Source: Verrucomicrobiales bacterium
GTDB lineage: Bacteria; Verrucomicrobiota; Verrucomicrobiia; Verrucomicrobiales; DEV007
Assembly: GCA_029213195.1 (NCBI GenBank)
Contig: JARGNI010000011.1
Location: 62,001-126,000, forward strand
DNA: 64,000 bases
Direction: 5' to 3'
The number at the start of each line of letters is the position of its first letter. Position 1 is the first letter of the stretch. The translations under genes and the position numbers were made by a program. The notes beneath the pieces were generated by a model, which was not told the origin of the DNA, did not search any database, and was given only the letters and a program-made list of their open reading frames with translations. Below are positions 1-64,000 of this stretch, one piece after another.

Positions 1-1267
1 AGTCCCACCGCAACACATCATCACCATGACTGATCGCGACCACCGGGAGACCATCCTTGTCCTGTCCACCGGTGATGAAGTTGCCGTTGCTCATCCGCAC
101 CGGTTCGTCATACGGCCAGCAGTTCTCCATCACGATCCCCTTCGAGACCCACTGGTCGGTATCTTCGTCGAGCACGAAGGCCTCGGCAGAAAGCCCGGCA
201 AATTTCCGACCCGGCGTTCCTTTCCCGAAACGAGCAGCGAAGGTCCACAATCGTCCCTGGTGTTTCAGGTAGACGCCATGGCTATGTCGCTCCTCCCCTT
301 CGAATCCGGGTGCGATCATCTCTACTTTCGACCAAGTTTTCCCACCATCTGAAGACCGCCTTCCCTGCAGGGTCTCAAATTCCTGGTTCTCGTTCTTCGG
401 ACTGTTGGCCCAGTTCACAAAGAAAGTCCCCTCATGATGAATGATCGCAGCGCCGTGTAGAAACTTGTAGTCATGATCACGAGCGTCCAGCAGGGTCCTA
501 TGCTCAATTCCCTCTGCAAACGGAAGATCTTCGGGATTGGCGGGAAGCTCCGCTCCGCTCCAGAGCGGAAAGATCTCCTTCTTCGGCAGCTTGTGCTTCT
601 CCGCGTCCTTCGCTGCCACCCGATCTTTCTCGTAGAGTTCGACGATTCCCTTTTGATCAATCACTCGATGAGAGAGCGTCAGCTCGTCCAGCGCACCCAC
701 GAGGTTCTGCCAGATTCTTCCATTGTCGTTGACTCCACCTAGTGTCACCGGTGCCTTCGTTTGAGAAACTGGTCGTTCGAGCTCCAGGGTACCCGCCGAT
801 TGCCCGTCGATCCAGAGCGTCGCAGCCTTTCCCGAGATTGAAAAGGCAACATGCTGCCAACTACCAAGCGAGGGAGAAACCTCGGACTTTAATGTTTGCC
901 AACCATCCTGACGAACATACAACGTGTAGAGGCCATCCTTGTCGATCATGACTCCCCACTCGCGCTCGTTCAGCGAATAACGATTCTTGCCGAGAATCAT
1001 CTGCTGCCCCTCCTTCGAGGAGTAGGGGTTCACCCAGATGGAAAAGGTAGATCCAGTCTCTTGATGAGTGAGGCTGGATGAATTCTCGATTTCCAGGATC
1101 GAGGACCCATCGAATAACAGCGATGTCTTCCGGACACCCGGAGCCTGGACAACCTCACCTCGAACGGTCAACTCCGGATCCTTGAAGTGATCCAACGACC
1201 AGGATCGCTCTTCGGCAAACGCGCTGCCGCCCGTAAGGACGATGAGTAGCAGGGTCAGGTTTCTCAT
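1..1267 (-). CDS. Secreted LamG and BNR/sialidase-like protein (3' end outside window)
   Basis: The minus-strand frame is open from an ATG at 1267 to the window edge, so at least 422 residues are present and the C-terminus is missing. A hydrophobic N-terminus ending in AFAEE is a signal peptide. Residues about 30-190 read as a LamG/concanavalin-like domain (SWQHVAFSISG, a closing GALDELTLSHRVI helix strand). From about residue 215 the sequence looks like a BNR/exo-sialidase-type propeller, with the Asp-box-like stretch RRSSDGGKTWSKVEM. The start ATG overlaps the stop of the upstream sulfatase in an ATGA, so the two are probably translationally coupled. By family it should bind or process carbohydrate outside the cytoplasm; whether it is a catalytic glycosidase cannot be told without the missing part. 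Confidence 0.8.
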   Translation of the reverse strand, partial: MRNLTLLLIVLTGGSAFAEERSWSLDHFKDPELTVRGEVVQAPGVRKTSLLFDGSSILEIENSSSLTHQETGSTFSIWVNPYSSKEGQQMILGKNRYSLNEREWGVMIDKDGLYTLYVRQDGWQTLKSEVSPSLGSWQHVAFSISGKAATLWIDGQSAGTLELERPVSQTKAPVTLGGVNDNGRIWQNLVGALDELTLSHRVIDQKGIVELYEKDRVAAKDAEKHKLPKKEIFPLWSGAELPANPEDLPFAEGIEHRTLLDARDHDYKFLHGAAIIHHEGTFFVNWANSPKNENQEFETLQGRRSSDGGKTWSKVEMIAPGFEGEERHSHGVYLKHQGRLWTFAARFGKGTPGRKFAGLSAEAFVLDEDTDQWVSKGIVMENCWPYDEPVRMSNGNFITGGQDKDGLPVVAISHGDDVLRWD

Positions 1268-2718
1268 TGTGAAAATCCTTTCTGATACTTGTCAAACCAG
1301 TCCCGCACTTTCAGTCCAGGGTGCTGGTCGCTGGGAATCTTGTCCGCAAGCTTCTGTTTCGTTTCCAGGTACTGAGGATCCTTGGCAAGGTTGGTCCACT
1401 CGTTGGCATCTGTCTTGTGGTCGTAGAGTTCTTCTGATCCATCTTCGTAGCGTATGTAGCGCCAGCGCTCGGTACGAATCGCGGTGTTCCCCTCTCCGTA
1501 GGAGGAGATGGCGGGAGGACGTTTCAATCTGGGATCCGAAAGCTGAGGTTTCACCGAAACCCCATCCAACCACTCAGGAACGGCAAGCCCAGCGAAGTCC
1601 ACCAGGGAAGGAAAGACATCGATAAGACTGACCGGCTGGAGGCAGGTCGAACCAGCCTTTACTCCTGGTCCGCGAACAATGAAAGGGATTCGTGTCGTCT
1701 GTTCCCAGATCGCCCCCTTGCACCAGTGCTTCTTTTCCCCAAGGTGCCAGCCATGGTCGCTGACGAGCATGATATAGGTCTCGCGGCCACGAGGATTCTC
1801 TTCGAGAACATCGAGAAACCTCCCGATCTGTCGGTCGACGAAAGCAACGGACGCCTGGTAAGCCTGGATCGTGACATCCCATTGTTCATTCTCGACGATG
1901 TACTCGTGATCACTGAGCCCATCGTGCATTGGTTTGTGCGCGTGACTCCGGGCCAGTTTCTTTGCGAAATCCGGCATGTCCTCCCAGTCGTCGACTCCTT
2001 CCGGCTCCGCAGGACGGCGGATCGACTCCAGGGGGAACTTCTCAAAATATTCTTTGGGTACCTGCAAGGGGCGATGGGGACGGAAGAAACCCACGGTCAT
2101 GAAGAGAGGTTTCTCAGTAGCCTTGTTCCATTGTTCGATCGCCCAGCTCGCCACCTTGTAGTCCCCCATCTCCTCATCGGCAGCCTCGAGAGCGTAGCCG
2201 TCATTGGGAGCCCTCATTGCATTGAAATTATCTTTGCCCTTGGGAGGTTTCGGATCCCCGGGGCGCTTCAACAGATTGTCCCCACGATTTCCGGGCCCTC
2301 CGTGAAACACTTTTCCTCCACTGACCACACGATACCCATTCTCCATGAAAAACTCCTGCATCGTCGGAGTCGCGATCTTCGTTTCCTTTTTCCCTTTGGC
2401 GTTGAAGTAAGTCCCCGTGTGGAAAGGGTAGATTCCGTGATTCAAGCTCGTCCGCGAGGGCCGGCACTGGGGTGAATTGCAGTAGGCTTGGGGGAAGAGC
2501 ATTCCACTATTGGCCAGTGCATCGATGTTCGGGGACTTCGCATCCGGGTGCCCGCCGAGACACCCCAACCAGTCATTCAGATCATCGACGATGATGAAGA
2601 CGACGTCGGGGTGTTTGTCCTCGGCCCCGGCAGTCCTGGACAAAACCGAGAAACTCAGAAGCAGACAAATCGAGAAGATCGTCACCGAAAGGTCTCGGGA
2701 AAAGCGAATAGAGATCAT
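1264..2718 (-). CDS. Type I sulfatase, iduronate-2-sulfatase-like
   Basis: A 484-residue secreted sulfatase. The signal peptide ends near residue 30. The metal-binding DDLNDW segment (about 45-50) and the PNIDALA segment resemble iduronate-2-sulfatase-type enzymes. The formylglycine motif is CRPSR at residues 85-89, which fits the C-x-P-S-R consensus for conversion of the cysteine. An SDHGWHLGEK segment supplies the second half of the metal site. ATG at 2718 is preferred over the in-frame GTG at 2727 because it leaves a normal signal peptide. The gene is followed, with a 4-bp overlap, by the LamG/BNR gene. Expected role: hydrolysis of sulfate esters on an extracellular polysaccharide; the true substrate is unknown. 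Confidence 0.93.
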   Translation of the reverse strand: MISIRFSRDLSVTIFSICLLLSFSVLSRTAGAEDKHPDVVFIIVDDLNDWLGCLGGHPDAKSPNIDALANSGMLFPQAYCNSPQCRPSRTSLNHGIYPFHTGTYFNAKGKKETKIATPTMQEFFMENGYRVVSGGKVFHGGPGNRGDNLLKRPGDPKPPKGKDNFNAMRAPNDGYALEAADEEMGDYKVASWAIEQWNKATEKPLFMTVGFFRPHRPLQVPKEYFEKFPLESIRRPAEPEGVDDWEDMPDFAKKLARSHAHKPMHDGLSDHEYIVENEQWDVTIQAYQASVAFVDRQIGRFLDVLEENPRGRETYIMLVSDHGWHLGEKKHWCKGAIWEQTTRIPFIVRGPGVKAGSTCLQPVSLIDVFPSLVDFAGLAVPEWLDGVSVKPQLSDPRLKRPPAISSYGEGNTAIRTERWRYIRYEDGSEELYDHKTDANEWTNLAKDPQYLETKQKLADKIPSDQHPGLKVRDWFDKYQKGFSQ

Positions 2719-3128
2719 GACTGGCACCGCATCAGTCGTAGCGATTTCTCGCTCCAGTGGAAGGATGAATTATGCCGGGAAGGCGGAACTTCCAAGGCTG
2801 CCGGAACCTATTGGCATCATGAGCAAGGCGGCACCCACATCCGGACCGTTCAGATATGCCGCGCTGATTTGGAAGGGGAATTCCTCATCGCTCCCGCCTA
2901 TGTCGACTTGATGTATGACACTGAAGTTCGCGGTCATAGTGGAAGCGTCCTGCTGAAGATCGAAAAAGAAGGAGATCCAGAAATCGCAATGGAGATCCGT
3001 TCATCGGACTCGCATACGGCAGGATTTGACGATCCCAAGAACGCATGGGATCGATTGCCCCTCGTCGTAGTCGCCCGAGATTTCGAGCTTCAGTCACCAT
3101 TCCATCCACAATGGCAAGGTCTGTCGAA
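2719..3128. other. Gene-poor interval between divergent genes
   Basis: About 410 bases separate the sulfatase start from the tagaturonate reductase start. No complete gene was found. The plus strand holds a decayed protein fragment (listed separately), and both flanking promoters must lie here, but no clear promoter element could be recognised. Confidence 0.5.
2806..2985 (+). pseudogene. Relic resembling the C-terminal end of an alpha-2-macroglobulin-type protein
   Basis: One plus-strand frame reads like a protein for about 60 codons: TYWHHEQGG, then GEFLIAPAYVDLMYDTEVRG and HSGSVLLKIEKE. The pattern G-x-F-x-x-x-P-A-x-x-x-x-M-Y-x-x-E-V-x-G-x-S matches how the last segment of bacterial alpha-2-macroglobulin family proteins typically ends. 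Upstream, the frame runs antisense into the sulfatase with no coding-like sequence, and downstream it drifts on without similarity. I therefore read it as the 3' remnant of a deleted gene rather than a functional ORF. The family assignment is from memory of the motif and is moderately uncertain. Confidence 0.4.
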
Positions 3129-4247
3129 ATGGCGAAAGAGAACCGAGACAGACTCATGATTCTTCAATTTGGAGCCGGAAACTTCCTGAGAGCCTTTGCC
3201 GATTTGATCATCGACGAACTCGATGCAGGCGAAGTCATTGTGGTTCAATCGACCGGGAGGGAGAGAGCCAATGCGATCAACGAGGCACGGGGCAAATTCC
3301 ACGTCGCGATCCAGGGATTCGATTCAGGCGAGATCGTCAACGAGACCGTCGAGGTGGACTCCATTTCCCACGCCCTGCACGCCGGTAGCCAGTGGGATGA
3401 GGTTCTTGATACGGGCAGACGGCCTGATCTCTCAATGATCCTGTCCAACACCACGGAGGCAGGCCTTGTCCTCGATCCCGCCGATAAAGCCCCGGAAAAC
3501 GATGCCCCAGCTTCCTTTCCGGCCAAGCTGCTCGCGGTCCTTTCCGCCCGATACGAGGCAGGCCATCCCGCACCATGGATCGCACCTTGCGAGCTCGTCG
3601 AATCCAACGGGGATCTTCTGAGAGATCTCGTCCTGGAGCAGGCCGAAACCTGGAATCTTTCCGATGGGTTGAAAGCCTGGCTTCAAAAGGAGTGCCGCTG
3701 GGTCAACACCCTCGTCGACCGCATCGTTCCCGGCCCGCCCAAAGAACACCCTCTCCTCGGCAAAGATCCGCTGCTTCTCAGCGCGGAGCCGTTTGTCTTC
3801 TGGGCCGTGGAAACCGATGACGACGATTTCCCTCTCATTCAACATCCTGCCGTGGTCGCTTCGGCGGATATCACTCCCTTCGCCCTTCGGAAGGTTCGCA
3901 TCCTCAACGGGGCTCATTCCGCTCTCGTGAGTCGCGCCGAAGGAACCGGCATTGCGACCGTTCGCGAATGCCTGGAGGATCCTGAGTTGAGTTCCTGGCT
4001 CGAAAGCCTCCTCTTTGATGAAATCGTTCCCGTCCTCGAAGGGCGTTGTGATGACCCGGAAGGATTTGCGCGAGCCACGCTCGATCGGTTTCGCAATCCC
4101 TTCCTCGAACACAAGCTCTCATCGATTGCCCTGAACCACGAAGCCAAGGTGGCGGTCCGCCTGAAACCGACCTTGGAGGAATACCGCGAGAAATTTGGGA
4201 CGGAGCCTCCTTTGCTATCCACGCTGTTTCGTGGCGACGGCCGCTAG
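3129..4247 (+). CDS. uxaB: Tagaturonate/fructuronate reductase-like (mannitol dehydrogenase family)
   Basis: A 372-residue cytoplasmic protein of the polyol-specific long-chain dehydrogenase family. The N-terminus has the Rossmann segment LQFGAGNFLRAF, very like UxaB, and the catalytic K-x4-N-x2-H arrangement is visible in KVRILNGAH. The family reduces D-tagaturonate (or D-fructuronate) to the aldonate with NADH in hexuronate catabolism. ATG at 3129 was chosen, with a weak AAGG upstream, because it gives the usual short N-terminus; ATGs at 3045, 3111 and 3156 are alternatives. At about 372 residues it is shorter than the E. coli enzyme. No uxaA, uxaC or kdgK partner is in the window, so the pathway context is inferred from the uronate-rich polysaccharide setting. 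Confidence 0.78.
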   Translation: MAKENRDRLMILQFGAGNFLRAFADLIIDELDAGEVIVVQSTGRERANAINEARGKFHVAIQGFDSGEIVNETVEVDSISHALHAGSQWDEVLDTGRRPDLSMILSNTTEAGLVLDPADKAPENDAPASFPAKLLAVLSARYEAGHPAPWIAPCELVESNGDLLRDLVLEQAETWNLSDGLKAWLQKECRWVNTLVDRIVPGPPKEHPLLGKDPLLLSAEPFVFWAVETDDDDFPLIQHPAVVASADITPFALRKVRILNGAHSALVSRAEGTGIATVRECLEDPELSSWLESLLFDEIVPVLEGRCDDPEGFARATLDRFRNPFLEHKLSSIALNHEAKVAVRLKPTLEEYREKFGTEPPLLSTLFRGDGR

Positions 4248-4262
4248 AAACTGTCCTTTCGG

Positions 4263-6440
4263 CTACCGGGCTTGCATCACCCGGGTCCACATTTCTCCAT
4301 CCCGGGCAAACGACTCCGTTCGTAGCCCGGGGCCGCCCCCCCACTCTGCGCCTGGCATTCCCACCAGGGAAGCTTCGTCCCATTCGCCGAGCAGCTCGAT
4401 CACCGCGGATTCATCGGCAAGCTCGAGAACACTTTCTACCGGTCCAAATTCCAGCTCCCGCACCCGCATCACCCCGTCGCGAATCACGACCCGCGCTTCG
4501 CCGTCATCTCCGCCGATCCGCAGCTTCTCGACATCCACTGATCCACCGCTTTCGATCGTCAGGGTGGCAAGGTCATGCACCATTTCGAGACGCTCGGCGG
4601 TCACGGTCCCGCCGTTCCTCACAATCAGTTCCGATACGGTGTCCGGTCCGCGAGAGCCATACTGAGCCATGCGGATGAGGCCGTGGCTCGACTCCCAGGT
4701 GCCACCGTCGACGATGAGACGGCTGGCGGCATTGTTGCGCCCGATGAATACCCGTCCGCGGGTCAGGAGTTTCCCCTCGACGATCATTTCAGCGACTCCG
4801 CCCTCGTTATGCCCCAGAAGCAATTCACCCTGACCAGATCTTTCCAGGATGCCGTCGGGCAGAATCCGCATCCGCGCCCGGCCGCGATGATAACCCAGCC
4901 AGAGGGTCTGCTTGAGCGCGACACGTCTCGCCAGCCGCAGCTCTTCCGCATCGACGACCCGGACCTCGTCGCGGGCACCGTCGGGAGTCCTGTCCTCCTG
5001 CCAGTTCTTCTTGTTTCGCCAGTCGCCGGATGGTCCGGTCCAGACTGCAGTGGGAGAGGAAGCGCGTGGCCTCGTCGTCAGGGTCAGGAAGCAAGCATCG
5101 GCAAAATGTCCTTCGAATTCGTCGGTCGTGTCGTTGGTGTTGTCTTCAGAAGCATAAACCTGGGCGACGAGATAATCGGCATTGGGCGGTATCACGAAAT
5201 CACAGGAGAGAAGCTCCCAGGTAGCGGGATCGTCATCGCTGTTCACGGTGGTGCTCGTGCTGGCGAGTTGCTCGGAAAGGGGTTGGTTCTTGCGATCCCA
5301 GTAGGAATCCACCAGTTCGACCGAACCCTGGAAGGCAAACAGGGCGATACCGAATTTCCGATCAACCCGTGAGCTCCCCGAGACGCGGTTGACCTTTGCG
5401 GAAAACGCAGCCTCGACTCCCCCGCGATTGACTTCATCGGAGTAGAGAGTCAGATCGATCACTTGCCACAACTCCGAGGCCCCACCGTTCGGATCCTCCG
5501 GGGATGCGGTTGTGCCGAGGAATTGCAGCATCCGGTTCCCTTCCGTCGGCTCGATGACCGCACCCTGTTCGCTCCCGGACTTAACAGGGTAACGCCCGAT
5601 TTGCTGGTGCGCATCGCCTCCCCAGGTGAGATAGGTGGCGGGCATGCCTTTCACTACTTCCGTGTCCTTCTCAAATCCGGGATTTGCCAGGGAAACAGGC
5701 AATACGTAGGCGGGCATCGGAAACCGTTTTGAATCGGAGGTGCCGGTCGTTTTCGCAACCAGGTCCATCGATTCGGACTCCTGCAGTCGCACAGCCTTTG
5801 TCTTGCCTTCCTGTCGGATTTCCACCTCGCCTTCAAACACATGGGTCTCGACGTTATCCTCACTGACGGAGACTCCGAAGCGGGTGCCCAGGTCGATGAC
5901 CTCGCCTCGCGGTGTGACCACGGTGAACCCTTCGGCACCCTTGGGAACATCGGCCGCGAGCTTGCCATCGAAAAGCTCGAGACGAGTCGCATCCCGAAAC
6001 TGGAAGGAAGCAGGGGCCTCGATCACGATCTCGATTCCACTGTCCAGATGGATTTCGATGAGTTGGTCCCCGGAGAACTCATAGCGTTTCAGCTCGATCG
6101 CCTCGTCCGTGGTGGAAAAGATACCGAAGACGGGTGCAGGTTCGTTGCGCTCCACGATCAGGAAAGCCAAAACCACGACCGCTGCGGCAGCCATAGCGAT
6201 CCAAGGCCATCGGTTCGTGCGCTTCGATTGTTCCGGAAAGCTGACCAGCGGCGGAAGAGAATCCTGGGCTTCTTCCCAAGCAAAATGCCGGGTGATCAGA
6301 CCGTGCAGTCGGACTCGCGACCGGAACTCGCGCCGCAGCTCGGCATCGGACCGCAGCGCCTCGTCAAATGCGGCCGTCTCTTCGGGAGATAATGCACCAT
6401 CGAGGTAGCGGTCGATTATCTGGTGTGAGTCGTCCGTCAT
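4263..6440 (-). CDS. FecR-domain membrane protein with large extracytoplasmic C-terminal region
   Basis: A 725-residue protein encoded 4 bp after the sigma factor gene, so probably its anti-sigma or sensor partner. Residues 1-60 form an anti-sigma-like helical domain (DRYLDGALSPEETAAFDEAL). A single membrane helix lies at about 78-97. Residues about 120-230 are a FecR domain (FTVVTPRGEVIDLGTRFGV, then HVFEGEVEI). A sandwich-like region follows, including a galactose-binding-type stretch beginning LANPGFEKDTEV. The C-terminal 200 residues carry short repeated beta-helix units (GELLLGHNEGG, GRVFIGRNNAAS, SELIVRNGGTVTAERL), like autotransporter passenger repeats. ATG at 6440 fits the spacing after the sigma stop. 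Topology implies cytoplasmic sigma binding and periplasmic or outer-facing sensing. Its ligand is unknown. Confidence 0.82.
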   Translation of the reverse strand: MTDDSHQIIDRYLDGALSPEETAAFDEALRSDAELRREFRSRVRLHGLITRHFAWEEAQDSLPPLVSFPEQSKRTNRWPWIAMAAAAVVVLAFLIVERNEPAPVFGIFSTTDEAIELKRYEFSGDQLIEIHLDSGIEIVIEAPASFQFRDATRLELFDGKLAADVPKGAEGFTVVTPRGEVIDLGTRFGVSVSEDNVETHVFEGEVEIRQEGKTKAVRLQESESMDLVAKTTGTSDSKRFPMPAYVLPVSLANPGFEKDTEVVKGMPATYLTWGGDAHQQIGRYPVKSGSEQGAVIEPTEGNRMLQFLGTTASPEDPNGGASELWQVIDLTLYSDEVNRGGVEAAFSAKVNRVSGSSRVDRKFGIALFAFQGSVELVDSYWDRKNQPLSEQLASTSTTVNSDDDPATWELLSCDFVIPPNADYLVAQVYASEDNTNDTTDEFEGHFADACFLTLTTRPRASSPTAVWTGPSGDWRNKKNWQEDRTPDGARDEVRVVDAEELRLARRVALKQTLWLGYHRGRARMRILPDGILERSGQGELLLGHNEGGVAEMIVEGKLLTRGRVFIGRNNAASRLIVDGGTWESSHGLIRMAQYGSRGPDTVSELIVRNGGTVTAERLEMVHDLATLTIESGGSVDVEKLRIGGDDGEARVVIRDGVMRVRELEFGPVESVLELADESAVIELLGEWDEASLVGMPGAEWGGGPGLRTESFARDGEMWTRVMQAR

Positions 6441-6444
6441 TGAT

Positions 6445-6984
6445 CTAGAAATTCGCTCCCACCTTTTTCTGGATACAGAGTTTGAGTTCTTTCCTCGCCC
6501 GTGAAAGTCCGACATACGCTGCCTCGGGTTTCCACCCGACCTGGTCCGCCGCTGCACCCGGCTTGATCCCGTTGCGGTAAACTAGTTCGACCAGTTGCTT
6601 CAGTTTCGGGGAAAGGTGCGTGATGCAATCCGCGAGGGCGTGGCTGATCTTCTGTTCCATGACCTCATCGTTCGCAGAATCTGGATCGGAAGCTTCACGA
6701 GCGAGCAACTCCATCGTTTCTCCGCTCAACGCGAGCGGCTCCCGTTTCTTTTGCCGAAGGTATTCCAACACCTTGAAACGGGCGATCGCGAAGGCCCAAG
6801 CCTTGAAATTGGTTCCCTCCTCGTAGTCATGCGCCTTTGCGGTGACGGTGAGAAACGTATCCTGCACCATGTCCTCCGCCTCGCCGGGATGAGGCAGCAG
6901 CGAGAGCACGAAATATTTCACCTCCGCCCCGTATTGGACGAAGAGCTGCTGCACGTGCCGGGTGTGTTCGGAGTCCGAAGCCAT
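6445..6984 (-). CDS. ECF RNA polymerase sigma factor (Verrucomicrobium/Pirellula type)
   Basis: A 179-residue sigma-70 family protein of normal ECF length. Region 2 is clear (AEDMVQDTFLTVTAKAH, then FKAWAFAIARFKVLEYLR), and region 4 ends in a helix-turn-helix (LKQLVELVYRNG, AAADQVGWKPEAAYVGLSRA). It directs RNA polymerase to a specific promoter set. It is followed at 4 bp by the FecR gene, the standard sigma/anti-sigma arrangement. The motif CTAAGGTTC-N10-GTCATTCTT lies 37 nt upstream of the ATG and is repeated before two other genes, which suggests autoregulation and a small local regulon. Confidence 0.93.
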   Translation of the reverse strand: MASDSEHTRHVQQLFVQYGAEVKYFVLSLLPHPGEAEDMVQDTFLTVTAKAHDYEEGTNFKAWAFAIARFKVLEYLRQKKREPLALSGETMELLAREASDPDSANDEVMEQKISHALADCITHLSPKLKQLVELVYRNGIKPGAAADQVGWKPEAAYVGLSRARKELKLCIQKKVGANF

Positions 6985-6993
6985 GGTTCATCA

Positions 6994-7021
6994 AAGAATG
7001 ACACGGATTCGGGAACCTTAG
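6994..7021 (-). promoter_or_regulatory. Putative ECF promoter of the sigma factor gene
   Basis: Read on the minus strand: CTAAGGTTC (7021-7013), 10 nt, GTCATTCTT (7002-6994). The same two blocks with the same spacer precede the genes starting at 7110 and 10518. Taking CTAAGG as -35 and ATTCTT as -10 gives a 16-bp spacer, typical of ECF promoters, and a very short or absent leader before the ATG at 6984. Confidence 0.55.
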
Positions 7022-7079
7022 CGAAGAAAGTTGGGAATGGTGGGATCGGTAATTTTCTTGTATGGATCGCTAAGGTTCC
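7012..7079. repeat. 13-bp perfect inverted repeat in the divergent promoter region
   Basis: GGAACCTTAGCGA at 7012-7024 is repeated as its exact reverse complement TCGCTAAGGTTCC at 7067-7079. The arms contain the CTAAGGTTC blocks of the two divergent promoters, one for the sigma gene and one for the gene at 7110. The repeat is thus best explained as two promoter elements facing outward, not as a hairpin. Confidence 0.8.
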
Positions 7080-7097
7080 TCCTTTCTGGCCATCATT
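7070..7097 (+). promoter_or_regulatory. Putative ECF promoter of the ThuA/haem-binding gene
   Basis: CTAAGGTTC (7070-7078), 10 nt, GCCATCATT (7089-7097), placed 40 nt before the ATG at 7110. Block sequence and spacer match those before the sigma gene and the DUF1501 gene. Confidence 0.55.
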
Positions 7098-7109
7098 ATC
7101 AACAGCCGT

Positions 7110-10100
7110 ATGATTCCCCTTTTCCTGAGACTCCTCCCAACCCTTCTCCTCGTTGGCACTCTTACTTGCGCCAAAGCGAACGAACCACTGCGCGCACTCA
7201 TCGTCGACGGCCGGAACAATCACGACTGGCGGTCCACGACGGACCACCTTCGGGCTACCCTCGAAGCGACAGGACGATTCGAGGTCGAGGTGTCGACCGC
7301 ACCGCAGAAACGGTCTCCAAAAGTGCCCCGGCGAGTGCAACGCCCCGAAGATGAAGCGGCCCTGCAGGAGGCGAAGCAGCTCTTCACCGAACGGGAAGCC
7401 GCAGCGAAGGCCAAGCTGGCGGAACGCTGGACACAGTGGCGGCCGGACTTTGCCTCCGCCGATGTCGTGATCCTCAATTACAATGGCGATAACTGGCCAC
7501 CCCATGTCGCGGAGGGATTTATCGAATTTGTCCGCAACGGAGGTGGCACGGTTCTCATCCACGGAGCGAACAATGCCTTCCGCAACTGGCCGGAGTTCAA
7601 CGAAATGATCGGCCTGGGCTGGCGTCCCGCTCCGATCGGCCGGGCGATCAAGATCAATCCGGAATCGGGCGAGGCCTTTGTCGCCAAGGACGCGGATCTG
7701 CCGAACAAGGGCAATTCCAGTCACGGCTCAAAGCATCCCTTCCAGGTCACGGTGCGGGCGTCGGATCACCCCGTCATGCGTGGCCTGCCGCCGGTGTGGA
7801 TGCATGCCATCGACGAGCTCTATCACAACATGCGCGGCCCGGCGAAAGATCTCACCGTGCTGAGCAGTGCCTGGTCCGATCCGGAACAGCGCGGCACCGG
7901 ACTGCACGAGCCACTCACCTGGGAGGTCGCCTTCGGCAAAGGACGTGTCATCGTCACCAGCATGGGGCATCTCTGGCCCGGCGGGATGGAGCGTGGTGAG
8001 CAGGACTCGCTGCGTTGCGTCGGATTCCAGACTGTCTTTGCCCGCTCCTGCGAATACGTCGCCACCGGCGAGGTGACGCTACCGATTCCGGAAGACTTCC
8101 CCGGACCGGATGAAGTCAGCACCGTGGCCCCGCACGCGGTCGCCTGGCCCGGGAATCAACCAAAGCCTGCCGGCGATCTGACTTCGATGCGCTCCAAAAA
8201 GGAGGCCGATCTCTACAGCATGCTCACCCCCGAGGAGGAACTCGCGACCTTCGAACTCGCCCCCGGCTACGTCGCCGAGCTGTTCGCCGCCGAACCGATG
8301 GTCCAGGAGCCGGTGCTCACGGTCTGGGACGCCGATGGCGCGATGTATGTCGCCGAGATGCGCAGCTACATGCAGGACGCTGCCGGCACCGGCACCAAGA
8401 CCCTGCGCAACGGTCGGGTCAAAAAACTGGTCGACACCGATGGCGATGGACGAGCCGATCAAGCGACCATTTTCATCGACAACCTCAACCTGCCGCGGAT
8501 GATCCTGCCCCTCAGCGATGGCTGGATCGCCGTCCGGGAAACCGACACCATGGACGTGGTCGCCTACCGGGACAACGATGGGGACGGCGTCGCCGATGAA
8601 AACAAAATGCTCTACAAGCGCGGCCCCTACAGTCGCAACAGCCCGGAAAAATCGGTCGAGCACCAGGACTCGGGTCTGATGTGGAACATCGATAACCACA
8701 TCTATCTCACCTACAACATGGAGCGTTACCGCTTCACCACCGGCGAGTGGGTTGCCGAGAAACAGCCCGGTCACTGGACCCAGTGGGGCCTCACGCACGA
8801 TGATGCCGGCGATCTCTATTGGAGCACTAATTCCGATCCGCTCATCCAGGCCTACATCCACCCCCGCTACTGGGAGATCCCGCGACGGTTCGCTTCGAAC
8901 GTGCCGCGCATTCCCGTCGTCCTGCCGGCACACTACGACCCGGGTTTCATGGCTGCTCACAGCAGTTGCCTGCTCAACGACCGGGGCGGCTCGGCGGCAG
9001 CCGTGCGGAGTTTCACCTCTGCCTGCGGCCAGAGCATCTATCGATCCGACAAATTTCCCGCCGATGGCCGGGGCAATTATTTCGTCTGCGATCCCACGAT
9101 CCACGTCGTTCGGCGTGCTCGCATCTCGCGCGACGGGGCGATGGTTCGCTTAACCAAAGCGGAACCAGATGGAATGGAATTCCTGCGAAGTTCCGATATC
9201 AACAGCCGCTTCATCAACACCGCCGAGGGTCCGGACGGCTGCCTCTATGTTACCGACATGTATCGGGGCATCATCCAGGACGCTCCCTGGCTCAATCCCG
9301 GCAGTCGCGAAAACATCATCGCCAACGGCCTCGACGATAACAACCAGCACGGCCGCATCTGGCGTATCCGTCATCGGGATTTTCAGCCGCGCAGCAAACA
9401 AGCCATGCCTCCGATGAGCACTGAACCCACCATCGCCCTGCTGCGCCATCTCGAAAGCCCCTCCGGCTGGTGGCGGGATACGGCCCAGCGCGAGATCATC
9501 CTGCGAGAAGACCGCGAAAGCGTGGAGCCCCACTTGCGGGCCATAGCCCGGTTCGCCGACAGCCCACACGCCCGATTCCACGCTTTGTGGACGCTCGAAG
9601 GCATGGCGGCAACGGATCTCGATCTCCTCGCCCACATGGCCAAAGACAACGAAGCCAGGATCCGCCGGGCCGCGGTCCAGGTCGCCGAACCGCGGTTGGG
9701 AGAAGGCGAATTCTTCGATGCCCTGGCTCGCACCCTCGCGAACGACAGCGATCCTCAAGTCGCCCAGCAATTGATTCTCTCTCTCGGCCTCGTTCGGGAT
9801 CATCCCGATGGCGTCGAGCTGATCCAGCAGATCGCGCGTCGACAGGCCACTGTTCCGGGGGTGCAACTGGCAACGACCCTTTCGCTCTGGGGTATGAAAG
9901 ACCTGCCACTGGTGAAAGAGATCCTCGAAGGCAATGCCTTCGATCCCGCCACCACCGTCGCCTCGAAGAACATGCTCGGAAACTGGGACCGGGGGATCCA
10001 GTTTCCCGACGACATGTCCAACGACGAGAAGAAGCGCATCACCTCTGGAGAAACCCAGTATTTCGCCAGTTGCATTACCTGTCACGGAGCGGACGGCAAA

Positions 10101-10436
10101 GGAATCGCGATCGCTGGAAGTGAAATGATGCTGGCACCGTCGCTGGTCGACTCGGCTCGCGTCAAAGGCGATCCCAATAAGTTGATCGCAGTTCTACTCC
10201 ATGGCCTCAAGGGACCGATCGACGGGAAATCCTACCAAGCCGGTTTCATGGCGCCGGCCCACGCCCTCGGGATCACCCGCGAAGATCGCTTGTCGGAACT
10301 GATCACCTACCTGCGCTTTGTCCATGGCGACGGCGCCTCAAGCGTCAGCCATGACGAGGTGAAGAATGTGAAGAAGCTGCATGGCGATCGGAAGACGCCG
10401 TGGGCGGATGACGAGTTGAAGGCGGTTCGGGAATGA
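7110..10436 (+). CDS. Secreted ThuA / PVC dehydrogenase / HEAT / cytochrome c protein
   Basis: An 1108-residue exported mosaic protein. A signal peptide ending around CAKANE is followed by a ThuA-like domain (about 25-320; ALIVDGRNNHDW, VLIHGANNAF). Residues about 375-770 form the membrane-bound dehydrogenase-type beta-propeller of planctomycetes and verrucomicrobia (GYVAELFAAEPMVQEP, RVKKLVDTDGDGRAD). HEAT-like repeats occupy about 790-960. A C-terminal c-type haem site, CITCH, lies at 988-992 followed by GADGKGI. Such proteins are thought to oxidise sugars or related compounds and pass electrons to a covalently bound haem outside the cytoplasm; the substrate is not known. It opens a plus-strand series of exported proteins and carries the ECF-type promoter motif. 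Confidence 0.9.
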   Translation: MIPLFLRLLPTLLLVGTLTCAKANEPLRALIVDGRNNHDWRSTTDHLRATLEATGRFEVEVSTAPQKRSPKVPRRVQRPEDEAALQEAKQLFTEREAAAKAKLAERWTQWRPDFASADVVILNYNGDNWPPHVAEGFIEFVRNGGGTVLIHGANNAFRNWPEFNEMIGLGWRPAPIGRAIKINPESGEAFVAKDADLPNKGNSSHGSKHPFQVTVRASDHPVMRGLPPVWMHAIDELYHNMRGPAKDLTVLSSAWSDPEQRGTGLHEPLTWEVAFGKGRVIVTSMGHLWPGGMERGEQDSLRCVGFQTVFARSCEYVATGEVTLPIPEDFPGPDEVSTVAPHAVAWPGNQPKPAGDLTSMRSKKEADLYSMLTPEEELATFELAPGYVAELFAAEPMVQEPVLTVWDADGAMYVAEMRSYMQDAAGTGTKTLRNGRVKKLVDTDGDGRADQATIFIDNLNLPRMILPLSDGWIAVRETDTMDVVAYRDNDGDGVADENKMLYKRGPYSRNSPEKSVEHQDSGLMWNIDNHIYLTYNMERYRFTTGEWVAEKQPGHWTQWGLTHDDAGDLYWSTNSDPLIQAYIHPRYWEIPRRFASNVPRIPVVLPAHYDPGFMAAHSSCLLNDRGGSAAAVRSFTSACGQSIYRSDKFPADGRGNYFVCDPTIHVVRRARISRDGAMVRLTKAEPDGMEFLRSSDINSRFINTAEGPDGCLYVTDMYRGIIQDAPWLNPGSRENIIANGLDDNNQHGRIWRIRHRDFQPRSKQAMPPMSTEPTIALLRHLESPSGWWRDTAQREIILREDRESVEPHLRAIARFADSPHARFHALWTLEGMAATDLDLLAHMAKDNEARIRRAAVQVAEPRLGEGEFFDALARTLANDSDPQVAQQLILSLGLVRDHPDGVELIQQIARRQATVPGVQLATTLSLWGMKDLPLVKEILEGNAFDPATTVASKNMLGNWDRGIQFPDDMSNDEKKRITSGETQYFASCITCHGADGKGIAIAGSEMMLAPSLVDSARVKGDPNKLIAVLLHGLKGPIDGKSYQAGFMAPAHALGITREDRLSELITYLRFVHGDGASSVSHDEVKNVKKLHGDRKTPWADDELKAVRE

Positions 10437-10485
10437 CGGGATCGCCAATTTTTCCGAGGGACTCAAAAAAGTCTTCTTTTCTCCC

Positions 10486-10513
10486 CTAAGGTTCTTTCTT
10501 CCATGCCATTATT
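10486..10513 (+). promoter_or_regulatory. Putative ECF promoter of the DUF1501 gene
   Basis: CTAAGGTTC (10486-10494), 10 nt, GCCATTATT (10505-10513). It repeats the arrangement seen before 6984 and 7110. An ATG at 10503 lies inside the motif, so translation more likely starts at the in-frame ATG at 10518, 32 nt after the motif begins. A second shared patch, GGGATCG-N2-AATTTT, lies further upstream here and before 7110. Confidence 0.5.
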
Positions 10514-10517
10514 GGGC

Positions 10518-11858
10518 ATGAAAAGACGAACCAGCGGTTGTTCCGGATTTCAGCAAGCTCATTTCTCCCGTCGTGATGCGATGCGAATCGGCTCGCTGGG
10601 AGGGGTTGGGCTCACCCTCGGCCAGATGCTTCAGCTCGAGGCGGCGCAGAAGGATTTCAAGACAGTGGAGGGGCCGGCAAAAAGTGTCATCCAGATCCGG
10701 CTCGGTGGTGGAGTGGCTGCCCAGGAAAGTTGGAACCCGAAGCCGGAATCGCCACTGGAATACCGCGGTCCGTTTGGTGTCAGCAAGACTCCCATCCCGG
10801 GAATCGTGCTCGGCGAGCTGATGCCCGAGACGGCGAAGATCGCGGACAAGCTGACGGTGGTGCGCTCGGTTGTCGGGAAGATTCCCGATCACGGGCAGGC
10901 CACGTATCACGTCATGCGCGGCTACCCCATGACGCCGGCGATCAAGCACCCGACGATCGGCACGGTGGTCAATCACGAGTTCCAGCCTCGCTCGGCGCTT
11001 CCGACTTACATCGCGATCGGTAATGCCAAGGATGAGACCGGCTATCTCGGTGCGCAATACGGACCCTTCACGACCGGAGCCGACCCGGCCTCGGATAGCA
11101 GCTTCCAGATTCGTGATCTCACCCTCCCGGGTGGTCTCGATGTCGCTGCCTTCGAGTCCCGCAAGCAGATCCGCGACGCCATCAACAACGAGTTCCGCAA
11201 GCTCGAAACGAGCAAAGCTCCGCTCGACACGATGGATGCCTACTACCAGAAGGCCTACGACATGATCAGCTCGGAGGAAGTGAAAGACGCCTTCGATCTT
11301 TCCAAGGAGCCAGAGAAACTGAAGACCGAGTACGGCAAGAACCAGTTCGAACGCCAGGGCTCGCAGGCCGGCATGCGTATGCTCCTCGCCCGCCGACTCG
11401 TCGAAGCCGGAGTGCGCTTTGTCTCCCTGAACTACGGCGAGTGGGATCACCACTCCGGCATCAAGACCGCCTTCGAACTCAACATGCCTGCGTTCGACAA
11501 GGCCTTCTCGACGCTGATTCGGGATCTCGACGACCGCGGCCTGCTCGACAATACCCTCGTCTGGGTCGTCTCCGAAATGGGCCGCACGCCAAAGATCAAC
11601 CAGGTCGCTGGCCGCGACCACTGGTCCCGCGTCTTCTCGCTCGCCATGGCCGGCGGTGGGCTCAAGCAGGGCGCCTTCTACGGAGACGCCGACGCCACTT
11701 CATCCGAGGTCGCCCACGACGGTGTTCCTCTCGCCGATCTGCACAGCACGCTCTATCACCTGATGGGCATCAATTCGGACAAGGAACTGATGGCCTCGGG
11801 CTCTCGCCCGATGGAAATCATCGACGGCGGGAAAGTGGTCGAGGACATCCTGGCATGA
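10518..11858 (+). CDS. DUF1501 domain protein with Tat-type signal
   Basis: A 446-residue DUF1501 family protein, distantly sulfatase/alkaline-phosphatase-like in fold. The N-terminus carries a twin-arginine export motif (FSRRDAMRIGSLGGVGLTLG). Typical family segments are KSVIQIRLGGGVAAQESW, YPMTPAIKHPTIGTVVNHE, FVSLNYGEWDHHSG and WVVSEMGRTPKIN. The biochemical function of DUF1501 is not established; the genes are usually neighbours of DUF1549/DUF1553 genes, as here. Start 10518 is preferred to 10503 because the latter lies within the promoter motif. The stop overlaps the next ATG in an ATGA, implying coupled translation with the PPC protein. Confidence 0.88.
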   Translation: MKRRTSGCSGFQQAHFSRRDAMRIGSLGGVGLTLGQMLQLEAAQKDFKTVEGPAKSVIQIRLGGGVAAQESWNPKPESPLEYRGPFGVSKTPIPGIVLGELMPETAKIADKLTVVRSVVGKIPDHGQATYHVMRGYPMTPAIKHPTIGTVVNHEFQPRSALPTYIAIGNAKDETGYLGAQYGPFTTGADPASDSSFQIRDLTLPGGLDVAAFESRKQIRDAINNEFRKLETSKAPLDTMDAYYQKAYDMISSEEVKDAFDLSKEPEKLKTEYGKNQFERQGSQAGMRMLLARRLVEAGVRFVSLNYGEWDHHSGIKTAFELNMPAFDKAFSTLIRDLDDRGLLDNTLVWVVSEMGRTPKINQVAGRDHWSRVFSLAMAGGGLKQGAFYGDADATSSEVAHDGVPLADLHSTLYHLMGINSDKELMASGSRPMEIIDGGKVVEDILA

Positions 11859-14377
11859 ACCGTTGCATCATTCCCTCCCTCCTCCTCGCCTCTCTCCTCC
11901 TCCCCTTCGCAGAAGCGCAGGAAGAGCTGGAGTTCTGCACCTTTCCCTATTCCTGTCCCATCGCGGGACGGATCAATCCCCAGGTCGGCGAACAGGGCAG
12001 CACCACCAAGATCACGCTCATTGGCGGTCGACTGCAAGAGATCGAGGAATTCTTCTTCTATCGACCGGGTATCAAGGTCGTCGACCACCGACCGCTCGAT
12101 GTCATTCCGAGCGACATGCGTGGCGACGACCGCAAGATGCCCAAGGGCACAGCGGTGGAACTCACCCTGGAGATCGCCGACGACTGCCCCCTCGGCGAAC
12201 ACTTCATGCGCCTGCGCACGAAGGAGGCGCTCTCCGAAATGGTGTCCTTCTGGGTCTCCCCATTTCCCTGCGTGCCGGAGAAAGACTGGGCGCACGATTC
12301 CGCCGACAAGGGCAACGGAACTTTCGTTCGGGCGCAACCGGTCGAACTGGGAACGACCGTCTACGGCTACCACCCCTCCTATTCCACCATGGACCACGAC
12401 TTCTATGCCGTGGAGATGGAAAAGGGCGAGAACCTGACCGTGGAAGTCTGGTCGGCTTGCCTCGGATTCGACTTTCACGACGGCATCACCGACTGCGCCA
12501 TCACGATCTACGACCCCGATCAGGAGAAGATTGCCTACGTCGACGACACCTCCCTGCGCGACATGGACCCCATCGTCGGCCTGAAGGCGGAAAAGTCCGG
12601 GACCTATTACGTGAACATCCACCAGAACATGGATTTCGAGGGCGCACTCCGACACTACGCTGCGCACTTCAGCAATGAGAAGCGCCCGATGATCACTTAC
12701 CCGCTCGGCGGCCCGGCGGGATCCGAACTCGAACTCACCCTCATCGACGCCGACGGATCGGAGAGCAAGGCCAGGCATGCGCTTCCCAAGGAGCCCGGCG
12801 CCTTCGACAAATCTGTTATCGATTTCTTTGCCGCCCCGACGGCGATTCCCAACCGCCTCCAGGTGGCCAAGTTCGAAAACGTCCTCGAGGACGGCAAGGA
12901 GCACTTCCAACCGGAGGAGGCCCAGGTTTATCAAGGAGAGCTTCCCATCGCCTTCAACGGTCGCATTCTGCATGAGGGCAAGACCGACTGGTTCCGCTTC
13001 AGCGCCAGGAAGGGCGAGCGATACCGCGTGCGCACCTACGCCGCCACCCTCGGCTCCTCGCTCGATGCCCGGCTCATGATTCGCCCCGCCGCAGGCACGG
13101 AGAGTCGCATCGACATCAAGGCGGATGATTCCCGCTGGATCGACCACGACTGGCAGGGCGCCGACAAGACCTCCATCCTCAAGGACCGCATGGATCCCAT
13201 CACGATTTTCGAACCCGATGCCGACGGTGACTACCTCCTCGGCATCGAGGATTCTCAACGCCTCTTCGGACCCGACTACGTCTACCGCGTCGAGATCGAG
13301 CCCGTGGTGAATCGCGCCTTCATCTACTTTCCCAAGGATTATCGCGAGAGCCCGCACAAACGGGACCGCCTCGTCGTCCACCGCGGCAACACGGTGGAGC
13401 ACACCCTCGCCATCATTTCCGGTCTCGGAAATAACTATCGCGGCGGCATGGAAATCTACGCCGAAGGTTTACCCAAGGGCGTCACTTTCGAGTGTCCTCC
13501 ACTGAAACCGGGCCAAACCCTGACCCAGGCCACCCTGACCGCCACCGCTGACGCCGAGCCGTGGTCCGATCTCATCGAACTGAAGCTTCGTCCCACCGAG
13601 GAAGGCGCCGACTTCCGGGGAAGCTTCGTGCACAACGTCCCTTCCACGAGCCGACGAGGTGGCTACAACGTCGTCCACAATCTCACTCGCCGTTGCGCCG
13701 CCGCTGTGGTCGAGGAAGCGCCCCTCCGCATCTCGGTCAAGCAGCCGGACATCGCCCTCGCCAAGAGCGCCGTCCTCGACCTCGAAGTCGAGATCGAGCG
13801 CAGCCAGGGTTACGAAGGCGGCGTCTCCGTCTATGCCGCCTGGAGGCCACCCAATGTCGTGACGCCCCCGCCTCTCATCATCCCACCCGGTGAGACGAAG
13901 GCAGTCTATCAACTCAAGGCCAACCACAATGTGACGCCGGGGCGTTATCCTGTCACCCTGACCGCCCATGAGGAAAAGGGGGGAAACCGTGGCTGGGGCA
14001 CCGGTTTCCACTACGTCGCCTCTCCTCCCATCGACCTGGAGATTTCCGACCCCTATCTTAATCTCACCTTCGATCGTACCGCCATCGAGCGTCAGACCGA
14101 AACGAAACTGGTCGCCTCCATCGACACGATCAAACCCCTGCCCGGCGAGGCCACCGCTACTCTGATCCGTCTGCCAACGGGAATCGAGTTGGTGAAGCCC
14201 GTGACCATTCGTCCGGGTGACAAGATGGTCAGTTTCCCGATTCGGGCAACGAAGGATGCGTTGACCGGTCAGTATCAGCAAATCGCCTGCCAAATCAAGA
14301 TTCGGGAGGGCGATCAGGAAATCGTGCAGGAATCCGGCAACGGCGTGCTGCGAATTGATGAGGAGCGTTCCCGATGA
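11855..14377 (+). CDS. Secreted PPC-domain protein
   Basis: An 840-residue exported protein beginning with a signal peptide that ends at EAQEE. It contains an IPT/TIG-like N-terminal domain and at least two pre-peptidase C-terminal (PPC) beta-sandwiches, one near 150-250 (HDFYAVEMEKGENLTVEVW) and one near 370-480 (DWFRFSARKGERYRVRTYA). Further Ig-like segments run to the C-terminus. No catalytic motif was seen. Proteins of this kind are regular partners of DUF1501 and DUF1549/DUF1553 proteins in planctomycetes and verrucomicrobia and may act as extracellular scaffolds. Both ends overlap the neighbours by ATGA. Translation in this frame could be extended upstream antisense-free over the DUF1501 gene, but the signal peptide fixes the start at 11855. 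Confidence 0.87.
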   Translation: MNRCIIPSLLLASLLLPFAEAQEELEFCTFPYSCPIAGRINPQVGEQGSTTKITLIGGRLQEIEEFFFYRPGIKVVDHRPLDVIPSDMRGDDRKMPKGTAVELTLEIADDCPLGEHFMRLRTKEALSEMVSFWVSPFPCVPEKDWAHDSADKGNGTFVRAQPVELGTTVYGYHPSYSTMDHDFYAVEMEKGENLTVEVWSACLGFDFHDGITDCAITIYDPDQEKIAYVDDTSLRDMDPIVGLKAEKSGTYYVNIHQNMDFEGALRHYAAHFSNEKRPMITYPLGGPAGSELELTLIDADGSESKARHALPKEPGAFDKSVIDFFAAPTAIPNRLQVAKFENVLEDGKEHFQPEEAQVYQGELPIAFNGRILHEGKTDWFRFSARKGERYRVRTYAATLGSSLDARLMIRPAAGTESRIDIKADDSRWIDHDWQGADKTSILKDRMDPITIFEPDADGDYLLGIEDSQRLFGPDYVYRVEIEPVVNRAFIYFPKDYRESPHKRDRLVVHRGNTVEHTLAIISGLGNNYRGGMEIYAEGLPKGVTFECPPLKPGQTLTQATLTATADAEPWSDLIELKLRPTEEGADFRGSFVHNVPSTSRRGGYNVVHNLTRRCAAAVVEEAPLRISVKQPDIALAKSAVLDLEVEIERSQGYEGGVSVYAAWRPPNVVTPPPLIIPPGETKAVYQLKANHNVTPGRYPVTLTAHEEKGGNRGWGTGFHYVASPPIDLEISDPYLNLTFDRTAIERQTETKLVASIDTIKPLPGEATATLIRLPTGIELVKPVTIRPGDKMVSFPIRATKDALTGQYQQIACQIKIREGDQEIVQESGNGVLRIDEERSR

Positions 14378-15819
14378 ATCGATTTCTACTGTTTACCCTG
14401 TGTCTGTTGTCTTCCTCTGGCGCTTTCGCCGCGAAGCCTAAAATCGTGCTGGTACTGGTGGACGATCTGGGCTGGGCCGATCTCGGCTGCCAGGGCTCGG
14501 ACTTCTACGAAACGCCGCACATCGACAGCCTGGCGAAGGAAGGGGTGCGCTTCACCGACGGATATGCTGCCTGTGCAGTGTGTTCGCCATCGCGAGCGGC
14601 AGTGATGACCGGTCGCTACCCGCATCGAACCGGCATCACGAACTGGATTCGTTCACGCGCTCAGGGGGCCAAGGTTCCAAAAGACCGGAAGAATCCCTGT
14701 TGGAAGCCAAAGGAGCAGTGGCAGGGAAAAGGCAAGTTGATCTGCCCGCCGAACGGTCTCTGGCTGGAGAGCACAGAAGTTACCCTTGCAGAAGTGTTGA
14801 AGCCGGAAGGCTACGTCAGCTGCTACATTGGCAAGTGGCACCTTGGAACAGATGACTGGTATCCGACCGAGCAGGGCTTCGACTACAATGTAGGTGGCTG
14901 CGACTTTGGGGAGCCGCCGTCCTACTTTGATCCCTACAACAAGCCCAAGTCGTTTCACCCGATAACGCGTGATGGCATTCCCGGGTTGCCGGGGCGCAAG
15001 CCGGGGCAGTACCTGACGGATCGCGAAGCGGAGGAAGCCGATGCCTTCATTCGCAAGCACAAGGACCAGCCCTTCTTCCTGATGCTCGCCAACTACGCCG
15101 TCCACACGCCGATCCAATCCAGGGAGGACCTCGCGGCCAAGTATCGGGCCAAGAAGAAGACAGGGATCCACCGCAACCCCGTCTACGCCGCCATGATCGA
15201 GAGCGTCGATGATGCGGTGGGGGTCGTCGTCAACACCTTGGAAGAGCTGAACCTCACCAACAACACGCTGATCATCTTTACGTCCGACAATGGCGGTGTC
15301 AAGGGACTCACCAACAACCTGCTGCGTGACGGCAAGGGCTATCCCTACGAGGGCGGCGTCCGCGTCCCGTTCATCGTCAAGTGGCCGGGCGTGGCGAAGG
15401 CAGGCTCCGAAGTCTCTGAGCCGGTCATCAGCATGGACATTCTGCCGACTATCGCTGCGGCTGCCGGTGCCAAGCTCCCGGACGTCGAACTCGACGGCAA
15501 GGATCTCAAACCCCTGCTAGCCGGTAGCGGCGAGATCGAGCGTGATACCCTTTACTGGCACTACCCGCACTACCGCCAAGACCGCGGACCTTACAGCACC
15601 ATCCGTCATGGCGATTGGAAACTGGTCAAGTGGTTCGAAGGCGGCCGGTCTCTGTTCCACCTCAAAGACGATCTCGGTGAGGAGAATGATTTGGCCAAGT
15701 CCATGTCAGAGAAGGTCGAGGAACTTGAGGGGATGTTAATGACCCACCTGAGCAGCACAACGGATCTGATTCCCATCCCGAATCCCAATTACAAGCCAGA
15801 AGCACCAGCGGAGAGGTGA
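14374..15819 (+). CDS. Type I sulfatase (arylsulfatase A-like)
   Basis: A 481-residue exported sulfatase. The signal peptide ends at AFAAK, followed by VLVDDLGWADLGC for metal binding. The formylglycine motif is CSPSR at residues 70-74, followed by the usual MTGRYPHRTGITNW stretch. The IGKWHLG segment and SDNGG complete the active site. The architecture is full length. It starts by ATGA overlap with the PPC gene and is embedded between DUF1501/PPC and DUF1549/DUF1553 genes, which suggests desulfation is coupled to whatever this surface complex does. The substrate is unknown. Confidence 0.95.
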   Translation: MNRFLLFTLCLLSSSGAFAAKPKIVLVLVDDLGWADLGCQGSDFYETPHIDSLAKEGVRFTDGYAACAVCSPSRAAVMTGRYPHRTGITNWIRSRAQGAKVPKDRKNPCWKPKEQWQGKGKLICPPNGLWLESTEVTLAEVLKPEGYVSCYIGKWHLGTDDWYPTEQGFDYNVGGCDFGEPPSYFDPYNKPKSFHPITRDGIPGLPGRKPGQYLTDREAEEADAFIRKHKDQPFFLMLANYAVHTPIQSREDLAAKYRAKKKTGIHRNPVYAAMIESVDDAVGVVVNTLEELNLTNNTLIIFTSDNGGVKGLTNNLLRDGKGYPYEGGVRVPFIVKWPGVAKAGSEVSEPVISMDILPTIAAAAGAKLPDVELDGKDLKPLLAGSGEIERDTLYWHYPHYRQDRGPYSTIRHGDWKLVKWFEGGRSLFHLKDDLGEENDLAKSMSEKVEELEGMLMTHLSSTTDLIPIPNPNYKPEAPAER

Positions 15820-15896
15820 CTCCTCCGCGAGCAGAAAACCGCTTTCCTCAGATTCGCAATGGAAATCACTACCGTCGAAACCGATGCGCCAGAATC

Positions 15897-18113
15897 ATGA
15901 TCAGATTTTTCCGAACACTTAAGCTTTCCCTTCTTCTCTCCTTCGCGACCGCGAGTTGGGCGCAAGGCAAGGACGAACCCGTCAGTTTCGAGAACGATGT
16001 GCTTCCCATCTTCATGCGCGCCGGCTGCAATGCCGGTGACTGTCATGGCGCCGCCCGCGGAAAAGACGGCTTCATGCTTTCCCTTTTCGGCTACGATCCC
16101 GAGGGCGACTACTACCGCCTGATGGAGGAATACATCGGCCGCCGCGTGAATCTCGGTGCTCCGGAGAAAAGCCTCCTTCTCCAGAAGTCGATCGGAGAAG
16201 TGCACCACACAGGTGGTGAGCTCTTCACCAAGGACTCCGAGTCCTACGAAATCATCCACCGCTGGATCGCCCAGGGTGCCCCACGGGACGATGAAAGCAC
16301 TCCCGAGGCCACCGGCATTCGCGTGGAACCCGCGGTCATCGAATTCGATGCCCCCAAGGCGAAGAAACCCACCAAGGTGATCGCCACCTACTCCGATGGT
16401 TCGGAGCGCGACGTGACCCGCTGGAGCCTGTTCCTGTCGAGTAACGACGGAGTGGTCGGCATTGACGACGACGGAATGGTCAGCGCCACGCGTGCGGGAG
16501 GTGCCCACGTCTTTGCCCGCTTCAATCGGTTCACCCAAGGTTCCGAAGTGTTTGTCCTCCCGGGCGACGAAAAGTTCGAATGGTCCCCGCCCAAGGCCAA
16601 CAACTACATCGACGAGCTCGTCTACGACAAGCTGGAGAAGCTGCGCATCCATCCCTCCGAGCTCAGTTCCGATGAAGATTTCCTCCGCCGGGTGACCATC
16701 GACCTGACAGGTCTCCTTCCCACGCCCACCGAATACGAAGACTTTATCAGCTCCGAGGATCCAAACAAGCGCGCCAAGGTCATCGAAGACTTGTTGCAAC
16801 GCGACGACTTCGCCCACCTCTGGGCCGCGAAGTGGGGCGAATGGGTCCGCATCAAGGGCGACACCAACCCGGGTTCAGGCAATGCCATGAAGGCCGCCTG
16901 GGGATTCTATTACTGGATCCTCGACGAGATCGTCAACGATCGCCCCATTGACGAACTCCTCTACGCCATGCTCACCGGCACCGGTTCGAACCTGCGCCAG
17001 CCGCCGAGCAACTTCTACACGATGATCCCCTCCGCCGGGCAGATCAATCCGAGCATCCTCAGCCAGGACGTCGCTCAACTGACCATGGGCATCCGCATGC
17101 AGTGCGCCGAGTGCCACAACCACCCCTTTGACCGCTGGACGATGGACGACTACTACGGCTGGACCTCCTTCTTCACCGGCATCGAGCGCAAACGCGGACG
17201 CGAAGCCCGCGAGATGCTCATCTCGGTCAATGTGGAGGCCGCCCCGGCCAAGCACCTGCTCGACGATCGTCCCATGCCCCCCCGCTTCCTCGGCGGAGAG
17301 GCTCCCGACACCACCGACAAGGACCCACGCCAGTTGATGGCCGCCTGGCTCACCGCCGAGGACAACACCCTTTTCCGCCGCCACATGGCCAACCGGGTGT
17401 GGGAGCACTTCTTCGGTCGTGGCATCGTCGAACCGATCGACGATGTCCGCATCAGCAACCCGGCCAGCAACGAGCCCCTCCTCGAAGAACTGGGACGCCG
17501 CTTTGCCGAGGACCACGACTACCGGCTTCGCGACCTCGTCCGCGACATCTGCGATTCGACCACCTACCAGCTTTCGGCCGGCACCAATGCCTCCAACGAG
17601 GACGACGAGGAGTTCTTCTCCCACGCTGCCCTGCGTCGCCCGCGTGCCGACGTGCTCCTCGACTGCATCAACCAGGCGCTCGACAACACACCGACCTTCC
17701 GACGTTCCACCAAAACCCGAGCCATCGATCTCTTCCAGGGAGGGGCGACCACCAACGAGGCCTATTTCTTCTCCACCTTCGGGCAATCGAAGCGCGCCAG
17801 CATCTGTGCCTGCGAGACCAGCACCGATGCCCAACTCGCCCAGTCGCTCCACCTCATCAATGGCGAAACCATCCAGAAACCCCTGCGCGCTTCGGCATTG
17901 GTCAATCAACTCACCGGATCGCACCCCGACCAACCCGAGCTCATCATCGAGCAACTTTTCATTCGCCTGCTCACGCGCAAACCAAGCGCAGACGAACTGA
18001 AAGTCATCCTTTCGAACTTCCCCGAGAAGACAGACCAGAAGTCCCTCAAGATCTTCTACGACGGCGTGCTCTGGGGCCTGCTCAATTCCAGCGAGTTTCT
18101 CTACAACCACTAG
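15897..18113 (+). CDS. DUF1549/DUF1553 protein with N-terminal haem-type motif and Ig-like domain
   Basis: A 738-residue exported protein. After the signal peptide (to about residue 22) comes a cytochrome-like domain with GCNAGDCHG at 43-51, a C-x4-C-H variant typical of this family. Residues about 145-215 form a bacterial Ig-like (BIG2) domain (DGSERDVTRWSLF). DUF1549 (PSCyt2) follows at about 230-430 with the MQCAECHNHPFDRW motif, then DUF1553 (PSD1) to the end (FRRHMANRVWEHFFGRGIV). A GTG at 15816 would extend the frame, but ATG at 15897 restores a clean signal peptide. The role is unproven; such proteins are linked by context to complex-carbohydrate use. Confidence 0.9.
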   Translation: MIRFFRTLKLSLLLSFATASWAQGKDEPVSFENDVLPIFMRAGCNAGDCHGAARGKDGFMLSLFGYDPEGDYYRLMEEYIGRRVNLGAPEKSLLLQKSIGEVHHTGGELFTKDSESYEIIHRWIAQGAPRDDESTPEATGIRVEPAVIEFDAPKAKKPTKVIATYSDGSERDVTRWSLFLSSNDGVVGIDDDGMVSATRAGGAHVFARFNRFTQGSEVFVLPGDEKFEWSPPKANNYIDELVYDKLEKLRIHPSELSSDEDFLRRVTIDLTGLLPTPTEYEDFISSEDPNKRAKVIEDLLQRDDFAHLWAAKWGEWVRIKGDTNPGSGNAMKAAWGFYYWILDEIVNDRPIDELLYAMLTGTGSNLRQPPSNFYTMIPSAGQINPSILSQDVAQLTMGIRMQCAECHNHPFDRWTMDDYYGWTSFFTGIERKRGREAREMLISVNVEAAPAKHLLDDRPMPPRFLGGEAPDTTDKDPRQLMAAWLTAEDNTLFRRHMANRVWEHFFGRGIVEPIDDVRISNPASNEPLLEELGRRFAEDHDYRLRDLVRDICDSTTYQLSAGTNASNEDDEEFFSHAALRRPRADVLLDCINQALDNTPTFRRSTKTRAIDLFQGGATTNEAYFFSTFGQSKRASICACETSTDAQLAQSLHLINGETIQKPLRASALVNQLTGSHPDQPELIIEQLFIRLLTRKPSADELKVILSNFPEKTDQKSLKIFYDGVLWGLLNSSEFLYNH

Positions 18114-18121
18114 ACGATTTC

Positions 18122-20116
18122 ATGAGGCACTTTTTCATCCTGGTCGGCCTTGTCGCGGCAGGCGAAGCCGTCTGCGCCGAATCTCCCAACTTCGAAGACG
18201 ACGTCCTCCCGATCTTCAAGGAGCACTGCAACGGCTGTCACAATCCTGACAAGTTCAAAGCGGATCTCGACCTGACGACCTACGCGGGTGTCTTGAAAGG
18301 CAGTTCCGGCGGCGAGGTCGTCAAGGCCGGCGTGCCGGACACAAGCTGGATCTACGAAACAATCACCCATGCGGAAGACGTCGAGCCGATGCCTCCCAAG
18401 AAACCGAAGATCGCAGATGCGCAGATCGAGGTCATTCACCAGTGGATCGCGGGCGGCTTGCTGGAAGCAGAAGGCGGAAAGTCGAAGCTGCGAAATCTTT
18501 CCTTCGACTTGACCGCCGGCTCGATGGAGCGGCCAGAAGATCCTGCCACGCCCACCAATCTACCCGACGTCCCTGTTTCCGTTACCAACACGGCCCCGCC
18601 GATTCTCGCTCTCGCCAGCAGCCCGTGGACGAACTTGATTGCCGCCAGTGGTCACGAACAGATCCTGCTTTTCGGAGAGCAAACCCCCGCCATCGAAGCG
18701 GACGATTTCGAGCCGGTGGCGAAGGATTCGTTGTTCTTGCGGGAGGATTTCGAAGAGGAAGAGAACGCCATGGAGGGTGTCGTTGGCAATGCCTGGAACG
18801 CAAACGGCCACCGACCACTCGAAGAACTCCCCCGCGACTTCCTGAACCAGAACGACGCGTTCAGTTTCACCGCATGGATTCAGCCGGACGCCGACATGAA
18901 AAGCGAAACCATCTTTGGCCGCGGCAGTTTCGCGATCTTCCTCGAGAAAGCGCGCAACGGTTGGCGCTTGCGTTCAGTAACGCGGGCGAAAGACAACCGG
19001 ATCGGCTACTTTGGCCGACAAGGTGAATTTCCCGGCGGGAGCTGGCAACACATCGCGGTCACCTGTGACGGCAAGGAATGGGTCTTCTATTACGGCGGCA
19101 AGGAAATCTCGCGCCAGAAGATTCCGGAAGATCAACCCGGGTTCCTCGAATACGATCACCCGTTCTTCATCGGGGGGGACGGCGTTCACGATGACCGGCA
19201 ATACCGCGGTGGACTCGATGATGTGAGAATCTACAAGCGCGCCCTATCCCCCGAAGAAGTGGCGACGATCCACAGCAACGCAACCACTTCCTTGGGCCAC
19301 ATCGGCACCCTGCCGTTTCCCGAAGGCGATGTTCACGACCTGCGCTTCTCGAGAAACGGTGAGTTGTTAGTCGCAGCTGGTGGACGCGGCGCTTACTCCG
19401 GAAAAGTAGCCGTTTTCGATGTGAGCACCGGCGAACGCAAAGCAACGATTGCCGACGAGCAGGACATCGTCCTCTCCGCCGACATCAGTGCTGATCACCG
19501 CTTCGTCGCGATTGGCACCCCTGCGAAAAAGGTAAAGATCTTTTCCGCCGTGAACGGCGAGCTCCTCCATACGATGGACAAGCACACCGACTGGGTGACC
19601 AAAGTTCGCTTCAGCCCCGACGGCAAAAAGCTGGCAACCGGCGACCGCAACGGCGGGATTCATGTCTGGGAAAGCGAGAACGCAGGTATTGTCTACACGT
19701 TAGACGAACACAAGGTTCGCATCACTGGATTGAGCTGGCGGGCAGACGGACAACTGCTCGCCTCAGCGGCCGAGGACGGAAAGTTTGTCCTCTGGGATAT
19801 GAAGGACGGCTGGCCGACCCGGACCGCGTCCCCCCACTCAGTCAAGCAGGAGCCATCCCGCTACACTCGCCACACCGGAATTCTCGACATTCAATTCGCT
19901 CGTGATGGCAGGTTCCTCACGGTCGGCAGGGACCGATCTGTCCGCTGGTGGCAAACCGACGGGAATGGAATTGGCCAGGTGGAAGATCTCGCCTCCATCC
20001 CGACGCAGGTAGCCTTCGGTTGGGACGGAAAAACCGTCGTTACAGGCGACTTGAAGGGAGAACTGAAACTCTGGGATTCCGAGTCCCGCTCCCTGATCCA
20101 GGAGCTCGTTCCGTGA
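18122..20116 (+). CDS. PSCyt1 cytochrome / LamG / WD40 protein
   Basis: A 664-residue exported protein starting 8 bp after the previous stop. The signal peptide spans about residues 1-19. A PSCyt1 domain has the haem motif CNGCH at 36-40. The first WD40 blade begins at about 160 (PPILALASSPWTNLIAASGH), then is interrupted at about 200-385 by a complete LamG domain (WQHIAVTCDGKEWVFYYGGK, YRGGLDDVRIYKRALS). The propeller resumes at about 392 with GTLPFPEGDVHDLRFSRNGE and runs to the C-terminus. Related proteins normally pass straight from blade to blade at this point. The frame is open upstream over the preceding gene, but the ATG at 18122 gives the signal peptide. Likely an electron-carrying, glycan-binding surface protein. 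Confidence 0.88.
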   Translation: MRHFFILVGLVAAGEAVCAESPNFEDDVLPIFKEHCNGCHNPDKFKADLDLTTYAGVLKGSSGGEVVKAGVPDTSWIYETITHAEDVEPMPPKKPKIADAQIEVIHQWIAGGLLEAEGGKSKLRNLSFDLTAGSMERPEDPATPTNLPDVPVSVTNTAPPILALASSPWTNLIAASGHEQILLFGEQTPAIEADDFEPVAKDSLFLREDFEEEENAMEGVVGNAWNANGHRPLEELPRDFLNQNDAFSFTAWIQPDADMKSETIFGRGSFAIFLEKARNGWRLRSVTRAKDNRIGYFGRQGEFPGGSWQHIAVTCDGKEWVFYYGGKEISRQKIPEDQPGFLEYDHPFFIGGDGVHDDRQYRGGLDDVRIYKRALSPEEVATIHSNATTSLGHIGTLPFPEGDVHDLRFSRNGELLVAAGGRGAYSGKVAVFDVSTGERKATIADEQDIVLSADISADHRFVAIGTPAKKVKIFSAVNGELLHTMDKHTDWVTKVRFSPDGKKLATGDRNGGIHVWESENAGIVYTLDEHKVRITGLSWRADGQLLASAAEDGKFVLWDMKDGWPTRTASPHSVKQEPSRYTRHTGILDIQFARDGRFLTVGRDRSVRWWQTDGNGIGQVEDLASIPTQVAFGWDGKTVVTGDLKGELKLWDSESRSLIQELVP

Positions 20117-20118
20117 TC

Positions 20119-20132
20119 GCCTGAGAACAGGC
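20119..20132. terminator. Small hairpin between convergent genes
   Basis: GCCTG-AGAA-CAGGC lies in the 36-bp gap between the ends of two convergent genes. The stem is only 5 bp and there is no T-run, so this is a weak bidirectional terminator candidate. Confidence 0.3.
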
Positions 20133-20152
20133 AGACCGACAAGAGCTGCGTG

Positions 20153-21856
20153 TCAATCCGCGGAGACGTAGACGAACAGAGCTCCCGACTCTTTTCCATC
20201 CCGCTCCAGCCAGGTCTGCAGATCATACTCGCCGGCCTTGAGTTCGAGCTCGAAGGTCACGAACTCGCTTTCGGGATCAACCTTGGTTTCGGCGGAAACA
20301 TCCCCGATCAAAATTCTCGCATGACTGGCTCCGGCTGGTTTCTTTGCTTCCCTGGGAAAGTGACGACATTCGAAGGTGTAGGTTCCCGCAGTCTCGACAG
20401 TCACCGCCCACTTCCCATTGCCAGGTTTCCTGAAATGGCCGGAAGACCAGGGACTGCTCCCTTCATACCAATCCATTCCGTTGAGGACTACCCGGGGACA
20501 CTCCTCGGCCCCCAGGATGTGCCGGCTCAAGGTAGTTTCCGGATCAGGAAGATCCTCCCAGTAAGCTTCGTACTTCTCGCGCAACTGCTGCACGATCTCG
20601 GGATGGTCCGATGCCACATCGTTGTGCTGCCGAGGATCGGCCTGGATATCATACAACTTGGCTCCATCAACGAGACGCCAGCGATCCGTCTTCACCGAAG
20701 CATTCTTCCATTTCGTTGCCGTTCTTCCCCGAGGGCACTGGACGATCAGGGTCCGATCCTCGGGATACCCCTCCGAGGCCATGATCAAAGGCTTCAAGCT
20801 CAGTCCATCAACGCTCTCGGGAATTTCGATCCCACAGAGATCGAGGACGGTTGGAAAGAAGTCGATCATCCCGGCAAGACGTTGGCTCACCTGGGCCTTG
20901 GCTCCGGGAGTGCGAAGGAAAAACGGAACGTGCTGAGCAGGGTCATAGGGAATGCCAAGGCGATTGCCACCGTGAGGCGCCCCTCGATCATTCATCCCCT
21001 GGTCGGAGGCAAAAATCACGATCGTATCTTTCGCAAGACCAAGCTCGTCCAGTTTCGCAAGCATTCGGCCTACGTTGGAATCGAGATTCTGCACCTGGGC
21101 AAACAGCTCAAGATCCCCATCCATCCCCGCATCTTTCATCTCCTGTACCAACGCCTTCGGGCCACGGTGAGGCGAGTGGGTCACCGGTGTGGGAACGAAA
21201 CAGAAGAACGGCTCCTCCTTATGCTTCGTGACGAAATCCATCGCGCGGTCAAAAAGGACATCGGTGCTGAAACCTTTGGACGGAGTCACCTCCCCGTTGT
21301 GAATGAAAGTCGGATCGTAATGGGTGTTTCCATAGAAATCCTCCATCTGGCCGATTCCGCCTCCGCCGTGAATGAAGACTTCGTCGAAGCCGCGATCTTC
21401 GGGGCGGTAGGGATAAGAAAAGCCAAGGTGCCATTTCCCGAAGATCCCGGTAGTGTATCCCTCCTCACCGAGGAGATCGGCAAGAGTCGTTTTCTCGCGA
21501 TGCAGGATCGATCGCCCCTGGATCGTCGTGAACACCCCGGAGCTCATCGCATACTGCCCTGTCAGAATGACGGATCGGCTCGGGGAGCAATACGGGGGCG
21601 CGTAAAAATGGGAGAACGTGACACTCTCCTTCGCGAACTGATCGAGGTGAGGCGTCTTGATCTGGGCATGGCCATGACAACTCAGCTCATAGTAGCTCTG
21701 GTTGTCGGACAGGATGAAAACCACGTTGGGTTTCTCCGCTGCGGCCATCCAACTTATCGCCGTGACGAGCAGTGAGAAAACGGTAACCAGAAGAACAGAT
21801 TTCCGACGACAAGTGAAAAAGTTATGACAGCTCTCCATGATTCTGAATTTACGCAT
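20153..21856 (-). CDS. Type I sulfatase with C-terminal beta-sandwich
   Basis: A 567-residue exported sulfatase. Formylglycine motif CSPSR at 90-94, preceded by the metal-binding SDNQSYYELSCHGH; the substrate-pocket segment is FGKWHLG and the second metal segment ASDQGMNDRG. The catalytic part ends near residue 460. The last 100 residues look like a separate beta-sandwich (WAVTVETAGTYTFECRHFP, ending in GALFVYVSAD), possibly a binding module. Two in-frame ATGs (21856 and 21838) both give a long basic N-region before the hydrophobic signal core. It is the last gene of the minus-strand decoration-removal cluster, 34 bp after the fusion sulfatase. Confidence 0.93.
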   Translation of the reverse strand: MRKFRIMESCHNFFTCRRKSVLLVTVFSLLVTAISWMAAAEKPNVVFILSDNQSYYELSCHGHAQIKTPHLDQFAKESVTFSHFYAPPYCSPSRSVILTGQYAMSSGVFTTIQGRSILHREKTTLADLLGEEGYTTGIFGKWHLGFSYPYRPEDRGFDEVFIHGGGGIGQMEDFYGNTHYDPTFIHNGEVTPSKGFSTDVLFDRAMDFVTKHKEEPFFCFVPTPVTHSPHRGPKALVQEMKDAGMDGDLELFAQVQNLDSNVGRMLAKLDELGLAKDTIVIFASDQGMNDRGAPHGGNRLGIPYDPAQHVPFFLRTPGAKAQVSQRLAGMIDFFPTVLDLCGIEIPESVDGLSLKPLIMASEGYPEDRTLIVQCPRGRTATKWKNASVKTDRWRLVDGAKLYDIQADPRQHNDVASDHPEIVQQLREKYEAYWEDLPDPETTLSRHILGAEECPRVVLNGMDWYEGSSPWSSGHFRKPGNGKWAVTVETAGTYTFECRHFPREAKKPAGASHARILIGDVSAETKVDPESEFVTFELELKAGEYDLQTWLERDGKESGALFVYVSAD

Positions 21857-21890
21857 AAGAAAATGTTAGTCTCGGTGAGTAACTGCGATC

Positions 21891-24698
21891 CTACTTCTTC
21901 TTCGACTTTCCGCCGCCCTTCAGATCCTTCGTCGCCGGGCCATGCTGAGCGACCAATTCATCGCAGCGCGCACGCATCTTCTCCAACGCGGCAGCACTCC
22001 TGGCATCCATTTTTGAGGCCAAGTTAAGATTGACGAGTTGATCAGGATCGGATTTCAAATTGTGAAGAAACTCGAACGGCACGCTCGACCCTCCCACGTG
22101 ATAGCGAGCATAGGACCACTCGGTATCCCGCACACCTTCCCACTGCGGGATGGACCCTGGCACAGCCAGAAACTCCTTGAGGAAATCAGTGCGCCAATCG
22201 AGATTCTCCTTAGCCTGGATCACGGGCAGCAGGCTCCTGCCGGTGTGCGCCTCGGGAACGGGAAGTCCTGCCCGATCAATCAGGGTCGAGGCGAGATCAC
22301 TGTTCAGCGCCATCTCCGCTGGAACCCGGCCGCGCTTCGCCTTCGGCAACAGGGGATCATAGACGATCAGCGGCACTCTCAGCGATTCATCGTAGTGGGT
22401 CCACTTCCCCGCAAAACCGCGATCACCGAGGTAGTATCCGTTGTCGGCGGTGTAGATGATGACGGTGTTGTCCGCCATTCCCTGTTTCTCCAGTTCCTCA
22501 ACGAGACGTCCCATGACATGGTCGATCCCACTGATCATGCGAAAGTAAGCGCGCATGTTCGTCTGGTATTTCTCCGGTGTATCCCAACGCCAGAAATAGC
22601 GCTGACGATTGATCGACTTCTTGAGGAAGTCCGGCTGAGATTCGTAGATGGCGGGATCGTTGAGACGAGGCAAGGGCATCTCCTGCTCCTCGTACATCCC
22701 ATCGGTTACCTTGGGCCAGGGGAAGTGCCCGATTCCAGGTCGCTTGTCCCCATCCTCAGCGTGGGTTGCGTTGAAACTGATCTGGAGACAGAAGGGCTGA
22801 TCGTCGGCCTGCTCTTGAAGAAACTCGATTCCCCAATCACCGAGGATCTGGGTTTCGTGTCGCTTGCTTCCATCGGGCTGTTTCTTGAAGAAGGGATTTC
22901 GTCCGAGCTTGCGTCGCACGTCGAACATGGCCGAAGCTGATTCGCTGGAGAGAGTGACATGTTCCTTACCCAGATGCCCGGTGCGATACCCGGCTGCTTT
23001 CAGGACTGCAAAGTAGGAGGTTTGGCACAGTTCCGGATTGAGCGGTCCCCTCTGTCCGACCCGGTAGAGATGCTTGCGCTCGTAGCACCCGGTAAAGAGG
23101 CTGGATCGCCCCACCCAGCAAGTCGAAGTCGATACGAAGGCATTCTCGAATCGCACCCCCTCAGCCGCGAGTTGATCAAGATTCGGTGTTTTCACGATCG
23201 GGTGACCAGCACAACCGAGGGTGTGATTCCTCTGGTCATCCGCGTAGAGGATGAGAAAATTCGGCCCGTCGGCTTTTGCCTTAGGAGCGGCAGCCGCCTT
23301 CTTTCCTTTTCCCTTCGACTTGGCTTTGCCGGGCGCAGCGGCGGACGGCTTGGCGACCGATCCTACCTTTCGTTGCGTGACCGGATACCAGCCATTCAAC
23401 AGTTCTTTCAACTCTCCAACCAGCTCGGCCTTTTCCGCAACGAGATTCGTCTTTTCGTGCGGATCCTTTTTGAGATCAAACAGCTGCGGCGCCCCACCTT
23501 CCGGAGGATATTTCATCTTCCCCTGTGCCCCATCATAGGTCAGGAGAAGCTTGTCGTGCCGTCGAATCACCCACCGGTAGAGAAGCGAGGCCTGGGGATT
23601 CTCAATGTCGGCGATGTCATGGGCAAACGACTCGCCAAAGATCGTGTCGCGCTCGATCGCTTCACCACTCTTGAGCTGGGGCAGGAGATTCAGCCCCGGA
23701 AAGTCATGCGGCTCCTCGGCACCCGCCGCTGCGAGAATCGTGGGAACGATGTCGATCGAAGTGCACAGCTCGCTTCGGTCCGCAGCCGGAATGGTCTCCG
23801 GCCAGCGAAACATGATCGGGGTTCGGGTACCTCCCTCGTAGGGGCTTCTCTTCGAGCGGGGAGCATATCCATTGCCTTCGGTCCGCTGGATCCACCCGTT
23901 GTCGGTCACGTAGATCACCAGGGTATTCTTCGAGATACCTTTCTCGTCCAATCTCCCTAACAAGGCACCACAGGTCTCGTCAAACCACTCACACATGGCA
24001 TAGTATTTCGCGACCGAAAGAGGGCGACCCTCGACCGCGTATTTCTTGAGCAGGCGCTCGGGTGGATTGTGCGGAGTGTGAGGAAGAAACGGAGCATACC
24101 AGACAAAGAAAGGTTTCTCATCGGCAACGGACTTGTCGATGAAATCGAAAACCGGCTTCATCCCGTCGCGCCCGATCTTGAGTCCGTCGTCTCCGTGACG
24201 TCCTCCCCGCTCTGGAAATCCACGGGTCATCCCCTCGGTGAACCCACCGCGCGAATAGGATCCTTCCCACCACTTTCCACTCTGGTGACTGACATATCCC
24301 TCCTTTGCCAACCACTGGGGAAGAGCACCCGTCTCATCGATGTGGGAAATGAGGAGTTCCTTGATGTTCTTCCCGGCCTTGTCCGCATGAGCTTTGTTTG
24401 CCGCGGTCGCTGCGGGATCATTCCCCGTCGTCTTGTTCTGATGGGAGTAGAGCCCGGTGGCCAAGGTCATCAGCGCCGGTCGGCACAAGGCTGTTGGCAC
24501 ATATCCGCGGCGGAAAAGAGCACTCTCCGAAGCGAGTTGATCGAGATGAGGAGACTGAATCGCATTGTGCCCCATGAACCCATAGTCCGTGAAGCTCTGG
24601 TCATCGGAAATGATGAGAACGATATTCGGCTTCTCGGCAGCCACCGCGAACCCCGACCAGACTACCAGCGAGAAGAGAAGGAGAATCCTGTATTTCAT
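21891..24698 (-). CDS. Tandem two-domain sulfatase fusion
   Basis: A 935-residue exported protein with two full sulfatase domains in one continuous frame. Domain 1 (about 20-445) has SDDQSFTDYGFMGH and the motif CRPAL at 72-76, where leucine replaces the consensus arginine; GKWWEG and VTDNGW are present. A linker at about 445-475 is rich in Ala, Lys and Gly. Domain 2 (about 476-920) has YADDQRNHTLGCAGHP and the motif CWVGR at about 527-531, an unusual C-x-V-G-R form; LGKEHV and TADNGYYLGDRG follow. The C-terminus ends in a lysine-rich tail. ATG at 24698 is preceded by AAGGGGAA, a fair ribosome binding site, and gives a signal peptide; the longer frame upstream is out of register with coding sequence. 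Both domains probably act on the same glycan. Confidence 0.92.
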   Translation of the reverse strand: MKYRILLLFSLVVWSGFAVAAEKPNIVLIISDDQSFTDYGFMGHNAIQSPHLDQLASESALFRRGYVPTALCRPALMTLATGLYSHQNKTTGNDPAATAANKAHADKAGKNIKELLISHIDETGALPQWLAKEGYVSHQSGKWWEGSYSRGGFTEGMTRGFPERGGRHGDDGLKIGRDGMKPVFDFIDKSVADEKPFFVWYAPFLPHTPHNPPERLLKKYAVEGRPLSVAKYYAMCEWFDETCGALLGRLDEKGISKNTLVIYVTDNGWIQRTEGNGYAPRSKRSPYEGGTRTPIMFRWPETIPAADRSELCTSIDIVPTILAAAGAEEPHDFPGLNLLPQLKSGEAIERDTIFGESFAHDIADIENPQASLLYRWVIRRHDKLLLTYDGAQGKMKYPPEGGAPQLFDLKKDPHEKTNLVAEKAELVGELKELLNGWYPVTQRKVGSVAKPSAAAPGKAKSKGKGKKAAAAPKAKADGPNFLILYADDQRNHTLGCAGHPIVKTPNLDQLAAEGVRFENAFVSTSTCWVGRSSLFTGCYERKHLYRVGQRGPLNPELCQTSYFAVLKAAGYRTGHLGKEHVTLSSESASAMFDVRRKLGRNPFFKKQPDGSKRHETQILGDWGIEFLQEQADDQPFCLQISFNATHAEDGDKRPGIGHFPWPKVTDGMYEEQEMPLPRLNDPAIYESQPDFLKKSINRQRYFWRWDTPEKYQTNMRAYFRMISGIDHVMGRLVEELEKQGMADNTVIIYTADNGYYLGDRGFAGKWTHYDESLRVPLIVYDPLLPKAKRGRVPAEMALNSDLASTLIDRAGLPVPEAHTGRSLLPVIQAKENLDWRTDFLKEFLAVPGSIPQWEGVRDTEWSYARYHVGGSSVPFEFLHNLKSDPDQLVNLNLASKMDARSAAALEKMRARCDELVAQHGPATKDLKGGGKSKKK

Positions 24699-24814
24699 TT
24701 CCCCTTCTACGATTTCCTGCCAGATAGGACAAGAACCGCATTCCGCCAAATGGGGATTTCCGCAGGACGCTCGAAAAGAATCGAGAACCAAGCCTGCCAA
24801 CAGGGTCAGGTCCC

Positions 24815-26044
24815 CTACCCAACCCTCTCGAATTTCTCTCCGAGGAGGCGGAATCTTACTCCGGTTTGGAAAGCTCGAGCACGCAGCGAAATCCCAGCCC
24901 GGCTCCGGCGAACCCTTCGCGACCGGCGATGCGCTGGGAAAGGATCGCGGTACTCTTTCAAAGGCTTCTCCCGAGAACCATCCTTGACTTCGTTCTCCTC
25001 GCCAAAGAAGTTTCCCGATCCCGCAGGAGGCGGCCATTCCCTCCCCCAAGAGTAGAAGTTCGGGATCTGGTTATCCTTTTCCTTCGGAGTGGCTTCCGGG
25101 CGCTCCCGTCCTCCGATGCCCGCGATCAGGCTCCACTCGTGATCCGTCGGTAATCGGTAGCGGTCTTTCGGCCCGATTCGACCCGAGGCTCGCTCATTCT
25201 CGGTCAGCCAGGAGCAAAAGGCTTGCGCCGCATTCCAACTGACATTCCCCGCAGCCGCGAGTTTATTCTCCGAAGGCGGCTTCCATTCCCGGTTGGTGGA
25301 TTCTGCGAATCGAGAGAAGTCCTGGACACGTGTCTCCCAGATGGAAACAAAGACCCGTGATTCTCGAGAACCCGGAAGAGGAAGGAACCGCATTCCCAGG
25401 CCATTCGAGAGGATCTTCCTGCTCCTCGACTCTTCGGCAGATTCGCTGTGCTTTTGCCCTTCGTTGCGAGGCGGAGTGTCAGGCTGCGATACTCGGGCAA
25501 GCAGATCCGCTCGTGCCTTGCGGGCGAGGGCCACCCCGGCGGCATCACCTTCGCTTGCCAACTCTTTCTCAAGAACCTCCAACTCGGCTACCACTTCCTC
25601 CGCAGCGGCACGGCGCCCCTTGTTCTTGAACGCAATCAATTCCTCATTCTTCGCCCGATAATCACGCCTCAGTGCGCTCAAGGCCGGAGGAGGAGGATTC
25701 TTCGCTTGGGATTCTTCTTCCACGCTGGGCACTCCTTGCATCGCACGAACCCGAGCGCTCTCCATCGCATACGCGGCGATGCCCTCGAGATCCCCGGATT
25801 CGTGAACCGCCTTCTTCTCGACCTCGAGTTTCTTAAGATACTCCTTATCAAGAGCCTCCCGCCTCGCCTTGACCTCCTTTCCCAAGGTTGCATTCATCCG
25901 GGCATCGCCTTTCTGCAGGATGGCATCGATCCGACCCTGGGCCGAGGGCGCGGCCTGGGAAGCTACAGGCCCCAGGAACAATCCCGCCAGCGCGGCAAAG
26001 AATGGCACGAGGATGAGAAGCAATACCCGACGCTTGCAAACCAT
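24815..26044 (-). CDS. SUMF1/FGE-type protein, C-terminus disrupted by out-of-frame deletion
   Basis: A 409-residue frame with a signal peptide or anchor (1-32), a charged helical region (about 35-195) and an FGE-sulfatase (SUMF1/EgtB/PvdO) domain starting near 212 (NGLGMRFLPLPG, VSWNAAQAFCSWLTE, RYRLPTDHEWSLIAGIGGRE, FYSWGREWPPP). The usual GNVWEW block is absent, and the last 30 residues are arginine-rich and unlike the family. In the +1 frame, bases 24930-24856 encode IAGREGFAGAGLGFRCVLEL followed by SKPE and a stop, which is exactly how such proteins end. I infer an internal deletion of about 60 codons plus a frameshift. Intact homologues either make formylglycine in sulfatases or are non-catalytic relatives; this copy is probably non-functional. 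Confidence 0.75.
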   Translation of the reverse strand: MVCKRRVLLLILVPFFAALAGLFLGPVASQAAPSAQGRIDAILQKGDARMNATLGKEVKARREALDKEYLKKLEVEKKAVHESGDLEGIAAYAMESARVRAMQGVPSVEEESQAKNPPPPALSALRRDYRAKNEELIAFKNKGRRAAAEEVVAELEVLEKELASEGDAAGVALARKARADLLARVSQPDTPPRNEGQKHSESAEESRSRKILSNGLGMRFLPLPGSRESRVFVSIWETRVQDFSRFAESTNREWKPPSENKLAAAGNVSWNAAQAFCSWLTENERASGRIGPKDRYRLPTDHEWSLIAGIGGRERPEATPKEKDNQIPNFYSWGREWPPPAGSGNFFGEENEVKDGSREKPLKEYRDPFPAHRRSRRVRRSRAGISLRARAFQTGVRFRLLGEKFERVG

Positions 26045-26116
26045 CCTTCGATTCTAGACAGGCGAATAGGTCGAGGCAAGGCGAACAAGGGAGCCACTCG
26101 GTGCACGAAGAGACTC

Positions 26117-28990
26117 TCACTCCGCAAGCTTGGCCATATCTCTTGCAAGTCCTTCCAAGCTCTTGGGCCATTCTTCGAGAGTCACACTCCTGCCCCCGGG
26201 GATCGTGGGTTCCGTGATTCCTTCGACGAGGGATTCCGTCGGCTGGGCATACAGAAACGGAACCGTTTCCTGGCCGTAGGTCGATGACAGGCTCTTGGCG
26301 TAGACCTCCAACTCCGCCGCATAGAGAGCGGGATCTTCTCCCAGGTTGTAATCGGCGGGCACCCAGATCACTCCCGCTACTCCCATGGGGGTCAAGGGAC
26401 TCACGCACCAGTTGTAGGTATAGGTGGGAATCGTGTCCGAAGGCACTTCTCCCCTTCCCGCCTCCGGAAACGCAGGTACCTGGAGAGGAAAGCTCGAAGG
26501 ATCCATTCCCTTCGCCCCACCATCCGAAATGGTTTTGACAAAATCCCGAACCTCCCCCATGTGAGCAGCGACAGCCGCTCTCGCGACTTCGGTGTGAGGA
26601 AACTGTAGAAACAGCTCCCGGAGTCGAGCCTCAAACTCAGGATTCTCGACATCCTTGACCCCGTGGTAGGACGTCCAGGAAAGAGGAGAAGAGAGCTGCC
26701 GACTATTTCCCCCCCGGCCGGACGACATTGTGATGAATCCCTGGGGAATCCCTTCCCGCCCCAATGCCTTGGCAAAGTGATAGGTAAACATCGTCACTCC
26801 GTTCTCCTCTTTCGAGAAATCAGCATCCATCCAATGGGACCGATATTTCCCACCTCCGGTTTCGAACTTCCTTTTCCTCGGCGTTGCGAAAGTGCTGGCC
26901 TTGGTATTCCGCTTGAACTCGCGCACGAGAGGCAAGGCGGGAGGCACCTGGGCTGCTTCATCCCGCTTGTTGTAGGCCCATTCCGAACTCAACTGAGTCG
27001 AACCAGTCAGATACCAGACATCGCCGATGAGAATGTCCTGAACAACACGGCTGAATCCATGGCTCGCGTCCACCCTCAAGGTGATCGGCTGGGTCGAAGC
27101 CTTTCGGGCCGGGAACGTGACCGACCACTGTTGCAACGCATTGGCCACGACTTTCTTCGTTTCCTCCCCGAGCGAGATACTGATCTCTGATCCTTCATTC
27201 GCGTGACCCCACACGCGGATGGGCTGCCCTCTTTGCAGAATCACCCCATCCCGATAGTATTCCGCCACCTGGAGAATGGGGTAGTCCGGATCGGTGTACT
27301 GCGCATACCTGGCTTTCAAAGCCGCCACTTTCTCAAGATCATCCTCTTCGAAGATCAGCTCCCCATCGACCGCAGCAAAGGGCGTCGCAGGCAGACCTGC
27401 CTTGTTGTAGAGGTTCGAATTCTCGGGAACAGCATTGTAGGCATACTGAACTCCGATCGGATCTGGGACATTCTCGGAGGTCACCACGACGGCATCCTCA
27501 ACAATCCTGGAGTTTGCCGGATGCCACTTCCGATCGGCTCCGCAGAGTCGGAAATGATTGAGGGTTTCGCCTGGGGTAGGTCGAGCCGGTTCGACAAACT
27601 TTCCCGGCTCCTTGTAGTCTTTCGCCATCCCTTTGCTCCCGACCATAAGTCCTCCGAACAGGCTCTCCTTTTCAAACGATACGATGACCTCACTGCCTTT
27701 GACCTCATACCCGCGATAGATCGGACCGGTGTGGGCGATCTCCTTGCCATAGTCCTTTGCCAGCGCCCAGCGCGCCATTCGCATTCCGGGATGGAGCTTA
27801 TTGAAATAGTGAATGCCACCGGGTCTCGCCGAGTTCAGGTCGGATTGGACCACCATCCCAACATGTTCCCGATTCTCGGTAAAAAACAGATGCTGCGCCT
27901 GGCGGATATCGGCGAACCCTACATTGTCGGGATCTGGCGCTCCGTAGGCCTGCATCTGGGTAAAATAGAAAGGCATCTCAGGCATCTCCCACGCATCACG
28001 CCAACCGTTGACCAGGGCTTCCATTCTTGCCGCGTAGATTCTACCATCGCCCGAGTTGCTTGTGCCCTGACACCAGATCGCTCCTCGAATCGCATAGGGA
28101 ATCACTGGCGCAATCTTCCCATTGAAGAACTGAGAAGGGCCACGCCACATTCCCGCAATCCCCGGGAGCGAGGGACGAGAGGGAATCCGTCCTCCTGCAA
28201 GCGCCATCTCTCCCGCTTCGTTCTGCCAGTTTTTCAGGTCTTCGTAGTACTCGAGATAGGCGTTTCGCCCCTGCTCGGTTAAGGGATCTGCATGGTGAAT
28301 CAGGTCGGCATCGCCTTCGAGTTTCGGATGGGATTCGATTGCTTCCCGTTGCGTGAAAGCTTCGATCCTCGTGTTGCTGTGGGCGCTCAGAAGAATCCCG
28401 ATCGGAATCTTCAACTCCCGGTAGAGATCGTAGGCGAAGGAAAGGGAGAGCGCCGAAAACCCGCTCGCACGGGAAGATCGTTTCCATCCTTCGTCAGAGG
28501 TTGCTCTCTTTTGGGGATACAACGCGGAGACGGTGTTGATGTTGATTTCACGAATGGGGATCTCCACCTCGGATTTCGCGATCTCGCTCGCAATGTCCCT
28601 GCACATGCTCTGCCCAGCGGTCCACACCATGTTCGACTGTCCGGAGGAGAACCAGACTTCCCCGACAAGCACTCCCGAAAGCTGGATTAATTCTCCGTGA
28701 CTGTTCTTCGCCAGGAGCTCCCGTTCTTCCCACGAAGCCGCGAGCGGATTGAGTTTCACCATCCAGTCTCCGTGAGAGTCCGCGACCGCCACCTTGCGTT
28801 GCCCTGCAAACTCCACCGTCACCTCGCTCCCCGGTTGGTCGAAACCCCAGACCGGAACCGCCTTTCCTCGTTGCAGGACCATGTCATCCGTAAAAGGGAC
28901 GGCCAGTTCCAAGTGTGTCTCAGCAGTGAGAGAAAGGGCCCCCAGCGAAATCACTGCGCAGAGGAGGAAACCATGAAAATTTGGATTCAT
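26117..28990 (-). CDS. Sialate O-acetylesterase-like protein with duplicated domain
   Basis: A 957-residue exported SGNH-type esterase. The signal peptide ends near residue 23. The first unit has a beta-sandwich (DDMVLQRGKAVPVWG) and the SASA catalytic block GEVWFSSGQSNM with the nucleophile serine at 119. From about residue 575 the pattern begins again (RDGVILQRGQPIRVWGHANE), but the equivalent block reads IGDVWYLTGSTQL, in which the GQSNM motif is lost. The second unit therefore looks non-catalytic. The family removes O-acetyl groups from sugars; here the substrate is probably the acetylated, sulfated glycan handled by the neighbouring sulfatases. ATG at 28990 gives the signal peptide; the frame extends 19 codons further upstream. 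Confidence 0.85.
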   Translation of the reverse strand: MNPNFHGFLLCAVISLGALSLTAETHLELAVPFTDDMVLQRGKAVPVWGFDQPGSEVTVEFAGQRKVAVADSHGDWMVKLNPLAASWEERELLAKNSHGELIQLSGVLVGEVWFSSGQSNMVWTAGQSMCRDIASEIAKSEVEIPIREININTVSALYPQKRATSDEGWKRSSRASGFSALSLSFAYDLYRELKIPIGILLSAHSNTRIEAFTQREAIESHPKLEGDADLIHHADPLTEQGRNAYLEYYEDLKNWQNEAGEMALAGGRIPSRPSLPGIAGMWRGPSQFFNGKIAPVIPYAIRGAIWCQGTSNSGDGRIYAARMEALVNGWRDAWEMPEMPFYFTQMQAYGAPDPDNVGFADIRQAQHLFFTENREHVGMVVQSDLNSARPGGIHYFNKLHPGMRMARWALAKDYGKEIAHTGPIYRGYEVKGSEVIVSFEKESLFGGLMVGSKGMAKDYKEPGKFVEPARPTPGETLNHFRLCGADRKWHPANSRIVEDAVVVTSENVPDPIGVQYAYNAVPENSNLYNKAGLPATPFAAVDGELIFEEDDLEKVAALKARYAQYTDPDYPILQVAEYYRDGVILQRGQPIRVWGHANEGSEISISLGEETKKVVANALQQWSVTFPARKASTQPITLRVDASHGFSRVVQDILIGDVWYLTGSTQLSSEWAYNKRDEAAQVPPALPLVREFKRNTKASTFATPRKRKFETGGGKYRSHWMDADFSKEENGVTMFTYHFAKALGREGIPQGFITMSSGRGGNSRQLSSPLSWTSYHGVKDVENPEFEARLRELFLQFPHTEVARAAVAAHMGEVRDFVKTISDGGAKGMDPSSFPLQVPAFPEAGRGEVPSDTIPTYTYNWCVSPLTPMGVAGVIWVPADYNLGEDPALYAAELEVYAKSLSSTYGQETVPFLYAQPTESLVEGITEPTIPGGRSVTLEEWPKSLEGLARDMAKLAE

Positions 28991-29034
28991 TTTTCTGGAG
29001 AGATGCGAGACGTTCTGTTCCAGGAAGGACGCCC

Positions 29035-30666
29035 CTACTTCCTCCACACAAAAGGAGGGGGACGAAACGCTTTGACCTCGTGATCGTTACTCAATTTCTG
29101 CCCCGGAGTCGACCGCCCTTGATCGATGATCCTCTGGTAGCTCTCGATCATTTGCTCGACTCGCTCCGGCTGATCAGAGGAAAGGTCGGTTGTTTCTCCC
29201 GGGTCGTCCTGCAAGTGGTAGAGCTGAACGAAGGCAGGATGTTCGAGATCCTCGTGATTTGCGGGCTTCTTCCCAAATGCTTTCACGGCATCGTTCCAGG
29301 CATCCTCTGACTTGGGCTCGGTGAAAAACCTGCCTGAGCTACCACTACCCGGTCCGAGAATGAGCTTCCATTCTCCATCCCGAAAGGCATCCGCACGAGT
29401 TCCACGGGTCACGAGAGTGGATCGACTCTCAACCGAGGGATCCCGCAAGACGGCTACGAAACTCACCGAGTCCGGAGCCTGGTCAGGCAGGAGGTCCGCC
29501 TCCGCGATCTCTGCCCAGGTCGCCATGAGATCGTTCAAGCCGATCAGCGAATCGGTCTCACTCCCCGGCTTCACCACCCCCGGCCAGACCGCGGCAAAGG
29601 GTACTCGGAGCCCGCCTTCGTAGGCCGAGAACTTGTATCCTCGAAACGGTCCCGTGGCGTGATGTCCATCCTTCTCCATCTCCTGCATCTGGTTCGCCGT
29701 CGCCTCTCGCTTCCGTCCGGAATAGTGTCCCGGGCCATGGTCAGAGGAAACCATGACGACCGTTTCTTCATCGACGCCTGCTTCGCGTAGGTGGTCTCGA
29801 ATGCGCCCGATACAGGCGTCGGTGTTCATCACGAAATCGCCATAGACCCCGATCCGGCTTTCCCCTTCGAATTCCGGTTCCGGGGAGGTCGGGGTATGGG
29901 GAGCAGTCAGGGCGACAAAGAGGAAAAACGGCTTTTCGCCTGCGGACTGCTCCTGGATATACTTGCCTGCTTCCTTGCAGAAGATGGAAAGGACTTCAGT
30001 ATCCTCAAAGTCTTCCGCAGCAGGACCAACTCGATTGAACGCACTCCACCCCTTCTGCGCGGTGACACGGCCCTGCCACTCTTTCCCACGGATAAAGGCA
30101 TAGGGAAACATGTCCAGCGATCCGGGAAGGAAGAAACACTTCTCGAATCCATAGTCACTGACCCCGATCTCGATCGGCTTTGAGAAATCCGTATTCTCCG
30201 GTCCCTGGATCTGCCCGTCGGTTGTCGCCATGCGTGTACCGAGATGCCACTTCCCGACATACCCGGTTGCGTAGCCTGCCGATCGAAACATATCCCCCAG
30301 GGTGTGCTGGCTTGGGGGAAACCTCAGGCCGGTGAACCCCCAGGGCCCGCCTTTCTCTGCTGCACCGAAACGAAACGCGTAGCGACCCGTCATGATCGAA
30401 GTCCGACTCGGCACGCAGACGGAGTCGGTCACGTGCGCATCGGTGAACTTCATCCCATCGGCACAGAGCTGATCGAAATGAGGAGTATCGATGTTGTTCT
30501 TCTCTCCTCCGAATGCCTTGATGTCACCGTAGCCGAGATCATCAGCGAGGATGAATACAATGTTAGGGCGAGATTCAGCCTGAACCGTGGACGAGGCGAA
30601 GCACGCGCAAAGCAGAACAGCCAGGGTTACAACTTTTTTGAATGGATGCCGAATTCTGTCTTTCAT
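29035..30666 (-). CDS. Type I sulfatase
   Basis: A 543-residue exported sulfatase, signal peptide ending near STVQAE. Metal-binding ADDLGYGD, formylglycine motif CVPSR at 84-88 followed by TSIMTGRYAFRFG, then YVGKWHLG and SSDHGPGHYSGR. A relatively long insertion (about 160-230) containing ENTDFSKPIEIGVSDYGF shapes the substrate pocket. ATG at 30666 is preferred over the GTG at 30675. It lies 44 bp upstream of the duplicated esterase gene and is probably co-transcribed with it. Confidence 0.94.
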   Translation of the reverse strand: MKDRIRHPFKKVVTLAVLLCACFASSTVQAESRPNIVFILADDLGYGDIKAFGGEKNNIDTPHFDQLCADGMKFTDAHVTDSVCVPSRTSIMTGRYAFRFGAAEKGGPWGFTGLRFPPSQHTLGDMFRSAGYATGYVGKWHLGTRMATTDGQIQGPENTDFSKPIEIGVSDYGFEKCFFLPGSLDMFPYAFIRGKEWQGRVTAQKGWSAFNRVGPAAEDFEDTEVLSIFCKEAGKYIQEQSAGEKPFFLFVALTAPHTPTSPEPEFEGESRIGVYGDFVMNTDACIGRIRDHLREAGVDEETVVMVSSDHGPGHYSGRKREATANQMQEMEKDGHHATGPFRGYKFSAYEGGLRVPFAAVWPGVVKPGSETDSLIGLNDLMATWAEIAEADLLPDQAPDSVSFVAVLRDPSVESRSTLVTRGTRADAFRDGEWKLILGPGSGSSGRFFTEPKSEDAWNDAVKAFGKKPANHEDLEHPAFVQLYHLQDDPGETTDLSSDQPERVEQMIESYQRIIDQGRSTPGQKLSNDHEVKAFRPPPFVWRK

Positions 30667-30744
30667 CTCCCTCACTCCGAAATCTCTCAGCGCTCTTCCT
30701 TGCCTCGCACTCCGAACCTCGATACTCGAAACCGAATTCTGCGG

Positions 30745-32130
30745 CTACACCTGGGGAGCCCAACCGTCTCGATACTCACGCTTCACCAGTTTCGAAGCCT
30801 CCTCATTGTCGATCGACTTCATGTTCGGCCCGTCCCATCGGATCGGACGTCCTTCCCCGATATTCTGAGCGATACAACCCAGCAGGATGACTTCGGTCAG
30901 GTAGCCTGCGATTTCGAAATTCGAATAGGCAGGCGCCCCTCCTTTCATCATATCGAACCACTCTCGGACATGTCCGGGTGAACGCGGGATGCTTTGCTCG
31001 ATCGTCTTGGCCATTTCGTGCTTGTCGCCACCCACGTATTTCTCATCGTCGTGACGCTTGATGGAGAAAGAACTCCCATAGTCATTCCCGGAATACATTT
31101 CTCCTTCGTCACCAATGATGAGAGCGCCACTGGTGGGGAACTTGCCCTGGGCGGCAATGACATTGCGGATGAGATCGGGATAGGGTCGGATCGGAAAGAA
31201 GTTCTCGTCCGGCTTGCCCTCGTACCAGTAGAACTTGAGAGGAGGCCATCCCTCCCGGGCCGGAAAATCAAACCGCACTCGGGAACTCTTCGGATAGGTT
31301 TCGGAAAACTCGCGGGAAGAAAACTCACATTCGATCCGCTCGGGATAGCCCAGCTTGAGCGCCCGAAAGGGCATATTCACCGTGTGGCAGGCCATGTCGC
31401 CAAGAGCACCGGTGCCGAAGTCTTTCCACCCGCGCCATTTGAAAGTGTGATAGATCCCTTTCTTGAACGGTCTCGGCTGCGCACATCCGAGCCAGAGATC
31501 CCAGTCCAGGTTTTCCGGCACGGGATCCTCGCCTTCAGGCCTTTCGAATCCCTGGGGCCAGATTGGACGGTTGCTCCACACATGGAGTTCCTGCGGTTTC
31601 CCGATGACTCCCCCGTGAACCAGTTCCACGCCGCGACGAAGACCATCGGACGCACTTCCCTGGTTCCCCATCTGGGTGGCCAGCTTGTTCTCCCGCGCGA
31701 GATCACGCATCGTGCGGGCTTCCCATACCGTCTGCGTCAGTGGTTTCTGAACATAGGCGTGCTTGCCCAGCTGCATTGCGAGAATCCCCGCGCATCCATG
31801 CATGTGATCGGGCGTCGAGACGGTCACGGCATCGATGTCATTCTCCATCTTGTCGAACATCTCGCGAAAATCCTGGAACTTGGCTGCCTTGGGAAAGTTC
31901 TTGTGCATGCGGTCGAGCGTGTTCGTATCGACGTCGCAGAGCGCCACGATCTCTCCCCCCTCTTTGGCCGCGTTCTTGGTATCGCTGTCACCTTTTCCCC
32001 CCACGCCGATGCAGGCGACGCGGATTTTGGAATTCAGGTTCTGGCCGCTGACGATCGCGGGAGCCGCAAAAACGGAACTCGCTGCGATCCCGGAATTTTT
32101 GAGGAACTTTCGACGGGTGGATGGTTTCAT
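30745..32130 (-). CDS. Gfo/Idh/MocA family oxidoreductase with Tat signal
   Basis: A 461-residue protein. The N-terminus has a twin-arginine type signal (TRRKFLKNSGIAASS), so it should be exported folded with its cofactor. The nucleotide-binding fold follows at about 35-160 (IRVACIGVGGKGDSD, VTVSTPDHMH, and the QKPLTQT lysine-proline site). The C-terminal half is the Gfo/Idh/MocA substrate domain (GDMACHTVNMPFRALKLG). The family oxidises or reduces sugars and inositols using tightly bound NAD(P); the exported subset is common in PVC genomes. Placed in the middle of the sulfatase/esterase cluster, it may act on a released or terminal sugar. Confidence 0.92.
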   Translation of the reverse strand: MKPSTRRKFLKNSGIAASSVFAAPAIVSGQNLNSKIRVACIGVGGKGDSDTKNAAKEGGEIVALCDVDTNTLDRMHKNFPKAAKFQDFREMFDKMENDIDAVTVSTPDHMHGCAGILAMQLGKHAYVQKPLTQTVWEARTMRDLARENKLATQMGNQGSASDGLRRGVELVHGGVIGKPQELHVWSNRPIWPQGFERPEGEDPVPENLDWDLWLGCAQPRPFKKGIYHTFKWRGWKDFGTGALGDMACHTVNMPFRALKLGYPERIECEFSSREFSETYPKSSRVRFDFPAREGWPPLKFYWYEGKPDENFFPIRPYPDLIRNVIAAQGKFPTSGALIIGDEGEMYSGNDYGSSFSIKRHDDEKYVGGDKHEMAKTIEQSIPRSPGHVREWFDMMKGGAPAYSNFEIAGYLTEVILLGCIAQNIGEGRPIRWDGPNMKSIDNEEASKLVKREYRDGWAPQV

Positions 32131-32265
32131 GGGAGTATGATTCGATGAGTTTCAGGTAAGAATTTTTCAGGTCTAAGTCGAGGTATGGGAATCGATGGAG
32201 CCTGCGCCTTGCAAAGACAATGGTGGTTCTCCGGACGCTCTGGGGAACGCGACCGGCCGCGATCC

Positions 32266-33321
32266 TTATTTGGACATCAGCTCCACCATGGCTCGGCCCA
32301 TGGCCTCTCCAACGTTCATGTAGGTTTCGGCATTTCCACTGTAGTGCCCACCGGAGCTTCCGCCCTTCGAAAGCGGGTGCGTATAGACCGCTGCCACGTT
32401 GCCTTTGAACTCCGGGTATTCTCCGGACTCGCCATCGACGGCGAGCATGGCCTCGAGAATCTTCCCTCCCCCATCAGTCGCTCCTTTCTTCGTCTGGCCC
32501 AGGGAAGCGGTCACGAATTTCGCGTTCGGCGCGTTGAACTCCTTCCGCAGCGCCTTGATCAAATGGAACAGGTTGTGCTCATAGCGACTTGAAAGAGCGG
32601 CACTGCGACTGTCACGGTCTCCCTGCCACCAGAAGAATCCGGCCACTTCATACCCGGTTGCTCCGGGGTAAAATTTGTCGAGATCTTCGAGAACACTCTT
32701 TGCCCGGGCGATGTCACCGTCGTATTGCTTTCCCGCATACCAGCCGATCGGCTTTGGCTCGGTGCCTTTCTCCCACTTGTCGGGCGATTCCTTGTAGCCG
32801 GCGTAGACCCAGGTCTTTCCCTTGGCATCGGTATACTCGAAACCCTCGCTACCCGGAGGAAGCAGGTCCCAGCCAAGCGCGCGATTCCCGATGCAACTTT
32901 TCAGGATCAAGACAGGCGCGTCGGTCGCCTCGCCGACAAAATGACCAATTCCAATCTCGGGACCGATCTTCCCTTTTCCGACTGTCATCCATTCGTTGTT
33001 GAACAGCTTCATCCCCGAGTCCCCGCTTCCCATGACCCGCACGTTTCTCACATCCTTTCGTACGGTCCAATTTCCGGCGTCGTCGACGAGGTAGGGATAG
33101 AGGCCTTTCTCCTTGGTGGCATGCTCCAAAGATCCTTCGCCCCCGGAGATCTTGCCAAAGCCCAGCATGTTGGATTGCCCCAGGAGAATGTAGACCTGCA
33201 CCGGCTTGCTCATATCGGCCGGCTTCCCATCCGGGTCGGGAAGAGTTTCTTCAGCGAAAGCCAGGGAGCAGGAGGCAATCAGCGGGACGAGCACAATACG
33301 AGAGAGAAGTTTCTTTATCAT
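32266..33321 (-). CDS. SASA-type sialate O-acetylesterase family protein
   Basis: A 351-residue exported SGNH-hydrolase-like protein. The signal peptide ends around SLAFAE. The catalytic block is VYILLGQSNMLGFG, matching the GQSNM motif; GFFWWQGDRDS carries the second conserved block of the family, and a late histidine in VYTHPLSKGG may complete the triad. It should remove acyl groups from polysaccharide, outside the cytoplasm. ATG at 33321 was chosen because 21 upstream codons are not signal-like. It is unrelated in length to the larger duplicated esterase downstream, so the cluster holds two distinct esterases. Confidence 0.88.
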   Translation of the reverse strand: MIKKLLSRIVLVPLIASCSLAFAEETLPDPDGKPADMSKPVQVYILLGQSNMLGFGKISGGEGSLEHATKEKGLYPYLVDDAGNWTVRKDVRNVRVMGSGDSGMKLFNNEWMTVGKGKIGPEIGIGHFVGEATDAPVLILKSCIGNRALGWDLLPPGSEGFEYTDAKGKTWVYAGYKESPDKWEKGTEPKPIGWYAGKQYDGDIARAKSVLEDLDKFYPGATGYEVAGFFWWQGDRDSRSAALSSRYEHNLFHLIKALRKEFNAPNAKFVTASLGQTKKGATDGGGKILEAMLAVDGESGEYPEFKGNVAAVYTHPLSKGGSSGGHYSGNAETYMNVGEAMGRAMVELMSK

Positions 33322-33432
33322 TTGTTCAGGATTTGGAGTTCCTCCCATCCGAGTCAAATCGGGCAAGAAGGTCAAGGTTTTCACACCTCATGACAGGCCT
33401 ATCTGCGTCTCTTTTCATCTTGTCACCCATGG

Positions 33433-34773
33433 TCATTGCCCCTTCACCACGGAATCATGATCGGATTGCTGCTGCTCCGTCAGGGTTTTCAGCAATTCCT
33501 CGATGAGTTCCCCTCTCTCGCTGGAAAGATTCTTCCTCTCCGACGGATCATCGAGGATCGCATACAGCTCGGGATCGCGGTCGCGATGCACGATGAGTTT
33601 CCAATCCTCCAGAAACAACGCACTTGAGCGGAAGCGAACACCAGCGATGTAGATCGCGCGCTCGGGGAAATCGCTGCCCGACCGGAGGGCATCAGCAAGA
33701 CTGACCCCATCCCATTTCAGATCCGGATCCTCCTCCATGCCGGCAAGCTGACAGAATGTCGGCATCCAATCGGCGATGAAACAAGGACTGGCACTCGTTC
33801 CGGGTTCCACTTTTCCCGGCCAGTGGATCAGGGTAGGGACGCGGATTCCTCCCTCATAGACGGATCCCTTCTGGTCCCGCAGCGGAGCATTGCTCGCAGT
33901 CACCTTTCCACTCGGCGAATCGTCGACAGGATAGGGCTGCGTATTGTTGGTCGCAGTGCTGCCTCCGTTGTCACTCGTAAAGACAAGAATCGTATTTTCT
34001 GCCAGCCCCCTCCGCTCCAGTTCAGCCCGAATTTTCCCAACCGAGTCATCGAGGTGCATGATACAGGCTGCATAATGACGACCAATTTCGCTGGTGATCG
34101 TGTCAGGAACTTTCTGCAGCCATTCCTCCGGCTCGTTCACGGGAAGGTGCACGGCCGTAAAAGGAAGATAGAGAAAGAAAGGCGCCTCGAGGTCCCGCTC
34201 CGAAATCCAGCGGATCGCTTCCGCAGTCAGTAGATCGGTGACGTGCCCCTCTTCTTCGAGCAGTTCATGGTTCCGATGCCAGGTCGTCGAAAACTCTCCC
34301 TTCTTGTAGCGGTGGGTCCATGCCGTAACTCCTCCTGCCAGGGATCCATAGCTGTGATCGAAACAAAAATGTTGCGGGCCCCACTCAGGTTTCGATCCCA
34401 GGTGCCATTTCCCGATCAGGCAGGTTTCATACCCCCTGGCTTTGAGAGCCCGGGGAAGGGTCACGGTATCAAAAGGCAAAGCCTGGTGATTTGTCGGTGT
34501 CGTAATTCCAAATCGGCTCCAGCAGCGCCCGGTAAGAAGGCCGACCCGAGTAGGACTGCAGACTGGAGCCACGTAGTGACGGGTCAACTCCAGCGATTCA
34601 CGAGCCAGCGAATCGAGATTCGGAGTCGGAGCATTCCCCCCATGAAACCCGACATCATTCCAACCGAGATCGTCGGCAATGATGAAAACGATGTTTGGCT
34701 TTTCATCCGAGGCCATCGCACCCAGGAAGCAGGTAGAAAGAAAAAGCAGGAGAGAAATTCGGATTCGAGCCAT
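33433..34773 (-). CDS. Type I sulfatase (arylsulfatase B/GalNAc-4-sulfatase-like)
   Basis: A 446-residue exported sulfatase. The signal peptide ends near MASDE; metal site ADDLGWNDVGFHG; formylglycine motif CSPTR at 72-76 followed by VGLLTGRCWSRFG; LIGKWHLGS and TSDNGGST follow. The overall sequence resembles arylsulfatase B-type enzymes. ATG at 34773 starts the signal peptide. It is the first gene of the eight-gene minus-strand cluster and is divergent from the DUF1592-type gene, with 134 bp between them. Confidence 0.94.
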   Translation of the reverse strand: MARIRISLLLFLSTCFLGAMASDEKPNIVFIIADDLGWNDVGFHGGNAPTPNLDSLARESLELTRHYVAPVCSPTRVGLLTGRCWSRFGITTPTNHQALPFDTVTLPRALKARGYETCLIGKWHLGSKPEWGPQHFCFDHSYGSLAGGVTAWTHRYKKGEFSTTWHRNHELLEEEGHVTDLLTAEAIRWISERDLEAPFFLYLPFTAVHLPVNEPEEWLQKVPDTITSEIGRHYAACIMHLDDSVGKIRAELERRGLAENTILVFTSDNGGSTATNNTQPYPVDDSPSGKVTASNAPLRDQKGSVYEGGIRVPTLIHWPGKVEPGTSASPCFIADWMPTFCQLAGMEEDPDLKWDGVSLADALRSGSDFPERAIYIAGVRFRSSALFLEDWKLIVHRDRDPELYAILDDPSERKNLSSERGELIEELLKTLTEQQQSDHDSVVKGQ

Positions 34774-34907
34774 AGCAGTATTTCGAGGCAGACCAGAGTA
34801 GCGACCGGGGCGACCTCGGCCCATCAGATTCGAGTGACGCGTTCTCGTCTCATGACATCGTGTCCATCCTTCGATAGGCTTCCCCCTTTCTCGACGCTCT
34901 GCTGTTC

Positions 34908-37337
34908 ATGATTCGCCGCTTCTTCTTGGTCCTCTCATGCGTCGCCGTCTCGTGGTCGCTTCATGCCGACGAACCGATGGAGGTCTTTCTCGAAGCCCAC
35001 TGCATCCGCTGTCATGGCCCCGAAAAGGAAAAGGGGGATCTCCGAATCGATGAACTCTCCCGGGATTTCGCGCAGGGATTCGATGGCCATCTCTGGGCGG
35101 AGATTGTCGAACGCATCAATGCAGGAGAGATGCCTCCCGAAGACGAGCCGCAACCCTCCGAAGAAGAAATTTCGCAGGTGATCGCGACGCTGGACAAACG
35201 AATCCGCGAGGGTCGAGCTGCTCGGATGGCGGCACGCCCGCCGGTCGCTCATTACCGGCTGAGCCGCAAGGAATACCAGAATACCGTCTACGACCTCCTC
35301 GGCGTTCGCTATGATCCTGCCAAACCAGGTGAACTGAATGCCGACTCGCTCTGGCACGGGTTCGAACGCATCGGCTCGGAACTCTCACTCTCCCCCTCCC
35401 ATGTCGAACGATACTATCGTGCCGCGGAAACCGTGCTCCGTCGTGGCTTTCCCGAGTCGCCGATCGAAACGAAAACCGTTCGTAAAACCGCTGCCGATCT
35501 CCGGTACCGGGGGGGCAAGGATCAACAGGAGTATCTCGATCGTTTTGGGATCAAGCGCCCCCTTCGCGCTCTCCTCTACCCCGGACGGCTTCAACGCGCA
35601 TTCAGTTCAAACTGGTTCGGGGCAGTGGGACCGGAGCAAAGTGGGCTCTATCGTGCCAGGATGCAGATCAGCGGGATTCGCCCCAAGGACGGACAGATTG
35701 CCCACCTCCGAATCGGGAAGCGTATTTCGGAAGCCTCCAACGAGGGTCTCATCGAACTCGACATCCTCGCCTCCGAAGACGAGCCGGAGATCATCAAGTT
35801 CGAAGCCTTTCTCGAAATGCCCACGGATCTCGACTTCAACCTGATCGCGTCGAACGAGATCGATCGTCGCAAGGGCGGGCACTACCGCAACGCCCTCGCC
35901 AGCCCTCACTATATCTTCACCCACTCCAGCGAAACGGAACTGCTCAATCCGACCGCACCCAAGATGTTCGACGAGAATGGGAATGGCATTTTCTCCTTTG
36001 CCCTGCTCGACTGGATCGAGTGGGAAGGCCCCATCGTCAGCGAAGAGGAGAAAGCGACTCGCGACGGAGTTTTCCCGCCCGGGGAAGCCTCCGAGGAAGA
36101 AGTCGCCCGCTTCCTGCAAAGCTTCGCGGAAAGAGCCTGGCGACGGGAGGTCCGAATGGATGAACTCGACCTGTATCTGGACGCCTACCGTGCAGAGCGG
36201 GAATTGGGAGAAAATCTCAAGGATGCCTATGAAGTTGCTTTGCTCGGCGTCCTGACATCCCGCCATTTTCTGTATCTCGTCGAAGGAGAAAAGACCCCGC
36301 GGGAGCGCCTCAACGATTGGGAACTCGCTTCCCGCCTCTCCTACTTCCTCTGGAGTTCGATGCCGGACGAAACACTTTTTGCAGCCGCGAAAAAGAATGA
36401 CCTGACGAAAGGCGATGCCCTCGCCAAGCAAGTCGATCGAATGTTGGCTGATCCCAGGATCGCTCGCTTCGTCGATGACTTCCCCCGGCAATGGCTGCAA
36501 CTCCATCGCCTCGGTATGTTTCCTCCCGACAGGAAGCTGTATCCCGACTACGAAGTCTGGCTGGAGGCAAGTATGAGGGAAGAAGTCGTACAGTATTTCC
36601 AGGAAGTCTTCCGACAGAATCTCTCGATCGAATCCTTTCTCGACTCGGACTGGACCATGGCCAATTCCAGGCTGACCGAGTTCTACCAACTGCCCGAGCC
36701 AGAGCAGTCCGGGTTTCAAAGAGTTTCCCTCCAGCCCGAAGGTCCTCGAGGAGGACTTCTCACGATGGGAGCCATTCTCGGTCTCTCCTCGGACGGGACC
36801 CGGCATCGGCCCGTTCACCGGGGAGTCTGGGTCAGTGAGGCAATCTTCGGAAAAACGCCACCCCCGCCCCCGGCCAACGTCGATGCCATCGAACCGAACC
36901 CACCCGACAGCCCGAAGGCGACTATTCGCCAGAAGCTCGAGGCCCACGCAAAGAATGCCAACTGCGCGGCCTGCCATCGCACCATTGATCCCCTTGGGCT
37001 GGCCTTCGATCAATTCGATGCCATCGGCCAGTGGAGAACCCATGAGAGAGTCGAGCAGGGGATCGGACCCGACCCCGAGGTCGACGCCAGTGGAGAGCTA
37101 CCCGACGGGCGTGCCTTCTCCAGTGCGAGTGATTTCAAGCAACTGCTCCTAGACGATCGAGACAAATTTCTCCACGCTTTCGTGGAACACCTCTGCACCT
37201 ACGGTCTCCGACGAGTCCTGACCGTGGATGATCGCGACGATATCCAAGCCATCGTCGAAGAGGCGAAACAAAACGATTACCAACTTCGGGACGTTGTCCG
37301 CTCCGTGGCTCTGTCCGAACTTTTCCAGAAGCGCTAA
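34908..37337 (+). CDS. PSCyt1/DUF1587/DUF1592/DUF1588/DUF1585 cytochrome protein
   Basis: An 809-residue exported protein with the standard domain chain of the planctomycete-type family. After a signal peptide comes a cytochrome-like domain with HCIRCH (about 31-36), then DUF1587 ([17 protein letters not shown], about 120-185), DUF1595 (about 390-455), DUF1592 ([17 protein letters not shown], about 465-590), DUF1588 with a second CAACH motif (about 685) and DUF1585 to the end. Two haem-type motifs suggest electron transfer outside the cytoplasm. The DUF1552 gene follows at 11 bp, the usual partner. Biochemical function is not established. Confidence 0.92.
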
Positions 37338-37348
37338 CTCGCAATCCC

Positions 37349-38719
37349 ATGAGCAACATCCAAACGCAATCCTGGCTGATGGACCGCCGTCATGTCCTCC
37401 GAGGACTCGGCAGTTTCGTCGCCCTCCCCCTCCTTGACTGCATGACTCCCCTTCGGGCAAAGCCCCTCGAAACCGCGCAGCCAGAGGAACCGAGGCGGAG
37501 CGTCTTCATCTACCTGCCGAACGGCGTCAATACCCTGGACTATCAGATCACTACTCCGGGTGCTGACTTCGAGTTCTCGCGAAGCCTGCAGCCACTCGAG
37601 AAACATCGCAGTGTCATCACTCCCATCAGCGGGCTTCATCATCCCGGCGGACTGGGGCATCATCACAATTGCCAGAAAATCTGGCTGACTGGAGGCAAGC
37701 TCGGCCCATCGGATCGCAACACGATTTCCGTCGACCAGAGAATGGCGGAAGTGACCGCACCCCACACGCGCTTTCACTCACTGGAGGTGGCCAACAAGGG
37801 AGACTCGCTCGCCTGGACGGCAGACGGCATTCGGCTTCCGGGGATGAGTCGCTGCCGACAGATTTTCGCACATCTCTTCGAAGAGCTTAAAGATGGGACT
37901 GCAGCCCAGCGGAGAGGTTTCCGTCGCAAGGGAAGTGTCCTCGATGCCAACCTCGAGGAAGTGCGCCGCCTTGAAAAGGAGCTGGGCACCGATGACAAGG
38001 GACGTCTCAACCAGTATCTCACTTCGGTGCGGGAAACCGAAATCCGAACGGAGCGTGCCGATGCGTGGCTCGACATCCCCCGTCCTGAAATTGCCGAGGC
38101 AGACCGGAAACGAGCGGACCGAGACGTCGCCCAGACCGAGGCGGGAGAGTATTTCCGAACGATCTATGATCTCATCGTCCTCGCCTTCCAGACCGACGCC
38201 ACTCGCGTTGCTACCTTCAGCAGCGGGCTCGAAGGACAGGGCCTCGCCATCCCGGAACTGGGTATTTCCCAATCGCGGCATGCCCTGAGTCACCACAACG
38301 GCGATCCCGCCCACATGGAAAACCTGACTCGAAGCGATAGCTTTGCGATTGAACAATTCAGCTATTTCCTGACCCGTCTCTCCGAGACAAAAGATCTCGA
38401 TGGTCGCCCGCTTCTCGATACGACCATGGCTCTGTTCGGAAGCGGCATGGCCTATGGCCACAGTCACGGCAACGCCAATCTCCCCCTAGTCCTTGCTGGA
38501 GGAACCGAACTCGGATTGAAACACGGACGGCACGTCGACCTCAACGAAGGCCACTTCGATGGCTATCAACTCGACGATCCTGGAAAACACTATCGACTCT
38601 GCAGTCGCCCCGCCAACAGCGAGGCTCACATGAGCAACCTTCTCCTGACCATGGCCCAGAAAATGGGAGTGGAGTCTGATGGCTTCGGAGACAGCAATCG
38701 CACTCTCGACCTGGGATGA
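37349..38719 (+). CDS. DUF1552 domain protein
   Basis: A 456-residue protein of the DUF1552 family, which pairs with DUF1592-type cytochromes. The N-terminus has a Tat-like signal ([20 protein letters not shown]). Family segments include [40 protein letters not shown] and [13 protein letters not shown]. The fold is thought to be related to DUF1501, but no activity is known. The stop overlaps the ATG of the next gene by ATGA, so the three plus-strand genes form an operon. Confidence 0.92.
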
Positions 38720-39909
38720 TTCGCATCGCCCTGGCCCTTGGCATTTCGCTGGTTGTCGCGCCCCTTTCGGGAGACGAGGATTCGTTTCGTCCCACGCCTG
38801 GAGAATTTCCCCCGATCGAGAAAGCGAAGTCGTATCGGGGAGAGTTGGTCTTCGTCGATCATATCAATCGCCGAGGGAGTCTTCGTCTTCACGTGGATGG
38901 ACATTTCCACGAAGGAAAGCTCCACCACTTCGCAATGCTTCCCTACGGTAGAATTTACTACCGCGGCGCTCCCGCAGAACTTCGCGACATCCCCATCGGC
39001 ACCGTTCTCTACGGAAAATTCTTTCTCCCTCCAGACCCGAAGACATCCGCTGTCCCCCTCTCCCGGGGAACCGATGTCACGCAACCATCGGAGAACCATG
39101 CCATTCTCCTCGAGGATGGGTTGAGTCTCTGCCTGCGGGAGAAGAAAGCCTGGTCACTTCAAAAGATCGAACTCCATCAACCCGAATCCGGCGAACTGAC
39201 GGTCTCGCTCGAACGAGCCGAGGGTGGTGACGGACTTGGTGGCGAGCACGAAGTCACGATCGACTCTTCGACCCGAATCTGGCGTGGGCGCGAACTCCTC
39301 GGAATCGACGATCTCATCGCTGAAGGAACCTGGTCGGATAAGGGCAGCAAGGAAGTGGGGAATCAATCGATCCAGCTCGGACTGACCTGGCATCCACGGT
39401 ATCTCTATCAACAGTTCCACGCCGCGGATCTCTGGCTCGATGACGCCGCAGTGAAAGTCGCCCAGGAACGACAGCGACAGCGCCACATCCGCCACATTCG
39501 TACGCGCTGGATGCCGGCGAAAGTCGACGCAATCACCTACGGGAAGTTTGGAAATGGCAGTGTCACCGTCACCCTCTTCAGCGGAATGGATGAATCCCTC
39601 TACGCCGACTTCAAACCAGGCATTGGCGGTCAGATGGCAGCGGCCGAGAACACCCTCCGAACCTACTGGCCGGACCACGACGGGATGGCGGGAACAATCA
39701 CGGCCGTAGAGAACGGCGCCGGCGAACCAAGTTCAGGCAACAGCGGCATCCAGGTCACCCTCGAAATGGACCTCGTTCTCGAAGGGTTTCGCCCTGGCCG
39801 GATCGTTCGGATACGACCTGCCTCCTGGCCGAAAATCAAGCCCCCTATCGAGGAAAGAATCCGGGGTCTCGATGCCCGCTGGCCCGGACACGAAATTTTC
39901 GCGAAGTGA
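38716..39909 (+). CDS. Conserved exported protein of unknown function
   Basis: A 397-residue exported protein, translationally coupled to the DUF1552 gene by ATGA overlap. The signal peptide ends near APLSGDE. The mature protein appears to be several small beta-barrel-like segments ([68 protein letters not shown]), but no named domain was recognised. Similar genes occur after DUF1592/DUF1552 pairs in related genomes, so it is likely a third component of that system. The stop codon lies within a tandem hairpin sequence. Confidence 0.75.
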
Positions 39910-39930
39910 CTTCGTCGCGAAGTGACTTCG
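39900..39930. terminator. Tandem palindromic repeat at convergent gene ends
   Basis: Two copies of CGCGAAGTGACTTCG (39900-39914 and 39916-39930) sit at the end of the plus-strand gene and include its stop. Each copy can fold (CGAAG/CTTCG), and together they form a longer stem: CGAAGT-G-ACTTCG, loop TCG, CGAAGT-G-ACTTCG with one G-G mismatch. The next gene converges, ending at 39986. This is a plausible bidirectional terminator, but it has no T-run. Confidence 0.45.
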
Positions 39931-39985
39931 AGAAACCCAACAGGGTAAGGTGGTGGACCTGACAGGGTTCGCTCACGATCTCGAG

Positions 39986-41434
39986 TCACTCGTTGAGGGT
40001 GGCTCTCAAATATTCGACGTTGCGCTGGTGAGGTGCCTGTCGATGGTCCTTGTCCGTCAGCTCTCGGTCGAAGATTTCTCCTTTTCGGATCGGCTCGTGG
40101 GCGGCCTTGGCGATCGCCACCAGCTCCTCGAGCACCTTGGCATGCTGCGCTGCGACATTATTTTTCTCCTCCAGATCTGCAGCCAGGTCATAGAGTTCCC
40201 ATCCGCCCTTCTTCCCGCGATAAGCCTTCCAATCCCCTCGTCGCACCGCTGTCTGCCCTGCATATTCCCAGTAGAGATACTCGTGCTGGGCTTGCCCTTC
40301 GGAATCGGTCAGCACCGGGAGAAAGGAAATGCCATCTGTCTTCGGACAGCCCGCTCCCGCCACCTCCGCCAGCGTGGGCATGATGTCAGGATAGTAGCAA
40401 AGATGATCGGTGACCGATCCCGCCTCGATGGATCCAGGCCAGCGAACCAGGAACGGGACCTTGAGTCCGCCTTCATAGAGAGATCCTTTTCCTGCCCGAA
40501 AACGAGCTCCGGTTTCCGGATTCAGGTTGGGCCCGAAAAATCCATGCGGTCTTTCTTTGGTATTGAAATAGGCCTGCCCTCCATTGTCGCCACAGAGGAA
40601 GAAAATCGTATCCTCATCGATCTCGAGTTCTTCCAGCAACTTCAGAATCTCGCCAATCTGGCGATCCATCATGTGCATAAAGGCAGCATAGACTCGCGCG
40701 TCACGATCGGTCTGTTGCCCCGCCTTCCATGGCTGGTCCTTGAACAATTGCCAGGACGGATCGTCCTCGTCGATCCCCCACAATCCGTGAGGTGGTGTCC
40801 AGGGAAGATAGCAGAAAAACGGCTCATCGGCGTGTTCTCGGATGAACTCGATCGACCCCGCAAAAATCTCACCCTGGGCATGGGTTTCTCCTTCGTAGAA
40901 ACTCAGACCATCATTCCCTGGCAAAACCACCTCTTCACTGTTTCGGACCAGGTATCGTGGATAGAAAGTGTGAGCATGAACCTGGTCGTAGTAGCCGAAA
41001 AAGGTATCGAAGCCATGTTTCTCCGGTACACCGGAAGTGCCACGGCCTCCGATCCCCCACTTCCCAAACCCGCCTGTCGCATAGCCCAGTTTTTTCAGCA
41101 CACTCGCGAGCGTAGGTTCATCGGCTCGAATCGGAGAAAAGCCGTCATTGGCTCTCATCGAGGTGTGCCCGGAATGCAAACCGGTGAGAAGAACCGAACG
41201 CGTCGGCCCACAAACGGGAGCCCCAGCATAGGCATTGGTGAAACGCATCCCCTCTGCTGCAAACTGGTCGATATGAGGAGTGAGGAGTTCGGGATGCCCC
41301 ATGTGGCCCGACTCGAAGTAGCCCCATTCATCCAGCATCAAGTAGATGATGTTCGGCGGGTTTTCCCGAGCCTCCACTACTCCAACAAGAGAAAACAGGA
41401 CAACGACAGAGAACGATTGAAAAAAGGCTTTCAT
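39986..41434 (-). CDS. Type I sulfatase
   Basis: A 482-residue exported sulfatase. The signal peptide ends near VVEAREN. The metal segment is MLDEWGYFESGHMGHP, the formylglycine motif CGPTR at 75-79, then SVLLTGLHSGH. The usual GKWHLG reads FGKWGIGG, as in one recognised subset of bacterial sulfatases, and CGDNGGQAYF completes the metal site. It is divergent from another sulfatase gene, with 81 bp between starts that contain a 14-bp palindrome. Confidence 0.93.
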   Translation of the reverse strand: MKAFFQSFSVVVLFSLVGVVEARENPPNIIYLMLDEWGYFESGHMGHPELLTPHIDQFAAEGMRFTNAYAGAPVCGPTRSVLLTGLHSGHTSMRANDGFSPIRADEPTLASVLKKLGYATGGFGKWGIGGRGTSGVPEKHGFDTFFGYYDQVHAHTFYPRYLVRNSEEVVLPGNDGLSFYEGETHAQGEIFAGSIEFIREHADEPFFCYLPWTPPHGLWGIDEDDPSWQLFKDQPWKAGQQTDRDARVYAAFMHMMDRQIGEILKLLEELEIDEDTIFFLCGDNGGQAYFNTKERPHGFFGPNLNPETGARFRAGKGSLYEGGLKVPFLVRWPGSIEAGSVTDHLCYYPDIMPTLAEVAGAGCPKTDGISFLPVLTDSEGQAQHEYLYWEYAGQTAVRRGDWKAYRGKKGGWELYDLAADLEEKNNVAAQHAKVLEELVAIAKAAHEPIRKGEIFDRELTDKDHRQAPHQRNVEYLRATLNE

Positions 41435-41475
41435 GAGAGAGGAATAATCCTATCCTTCCTGATCGAATCTTCCCT

Positions 41476-41489
41476 TCCGCAATTGCGGA
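41476..41489. promoter_or_regulatory. 14-bp perfect palindrome between divergent sulfatase genes
   Basis: TCCGCAATTGCGGA lies midway in the 81-bp region between two divergent sulfatase starts. Its position and symmetry suit an operator for a dimeric regulator controlling both genes. A related half, ATTGCGGA, occurs at 47583-47590 between another divergent pair. Confidence 0.4.
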
Positions 41490-41515
41490 TCTCCGAAGCA
41501 TCTTCTCCATCTTTG

Positions 41516-43093
41516 ATGACAAAGAAAATCTGGATTCTGTTCGTTATTCTGGCCTCCTTCCGCCAGGCCCTATCGGTCGATCAACCCAACTTTGTTCTCG
41601 TCTACGTTGATGATCTCGGGTGGGCTGACACCTCGGTCCGAATGATGGAGAGGGATCCCGAATCCGCGAGCGACTTTCACCAGACCCCGCACCTTGAAAG
41701 CCTCGCGGCTCGAGGGATGAAGTTCTCCAATGCCTACGCTCCTGCGCCGACCTGCACGCCCTCCAGAAAAAGCATCCAGTTTGGAAAAACTCCGGCAAGA
41801 CTTGGATACACTTTCGTAAATGATGTTGTCGCCATTCAGCGCGAGCTGGAATGGAAGGATGAGATGTCTCTCGCTGATATTCTGAAATCCGCCGACCCAA
41901 ACTACATCACCGCGCATTTTGGAAAGGGAATGGGGGGAGAACAGATGGTGACCATCGGCTACGATATCACCGACGAAATCGACGGACATGCCGACAACGG
42001 AAATTTTCACGGAGAATACGTGAGCCTGAGCGATCGGCGACCACTCCCCAAGGACAATCCGAAGCGAATGAATTCGCTGAAGGAGAGTGCCTTGAAATTC
42101 ATCGAGGAATACAGCGGCCGCCGTCCCTTTTTTCTGATGGTGTCCCACTACGCCGTCCACGTTCCCCACGCGGCTCGTCCCGAATTGATCGAGAAGTATC
42201 GAAAGCTACCGAGAGGAAAGTATTGCCGAGACGAAGACTACCTCCCCTTGTCGGAAATGCCCGAAGGGATGACCATTCACTCCTGGCGCCTTCAGTATGC
42301 AGCAATGCTGGAGGAGGTGGATCAAGGTCTCGGAGCGATTGTGAATGCTATCGAGGAGACCGGCCAAAGAGAAAATACCTATATCATCTTCACTTCCGAC
42401 AACGGAGGTGGCCTGCCCCCGAATGGATCCCTCAGGGGAGGAAAAGCCAACCTTTACGAGGGAGGGCTCCGCGTTCCATTTGTCATCGCCGGCCCGGGAG
42501 TCAAGCCCAACTCTCAGTGTGATCTACCAATAGCCCAATGGGATCTGCTACCCACCTTTCACGATCTCGCCGAAAGCAAACAAGAACTCCCGGAAAAGCT
42601 CGATGGAGGCAGCCTCCGAAATATTTTCGCCAAAGGCAACGGTGGAACCATCAGCCGAGCCACTCCTGAGTTCGTCTTTCACTACCCCTGCTACTTTGCC
42701 CCACCTTTGAGTGTCATTCGGATGGGTGACTACAAGCTGATGGAACACCTCCTGACCGGCGAACAGAAGCTCTTCAATGTCTCAACCGACCGCGAAGAGA
42801 AGGAGAACCTGATCTATGAGAATCCCGAGAAGGCGCTCGAATTGAAGGCTCGCTTGTCAAAATATCTTGAATCGATCGAGGCGGAAAAAATCGATGATGT
42901 TTTCGAGGCTCGCTTTGCCCAGTTGGATCTCTTCGAGGAGCGAGCCAGGTCGACCCACGCCCAGGCGATCAAAAGGGCCAACGGCGAAAGAGAAGCCATC
43001 GAAGCAGCCGATGAAAAGTTGCGATTGGATCTGGAACGTTTCGAAGAAAATCGAAGAGAATGTCGGGCAAATATGAAGAACACAACTTTCTAG
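41516..43093 (+). CDS. Type I sulfatase with C-terminal coiled coil
   Basis: A 525-residue exported sulfatase. The signal peptide ends at QALSVD; metal site VDDLGWAD; formylglycine motif CTPSR at 80-84 followed by KSIQFGKTPARLG. The normal GKWHLG is replaced by FGKGMGGEQM, losing the histidine, so the substrate site differs from the other sulfatases here. Residues about 440-525 are strongly charged and helical (EKALELKARLSKYLESIEAE, then a long E/R/A-rich stretch), probably a coiled coil. ATG at 41516 starts the signal peptide; the frame extends far upstream but only antisense to the neighbouring sulfatase. The next gene begins at the base after the stop. Confidence 0.92.
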   Translation: MTKKIWILFVILASFRQALSVDQPNFVLVYVDDLGWADTSVRMMERDPESASDFHQTPHLESLAARGMKFSNAYAPAPTCTPSRKSIQFGKTPARLGYTFVNDVVAIQRELEWKDEMSLADILKSADPNYITAHFGKGMGGEQMVTIGYDITDEIDGHADNGNFHGEYVSLSDRRPLPKDNPKRMNSLKESALKFIEEYSGRRPFFLMVSHYAVHVPHAARPELIEKYRKLPRGKYCRDEDYLPLSEMPEGMTIHSWRLQYAAMLEEVDQGLGAIVNAIEETGQRENTYIIFTSDNGGGLPPNGSLRGGKANLYEGGLRVPFVIAGPGVKPNSQCDLPIAQWDLLPTFHDLAESKQELPEKLDGGSLRNIFAKGNGGTISRATPEFVFHYPCYFAPPLSVIRMGDYKLMEHLLTGEQKLFNVSTDREEKENLIYENPEKALELKARLSKYLESIEAEKIDDVFEARFAQLDLFEERARSTHAQAIKRANGEREAIEAADEKLRLDLERFEENRRECRANMKNTTF

Positions 43094-45274
43094 ATGAAAC
43101 CGCCGTTCTCTTCATTTTCCAACCTTTGGGTGCAGTTGATACCACTCATCTCCTGCTGCCTTTTTTCTCAAGGAGCCTACGCCGAGGAGAAGCCTCCATT
43201 CACCGATTACTGCCAGTGGCTCGAGCAGGAAATTCAGGGCAGAAAGCACGGGTTCCTCGCTGGGAACGTTGCTTACTACGTGGGCGGATTTCACGCCAGC
43301 TGGAAACCGATCGAAGACGAAACCATTGGCTTGACCCACCCGTTTCACAAGGACCTTCGGAGTCGCGGGATAGGCCTTTTGAAAAGTGAGCTCACAGGAA
43401 CCGAAGACACGGGAATTGGAAATGACTACCATGGCTGGGAGTTCTACAAGGACACTCGAGTTCTCTACGGAACGGTCATCGTCAATGGCGAGAAGTTCGT
43501 TCATCCCAAGCCGAAGAGCATGCGCTGGCGTCCTGATAAGTTGATCTGCGAATACGAGGTCCGTGGGATCACGATCCGCGAGGAAAAGTTCATTGCAGAA
43601 AACGACTCGGCGGTTTCGTACATCACTTCCTCAGATCCCATCCTGATCGAGTTCTCGGGTCACAGTTTCTACCATCGAAACAGTGTTACTTCATCGGCTT
43701 CGATCCGATTCGATGAGAAGTCGAACACTCTTATCCTCTCAGAAGGAGGAACCGTAAAATCTCGACCAGATCCTGACGGACCGGAAAGAATCGGTCCCTC
43801 GGTTTACACGGGGATGTCGACCGTTCTGAGCGCTTCCAAAGAAATCGAGCGGTCGCTTCAAATTTCCCAGGATGGTCGCGGGGTTCAGCACTACACCTTC
43901 ACCATTCCCTGCGACAAGAATGGCGTCGTGGTCTCATGGACGATGAGCGACGAAGAGGAATCCGCGCTGCGAATATCCCAAGATACGATCGAGAACCATC
44001 GGCCCTATCTTGCCGCGAAGACCCAGAAAATGAACCGGCTACTGAATGAAGAAGTTCCCTGGTTCCGATGCCCAGACAAGAAATTTGTCGATATCTACTA
44101 CTACCTCTGGGCACTCTACCTGATGTATTTCATCGAAGTTGGAGAGGGATGGGAAACCGAAAACCATACCCAGACCGCGGTGAACAACTTTCTCGGGATT
44201 CACCGCTATGATGCAGCTTTTCAGATCAAGGCAGGGGCCTGGACGACAGACAAATCCCGGTATGCCTACGGCAACGTTCTCACTTGGAAACATCTCACCG
44301 AGAATGATCGATTTTGTGAGTTACCCAATGGTCTTCGCATGCTCTCCGACAACAAGGGAACCCAATGGCACAGCGGTGCTTACGGTCCAGAGACTTCCGA
44401 GCACGTTCTCGGGGCCTGGCAGATCTACGAACATACCGGAGACGTGGAGTTCCTCAAAGACTGCTACGAGAATCATTTCGCAAAACTCTTCTGGAAACAC
44501 TTGTCCGGCTTTGCGATGAATCAATTCGAAGTCGCGGAGACGCTTGAAAAGATGGCCCGGCTCACAGGAAATGAATCAGATATCGAGCATTGGCAGACCA
44601 TAATTCGAAGAGACCCGGAACATATTCGCCTGATGTTCGATCAGCGCTGGGAAATGAACGACGTCCCCGACTACTTCGCGGCTCCCGAGAACGGTATGCT
44701 GATGACCAACGCTTTCTGGGCGATGCGTTCTCCCCATTTCCCTAAGGAGTATGCCGTAGCCATGGTGGATAAATGGGCTCTGAATCGAGAGAATGGATTT
44801 TTCGGAGAGTTCTTCCCTCTCGCTATGTCTCGGCGCTCCATGATGGAATTCTCGACGGATGTAGATCACAGCTTCGGATATACCCCGGACACCGCCTACT
44901 TCACGCTCGATGGCATGTTTTCCCAGGGTTTGAGCAAGCAGGCGAGCGAGCTGACCCTCAACCATCTTGCCAACTACAATTTTCACGAAGCATGGGGAAT
45001 CCCGATCGCACCGGAAGCATACGAACGAGATCGAAGTCTCTTTGGTGATCAGTACTCCAACTTCAATGCAGGAAAGATCCTGCTCTACCTCGAAGGCCTT
45101 GCGGGTTTGGAGATCTCTATTCCTGAAGATGTATTGAAGATCCGGCCAGCCCTGCCAGCTGCTTGGGATTGGATGGAGTTCCGACTTCCCATTGCCGGGC
45201 AGTGGACGAGAATTCGATATTCGAAAGAGAAGGTGAAAGTCGACGGCTGCTCGCTCTCCCTATTCATTCCGTAG
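43094..45274 (+). CDS. Putative six-hairpin glycosidase (MGH1/GH63-like)
   Basis: A 726-residue exported protein starting at the base after the sulfatase stop, so tightly coupled to it. The signal peptide ends around GAYAEEK. Residues 30-320 look like an N-terminal beta-sandwich; residues about 330-700 look like an (alpha/alpha)6 barrel with motifs seen in MGH1/GH63-type glycosidases (GIHRYDAAFQIKAGAW, WHSGAYGPETSEHVLGAW, YFAAPENGMLMTNAFWAM, HEAWGIPIAPEAYE). The catalytic residues cannot be named confidently. It is the only clear glycoside hydrolase candidate in the window, and its pairing with a sulfatase suggests hydrolysis of a glycan after desulfation. Confidence 0.7.
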   Translation: MKPPFSSFSNLWVQLIPLISCCLFSQGAYAEEKPPFTDYCQWLEQEIQGRKHGFLAGNVAYYVGGFHASWKPIEDETIGLTHPFHKDLRSRGIGLLKSELTGTEDTGIGNDYHGWEFYKDTRVLYGTVIVNGEKFVHPKPKSMRWRPDKLICEYEVRGITIREEKFIAENDSAVSYITSSDPILIEFSGHSFYHRNSVTSSASIRFDEKSNTLILSEGGTVKSRPDPDGPERIGPSVYTGMSTVLSASKEIERSLQISQDGRGVQHYTFTIPCDKNGVVVSWTMSDEEESALRISQDTIENHRPYLAAKTQKMNRLLNEEVPWFRCPDKKFVDIYYYLWALYLMYFIEVGEGWETENHTQTAVNNFLGIHRYDAAFQIKAGAWTTDKSRYAYGNVLTWKHLTENDRFCELPNGLRMLSDNKGTQWHSGAYGPETSEHVLGAWQIYEHTGDVEFLKDCYENHFAKLFWKHLSGFAMNQFEVAETLEKMARLTGNESDIEHWQTIIRRDPEHIRLMFDQRWEMNDVPDYFAAPENGMLMTNAFWAMRSPHFPKEYAVAMVDKWALNRENGFFGEFFPLAMSRRSMMEFSTDVDHSFGYTPDTAYFTLDGMFSQGLSKQASELTLNHLANYNFHEAWGIPIAPEAYERDRSLFGDQYSNFNAGKILLYLEGLAGLEISIPEDVLKIRPALPAAWDWMEFRLPIAGQWTRIRYSKEKVKVDGCSLSLFIP

Positions 45275-45326
45275 TCCGCTCTTACTTCACCGTCCGAGTG
45301 GGCCGGTCGACTTTGTATGGCATAAC

Positions 45327-45590
45327 TCAACGCACCTGGGAGAAAATCCAGCCGACGAACTCCTGGTTTCGAAAGATGCTCCGCAAGGCACCATCCCCTT
45401 CCTCCGGATAGATCAGGAGAGGGATCTTCTCGTTCTTTTTTACGGTTCCCACGCAAGAGGCAAGGTGATCAGGATTCAGGAAAATCACTTTCGAGTCCCT
45501 CGTGGGTTCAAGCGAAACGATCTCGAACTCGCTTCCCTTACCAATCCTGAGAAGAAAGGTGAGAAAGACGAAAACGGGAAAGAGATAACT
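45327..45590 (-). pseudogene. Unidentified gene remnant (87 sense codons, no start)
   Basis: The 346-bp gap between 45275 and 45620 holds a minus-strand open stretch that reads like real protein (KGSEFEIVSLEPTRDSKVIF, then VGTVKKNEKIPLLIYPEEGD, GALRSIFRNQEFVGWIFSQV) and ends in TGA at 45329-45327. It is closed upstream by TGA at 45593-45591, and no ATG, GTG or TTG occurs near the beginning. It begins with a hydrophobic run (LFPVFVFLTFLL). I take it to be a truncated gene, perhaps a secreted beta-sandwich protein whose signal peptide lost its start. The family is not recognised. Confidence 0.45.
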
Positions 45591-45620
45591 TCATGAAAAC
45601 GCGCTACCAGGCTTTCTCTC

Positions 45621-47504
45621 CTAATTCAAATCCAGTTCTCCAAAGAAACTTGGGAGGGTGTTGCCATACCAGAAAGTCGGAGACCATTGATAGGAAGACT
45701 CGCCCCCCCATCGAGGGCGTTGTCGAGCCATCTGAAATCCCCACGTTTTGTGAGCCGCTGGGTCGGCATCAATTTCCTCCAAAGGAATCGCCATCTCCAT
45801 GGTCCATGCCTCTTCCTCCACGGCAGTGGCTACGGTTGCAGAACTGTTCCAGCCAGTGTCATCGCGCCGAGCATCGTAGAGAACGCCATCCGGATTCACC
45901 GCAAAGTGATAGAAGGACTTCTTGTCTCGGTTCGTATCCAGCAAAATCTCGATGCAATCGTCTTCCCTGACCGCTCCATCGCGATCCCTTGCCTCGCTGA
46001 ATACGTCACGAAGGACAGGCTCCTCGCAACGGACCGCCACATAGAGAAAAGCTTCGTCATAGCTCAGCCACGCCTCGGTTTTCACGGGGGCGTATCCATC
46101 TGCCTTGCGAGGAATCAGCCGAGAAATCGTCGGTTCCTTCTTCCAGGCCTCCTCTTCCAGTTTTCCATCGACCACGAGCATCGCATCCATCAAGGTGATC
46201 TCGGTTTTCTCGGGATACTTCTTCACATGCTCGGTCAAGTCCATCGGCAGAAAGAGTGAACGCTCCAGGTGGTAGGGTTCGTCGACCCCATGAAAATCGG
46301 CCTCGAGACGAGGCAGTGGAAAGTAGGTCGAAACATCGCCCTCGTGAGTCACAGAAAATTCAATGACCTTCTTCTCTCCTGGAGCCAACTCCAGCGAGAC
46401 GCGACGAGGACTTACCCTCCAATGATCCTCTGCCGGGAGCATCCAGAACAATTCGCCGCTCAGAGTCGTTTCCAGGGGATTGGAGATCGGGAGGGTCACC
46501 GTCTTGTCCCGAAACGGAAAGGTCTCTCGGAAATTCTCCGAGAAGCCCATTTCGCGCCAGAACTTCTGCTTGGCCTCGGTCGTGACATCATCCGGAAGCA
46601 TTCCATCAAGCGTGAGATTCATCATCCGGGGTCCTTCATCCGTCATCGTGATCCAGGTCGCATGATCGAATTCGCCATAGGCATCGCCACGCAGAGCACT
46701 TCCACCTCCCGTCGTTCCCAGGGTGTAGTAGTTCGATTCGTTCCTCTCATACTTCGCGTAGCGATGAACATGGCCTGCAAACACGGTGTGCTTTCGACCT
46801 GACAAAGCAGCCTCAACCTCGGGCCATCCGGTTCTCGATTTCTGGAGGACTTTCTCTCCTTTTACATTTCTCATGACCCCCTCTTCAAACACCCAGAGAG
46901 GTTGATGGATAAAGACCATGGTCCAGCGAACGTCTTCCTGGTCCAAGAGTTCCTTTTTTGCCCATGCGATCTGTTCATCCCCGAGGAAAGGACGGGTGCC
47001 TTCCCCGCCCTGCGTATTGAGGCAAAGAAAGAGGACGTCCTTGTAGATGAAGGAGTAGTAACGAACCCCATACATCTGGTCCCAGATCCGGTCCATCAAT
47101 CCGTTGCTGACATCATGGTTCCCTGGCAAGTAGAAGAAGGGCATCTCGAAGTCATCGACGAAACCATTGAACTCCCTCCATTGACGCTGGATCTCTTTCT
47201 CGTCTTTCTGCCACCCGCCTCCGGCGATCAAATCCCCTACCGTAATGACAAACTCGGGTTGCAGTTCATTCACCTTCTTCACCGCCTTCGGAAAGATCCC
47301 GGGACGCATCCCCCCAGTCCGGTCGGTCATGATTGCGAATTGGAAGTGGTTGGAATCGTTGAGAAACTCCCGGTTCGTCCACGGCTTCCTGGATGTCGAA
47401 ACACGAGAGGAAAAGTTCTTGTCACCTTCCGGCCCTGCCTTGTCTTCGGAAACCACCGAACCGAGCCCGAGGAGAAAAGCAAGAAAGGTGATCGTCTGTT
47501 TCAT
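45621..47504 (-). CDS. Exported metallophosphoesterase with C-terminal CBM9-like domain
   Basis: A 627-residue exported protein. The signal peptide ends near SVVSEDK. The calcineurin-like core (about 60-310) shows VGDLIAGGG, LPGNHDVSNG, FIHQPLW and FAGHVHRYAKY; the first metal motif is MTDRTGG instead of D-x-H. A middle beta region spans about 320-415. Residues about 420-627 resemble a family 9 carbohydrate-binding module (VDGKLEEEAWKKEPTISRLI, FLYVAVRCEEP, EDDCIEILLDTNRD, GFQMARQRPR). It probably hydrolyses a phosphoester on or near a polysaccharide. ATG at 47504 gives the signal peptide; the upstream ATG at 47531 adds nine non-signal residues. Confidence 0.87.
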   Translation of the reverse strand: MKQTITFLAFLLGLGSVVSEDKAGPEGDKNFSSRVSTSRKPWTNREFLNDSNHFQFAIMTDRTGGMRPGIFPKAVKKVNELQPEFVITVGDLIAGGGWQKDEKEIQRQWREFNGFVDDFEMPFFYLPGNHDVSNGLMDRIWDQMYGVRYYSFIYKDVLFLCLNTQGGEGTRPFLGDEQIAWAKKELLDQEDVRWTMVFIHQPLWVFEEGVMRNVKGEKVLQKSRTGWPEVEAALSGRKHTVFAGHVHRYAKYERNESNYYTLGTTGGGSALRGDAYGEFDHATWITMTDEGPRMMNLTLDGMLPDDVTTEAKQKFWREMGFSENFRETFPFRDKTVTLPISNPLETTLSGELFWMLPAEDHWRVSPRRVSLELAPGEKKVIEFSVTHEGDVSTYFPLPRLEADFHGVDEPYHLERSLFLPMDLTEHVKKYPEKTEITLMDAMLVVDGKLEEEAWKKEPTISRLIPRKADGYAPVKTEAWLSYDEAFLYVAVRCEEPVLRDVFSEARDRDGAVREDDCIEILLDTNRDKKSFYHFAVNPDGVLYDARRDDTGWNSSATVATAVEEEAWTMEMAIPLEEIDADPAAHKTWGFQMARQRPRWGGESSYQWSPTFWYGNTLPSFFGELDLN

Positions 47505-47743
47505 GATGGAAATAGGGAGTTGAGCATTCACTCGGGGAGTTGAGGAAGCCTACGAATACGGAAGGGAATAGGGAAGCTCCCGATTGCGGAATCTCGCTCC
47601 CGCGAGTTCATCCCTTCGATCTCAAGCTGCAGTCAAGAATTCGGCCAGGAAGTCCGGCATCAGGGGAAGCCCCGAAGGTTGTGAAGAACTCCGATCTGGA
47701 ACAGGTTACTTCGGTGAGGTCTCTTCTCGCCCCTCCAGTTCGA

Positions 47744-48484
47744 ATGACTTTCCTCACTCCAGGTCCTATTTTCCGGTCACAGCGTTTTCTGGAGTCGAAA
47801 CCCTTTTTTGCTTTCGTTGTCGGGATGGCGATCGGCAGTTCTCCTGCGTTCGGAGAAACGAATCAGTCTTCCACACGGTCATCCGCCCTCCCATCAAGAG
47901 TAGCGGATCAGGACTTCGCTCTCATCAAATCACATTCGCCTTTTCTTCGCACGGTGGGACTCTCCGAGGGTCTCGTTCTGACAGGAATGGCCAGGATCGA
48001 GAACAATCTCTTCGCGACTCTTGTCGACACCGAGACGCGGGTCGCTCACCTTGTCTCCGAGAATGCCAACTCCCTCGGCTGGCAACTTGTCGGGGTCCGG
48101 GGAGATGAATCCGACCTGGAATCAATGACTGCAAAAATCCAGGTCGACGGAGGGGAAATTGTTTCGATCCGATATGAGAAGCTCTCTCCCCAGAGAAAGC
48201 CCGGCAGCTCTTCGGGCAGTTCACGCAATTCGTCGGGAAAATTGAGCGAGCGGGACATGGCCGAAGCGCGCTCTGCCGCGAAAAACTACAAGGCGGGTTT
48301 CTCTTCCGATGGATTCCCGAAGGAGCCTCCGAAGGAAATCGTGGAGAAACTTTCCCGAATGAGTACTCAACAGCGGGAAAACTTGAATCGTGAAATGATC
48401 AGCCTTCGGAACCGAGGTCTCGACATCAATCAGAGAAGGAAAATCTACGTCGAGAAGATCGATCAGACCCTTCGACGGCGGTAG
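47744..48484 (+). CDS. Exported protein of unknown function
   Basis: A 246-residue protein with an N-terminal signal or anchor (FFAFVVGMAIGSSPAFGE). The central part (about 65-150) reads GLVLTGMARIENNLFATLVD, then VSENANSLGWQLVGV, a beta-rich pattern slightly like pilus-assembly PilP/GspC-type domains, though this is only an impression. A Ser/Gly/Asn linker (PGSSSGSSRNSSGK) follows, then a charged helical C-terminus. ATG at 47744 was chosen because the 68 codons before it are not protein-like. It converges on the peptidase gene, with only 3 bp between stops. Confidence 0.65.
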   Translation: MTFLTPGPIFRSQRFLESKPFFAFVVGMAIGSSPAFGETNQSSTRSSALPSRVADQDFALIKSHSPFLRTVGLSEGLVLTGMARIENNLFATLVDTETRVAHLVSENANSLGWQLVGVRGDESDLESMTAKIQVDGGEIVSIRYEKLSPQRKPGSSSGSSRNSSGKLSERDMAEARSAAKNYKAGFSSDGFPKEPPKEIVEKLSRMSTQQRENLNREMISLRNRGLDINQRRKIYVEKIDQTLRRR

Positions 48485-48487
48485 TTT

Positions 48488-50578
48488 TCATTTCGCCGAG
48501 TCGCGTTTTTTCTTCGGCTCCGGAACACCGAGATGTCGCTGGAAAAACCCGATCCGTTTCCGTCGAAGATAGGGACTCTCGCCGACACCATGCCCGGCTC
48601 CGGGAATCATGAAATACTCGAAATCCTTGTCCGCCTTTACGAGAGCATTCACCACCTGGTAGGTAGAAGAGGGATCTACGTTCTTGTCGAGCTCGCCTAC
48701 CGTGAGGAGAAGAGCCCCTCTCAACTTCCCGATATGGGTAAGATTGGAATTGGCTTCGTAGGCCGGTCCAACCGGCCAATCCATCCACTGCTCGTTCCAC
48801 CAGATCTTGTCCATCCGATTATCATGACATCCACAATCCGCCGCGCCGGCCCGGTAGAAGTCACCATGCGTGAGAAGCGCTGCCAAGGTGCTCTGTCCCC
48901 CGGCTGAACCGCCGTAGATTCCGACCCGCTCGAGGTCCATCTGCGGGACCTCCTCGGCAAGTGCCCGAATCCATTTGATCCGATCCGGAAACCCGGAATC
49001 GATCAAGTTCTGATAGGCCACCTGTTGGAACTCCTTCCCTCGATGGTTGGTGCCGAGAGCATCCAACTTCACGACAAGGAATCCAGCGTCCGCCATTTCC
49101 GACATCGCTCCGTAGTAGGTCCGCCAACCCTTCGGGGTAAAGGAACCATGGGGGCCTGCATAGATCGCCTCAATGACGGGATAGGTCTTCCCAGGATCAA
49201 AATGAGAGGGACGCAGGAGAAATCCGTGAATGTCGTGTTTTCCGTTGCGATCTTTGGTGACAAATCGCATCGGCTTCTGCCAACCGACCTTCTGAAGTTT
49301 CTCGGCACCCGATGCCTCGGCGAGAGTCGCGACCAACTCACCATTGGAAACGCGACGTATCTCGTGAACTGGGGGATGATCAACCCGTGACCATTTCGCG
49401 GAGAGAAACCGACCATCCGGTGACCAGGAGACCTCGTGATGCCCATCTCCATCTGTGAGCGGAACCAGCTCTCCAGAATCCAGATCCACCTTCGCATAAT
49501 GCAAATGATAGGGATCCTGTTCGGCGTAGAACCCTGACATGGATATCAAGGCATAGCGATCCTCCTCGTTCACCGCGATCACCTCCCGGACGACCCACGC
49601 CCCCTTGGTCAGCTGTCGGATGATTTTTCCGGTATCCCCATGGATCAGGTAAAGGTGATTCCATCCATCACGCTCCGATCGCCAGAGGATTTCATCGCCA
49701 CCCTTGAGATCCTGCCGAAAACTGTTTCCGAAAACGAAGACAAACTTCTCGTCTGACTCGTCAATCAGCACACGTTGCCGATCGGCCTCCGTGTCCACTT
49801 CGATGAGCCGGTGACTTCCGAACCCGCGCTCGATAAACTCAAAAACAAAACGCTTTCCACAGGGACGCCATCCCCATTTGCGTAAATCGAATGGATTGGC
49901 GACCAAGTCTTTCTTGATCTCGATGGGGGGCTTCTCACCGGTGAAAACGATCACCGGGACGACCACATTGAGCGGGTCACCGGGCTTGGGATAAGAAATC
50001 GAAAAATGCTGCGGCTGAACCTCGTCCTCAGGCGAGGAGCGGACATAGTGAACCTGTCGCACGGGATGATCCGGCCTCTTCCCGATTGCAAAGCGTGAGG
50101 AATCGGGAGCCCAGACAATGCGGTCCGTCCAGATCCAGTTCTCTTCCAGCGGAATCTCGATCTTCTGCTCATTGAGAAAGACTTCATTCTCCCGGACCTC
50201 AACCTGGTGCTTTCCGTCCGGAGATTTTCTTCCACCCTTCGAATAGATCGCTCTGGTCTTCGCTGGATCCGATTTCGGTTTCTTGAGCCCTTTCAGTAGT
50301 CCCTCGGGCTTTTTCTCCACGATTTCTACTTTTCCCGTCTCGAGATCGAGGAACTTCCAGACCGATCCGCCGGAGACCGTTTGGACCGAGAAACCAGCAT
50401 GATCTCCCTCTTTCGACCAGGAAACCGTCACCCTCTCATTGGAAACCTTTCCCGAAAGCTCCTGGATTCTTTGCTGCCGCTGGCTGGCAAGCCGATCCGT
50501 TGGCGAATCCTCTCCCAAGATAGGAGAAAACCACGAAGTGAGAACTGCCAGAGAAACCAGCGAGCGGTTAGAAACCAT
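48488..50578 (-). CDS. Prolyl oligopeptidase / DPP-IV family serine peptidase (S9)
   Basis: A 696-residue exported S9 peptidase. The signal peptide ends near SPILGED. An eight-bladed-type propeller region (about 50-440) includes WSPDGRFLSAKWSR. The alpha/beta-hydrolase domain (about 450-690) has the nucleophile motif YGGSAGGQST, the acid in VGELDKNVDPSS and the histidine in GAGHGVGES. The family cleaves short peptides after proline, or related substrates, in the periplasm. ATG at 50578 is preferred over 50611. It lies 76 bp downstream of an unknown SHD1-like gene on the same strand. Confidence 0.93.
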   Translation of the reverse strand: MVSNRSLVSLAVLTSWFSPILGEDSPTDRLASQRQQRIQELSGKVSNERVTVSWSKEGDHAGFSVQTVSGGSVWKFLDLETGKVEIVEKKPEGLLKGLKKPKSDPAKTRAIYSKGGRKSPDGKHQVEVRENEVFLNEQKIEIPLEENWIWTDRIVWAPDSSRFAIGKRPDHPVRQVHYVRSSPEDEVQPQHFSISYPKPGDPLNVVVPVIVFTGEKPPIEIKKDLVANPFDLRKWGWRPCGKRFVFEFIERGFGSHRLIEVDTEADRQRVLIDESDEKFVFVFGNSFRQDLKGGDEILWRSERDGWNHLYLIHGDTGKIIRQLTKGAWVVREVIAVNEEDRYALISMSGFYAEQDPYHLHYAKVDLDSGELVPLTDGDGHHEVSWSPDGRFLSAKWSRVDHPPVHEIRRVSNGELVATLAEASGAEKLQKVGWQKPMRFVTKDRNGKHDIHGFLLRPSHFDPGKTYPVIEAIYAGPHGSFTPKGWRTYYGAMSEMADAGFLVVKLDALGTNHRGKEFQQVAYQNLIDSGFPDRIKWIRALAEEVPQMDLERVGIYGGSAGGQSTLAALLTHGDFYRAGAADCGCHDNRMDKIWWNEQWMDWPVGPAYEANSNLTHIGKLRGALLLTVGELDKNVDPSSTYQVVNALVKADKDFEYFMIPGAGHGVGESPYLRRKRIGFFQRHLGVPEPKKKRDSAK

Positions 50579-50654
50579 GTAGATACGACATGCGGTGAAC
50601 GAAACCATCAAGGCGCATCCAGCAGGGAAAGCATCCGCGAGGACGTGCGTGAAA

Positions 50655-51515
50655 TCAGGGTTCGATATCTTCGAATGAGTCCCGGAACTTGTTCGTAATC
50701 TTGATGTCGATGTCTTCTTCGTTATCCCAGCTGTAGCTGTTCATGACCGATTCGTTGGTCTTGAACTCACCGACCACTTCTCCCTGGCGTAAAATCCGGA
50801 TCCAGATCCCCTTGATGTCGTCCTTCGCAAAATCGCGAGGCCCCCTCGTGGCCTTGTATTCATAGGTGTGAGCCTCTACGAACGGAGTTTCGAATTCGAT
50901 TTCATCGTTGAACTGCATTTCCGGAAGATCGACGGCTTGCCCGTCTTGCTGCGACTTTCCCTTCCCAGGGACAGCCGCCGTCCGCATGAAAGCGATGTTG
51001 TCGTCGTAGATGATTCGATATTCGACGGTCGCATCACTAAGTTCATTCCTCGACTGATTTGCGATCGTGATGCGATAGGTCCACTTGGTGGTACGCAGGG
51101 AACGTCCCGACATTTCGAACTGCTCCGAATCGACCAACTCTTTCGTGGCCGAGATGTCGAAATTGTAATCCACCGCATCGGGATCTCGATCCATCCAGTT
51201 CCGTATCCGATTCTCGGTCTGAGAATCGAACATCGAAATGGGAACATCGAACTGACGTTCGTCACCTGCCCGCTGAATCTTTACGGTGTCACCATGAGCA
51301 GAAAGAAGAATGGCCTCGACCTCCCGGCCCTCCTGATCCCGAAGCGTCCAGTGCAGATCCTCCTCGAATCTCGGCCTGAGAATTTCGGGCCGGACAGCGG
51401 CCACCTTGACCCTTTCTTTTTTCGAAGAAAGAGACTCCGATTTTTGGGCGGAGGCGCCCCCTGCCGAGAAGAGCAGAGTCGCAGAGAGGATCGCGATGAA
51501 GCAGCGGTGTTGCAT
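50655..51515 (-). CDS. Exported SHD1-like domain protein
   Basis: A 286-residue exported protein, signal peptide ending at ASAQKSE. Residues about 52-107 resemble an SLA1-homology-1 (SHD1) beta-barrel (HWTLRDQEGREVEAILLSAH, DTVKIQRAGDERQFDVPISM), a domain common in PVC exported proteins. The remaining part is a beta-sandwich (TTKWTYRITIANQSRNELSD, ATVEYRIIYDD). No catalytic motif was found. It precedes the S9 peptidase gene on the same strand and may be co-transcribed. Confidence 0.7.
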   Translation of the reverse strand: MQHRCFIAILSATLLFSAGGASAQKSESLSSKKERVKVAAVRPEILRPRFEEDLHWTLRDQEGREVEAILLSAHGDTVKIQRAGDERQFDVPISMFDSQTENRIRNWMDRDPDAVDYNFDISATKELVDSEQFEMSGRSLRTTKWTYRITIANQSRNELSDATVEYRIIYDDNIAFMRTAAVPGKGKSQQDGQAVDLPEMQFNDEIEFETPFVEAHTYEYKATRGPRDFAKDDIKGIWIRILRQGEVVGEFKTNESVMNSYSWDNEEDIDIKITNKFRDSFEDIEP

Positions 51516-51637
51516 GATCGAGGGACGATGGCTACATCAATAAGGTCCGCCCATTCCCTTGGACCAGCAATGGCGTTAAAGCGGAATACACGATCCCGGC
51601 GGTGACTGAATCGCGTCCCTGTGCTTCGTCTACCGAC

Positions 51638-53002
51638 TTACCCGCTGATCCGCAGGAGAAACCCGACCAGATCTCCTCCCTTGTTCCAGGCGATAGTGGC
51701 ACCCACCACGAGAAAGGCGAGCACGGAGAGAATCAGGAAAAAATCACCGAGCCGCCCCGATCGCAGACTTGGATCTACCGTGCGAAAACGAAAATACAGG
51801 GCCGCCACTCCCAGCATCGGCAGGAGAACAGCCTGCATCAGTCCCGACAGGAGGATCAGGAGGACGGGTTTCGGATAGATCGCGTAGATTCCAAAACACA
51901 GGATCGGAAAGAGGACGCTGAAAAACCGAACCCGACCGGATCGCTGATCCTCGCTCTCCATCGGTCGAAAACGAAACACGTGGAGAGCATCCGTCATGAG
52001 CCGGGCCTTGGTCGCGTTGGAAACAAAGAAAGTGGAAAAAAGCACTGCAAAGGCCCCGATCAGCAGGACGAACCTGCCCGTCGATCCAAAAACGGGGCCG
52101 TAGATCTCGGCCAGCGTTTCGATCATTTCCGAACCCTCGGGGACCAATTGCATGCGGTGGAGGACCGCGGCTCCGAGGAGAAAGAAAGCTACGGTGCTCA
52201 AAGTGTAGATGACCATCGAACTCCAAGCGTCCCACTGCAGAACACGGATCCACCCTTTCGCCCTTTTCCGCCAGGCTGGCCCGTCCTCACGCGGTCCGAT
52301 CCATTTCCCGTATCCTTTTTCCAGACACCAATAGGGATAGGCGACCAACTCGGCAGCCCCGATCCCGATGATCCCGAAAGCCGCCAGGGCGGTCATGAGG
52401 GCACCGGGCGATTCCGGAAATCCGAAACTCAAACCCTTTCGGAGATCCTCACTCGCGATCGCCCATTCGGGTTGTGTCTGCAGCGCAAAGAGGTTTCCGA
52501 TCGTGAGAAAAGTGAAGGAAGCCACGAGCACGGTGCAGAAGACCTCGATGAAGGTGAATCCTCCCCGCAGGAGCATGGCTACGGTCCCAACCGTAATCAC
52601 TCCCGCCCAGAAAAGCGCCGAGTGCTCTCCGAGAACCGGCAGGAAGATGGCCAAGGCCTGCCCCACTCCCCCCACAATGCCACCGAGTTGCCCCAAGCCG
52701 GTCAGAAAAGTAATGAGCCAGAACCACGCGATGAACTTCCCGATTCGTGGAATCCGGAACAAAGCGGTAACGGTTGTCTCACCATGAGTGATGCAGTGGC
52801 GACAAATCTCGATCTGGGTGATCACCTTGATGACACATCCCAGGAGAATCAGCCAGAGCAGGGAAAAACCCGCTTCCGCTCCTGTCCTTGTCGTCGCGAC
52901 CAACTCCCCGGATCCGACGATCGAGGCCGCGAGAATCAACCCCGGTCCAAGCGATCGGATAATTCCCTTGGCGGTATGAGGAGGTTCCTGGGTGGTCGAC
53001 AT
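51638..53002 (-). CDS. Nramp-related membrane transporter
   Basis: A 454-residue integral membrane protein with about 11 hydrophobic segments. The start SLGPGLILAASIVGSGELVA lines up with TM1 of Nramp metal transporters, but the canonical D-P-G-N ligand motif reads I-V-G-S-G-E, and the TM6 region (AAFGIIGIGAAELVAYPYW) lacks the M-P-H motif. This divergent type is known from annotations of PVC and other bacteria as Nramp-related. Divalent metal specificity (possibly Mg or Mn) is therefore uncertain. A cytoplasmic insertion (YGKWIGPREDGPAWRKRAKG) is distinctive. It stands alone, with no regulator next to it. Confidence 0.85.
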   Translation of the reverse strand: MSTTQEPPHTAKGIIRSLGPGLILAASIVGSGELVATTRTGAEAGFSLLWLILLGCVIKVITQIEICRHCITHGETTVTALFRIPRIGKFIAWFWLITFLTGLGQLGGIVGGVGQALAIFLPVLGEHSALFWAGVITVGTVAMLLRGGFTFIEVFCTVLVASFTFLTIGNLFALQTQPEWAIASEDLRKGLSFGFPESPGALMTALAAFGIIGIGAAELVAYPYWCLEKGYGKWIGPREDGPAWRKRAKGWIRVLQWDAWSSMVIYTLSTVAFFLLGAAVLHRMQLVPEGSEMIETLAEIYGPVFGSTGRFVLLIGAFAVLFSTFFVSNATKARLMTDALHVFRFRPMESEDQRSGRVRFFSVLFPILCFGIYAIYPKPVLLILLSGLMQAVLLPMLGVAALYFRFRTVDPSLRSGRLGDFFLILSVLAFLVVGATIAWNKGGDLVGFLLRISG

Positions 53003-53373
53003 CGGTGCCGGGGAGGTAGGCAGAAAAGGAGAAATAGCGGAAGCACGCCGACCTCAACAGCAAAAAAGCAAACTCAACAGGCCTGCGGGACTGCCCCCCC
53101 TGTTGATCTCCTCAGCCTGGTAGAAGTTCAGATGTCAGCAGTGGTCGAGTCACGCGAGCGGCCCACCGAGCATGTTCGTCAGGTAGAGTTTGCATTGGGG
53201 TTGAATCCGCCTGCTTTCCGCAGGATGCGGATTTCTTCTTCTGAGGTATGGCGTTTGCCTTCCATATTCTGTGTCCTTCCCATAAGATCCCGGACTATCA
53301 TTCAAGGCGGACCAAATTTTCGAGTCTCAACCACGGATACCGAAAGCGCTTCTCTTCGCCGAGTGAGGGCGAT
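53003..53373. other. Intergenic region with transposase remnant
   Basis: A 371-bp gap between two minus-strand genes. It contains the start of an IS3-type OrfA-like reading frame (listed separately) and otherwise no gene. A short stretch after it reads LYLTNMLGGPLA before a stop in another frame. The CCTGCGGG/CCCCCC-rich patch around 53080-53100 has no assigned role. Confidence 0.45.
53179..53265 (-). pseudogene. Remnant of a transposase N-terminus (IS3 OrfA-like)
   Basis: A 28-codon ORF starts MEGKRHTSEEEIRILRKAGG, which closely resembles the first helix of many IS3-family OrfA helix-turn-helix transposases, then turns into unrelated sequence and stops. No inverted repeats or downstream transposase sequence were found. 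It marks a degraded insertion event. At this length the match may be coincidental. Confidence 0.4.
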
Positions 53374-54828
53374 CTATCGCCTCTCTGCGAACGACTTCGA
53401 AGCCTGGTCTCCCGTCTCGATCCGCCAGGCCAGGAGGGCCTCTCTCAATTCCTGCCGAACCGATTCGTATTCGGGATCATTCCAGAGATTATTCTCCTCC
53501 CGAGGATCAGACCGGAAATCAAAGAGCATCCCTTCCCGTCCTCCCTCCACCTCGTCCGATCCATAGATCTCGACGAGCTTCCAATCCTCCGAGCGCACCA
53601 TGACCTGGTAGTCGGCGGTCGTGAAATTTCCGTCTCGTGGGTGTTCAGCGAAGACGTAGCCTCTCCCCTTCCAGGAAGTGTCACCATCCAGCGCCGGGAG
53701 AAGAGAGCGTGCCGAGAAGTGATCGGGCACCTCGACTCCGGCCAACTCCATCAGGGTCGGACCGACATCGAACAAGGATACAAGATCCTCGACCCGTCGA
53801 CCAGCGCCGAAGCGGCCATCGGCAGCCCAGAAGATCAGCGGAACTCGGGTGACCTGCTCGTACATCGTCCATTTCTGGGAATGCCCGTGATCGGTGAGGC
53901 AATCTCCATGATCACTGGTGAATACGATGATGGAATCCTCGAGGTAGCCCTGCGCTTCCAGTGACTCCATGATTCGGCCGACTTCTTCATCGATCATGGA
54001 AACATTCGCGCAGTAGTGGCGTCGCTGATTCAGCCGTTGTTCTTCCGTCGGATCGAGAGGAAGCACAACCGAGTCGTGATCGACCTCATGGTTGTGCACC
54101 CGCATGCCCTGGTAGGCTTTGGGCTGGTTCTCAAGATCTTCGGGAGTCAGCGGATCGAGGGGAATCACCTTGTCTCGATACGAATCGAGAGCCTCCGGGG
54201 TCGGATCATAAGGTGGATGGGGTCCCGGGAATCCGACCTGGAGAAAGAGAGGTTCGGTTTTCGGGTAGGTATCCGTCCACCATTTCGCAAGACCACCGAC
54301 GAAATGATCCGACTGCATATCGGGTGGCAAATCCCAGGTAAAGCTCCCGATCGCTTCCTGATAGTCCGGTCGCTGTCGGTAGAGCTCACGCTGCTGTTTT
54401 ACGAGTCCCCTCGCAGCCAGGGCCTTGTCCCACTCATCGAAAAAATACCGCCCCTCGAGGTAGCGATCCTTGTTCTCGACGACATATCGCTGGTGAAATC
54501 CACATGGTGTCGTGAACGGCCAAGTGTGCATTTTCCCGATATTGACGCTGTGATATCCACTGGCACTGAGATCCTCGACCCAGCTTCGAGTCCACTCATC
54601 GGCATTCTTCAAAATCCCTGTCGTATGGGGATATTGCCCGGTAAACAAGCTCGCCCGAGACGGCGCACAGCTCGGGGCGGTGACATGGCACTGGGTAAAC
54701 GTCACCCCCTCGTTGACCAGTCGGTCGAGATGGGGAGTCTCCATGTGATCCGCACCGAGAGCAGCGATGGTGTCGAATCGCTGTTGATCGGTGATGATGA
54801 AAATGATGTTTGGGCGTGCGTCGCTCAT
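53374..54828 (-). CDS. Type I sulfatase without signal peptide
   Basis: A 484-residue sulfatase starting MSDARPNIIFIITDQQRFDT, with no N-terminal hydrophobic segment, so probably cytoplasmic, unlike the other eight sulfatases here. Formylglycine motif CAPSR at 54-58 followed by ASLFTGQYPHTTG; NIGKMHTWPF replaces GKWHLG; FTSDHGDCLTDHGHSQK gives the metal site. This pattern resembles sulfatase/phosphonate-monoester-hydrolase-type members of the family, so phosphoester or phosphonate hydrolysis is possible. It is divergent from a PhoD-type phosphatase, with 24-39 bp between starts. Confidence 0.92.
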   Translation of the reverse strand: MSDARPNIIFIITDQQRFDTIAALGADHMETPHLDRLVNEGVTFTQCHVTAPSCAPSRASLFTGQYPHTTGILKNADEWTRSWVEDLSASGYHSVNIGKMHTWPFTTPCGFHQRYVVENKDRYLEGRYFFDEWDKALAARGLVKQQRELYRQRPDYQEAIGSFTWDLPPDMQSDHFVGGLAKWWTDTYPKTEPLFLQVGFPGPHPPYDPTPEALDSYRDKVIPLDPLTPEDLENQPKAYQGMRVHNHEVDHDSVVLPLDPTEEQRLNQRRHYCANVSMIDEEVGRIMESLEAQGYLEDSIIVFTSDHGDCLTDHGHSQKWTMYEQVTRVPLIFWAADGRFGAGRRVEDLVSLFDVGPTLMELAGVEVPDHFSARSLLPALDGDTSWKGRGYVFAEHPRDGNFTTADYQVMVRSEDWKLVEIYGSDEVEGGREGMLFDFRSDPREENNLWNDPEYESVRQELREALLAWRIETGDQASKSFAERR

Positions 54829-54867
54829 CGAGGGAGGTTATAAAAGCGACCGATGTTTTCGCCAACT

Positions 54868-56718
54868 ATGAATCGTATCCGAATCACGCTTTTTCTCAGT
54901 CTTGCATTTCTCTCTCCCGCCCTGCACTCGCAGGATGGAGAACCGACCGCCATTCGCGTCACCCACGGCCCCATTCTCGGAAAGCCGACTTCCAGCTCCA
55001 TGACGATCTGGGCTCGGACCAACAACGCCGGGCCGGTCACCATTTTCTACGGAAAAGACGAGGACAATCTCGACGAGGTCGCCCCAGTCCTCGAGACCTC
55101 GATCGAGAAGGACAACACCGGTCTCGTGACTCTCGACGGACTGGAGTCCAACACCCGCTATTTCTACCGGATCGAGGACCACCAGTTGAGTGGCTCCTTC
55201 CGAACCATGCCCGACCCGGAGAAATTCAAGAACGCAGACTTCAATCCGGAAGGCCTCTTCAATTTCAGCTTCGAATTCGCCTGTGGCAACAATCAGCGGG
55301 GCGGAGGCGACAGCGCCGGCCCCCACCTCCCCGTCTTCGACATTCTCAATGAGGAATGGCGGGAGAAAGTGCACTTCGCGATTCTCAATGGAGACTGGCT
55401 CTACGAGGACCGGCGCGAATACCCCGCCTCTTCGTGGCTCCACCAAGTCGGCCTCGATGGAATGGAGGAAGCCCCTCGAGTCGTTCAGAAGGCGCCGACG
55501 ATTGCTGGCGTCTGGGAGAACTACAAGATCTATCTCGAACGCGGCCGCAATCTCAGCGAATGGCATCGCCATGTCCCCACCTTCTACACCGCCGACGATC
55601 ACGAGCTGCTCAACGATATCTATGGAACCGGGGAAACCGGCTACGTGAATCGACGGGCCGTCTTTCGTGATATCGCGACCCAGGCCTGGTTCGACTATCT
55701 CGCATGGGCGAATCCCGTCGAGCACGATACGAAGGCCTGGTTTGGCACCGGGAATTTCGAGGAGGGCAGCTCCATCCTCAAGGACCCCGAAGCCGACTTC
55801 ACTAAGCTCGACCTCGAGCAGATGGCCAACCTCCATGTCCACTGGGGTACCGAAACCGCCGGAGTCAAGGACTCGGCTCTCGACTCGGAGTCCGGCGACC
55901 CGAACTCGGCAGTCTACGAGATCGTCGAAGTGATCAGTCCCACCGAGATCCGGATCTCGCCGGAAGCGAAAGCGACCGGTTCCCAGAACTACTCGATCGG
56001 GCGTCGCTGCTATGGGAAATTCTCGGTCTCCAACTGCGATTTCTTCATCCTCGACACCCGCTCTCACCGCGATCTGCACGATGTCGACAACCCCGACAAG
56101 CCGGGTGCCTCGATGCTCGGAAAGCAGCAGTTCAACTGGCTCAAGAAAGGGGTCGCCGAGAGCAAGAGCGATTTCATTTTCATCGTTTCCTCCGTCAATT
56201 TCATGGTTCCCCATGTCGGGAGTGGGGGTGGTGCCGACAAGCAACTCACCCTGAAGAAGGACGATGCCTGGACCGTGTTTCTCGAAGAACGCGAGGAGCT
56301 CATCGATCTCTGCGATGGCCTCGACCAGCCTGTTTTCGTCCTCACGGGTGACCTTCACAACTCCTTCGCGATCCGAATCACGGACAACGTTTTCGAGTTT
56401 GCGAGCGGACCTCACAACTCGATCAACCATGCCCCGATGAGGGATGAGGGGGGACGGCCCGCCAACGGTAAGTTCAAGTATGGCCCAAGGGAGTGCGAAA
56501 TCCGCTGGTCGACCTATGCGATGGAAGACATCCCCCGCGAGAACCGCACCTTTCCGCACTTCTGCGTCGTTCGGATCAACAACGTCTACAACAACCCGGT
56601 GGAGAAAGACGGAGAGCGCTGGGTCGCCTTTCCGCACCCCCAGGTCGTGTTCCAGTTTTACGATGCCATCACCGGGGAATTCCGTTATTCCGAGACCATC
56701 GTGAAGGGGCTTCCCTGA
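54868..56718 (+). CDS. phoD: PhoD-like alkaline phosphatase/phosphodiesterase
   Basis: A 616-residue exported metallophosphatase. The signal peptide ends at LHSQDGE. An N-terminal fibronectin-like domain (about 25-120; LGKPTSSSMTIWARTNNAG, RYFYRIEDHQLSGSF) precedes the catalytic PhoD-type domain with ILNGDWLYEDRR, YTADDHELLNDIYG, FILDTRSHRDLHD and VFVLTGDLHNSFA. The family hydrolyses phosphodiesters or monoesters with iron and calcium. ATG at 54868 starts the signal peptide, and ATG at 54853 adds five residues. Together with the pst genes 1 kb away it suggests phosphate acquisition. Confidence 0.85.
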   Translation: MNRIRITLFLSLAFLSPALHSQDGEPTAIRVTHGPILGKPTSSSMTIWARTNNAGPVTIFYGKDEDNLDEVAPVLETSIEKDNTGLVTLDGLESNTRYFYRIEDHQLSGSFRTMPDPEKFKNADFNPEGLFNFSFEFACGNNQRGGGDSAGPHLPVFDILNEEWREKVHFAILNGDWLYEDRREYPASSWLHQVGLDGMEEAPRVVQKAPTIAGVWENYKIYLERGRNLSEWHRHVPTFYTADDHELLNDIYGTGETGYVNRRAVFRDIATQAWFDYLAWANPVEHDTKAWFGTGNFEEGSSILKDPEADFTKLDLEQMANLHVHWGTETAGVKDSALDSESGDPNSAVYEIVEVISPTEIRISPEAKATGSQNYSIGRRCYGKFSVSNCDFFILDTRSHRDLHDVDNPDKPGASMLGKQQFNWLKKGVAESKSDFIFIVSSVNFMVPHVGSGGGADKQLTLKKDDAWTVFLEEREELIDLCDGLDQPVFVLTGDLHNSFAIRITDNVFEFASGPHNSINHAPMRDEGGRPANGKFKYGPRECEIRWSTYAMEDIPRENRTFPHFCVVRINNVYNNPVEKDGERWVAFPHPQVVFQFYDAITGEFRYSETIVKGLP

Positions 56719-56813
56719 TCTTCATCTCGCCGGCAGAAAAAGGAGCTGATTGAGATCAATCGGCTCTTTTCCTGCTTGTAGAATTTGGGCAAAACGAGTT
56801 CACTACTCGCATC

Positions 56814-57722
56814 TTGACCGGAAAACTTAAACGAAGCGACAGCGGCGAGGAAGTCGAACTGCAGGCCGTATCCATCATCGGTCGCAGCTCGGAGTGCGAG
56901 GTCATTCTGCCTGACCCTCGAGTTTCTCAACGTCACGCCATGATCCTAAAGCAGGACGGGGGATTCTACCTCTTCGACCTGGGAAGTTTCAATGGGAGCT
57001 ATCTCAACGGCTCCCGCGTGACTGCCACTCGTCAACTCTCCACCGGTGACGTCCTGACCTTTGCCGAGCACGACTTCACCTTTCAGCAGACGGGGGGAGA
57101 GGTTTCGGGCGAAGACCTCGACAATTTCGGAGGCTCCACGATTGCCCTGATCCGATCCACCCCGGTCATCATCCTCGTCAGCGACATCATGGGTTTCACG
57201 ACCCTCTCCGAAGAAGTCGAAGCCGATGACCTGGCCCAGATCATCGGGAGCTGGTACTCGGACTGCGAGCGCATCCTTTCCGAAGAAGGCGGCACGGTGG
57301 ACAAGTTCATCGGCGACTCCGTCCTCGCCTACTGGACCAAGGTCGACGATTCCACCTTGATGTCGGCCGTTCGCACGGCCCAGAAGCTACTCACCAGCTG
57401 CGAGAAAATTTACCAGAGTCGCCCCGATGTCTTCAACTCGATCGATCGCCCCTTCGAGATCGGCGTCGCGATTCACACCGGAAAGGTTGCCTACGGCGGC
57501 ATGAGCCAGGGGGAATTCACCCTCGTGGGCGATCCAGTCAACCTGACTTTCCGCTTGGAAAACCTGACGAGAAACTTTGAAGAGAACGTACTTCTTTCAG
57601 GCGACTTCGCCCGAATGGTCCCCGACCTGAAACCTCACCTCAAAAGCCTGGGCGTGCACAAGGTCAAAGGCCGAGCCCAGGGAGTTGAGGTCGTGGCAAT
57701 GGCATCATTCCCGGAGGAATAG
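56814..57722 (+). CDS. FHA domain-class III nucleotidyl cyclase
   Basis: A 302-residue cytoplasmic signalling protein, starting at TTG 56814. An FHA domain (about 10-92) shows GRSSECEVILPD, SQRHAMIL and GSFNGSYLNGS, the phosphothreonine-binding residues. Residues about 118-300 form a class III cyclase domain: metal aspartates in LVSDIMGFTTLSE and FIGDSVLAYW, and the transition-state residues in VGDPVNLTFRLE. It should make cAMP or cGMP, with output tuned by binding a phosphorylated partner (kinase not in window). No hydrophobic segment. It ends close to, and convergent with, pstB. Confidence 0.9.
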   Translation: MTGKLKRSDSGEEVELQAVSIIGRSSECEVILPDPRVSQRHAMILKQDGGFYLFDLGSFNGSYLNGSRVTATRQLSTGDVLTFAEHDFTFQQTGGEVSGEDLDNFGGSTIALIRSTPVIILVSDIMGFTTLSEEVEADDLAQIIGSWYSDCERILSEEGGTVDKFIGDSVLAYWTKVDDSTLMSAVRTAQKLLTSCEKIYQSRPDVFNSIDRPFEIGVAIHTGKVAYGGMSQGEFTLVGDPVNLTFRLENLTRNFEENVLLSGDFARMVPDLKPHLKSLGVHKVKGRAQGVEVVAMASFPEE

Positions 57723-57740
57723 AGAGCCACGCCTACGAAA

Positions 57741-57759
57741 CCAGCCCTCACAGGAGGGG
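57741..57759. terminator. Hairpin between the cyclase and pstB ends
   Basis: AGCCCTC-ACAG-GAGGGGCT forms a 7-bp stem with one bulged G in the 44-bp gap between convergent genes. There is no T-run, so intrinsic termination is only possible, not certain. Confidence 0.4.
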
Positions 57760-57766
57760 CTCCCCG

Positions 57767-58618
57767 CTATCCGAAACGGCCGGAGATATAGTCCTCGGTC
57801 TCCTTCTCGGAAGGATTGTTGAAGATCTTGGTCGTCTCGTCCATTTCGATCAAATTGCCGAGATAGAAATAGGCCGTGCGATCCGAGACCCGTGTCGCCT
57901 GCTGCATGTTGTGCGTCACGATGACGATCGTGAACTCATTCTTCAATTCGGTGATCAGTTCCTCAATGATGGTCGTCGAAATGGGATCGAGGGCTGAACA
58001 GGGCTCGTCCATAAGCACGATCTTGGGCTGCACAGCAATGGTCCGCGCGATACAGAGGCGCTGCTGCTGCCCACCGGAAAGTCCGAGTCCGCTGGAATCG
58101 AGGCGATCTTTCACCTCTTCCCAGAGACCGGCCAGTTTCAGGCTGCGCTCGACGGCTTCATCGAGGGTTGACTTCTTGTTCACTCCCTGGATGCGAAGAC
58201 CGAACGCAACATTCTCGTAGATGCTTTTTGGAAACGGATTGTACTTCTGGAAGACCATCCCGACGTGCTTTCGCAGCTCGATGACGTCAACCTCCGGGTC
58301 ATAAATGTCCGTTCCGAGGATCCGGATTTCCCCTTTCGTAATCTCTGCAGTCGGAATGAGGTCATTCATCCGGTTGAGGCAGCGAAGCAGGGTCGATTTT
58401 CCGCAACCGGAAGGCCCGATGAAAGCAGTCACTTCTCCCTTGTTGATCTCCATCGAAATATCGCGAAGAACTTCTTTGCCTTTCACATAGGAGAAGTTCA
58501 CATCATCAACCTCGATGACCACCTGAGGTGGCCCCTCATCCAGAACAGATGACTGAACTGGGCTCTGCTCCGGTGAAAGCGCTTCCTCCTTCTCTTTGTC
58601 CGACATAGTTGTGCTCAT
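57767..58618 (-). CDS. pstB: Phosphate ABC transporter ATP-binding protein
   Basis: A 283-residue ATPase with Walker [10 protein letters not shown], signature LSGGQQQR, Walker [13 protein letters not shown] and switch histidine THNMQQAT. Residues such as [16 protein letters not shown] are typical of PstB. A non-conserved acidic N-terminal extension of about 40 residues precedes the core. ATG at 58618 is chosen, with AAGAG upstream at about 58633; a TTG further upstream is less likely. It powers high-affinity phosphate uptake as the last gene of the pstCAB unit. Confidence 0.97.
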
Positions 58619-58676
58619 TATAGGAATTCTCTTCAAACTCGTGTTTCGAAAGTCGCGGATCGCCGCGGAAAAATCA

Positions 58677-59828
58677 TCACCATTTGACCCTCTTGCGGTA
58701 GTGAATTCTCAGGAAAACTGACAGGGCCGCCAGGCTCATGACCAGGACCATGAAAACGAAGACCGATCCGTATTGCATCGGCTTGGTGTATTCTGACTGC
58801 GGGATCCTGGCAGCAACGGTGTAGATGTGATACGGCATCGCCTGCACAGACTGGGAAAAGAATCCGCCAAGGGAATTCACATCCTGCCACGGCAACTTGT
58901 CCTTGTGAGCCAAAGCGGCAGTAAACATGATGGGAGCCGTTTCCCCAGCGACTCGGGTAATACCGAGGACAGAGGCGGTCAACATCCCAGGGAAAGCGTA
59001 GGGGAGAACCGACTTGGAAATCGATTGCCACTTCGTTGCTCCCAGAGCCAACGAAGCTTCACGGAAGCCCATCGGAATCGCTTTCAAAGACTCCTCACAG
59101 GCAGCGATAATCACCGGCAGAACCATTACCGCGAGGGTAAATCCACCCGCCATCATACAGGTGCCCCACCCTTCGAAGGAAAGGTGGTTCCCGCCACCCA
59201 ATGGAATCACAAAGAAGGAACGTTCCAACGGAGTTTCTGTAAAAACAGGCACAAAGAGACAGAAAAACATCAGGCCAAACAGACCAAAAACGATCGAAGG
59301 CACCCCGGCGAGGTTCATGATCGCCAGACGCACCCCGTCCATGAATCGCCCTTTCGAGGAATACTCGTTCAGGTAGATCGACGTAGTCAGGCCGACAAAA
59401 AGCGCCACGACGATACAAATAAGCGTCAGCAAGGCGGTCCCAACCAGCGGACCAAAAATTCCACCACCCGAATAGGCATGAGAGTGCTCTTCGACAATCG
59501 GCCGGTCTGGATTATCCCGTCTCCACTGGGAGTAATCACTGAAATCCATCTTGAAATACTCACCATCCTCCGTCTCCCAGGTCATGAGGGTCTGAGGACT
59601 CTCGGTGAAGAAGTCGGTGTTGATGAAAGGAGGTGATGACTGGAATACAGTCGGGGCCCCTTTGCTGATGATATCGATGAAGATATAGGCCGCACAGAGC
59701 AGGATGAAATAGGTCCCAGCTCGGAGGACAATCGATACCACCTTATCTCGGCGCCCCACAGCCGTAGCCTTCTTGGCAAATGGATTCTCCGTTTTCAGGA
59801 GAGGATCGTCGGTTACCTGGTCGTGCAT
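58677..59828 (-). CDS. pstA: Phosphate ABC transporter permease PstA
   Basis: A 383-residue permease with six predicted membrane segments. An EAA-type loop ([20 protein letters not shown]) contacts PstB, and [20 protein letters not shown] is typical of PstA. It is longer than the E. coli protein because of a cytosolic N-terminal tail and a periplasmic loop of about 60 residues after TM1 ([19 protein letters not shown]). ATG at 59828 is preferred to the TTG at 59837. It lies between pstC (27 bp) and pstB (58 bp). Confidence 0.96.
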
Positions 59829-59855
59829 GTCGTTCAAAGAGAAAGCCTGATTCGA

Positions 59856-61946
59856 TTAGATCTTGCTGAGCTTCTTAAGCACTTTCTGTGCCGCGAAATT
59901 CACAAGAAGAGAAATACAGAAGAGAACCATTCCAACCATGAACAAGGCTCTCCAGTGGAGGGATCCTTGATCCACCTCCCCCAACTCCTGGGCAATGATC
60001 CCCGTCATGGTGTGAGCAGGTTGAGCAATCACCCCGAGCCCTTCCGTAAAATCCGGTATCTTGATTTTATTTCCGGCCACGAGGAGAACCACCATAGTCT
60101 CCCCAATGATCCGGCCAAACCCCAAGAGGATCGCCGCGAGGACACCCGAGACTGCGGTGGGGACAACCACTCGGAAGACCGTCTGCAACTTACTGGCCCC
60201 CATCGCGAGCGAATTCTCGGTAAAAGCCTGGGGCACGTTGTTCAAGGCGTCTTCAGTAAGAGTGAAAATCGTCGGGATCGCCATGAAGGCCAGGAGAAGG
60301 CCCGCGTTCAAGATCGTAAGTCGCTCCGCCATGGGAAATCCGGGCACCCATTGCAACCACTCCACCTGGCTGACAGCTCGGAGCGTTTCTCCAAACACGA
60401 GAATACCGAAGAACCCGAGGACCACCGAAGGGATCGCCTCAATAAACTCAATGGCAGGCTTGATGAAATTCTGCTCTCGATGAGGAGCCAGTTGATTCAC
60501 ATAGATGGCAGCCGAGACCGCAAAGGGAACGGCAACCGTCAGCGCGATGATCGAGATCAGGAATGAACCGGTAAAGATCGGCAGAATGCCGTAAAAATCA
60601 TGCCAGGAACTATTCGATATCCAGTTCCTACCAAACAGGAAGGCGGTAACGGATTCAGGAACCGTGATTGGCTTGTCATGCCGCCACTCCTTGATTTCTT
60701 CGCGGTTCTTCGAGACCGTGTTCTCAAATCTCTCATAGAAAACCGCAGCACGGTCTAGATTTTCCTTCGCACTCTTGGTCTGGACCTCTTTCTTGCTAGG
60801 GATCTGGGCATAAAGTTGAGCCATTTCCACTTCGATAGGCGCAATCAATTCCGCATGCTTGCCAAGCGACTCGTAGAAGGGCTGATTCAGGGCAGCGTAA
60901 TCGGGCTCCTTGATCACGACTTTTTCTGCTTCAGCAGCCATTCTCTGGCGTTCTTCCTCAGTCGCAGCATTCTGAGCGCCTTTCTCCCACGCTTCCTTCC
61001 TCCCTGCCGCGGTGGAAAAGCTGACGATTTCAGACTTGTTCTTCGAGGCGATGCTGCGCAACTCGGACTGAAAGGACTTCAACGGACGAATCGAAGCCTG
61101 CATCGCCTTGACCGTATCTTTGAAATCGCTCAGTTCCTCTGCCGCCTTTGCCTTCTTTTCTTTCGAAACAGCCTTCAGCCCGGTAATATACTCAGGCTCG
61201 TCGTCAATTTCAGGTGAAGCGCTCAGGAGGACAGCCTCTCTGAGCTTTGCCTTTGATTCCGCAGGCGGCTCTTCGGCGCCGACGCCCATATTCCAGACTT
61301 CTTCGGAATCGATGACCAGGTCGACTTCCTTCTTCAGCTTCTCGCGCAATTCTTCGACCCGAGTGGTAAGCTGACTCTGCTCGGAGGACAGGCTTTCAAT
61401 TTCTTGATTCAACTCCTGCTGCTTCGCCGCAAAATCTTCAGCCTCGGGATCAAGTTCTTCCAGGTCCTCCTTCGCATCACTGAGATCGTCTTCGACGTCT
61501 TCCAATCGATCCAGGTCTCGCTCGAATCGCCCCCAGGTCTTTGCCGTGACATTTTCCAGATTCGCCATCAGCGCCCGGTAAGCGCGCAGAATGGTGTCTT
61601 CCGTTTTCGCAGTCCGATTGACCTCTGCAAAGTAGGCAATGTTGAGACTGCTGTAGAGATTGGTATGAGCTTTGATCTCATCGGAAGCAAAGTCCACATA
61701 CTCCTGACCCGACTGACGATAGGCCTTGAGATCGTGGTGATGATCCGGAAAGAACATGAAGGCTTCCCGAGCGAGGAACACGCAGATCAGGACGAGAACG
61801 ACAATGGCCACACTTGCATTCCCCCCAAAGAAAATGCGGATCAGATCCTGCTTGCTCAATCCGAGAATCTTGAAGCCTCGATTACGAAACTGCCCGGATT
61901 CTTCGGCGCTGGAGCCATCGGCTTCCTTATTCTCGGAACTACTCAT
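59856..61946 (-). CDS. pstC: Phosphate ABC transporter permease PstC with large periplasmic coiled-coil insertion
   Basis: A 696-residue permease, more than twice the length of a typical PstC. TM1 is at about 41-60. The remaining membrane segments, from about 449 to 690, carry the normal PstC features (EFIEAIPSVVLGFFGILVFG, and the EAA loop EDALNNVPQAFTENSLAMGA). Between them, residues about 65-445 are mostly hydrophilic and helical, rich in Glu, Lys, Ala and Gln (EELDPEAEDFAAKQQELNQE, SSEQSQLTTRVEELREKLKK), predicted to lie outside the membrane as a long coiled coil. Role unknown; it may contact PstS, the cell wall or an outer-membrane component. The frame is uninterrupted. Confidence 0.95.
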   Translation of the reverse strand: MSSSENKEADGSSAEESGQFRNRGFKILGLSKQDLIRIFFGGNASVAIVVLVLICVFLAREAFMFFPDHHHDLKAYRQSGQEYVDFASDEIKAHTNLYSSLNIAYFAEVNRTAKTEDTILRAYRALMANLENVTAKTWGRFERDLDRLEDVEDDLSDAKEDLEELDPEAEDFAAKQQELNQEIESLSSEQSQLTTRVEELREKLKKEVDLVIDSEEVWNMGVGAEEPPAESKAKLREAVLLSASPEIDDEPEYITGLKAVSKEKKAKAAEELSDFKDTVKAMQASIRPLKSFQSELRSIASKNKSEIVSFSTAAGRKEAWEKGAQNAATEEERQRMAAEAEKVVIKEPDYAALNQPFYESLGKHAELIAPIEVEMAQLYAQIPSKKEVQTKSAKENLDRAAVFYERFENTVSKNREEIKEWRHDKPITVPESVTAFLFGRNWISNSSWHDFYGILPIFTGSFLISIIALTVAVPFAVSAAIYVNQLAPHREQNFIKPAIEFIEAIPSVVLGFFGILVFGETLRAVSQVEWLQWVPGFPMAERLTILNAGLLLAFMAIPTIFTLTEDALNNVPQAFTENSLAMGASKLQTVFRVVVPTAVSGVLAAILLGFGRIIGETMVVLLVAGNKIKIPDFTEGLGVIAQPAHTMTGIIAQELGEVDQGSLHWRALFMVGMVLFCISLLVNFAAQKVLKKLSKI

Positions 61947-62028
61947 TCAATCTGATTGTAATCGTGTAAACGCTTTTTACAGCGATGCTACCAGAGACGC
62001 AATCATTCCCCTTGTCCTTCTGCAAACC

Positions 62029-62044
62029 GTGACAATTCAGTCAC
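62029..62044. promoter_or_regulatory. Inverted repeat upstream of pstC
   Basis: GTGAC-N6-GTCAC lies in the 235-bp pstS-pstC gap, about 85 bp before the pstC start, and might be an operator. It does not match the direct-repeat layout of the E. coli Pho box. Confidence 0.3.
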
Positions 62045-62109
62045 TGGGTCAAATCGGCTCACTCAATCCAGTCGCCACAAAACCTTCGAAAAATACGGAA
62101 ATTGATACG

Positions 62110-62143
62110 AAAAAGGGCCCGGCGGAACCGCCGAGCCCTTTTC
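62110..62143 (-). terminator. Intrinsic terminator after pstS
   Basis: On the minus strand, AAAAGGGC-TC-GGCGG pairs with CCGCC-GG-GCCCTTTT around a TT loop, an interrupted but strong GC stem flanked by a T-run. It starts 39 nt after the pstS stop. It would end most transcripts here, so pstS is expressed more than pstCAB. Confidence 0.85.
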
Positions 62144-62181
62144 AAATTTAGAAATCCTCTTCGAAAGGAAGAAGGGAATCC

Positions 62182-62991
62182 TTAGTTCGCAGGAATGAAC
62201 CCGACGCGCTCAACGATCTCAGCAGCCTTCTCGTCGGTGGTTGCCCACGCGAGGAACTTGGCTCCAGCTTCGGAAAGCTTGCCCTTCACGGTGTAGTAGT
62301 GAAGAGAGCGAGCGATGGGGTAGTCAGCAGCGCTCTCAGGCTCACAAGCGACATCGTCGACCTTAACCGTCTTGATTCCGTCCTTCTCAGTGTAAGCAAG
62401 ACCGACGTATCCGATTCCGTTTGCGTTCTTGGCAACTTCCTCAGCGATCTGCTCGTTTCCAGCCATCTTCTGAGTGTCAGCACCGTAGTCACGCTTGTTC
62501 ATCGCCATTCCCTGGAACGACTTGTAAGTTCCGGAAGAAGTGTTGCGAGTGTAAACGGAAATAGGACCAGCGTCTCCGCCAACCTCAGACCAGTCGGTGA
62601 TGTCTCCGGTGAAGATTCCCTCGACCTGCTCGAGAGTAAGTGCTTCAACACCGTTCTTCTCGTTCACGATCACTCCGATCATGTCGTAAGCACCGGTCCA
62701 GTCCTTGATCTCCATGCCCTTGGCAGTGAAGGTCTCGACTTCGGAGTCCTTGATGTTCCGGCTGGACATTCCGATTCCAGCAGGATCAGCCTGAAGGTGA
62801 GTGAAAGCGGTGGAAGATCCCTCAGCAGCGATCTCGAAGTTAACTTCGTTTCCAGCTTCCTTGTAAGCCTCAGCAAGCTGAGGAACCATCTTGGCACCGA
62901 GGGTGTCGGATCCCTTGATGACGATTTTGTCTTCTGCGTTGGCTCCCAAAGCGAGGGTAGCGGCAGCGAAAATAGCGAGTGTTTTTTTCAT
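62182..62991 (-). CDS. pstS: Phosphate-binding protein PstS
   Basis: A 269-residue periplasmic binding protein. Signal peptide at 1-20 (MKKTLAIFAAATLALGANAE). The mature part begins KIVIKGSDTLGAKM and has phosphate-site patterns characteristic of PstS: IAAEGSSTAF, GIGMSSRNIKDSE, TRNTSSGTYKSF. Codon use is strongly biased to a few codons (GAG, AAG, ATC), as expected of a highly expressed gene. ATG at 62991 begins the signal peptide; the longer ORF upstream is not signal-like. A strong terminator follows, then pstCAB. Confidence 0.96.
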   Translation of the reverse strand: MKKTLAIFAAATLALGANAEDKIVIKGSDTLGAKMVPQLAEAYKEAGNEVNFEIAAEGSSTAFTHLQADPAGIGMSSRNIKDSEVETFTAKGMEIKDWTGAYDMIGVIVNEKNGVEALTLEQVEGIFTGDITDWSEVGGDAGPISVYTRNTSSGTYKSFQGMAMNKRDYGADTQKMAGNEQIAEEVAKNANGIGYVGLAYTEKDGIKTVKVDDVACEPESAADYPIARSLHYYTVKGKLSEAGAKFLAWATTDEKAAEIVERVGFIPAN

Positions 62992-63062
62992 CTTTGTTGG
63001 TTCAGAGTTGGTTTGTGTTGTTTGGTCGACAATTTTCGACACGGCTGAAAGTGAACGCCCGC

Positions 63063-63081
63063 GCTGTTTTCCTCAAACAGC
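63063..63081. promoter_or_regulatory. Inverted repeat upstream of pstS
   Basis: GCTGTTT-TCCTC-AAACAGC, a perfect 7-bp inverted repeat about 75 bp upstream of the pstS start, is a candidate operator or leader hairpin. It is not the known Pho box. Confidence 0.3.
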
Positions 63082-63202
63082 CACGCGTTTCAATCCTGTC
63101 ACACAAACTGGATCTCGAACCTGCACCCAAGAGGGTTCGGCGAACGCCCTAACCCTATGAAATCCTGAGAGTTGGAGAATCCGGAAACCCGAAACTTATC
63201 GG

Positions 63203-63988
63203 TCACTCGACCGAACGTACGAGATAGCCTCCGGACTTTTCATCGGCCTCCAACTTGACCAGTCCCCGCTCTCTCGCCTCTTCGAGAACGGAGTTGAATC
63301 CTCGAAATCCGTAGTAGCTCTCGTTGAATCCCGGGTTCTTGCGCTTGATGGCCTGCTTGATCATCGACCCCCAGACAAGATCGTCATCGCCTCTCGTGTC
63401 CTGCATCGTCTCGAGAGTTTCCAGCACGAGATCGACCGCCTCATCCTGCTTTTCCGAGCCGGGCTTTTTCGGCGCCGACTTGCGAGCCACCGGCTTCTTG
63501 CGCTGGGGTTTCTTGCGAACCAAATCGTCGTAGAAGAGAAACTCGTCGCAATTGGCGACGAAGAGATCGGAGGTGGACTGCTTCACCCCGACCCCGATCA
63601 CCACCTTGTTGTTCTCGCGGAGCTTGCTGACAAGGGGGGAAAAGTCGGAATCCCCACTGATCATGACGAAAGTGTCGATGTGTGGCTTCGTGTAGGCCAG
63701 ATCGAGGGCATCGACGACCATGCGGATGTCGGCCGAATTTTTCCCCGATTGGCGAAGATGAGGAATATCGATGAGTTCGAAATTCGCCTCGTGCATGTCG
63801 CGCTTGAACTTCGCGTAGCGGCTCCAGTCGCAGTAGGCCTTTCTCACGACGACGTTCCCTTTGACGAGGACCCGCTCCATGACCTTGGAGATATCGAAGC
63901 GATCGTATTTTGCCTGCTCCGCTCCGATCGCAACGTTCTCGAAATCGGCAAAAATGGCCATGTTGGAAATGGTGTGATCGTGAGACAT
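63203..63988 (-). CDS. NYN domain (LabA-like) protein with C-terminal LOTUS/OST-HTH-like domain
   Basis: A 261-residue cytoplasmic protein. Residues about 10-155 are a NYN/PIN-like nuclease domain with the acidic residues in IFADFENV, SADIRMVVDALDL and ISGDSDFSPLV. A basic linker (about 160-185, rich in Lys, Arg and Pro) leads to a C-terminal winged-helix-like region (WGSMIKQAIKRKNPGFNESY, YGFRGFNSVLEEARERGLVK), similar to OST-HTH/LOTUS. Such proteins are thought to bind or cut RNA. The TAA ends it 211 bp before the pstS start. ATG at 63988 or 63961. Confidence 0.88.
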   Translation of the reverse strand: MSHDHTISNMAIFADFENVAIGAEQAKYDRFDISKVMERVLVKGNVVVRKAYCDWSRYAKFKRDMHEANFELIDIPHLRQSGKNSADIRMVVDALDLAYTKPHIDTFVMISGDSDFSPLVSKLRENNKVVIGVGVKQSTSDLFVANCDEFLFYDDLVRKKPQRKKPVARKSAPKKPGSEKQDEAVDLVLETLETMQDTRGDDDLVWGSMIKQAIKRKNPGFNESYYGFRGFNSVLEEARERGLVKLEADEKSGGYLVRSVE

Positions 63989-64000
63989 GATTACGGGTCA

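Follow-up and report, generated by a model that had tools for sequence, protein, structure and literature searches.

Genes and features of the locus

The analysed window is a stretch of 64,000 nt from a Verrucomicrobiales bacterium (contig JARGNI010000011.1). The features at the locus under study are collected in Table 1. The sigma protein scored 132.3 bits against TIGR02989 (Sig-70_gvs1; cut-off 124.55) and belongs to that family. It also matched Sigma70_r2, and Sigma70_r4_2 fell just under its cut-off (23.9 against 25.7 bits); its length agrees with the ECF build of regions 2 and 4 only, about 180 aa. The genome encodes a large ECF array, with 37 TIGR02989 matches, 12 of them over the cut-off. 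The FecR gene begins about 4 nt beyond the sigma stop codon, a spacing that suggests co-transcription. Its FecR domain was matched over the cut-off, the N-terminus contains a zf-HC2/RskA-like stretch with a match below the cut-off, a hydrophobic stretch lies at about residues 117-135 of P0002, and the long C-terminal part has no Pfam match. The protein has the form of a membrane anti-sigma factor and would inhibit the sigma factor. The FecR side is flanked by a mannitol dehydrogenase-like gene (3045-4247, plus strand) and a second sulfatase gene (1264-2727, minus strand).

The genes from 10518 onward form a tight series (DUF1501, PPC, sulfatase, PSCyt2/PSD1, PSCyt1/Laminin_G_3/WD40) with several 4-nt overlaps. 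They are predicted to form an operon, of which the PSCyt1 gene is the probable last member. Planctomycetes and verrucomicrobia have many genes for DUF1501, DUF1549/1553 (PSCyt2/PSD1), DUF7133 and their relatives, for which we know of no function. The PSCyt-encoding genes of Verrucomicrobia have been described as functionally uncharacterised and as frequent neighbours of sulfatase genes (PMC5615132).

Table 1. Genes, putative promoters and inverted repeat at the locus (window coordinates).
Feature	Position	Strand	Details
FecR-domain putative anti-sigma factor	4263..6440	-	probable start ATG 6440; ORF open from 6557
ECF sigma factor, TIGR02989, 179 aa	6445..6984	-	profile match
Putative sigma promoter	6993..7022	-	pattern match 6994-7021; -35 GCTAAGGTTC 7022-7013, -10 region GTCATTCTT
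Inverted repeat, 13 bp	7012..7079		made by two outward-facing putative -35 elements between divergent genes
Putative promoter of divergent ThuA/DUF7133/cytochrome c gene	7069..7097	+	pattern match 7070-7097; GCTAAGGTTC ... GCCATCATT
ThuA + DUF7133 (PVC-type haem-binding) + HEAT + cytochrome c protein, 1108 aa	7110..10436	+	domain matches
Putative promoter of DUF1501 operon	10485..10513	+	pattern match 10486-10513; CCTAAGGTTC ... GCCATTATT
DUF1501 protein	10518..11858	+	domain match
PPC-domain protein, second gene of predicted operon	11441..14377	+	the first GTG of the ORF lies upstream of the true start
Sulfatase	14374..15819	+	4-nt overlap with PPC gene before
PSCyt2/PSD1 (DUF1549/DUF1553) protein	15816..18113	+	4-nt overlap with sulfatase gene before
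PSCyt1 + Laminin_G_3 + WD40 protein	17399..20116	+	ORF; actual start must be near 18110

A two-part element before three genes

The initial annotation had reported the pattern CTAAGGTTC-N10-G[CT]CAT[CT][AC]TT before the sigma, ThuA/haem and DUF1501 genes. A pattern search bore this out, with three exact matches in the window, at these genes, and none beyond. The distances to the ATG were correctly given as 37 nt (sigma), 40 nt (ThuA) and 32 nt (DUF1501), with 10518 as the start of the DUF1501 gene. ATG 10503 was rejected as a start because it sits inside the promoter spacer; the DUF1501 ortholog in locus L067 starts with MKR.. at the equivalent place after the motif. The sigma and ThuA copies lie, as described, within one 13-bp inverted repeat, which is perfect (GGAACCTTAGCGA 7012-7024 / TCGCTAAGGTTCC 7067-7079). 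No copy was present at the mannitol dehydrogenase-like gene or the sulfatase gene on the FecR side.

The genome-wide tests were pattern searches. When up to two mismatches were allowed, CTAAGGTTC-N10-GYCATNNTT matched solely the same three sites in the organism's own genome (5.9 Mb), where 0.003 exact pattern matches are expected from base composition. With 3 mismatches allowed, none of the dinucleotide shuffles of the window got 4 matches (mean 0.61). The loosened motif showed no excess across the genome, with 39 matches against 106 for the reversed control, and therefore there is no hidden wider set in this genome. The concern that the motif might be as common at random positions as upstream of genes was not borne out. 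At sixteen paralog sigma loci of the genome, a search for repeated two-part elements returned nothing beyond self matches and chance words; the arrangement is thus specific to this sigma factor rather than general for the ECF loci of the genome. Since the pattern was derived from these three copies, independent evidence comes from other genomes, in which it is conserved.

Counted from the C of CAT, the start codon lies 11 nt away for the DUF1501 gene, 16 nt for the sigma gene (ATG at 6984) and 19 nt for the ThuA gene. A transcript start about 12 nt past this C would leave leaders of 0 to about 7 nt, and the transcripts of the window are probably leaderless or nearly so. The spacing in L074 resembles these near-absent leaders, unlike that in L157, where the sigma transcript would carry a leader of about 40 nt. 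Tracts rich in T or A stand before several GCTAAG elements (window 10445-10484, L157 upstream of 8916, L161 before the putative sigma promoter) and could be UP elements.

Conservation of the element in one sigma factor clade

The closest relatives of the sigma protein, from three genomes of the same genus, are 62, 61 and 50% identical to it (L065, L066 and L067). Directly upstream of their genes stand GCTAAGCTTTCTCTCCTGCTATCATATTC, GCTAAGATTCAGAGATACGGGCCATATTT and GCTAAGCTTTGAAAACAGGCTGTCATAAGTT, respectively, and the DUF1501 genes are preceded by GCTAAGCTTTGTGCATCCCGTGCATTTCTT in L065 and GCTAAGAATGCCTCCCTAGCATGCATATTTT in L067. More generally, orthologous sigma genes have GCTAAG-N16/17-CATnnT just upstream, as do their DUF1501, ThuA or divergent neighbours. 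The element occupies the same place before the sigma gene in L065, L066, L067, L071, L074, L157, L158, L161 and L163; GCTAAGGTT stands before the ThuA ortholog in L157 as well, and the DUF1501 orthologs of L065, L067 and L157 are likewise preceded by the motif. The comparison of homologous sigma/FecR loci proposed in the initial annotation thus found the motif kept before sigma, DUF1501 and ThuA orthologs. The exact pattern given there was slightly over-specified: its three copies stood, and the relatives keep (G)CTAAG, CATnnT and a spacer of 16/17 bp.

The core [GC]CTAAG-N16/17-[CT]AT matched ten times over the window and seven related loci, each time 27-58 nt ahead of the reading frame of a sigma, ThuA or DUF1501 gene, and nowhere else there. 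About three chance matches are expected in the window alone, and therefore the position of the matches is telling, not their number. The core was defined on some of its own test loci, except for eight further loci fetched once it was fixed; 4 of these 8 had the strict core before sigma. Overall, the strict core preceded the sigma gene in 10/16 clade members and in 0/33 sigma loci outside the clade (P = 1e-6). The loose form gave 14/16 against 1/33 (P = 2.5e-9), but it was composed with all upstream sequences in view, so that the strict figures are cleaner. Two clade members, L072 and L164, lacked even the loose motif.

In the sigma protein tree, the GCTAAG users fall in one clade with a support of 0.98, and many of them share the region 4.2 helix W-x-x-x-A-V-x-V-A-L-S-R-A-R. 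In neighbouring clades, whose helices differ, the upstream boxes are GTGAGAT, TTAACC or CCTAACC; promoter type tracks the region 4.2 helix as well as the position in the sigma tree. Another TIGR02989 clade, which has a paralog in the same genome as the window, has a different conserved two-part element immediately before its sigma genes, in which GTGAGAT comes first and a GGTAT(C)- or GTGTATAG-like block second (L006, L075, L078, L080, L082, L083, L085 and L086).

The four bases after GCTAAG differed on average by 0.48 within loci and by 1.90 in shuffles across loci. None of 20000 shuffles agreed as well, and 1 of 20000 did so when the window was left out. The promoters of the G025 sigma factor read GCTAAGCTTT. 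This likeness within loci could arise from promoter copying rather than coevolution. We advance only tentatively the idea that the extended -35 (the bases after GCTAA) of each private promoter drifts with its clade sigma/FecR pair, giving small insulated planctomycete-cytochrome regulons with leaderless transcripts.

L067, L161, L162 and L163 likewise have an outward-facing pair between sigma and a divergent gene; these divergent genes differ, being DUF1501 genes or genes for proteins of no clear family. At more distant loci the targets are different proteins. Control of targets was judged from the window, two loci with a DUF1501 copy, these four divergent-pair loci and one genome with the full set, G279. 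G279 belongs to another family of the same phylum and has kept the ThuA, sigma, FecR, DUF1501, PPC and PSCyt genes. In it GCTAAGGTT-N13/14-CAT was found seven times, and all seven sites are intergenic. Five of them precede the ThuA, sigma, amidohydrolase and DUF1501 genes and a PSCyt1/PSD/DUF1588 gene on another contig, which suggests that the element may act on an unlinked gene too. The control GCTAAG[ACT]TT, with another base for the second G, lay inside genes at 6/6 inspected sites. This intergenic placement is the strongest indication of a functional, specific element. The sites L181:11044-11069 (plus strand) and L182:6263-6288 (minus strand) of this genome have GCTAAGGTT before a family-less 224-aa gene and in an intergenic place with no clear gene close by, respectively; they may mark further regulon members.

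Proposed regulation and relation to known systems

A two-part motif shared by a sigma gene and its targets and kept in orthologs is the mark of an autoregulated ECF promoter, and such a motif was found here. We consider it very probable, judging from sequence comparison, that the sigma factor of the locus reads the three copies as promoters, which together form a private autoregulated regulon under the FecR-type anti-sigma factor. The best reading of the private promoter consensus is GCTAAGgTT / CATnnTT. RNA polymerase with the locus-encoded sigma factor would read all three promoters, with GCTAAGGTT as the -35 bound by sigma region 4, CAT[CT][AC]TT as the -10 bound by region 2 and a spacer of 16 bp. 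The FecR-type membrane protein would hold the sigma factor and thereby keep the three promoters off until a periplasmic signal frees it. The freed sigma factor would then amplify its own sigma-FecR operon and switch on the divergent ThuA/DUF7133/cytochrome c gene and the DUF1501-PPC-sulfatase-PSCyt2/PSD1-PSCyt1/WD40 operon. The ECF switch thus appears to activate its own genes together with two neighbouring gene blocks for exported haem, sulfatase and 'planctomycete cytochrome' proteins. Such a regulon would be local and private, the paralogous sigma factors of the genome having other upstream sequences. Cross-genome conservation, also at the loci fetched later, supports the earlier proposal that the sigma factor controls itself together with the ThuA/haem and DUF1501/sulfatase/PSCyt blocks.

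The perfect inverted repeat would also suit a palindromic operator, with CTAAGGTTC bound by an ordinary activator or repressor near the promoters. However, the arms are 42 nt apart and each is part of a separate outward promoter, the DUF1501 gene has a single copy in one orientation only, and the second block, CATnnTT, stands at a fixed distance from the -35 block. The motif follows the sigma clade, and no regulator gene but the sigma/FecR pair was seen among the genes annotated at the locus. An operator is therefore improbable. The agreement of the three copies in the extended -35 might instead reflect recent duplication of an upstream segment that merely looks regulatory. This we regard as extremely unlikely, since the spacers and flanks are unlike among the three copies and the same genes keep the element where the sigma proteins share only 48-63% identity.

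It could further be argued that the sigma factor reads the element but truly autoregulates only its own gene, the ThuA and DUF1501 copies being weak or dependent also on another sigma factor. Five loci (L066, L071, L074, L158 and L159) indeed show the motif at the sigma gene alone. In the window and in L157, however, the target copies are about as close to the consensus as the sigma copy is, and control of the sigma gene alone seems very unlikely.

The regulon proposed here, read by the sigma factor of the locus, can be compared with known systems. ECF factors are usually autoregulated, classically with AAC in the -35 and CGT in the -10 (PMC8103513). The window promoters do not have this canonical form, having AAG in the -35 and CAT in the -10. 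Escherichia coli RpoE and Bacillus subtilis SigW resemble the window system in their two-part promoter with a central -35 AA and, as proposed here, in positive autoregulation with the cognate anti-sigma factor in the same operon (PMC8103513). They differ in the -35, GGAACTT for RpoE and ATTGAAACCTTT for SigW against GCTAAGGTT (AAG), and in the -10, CGT against CATnnTT; the leaders in the window also appear almost absent. The window sigma factor passes the same family cut-off as the TIGR02989 sigma factors of Rhodopirellula and Verrucomicrobium, but lies in one clade with a -35 of its own, whereas GTGAGAT, TTAACC or CCTAACC-like boxes are found in other clades. The Rhodopirellula baltica ECF factor RB10049 has been proposed to regulate the neighbouring PSCyt2/PSD1 gene RB10051 (Studholme et al., cited in PMC2754498). 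The part of PMC2754498 that was consulted describes no promoter element for this pair, whereas in the window a shared element was identified and is conserved. In the FecI/FecR iron-citrate system a FecR-domain membrane protein is likewise encoded with an ECF sigma factor. Unlike that system, the locus has no TonB-dependent receptor gene among its annotated genes, and FecI-like systems are listed among the exceptions to autoregulation (PMC8103513).

A description of the motif was not found in the literature searched, which did not include the 2021 ECF reclassification. That work, by Casas-Pastor, reportedly lists predicted motifs by group, and the GCTAAG/CATnnT motif may well already be in it. 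The window system is of a known kind, an ECF sigma factor with a putative anti-sigma factor and with AAG replacing the textbook AAC, and its novelty is probably modest. The defined promoter would link one set of DUF1501/PSCyt/DUF7133 genes to one sensor pair; it predicts a regulon and directs the search for the inducing signal to the FecR protein. It would also add a -35 specificity, AAG after an A-tract, to the sequence code that relates ECF region 4 to its promoters.
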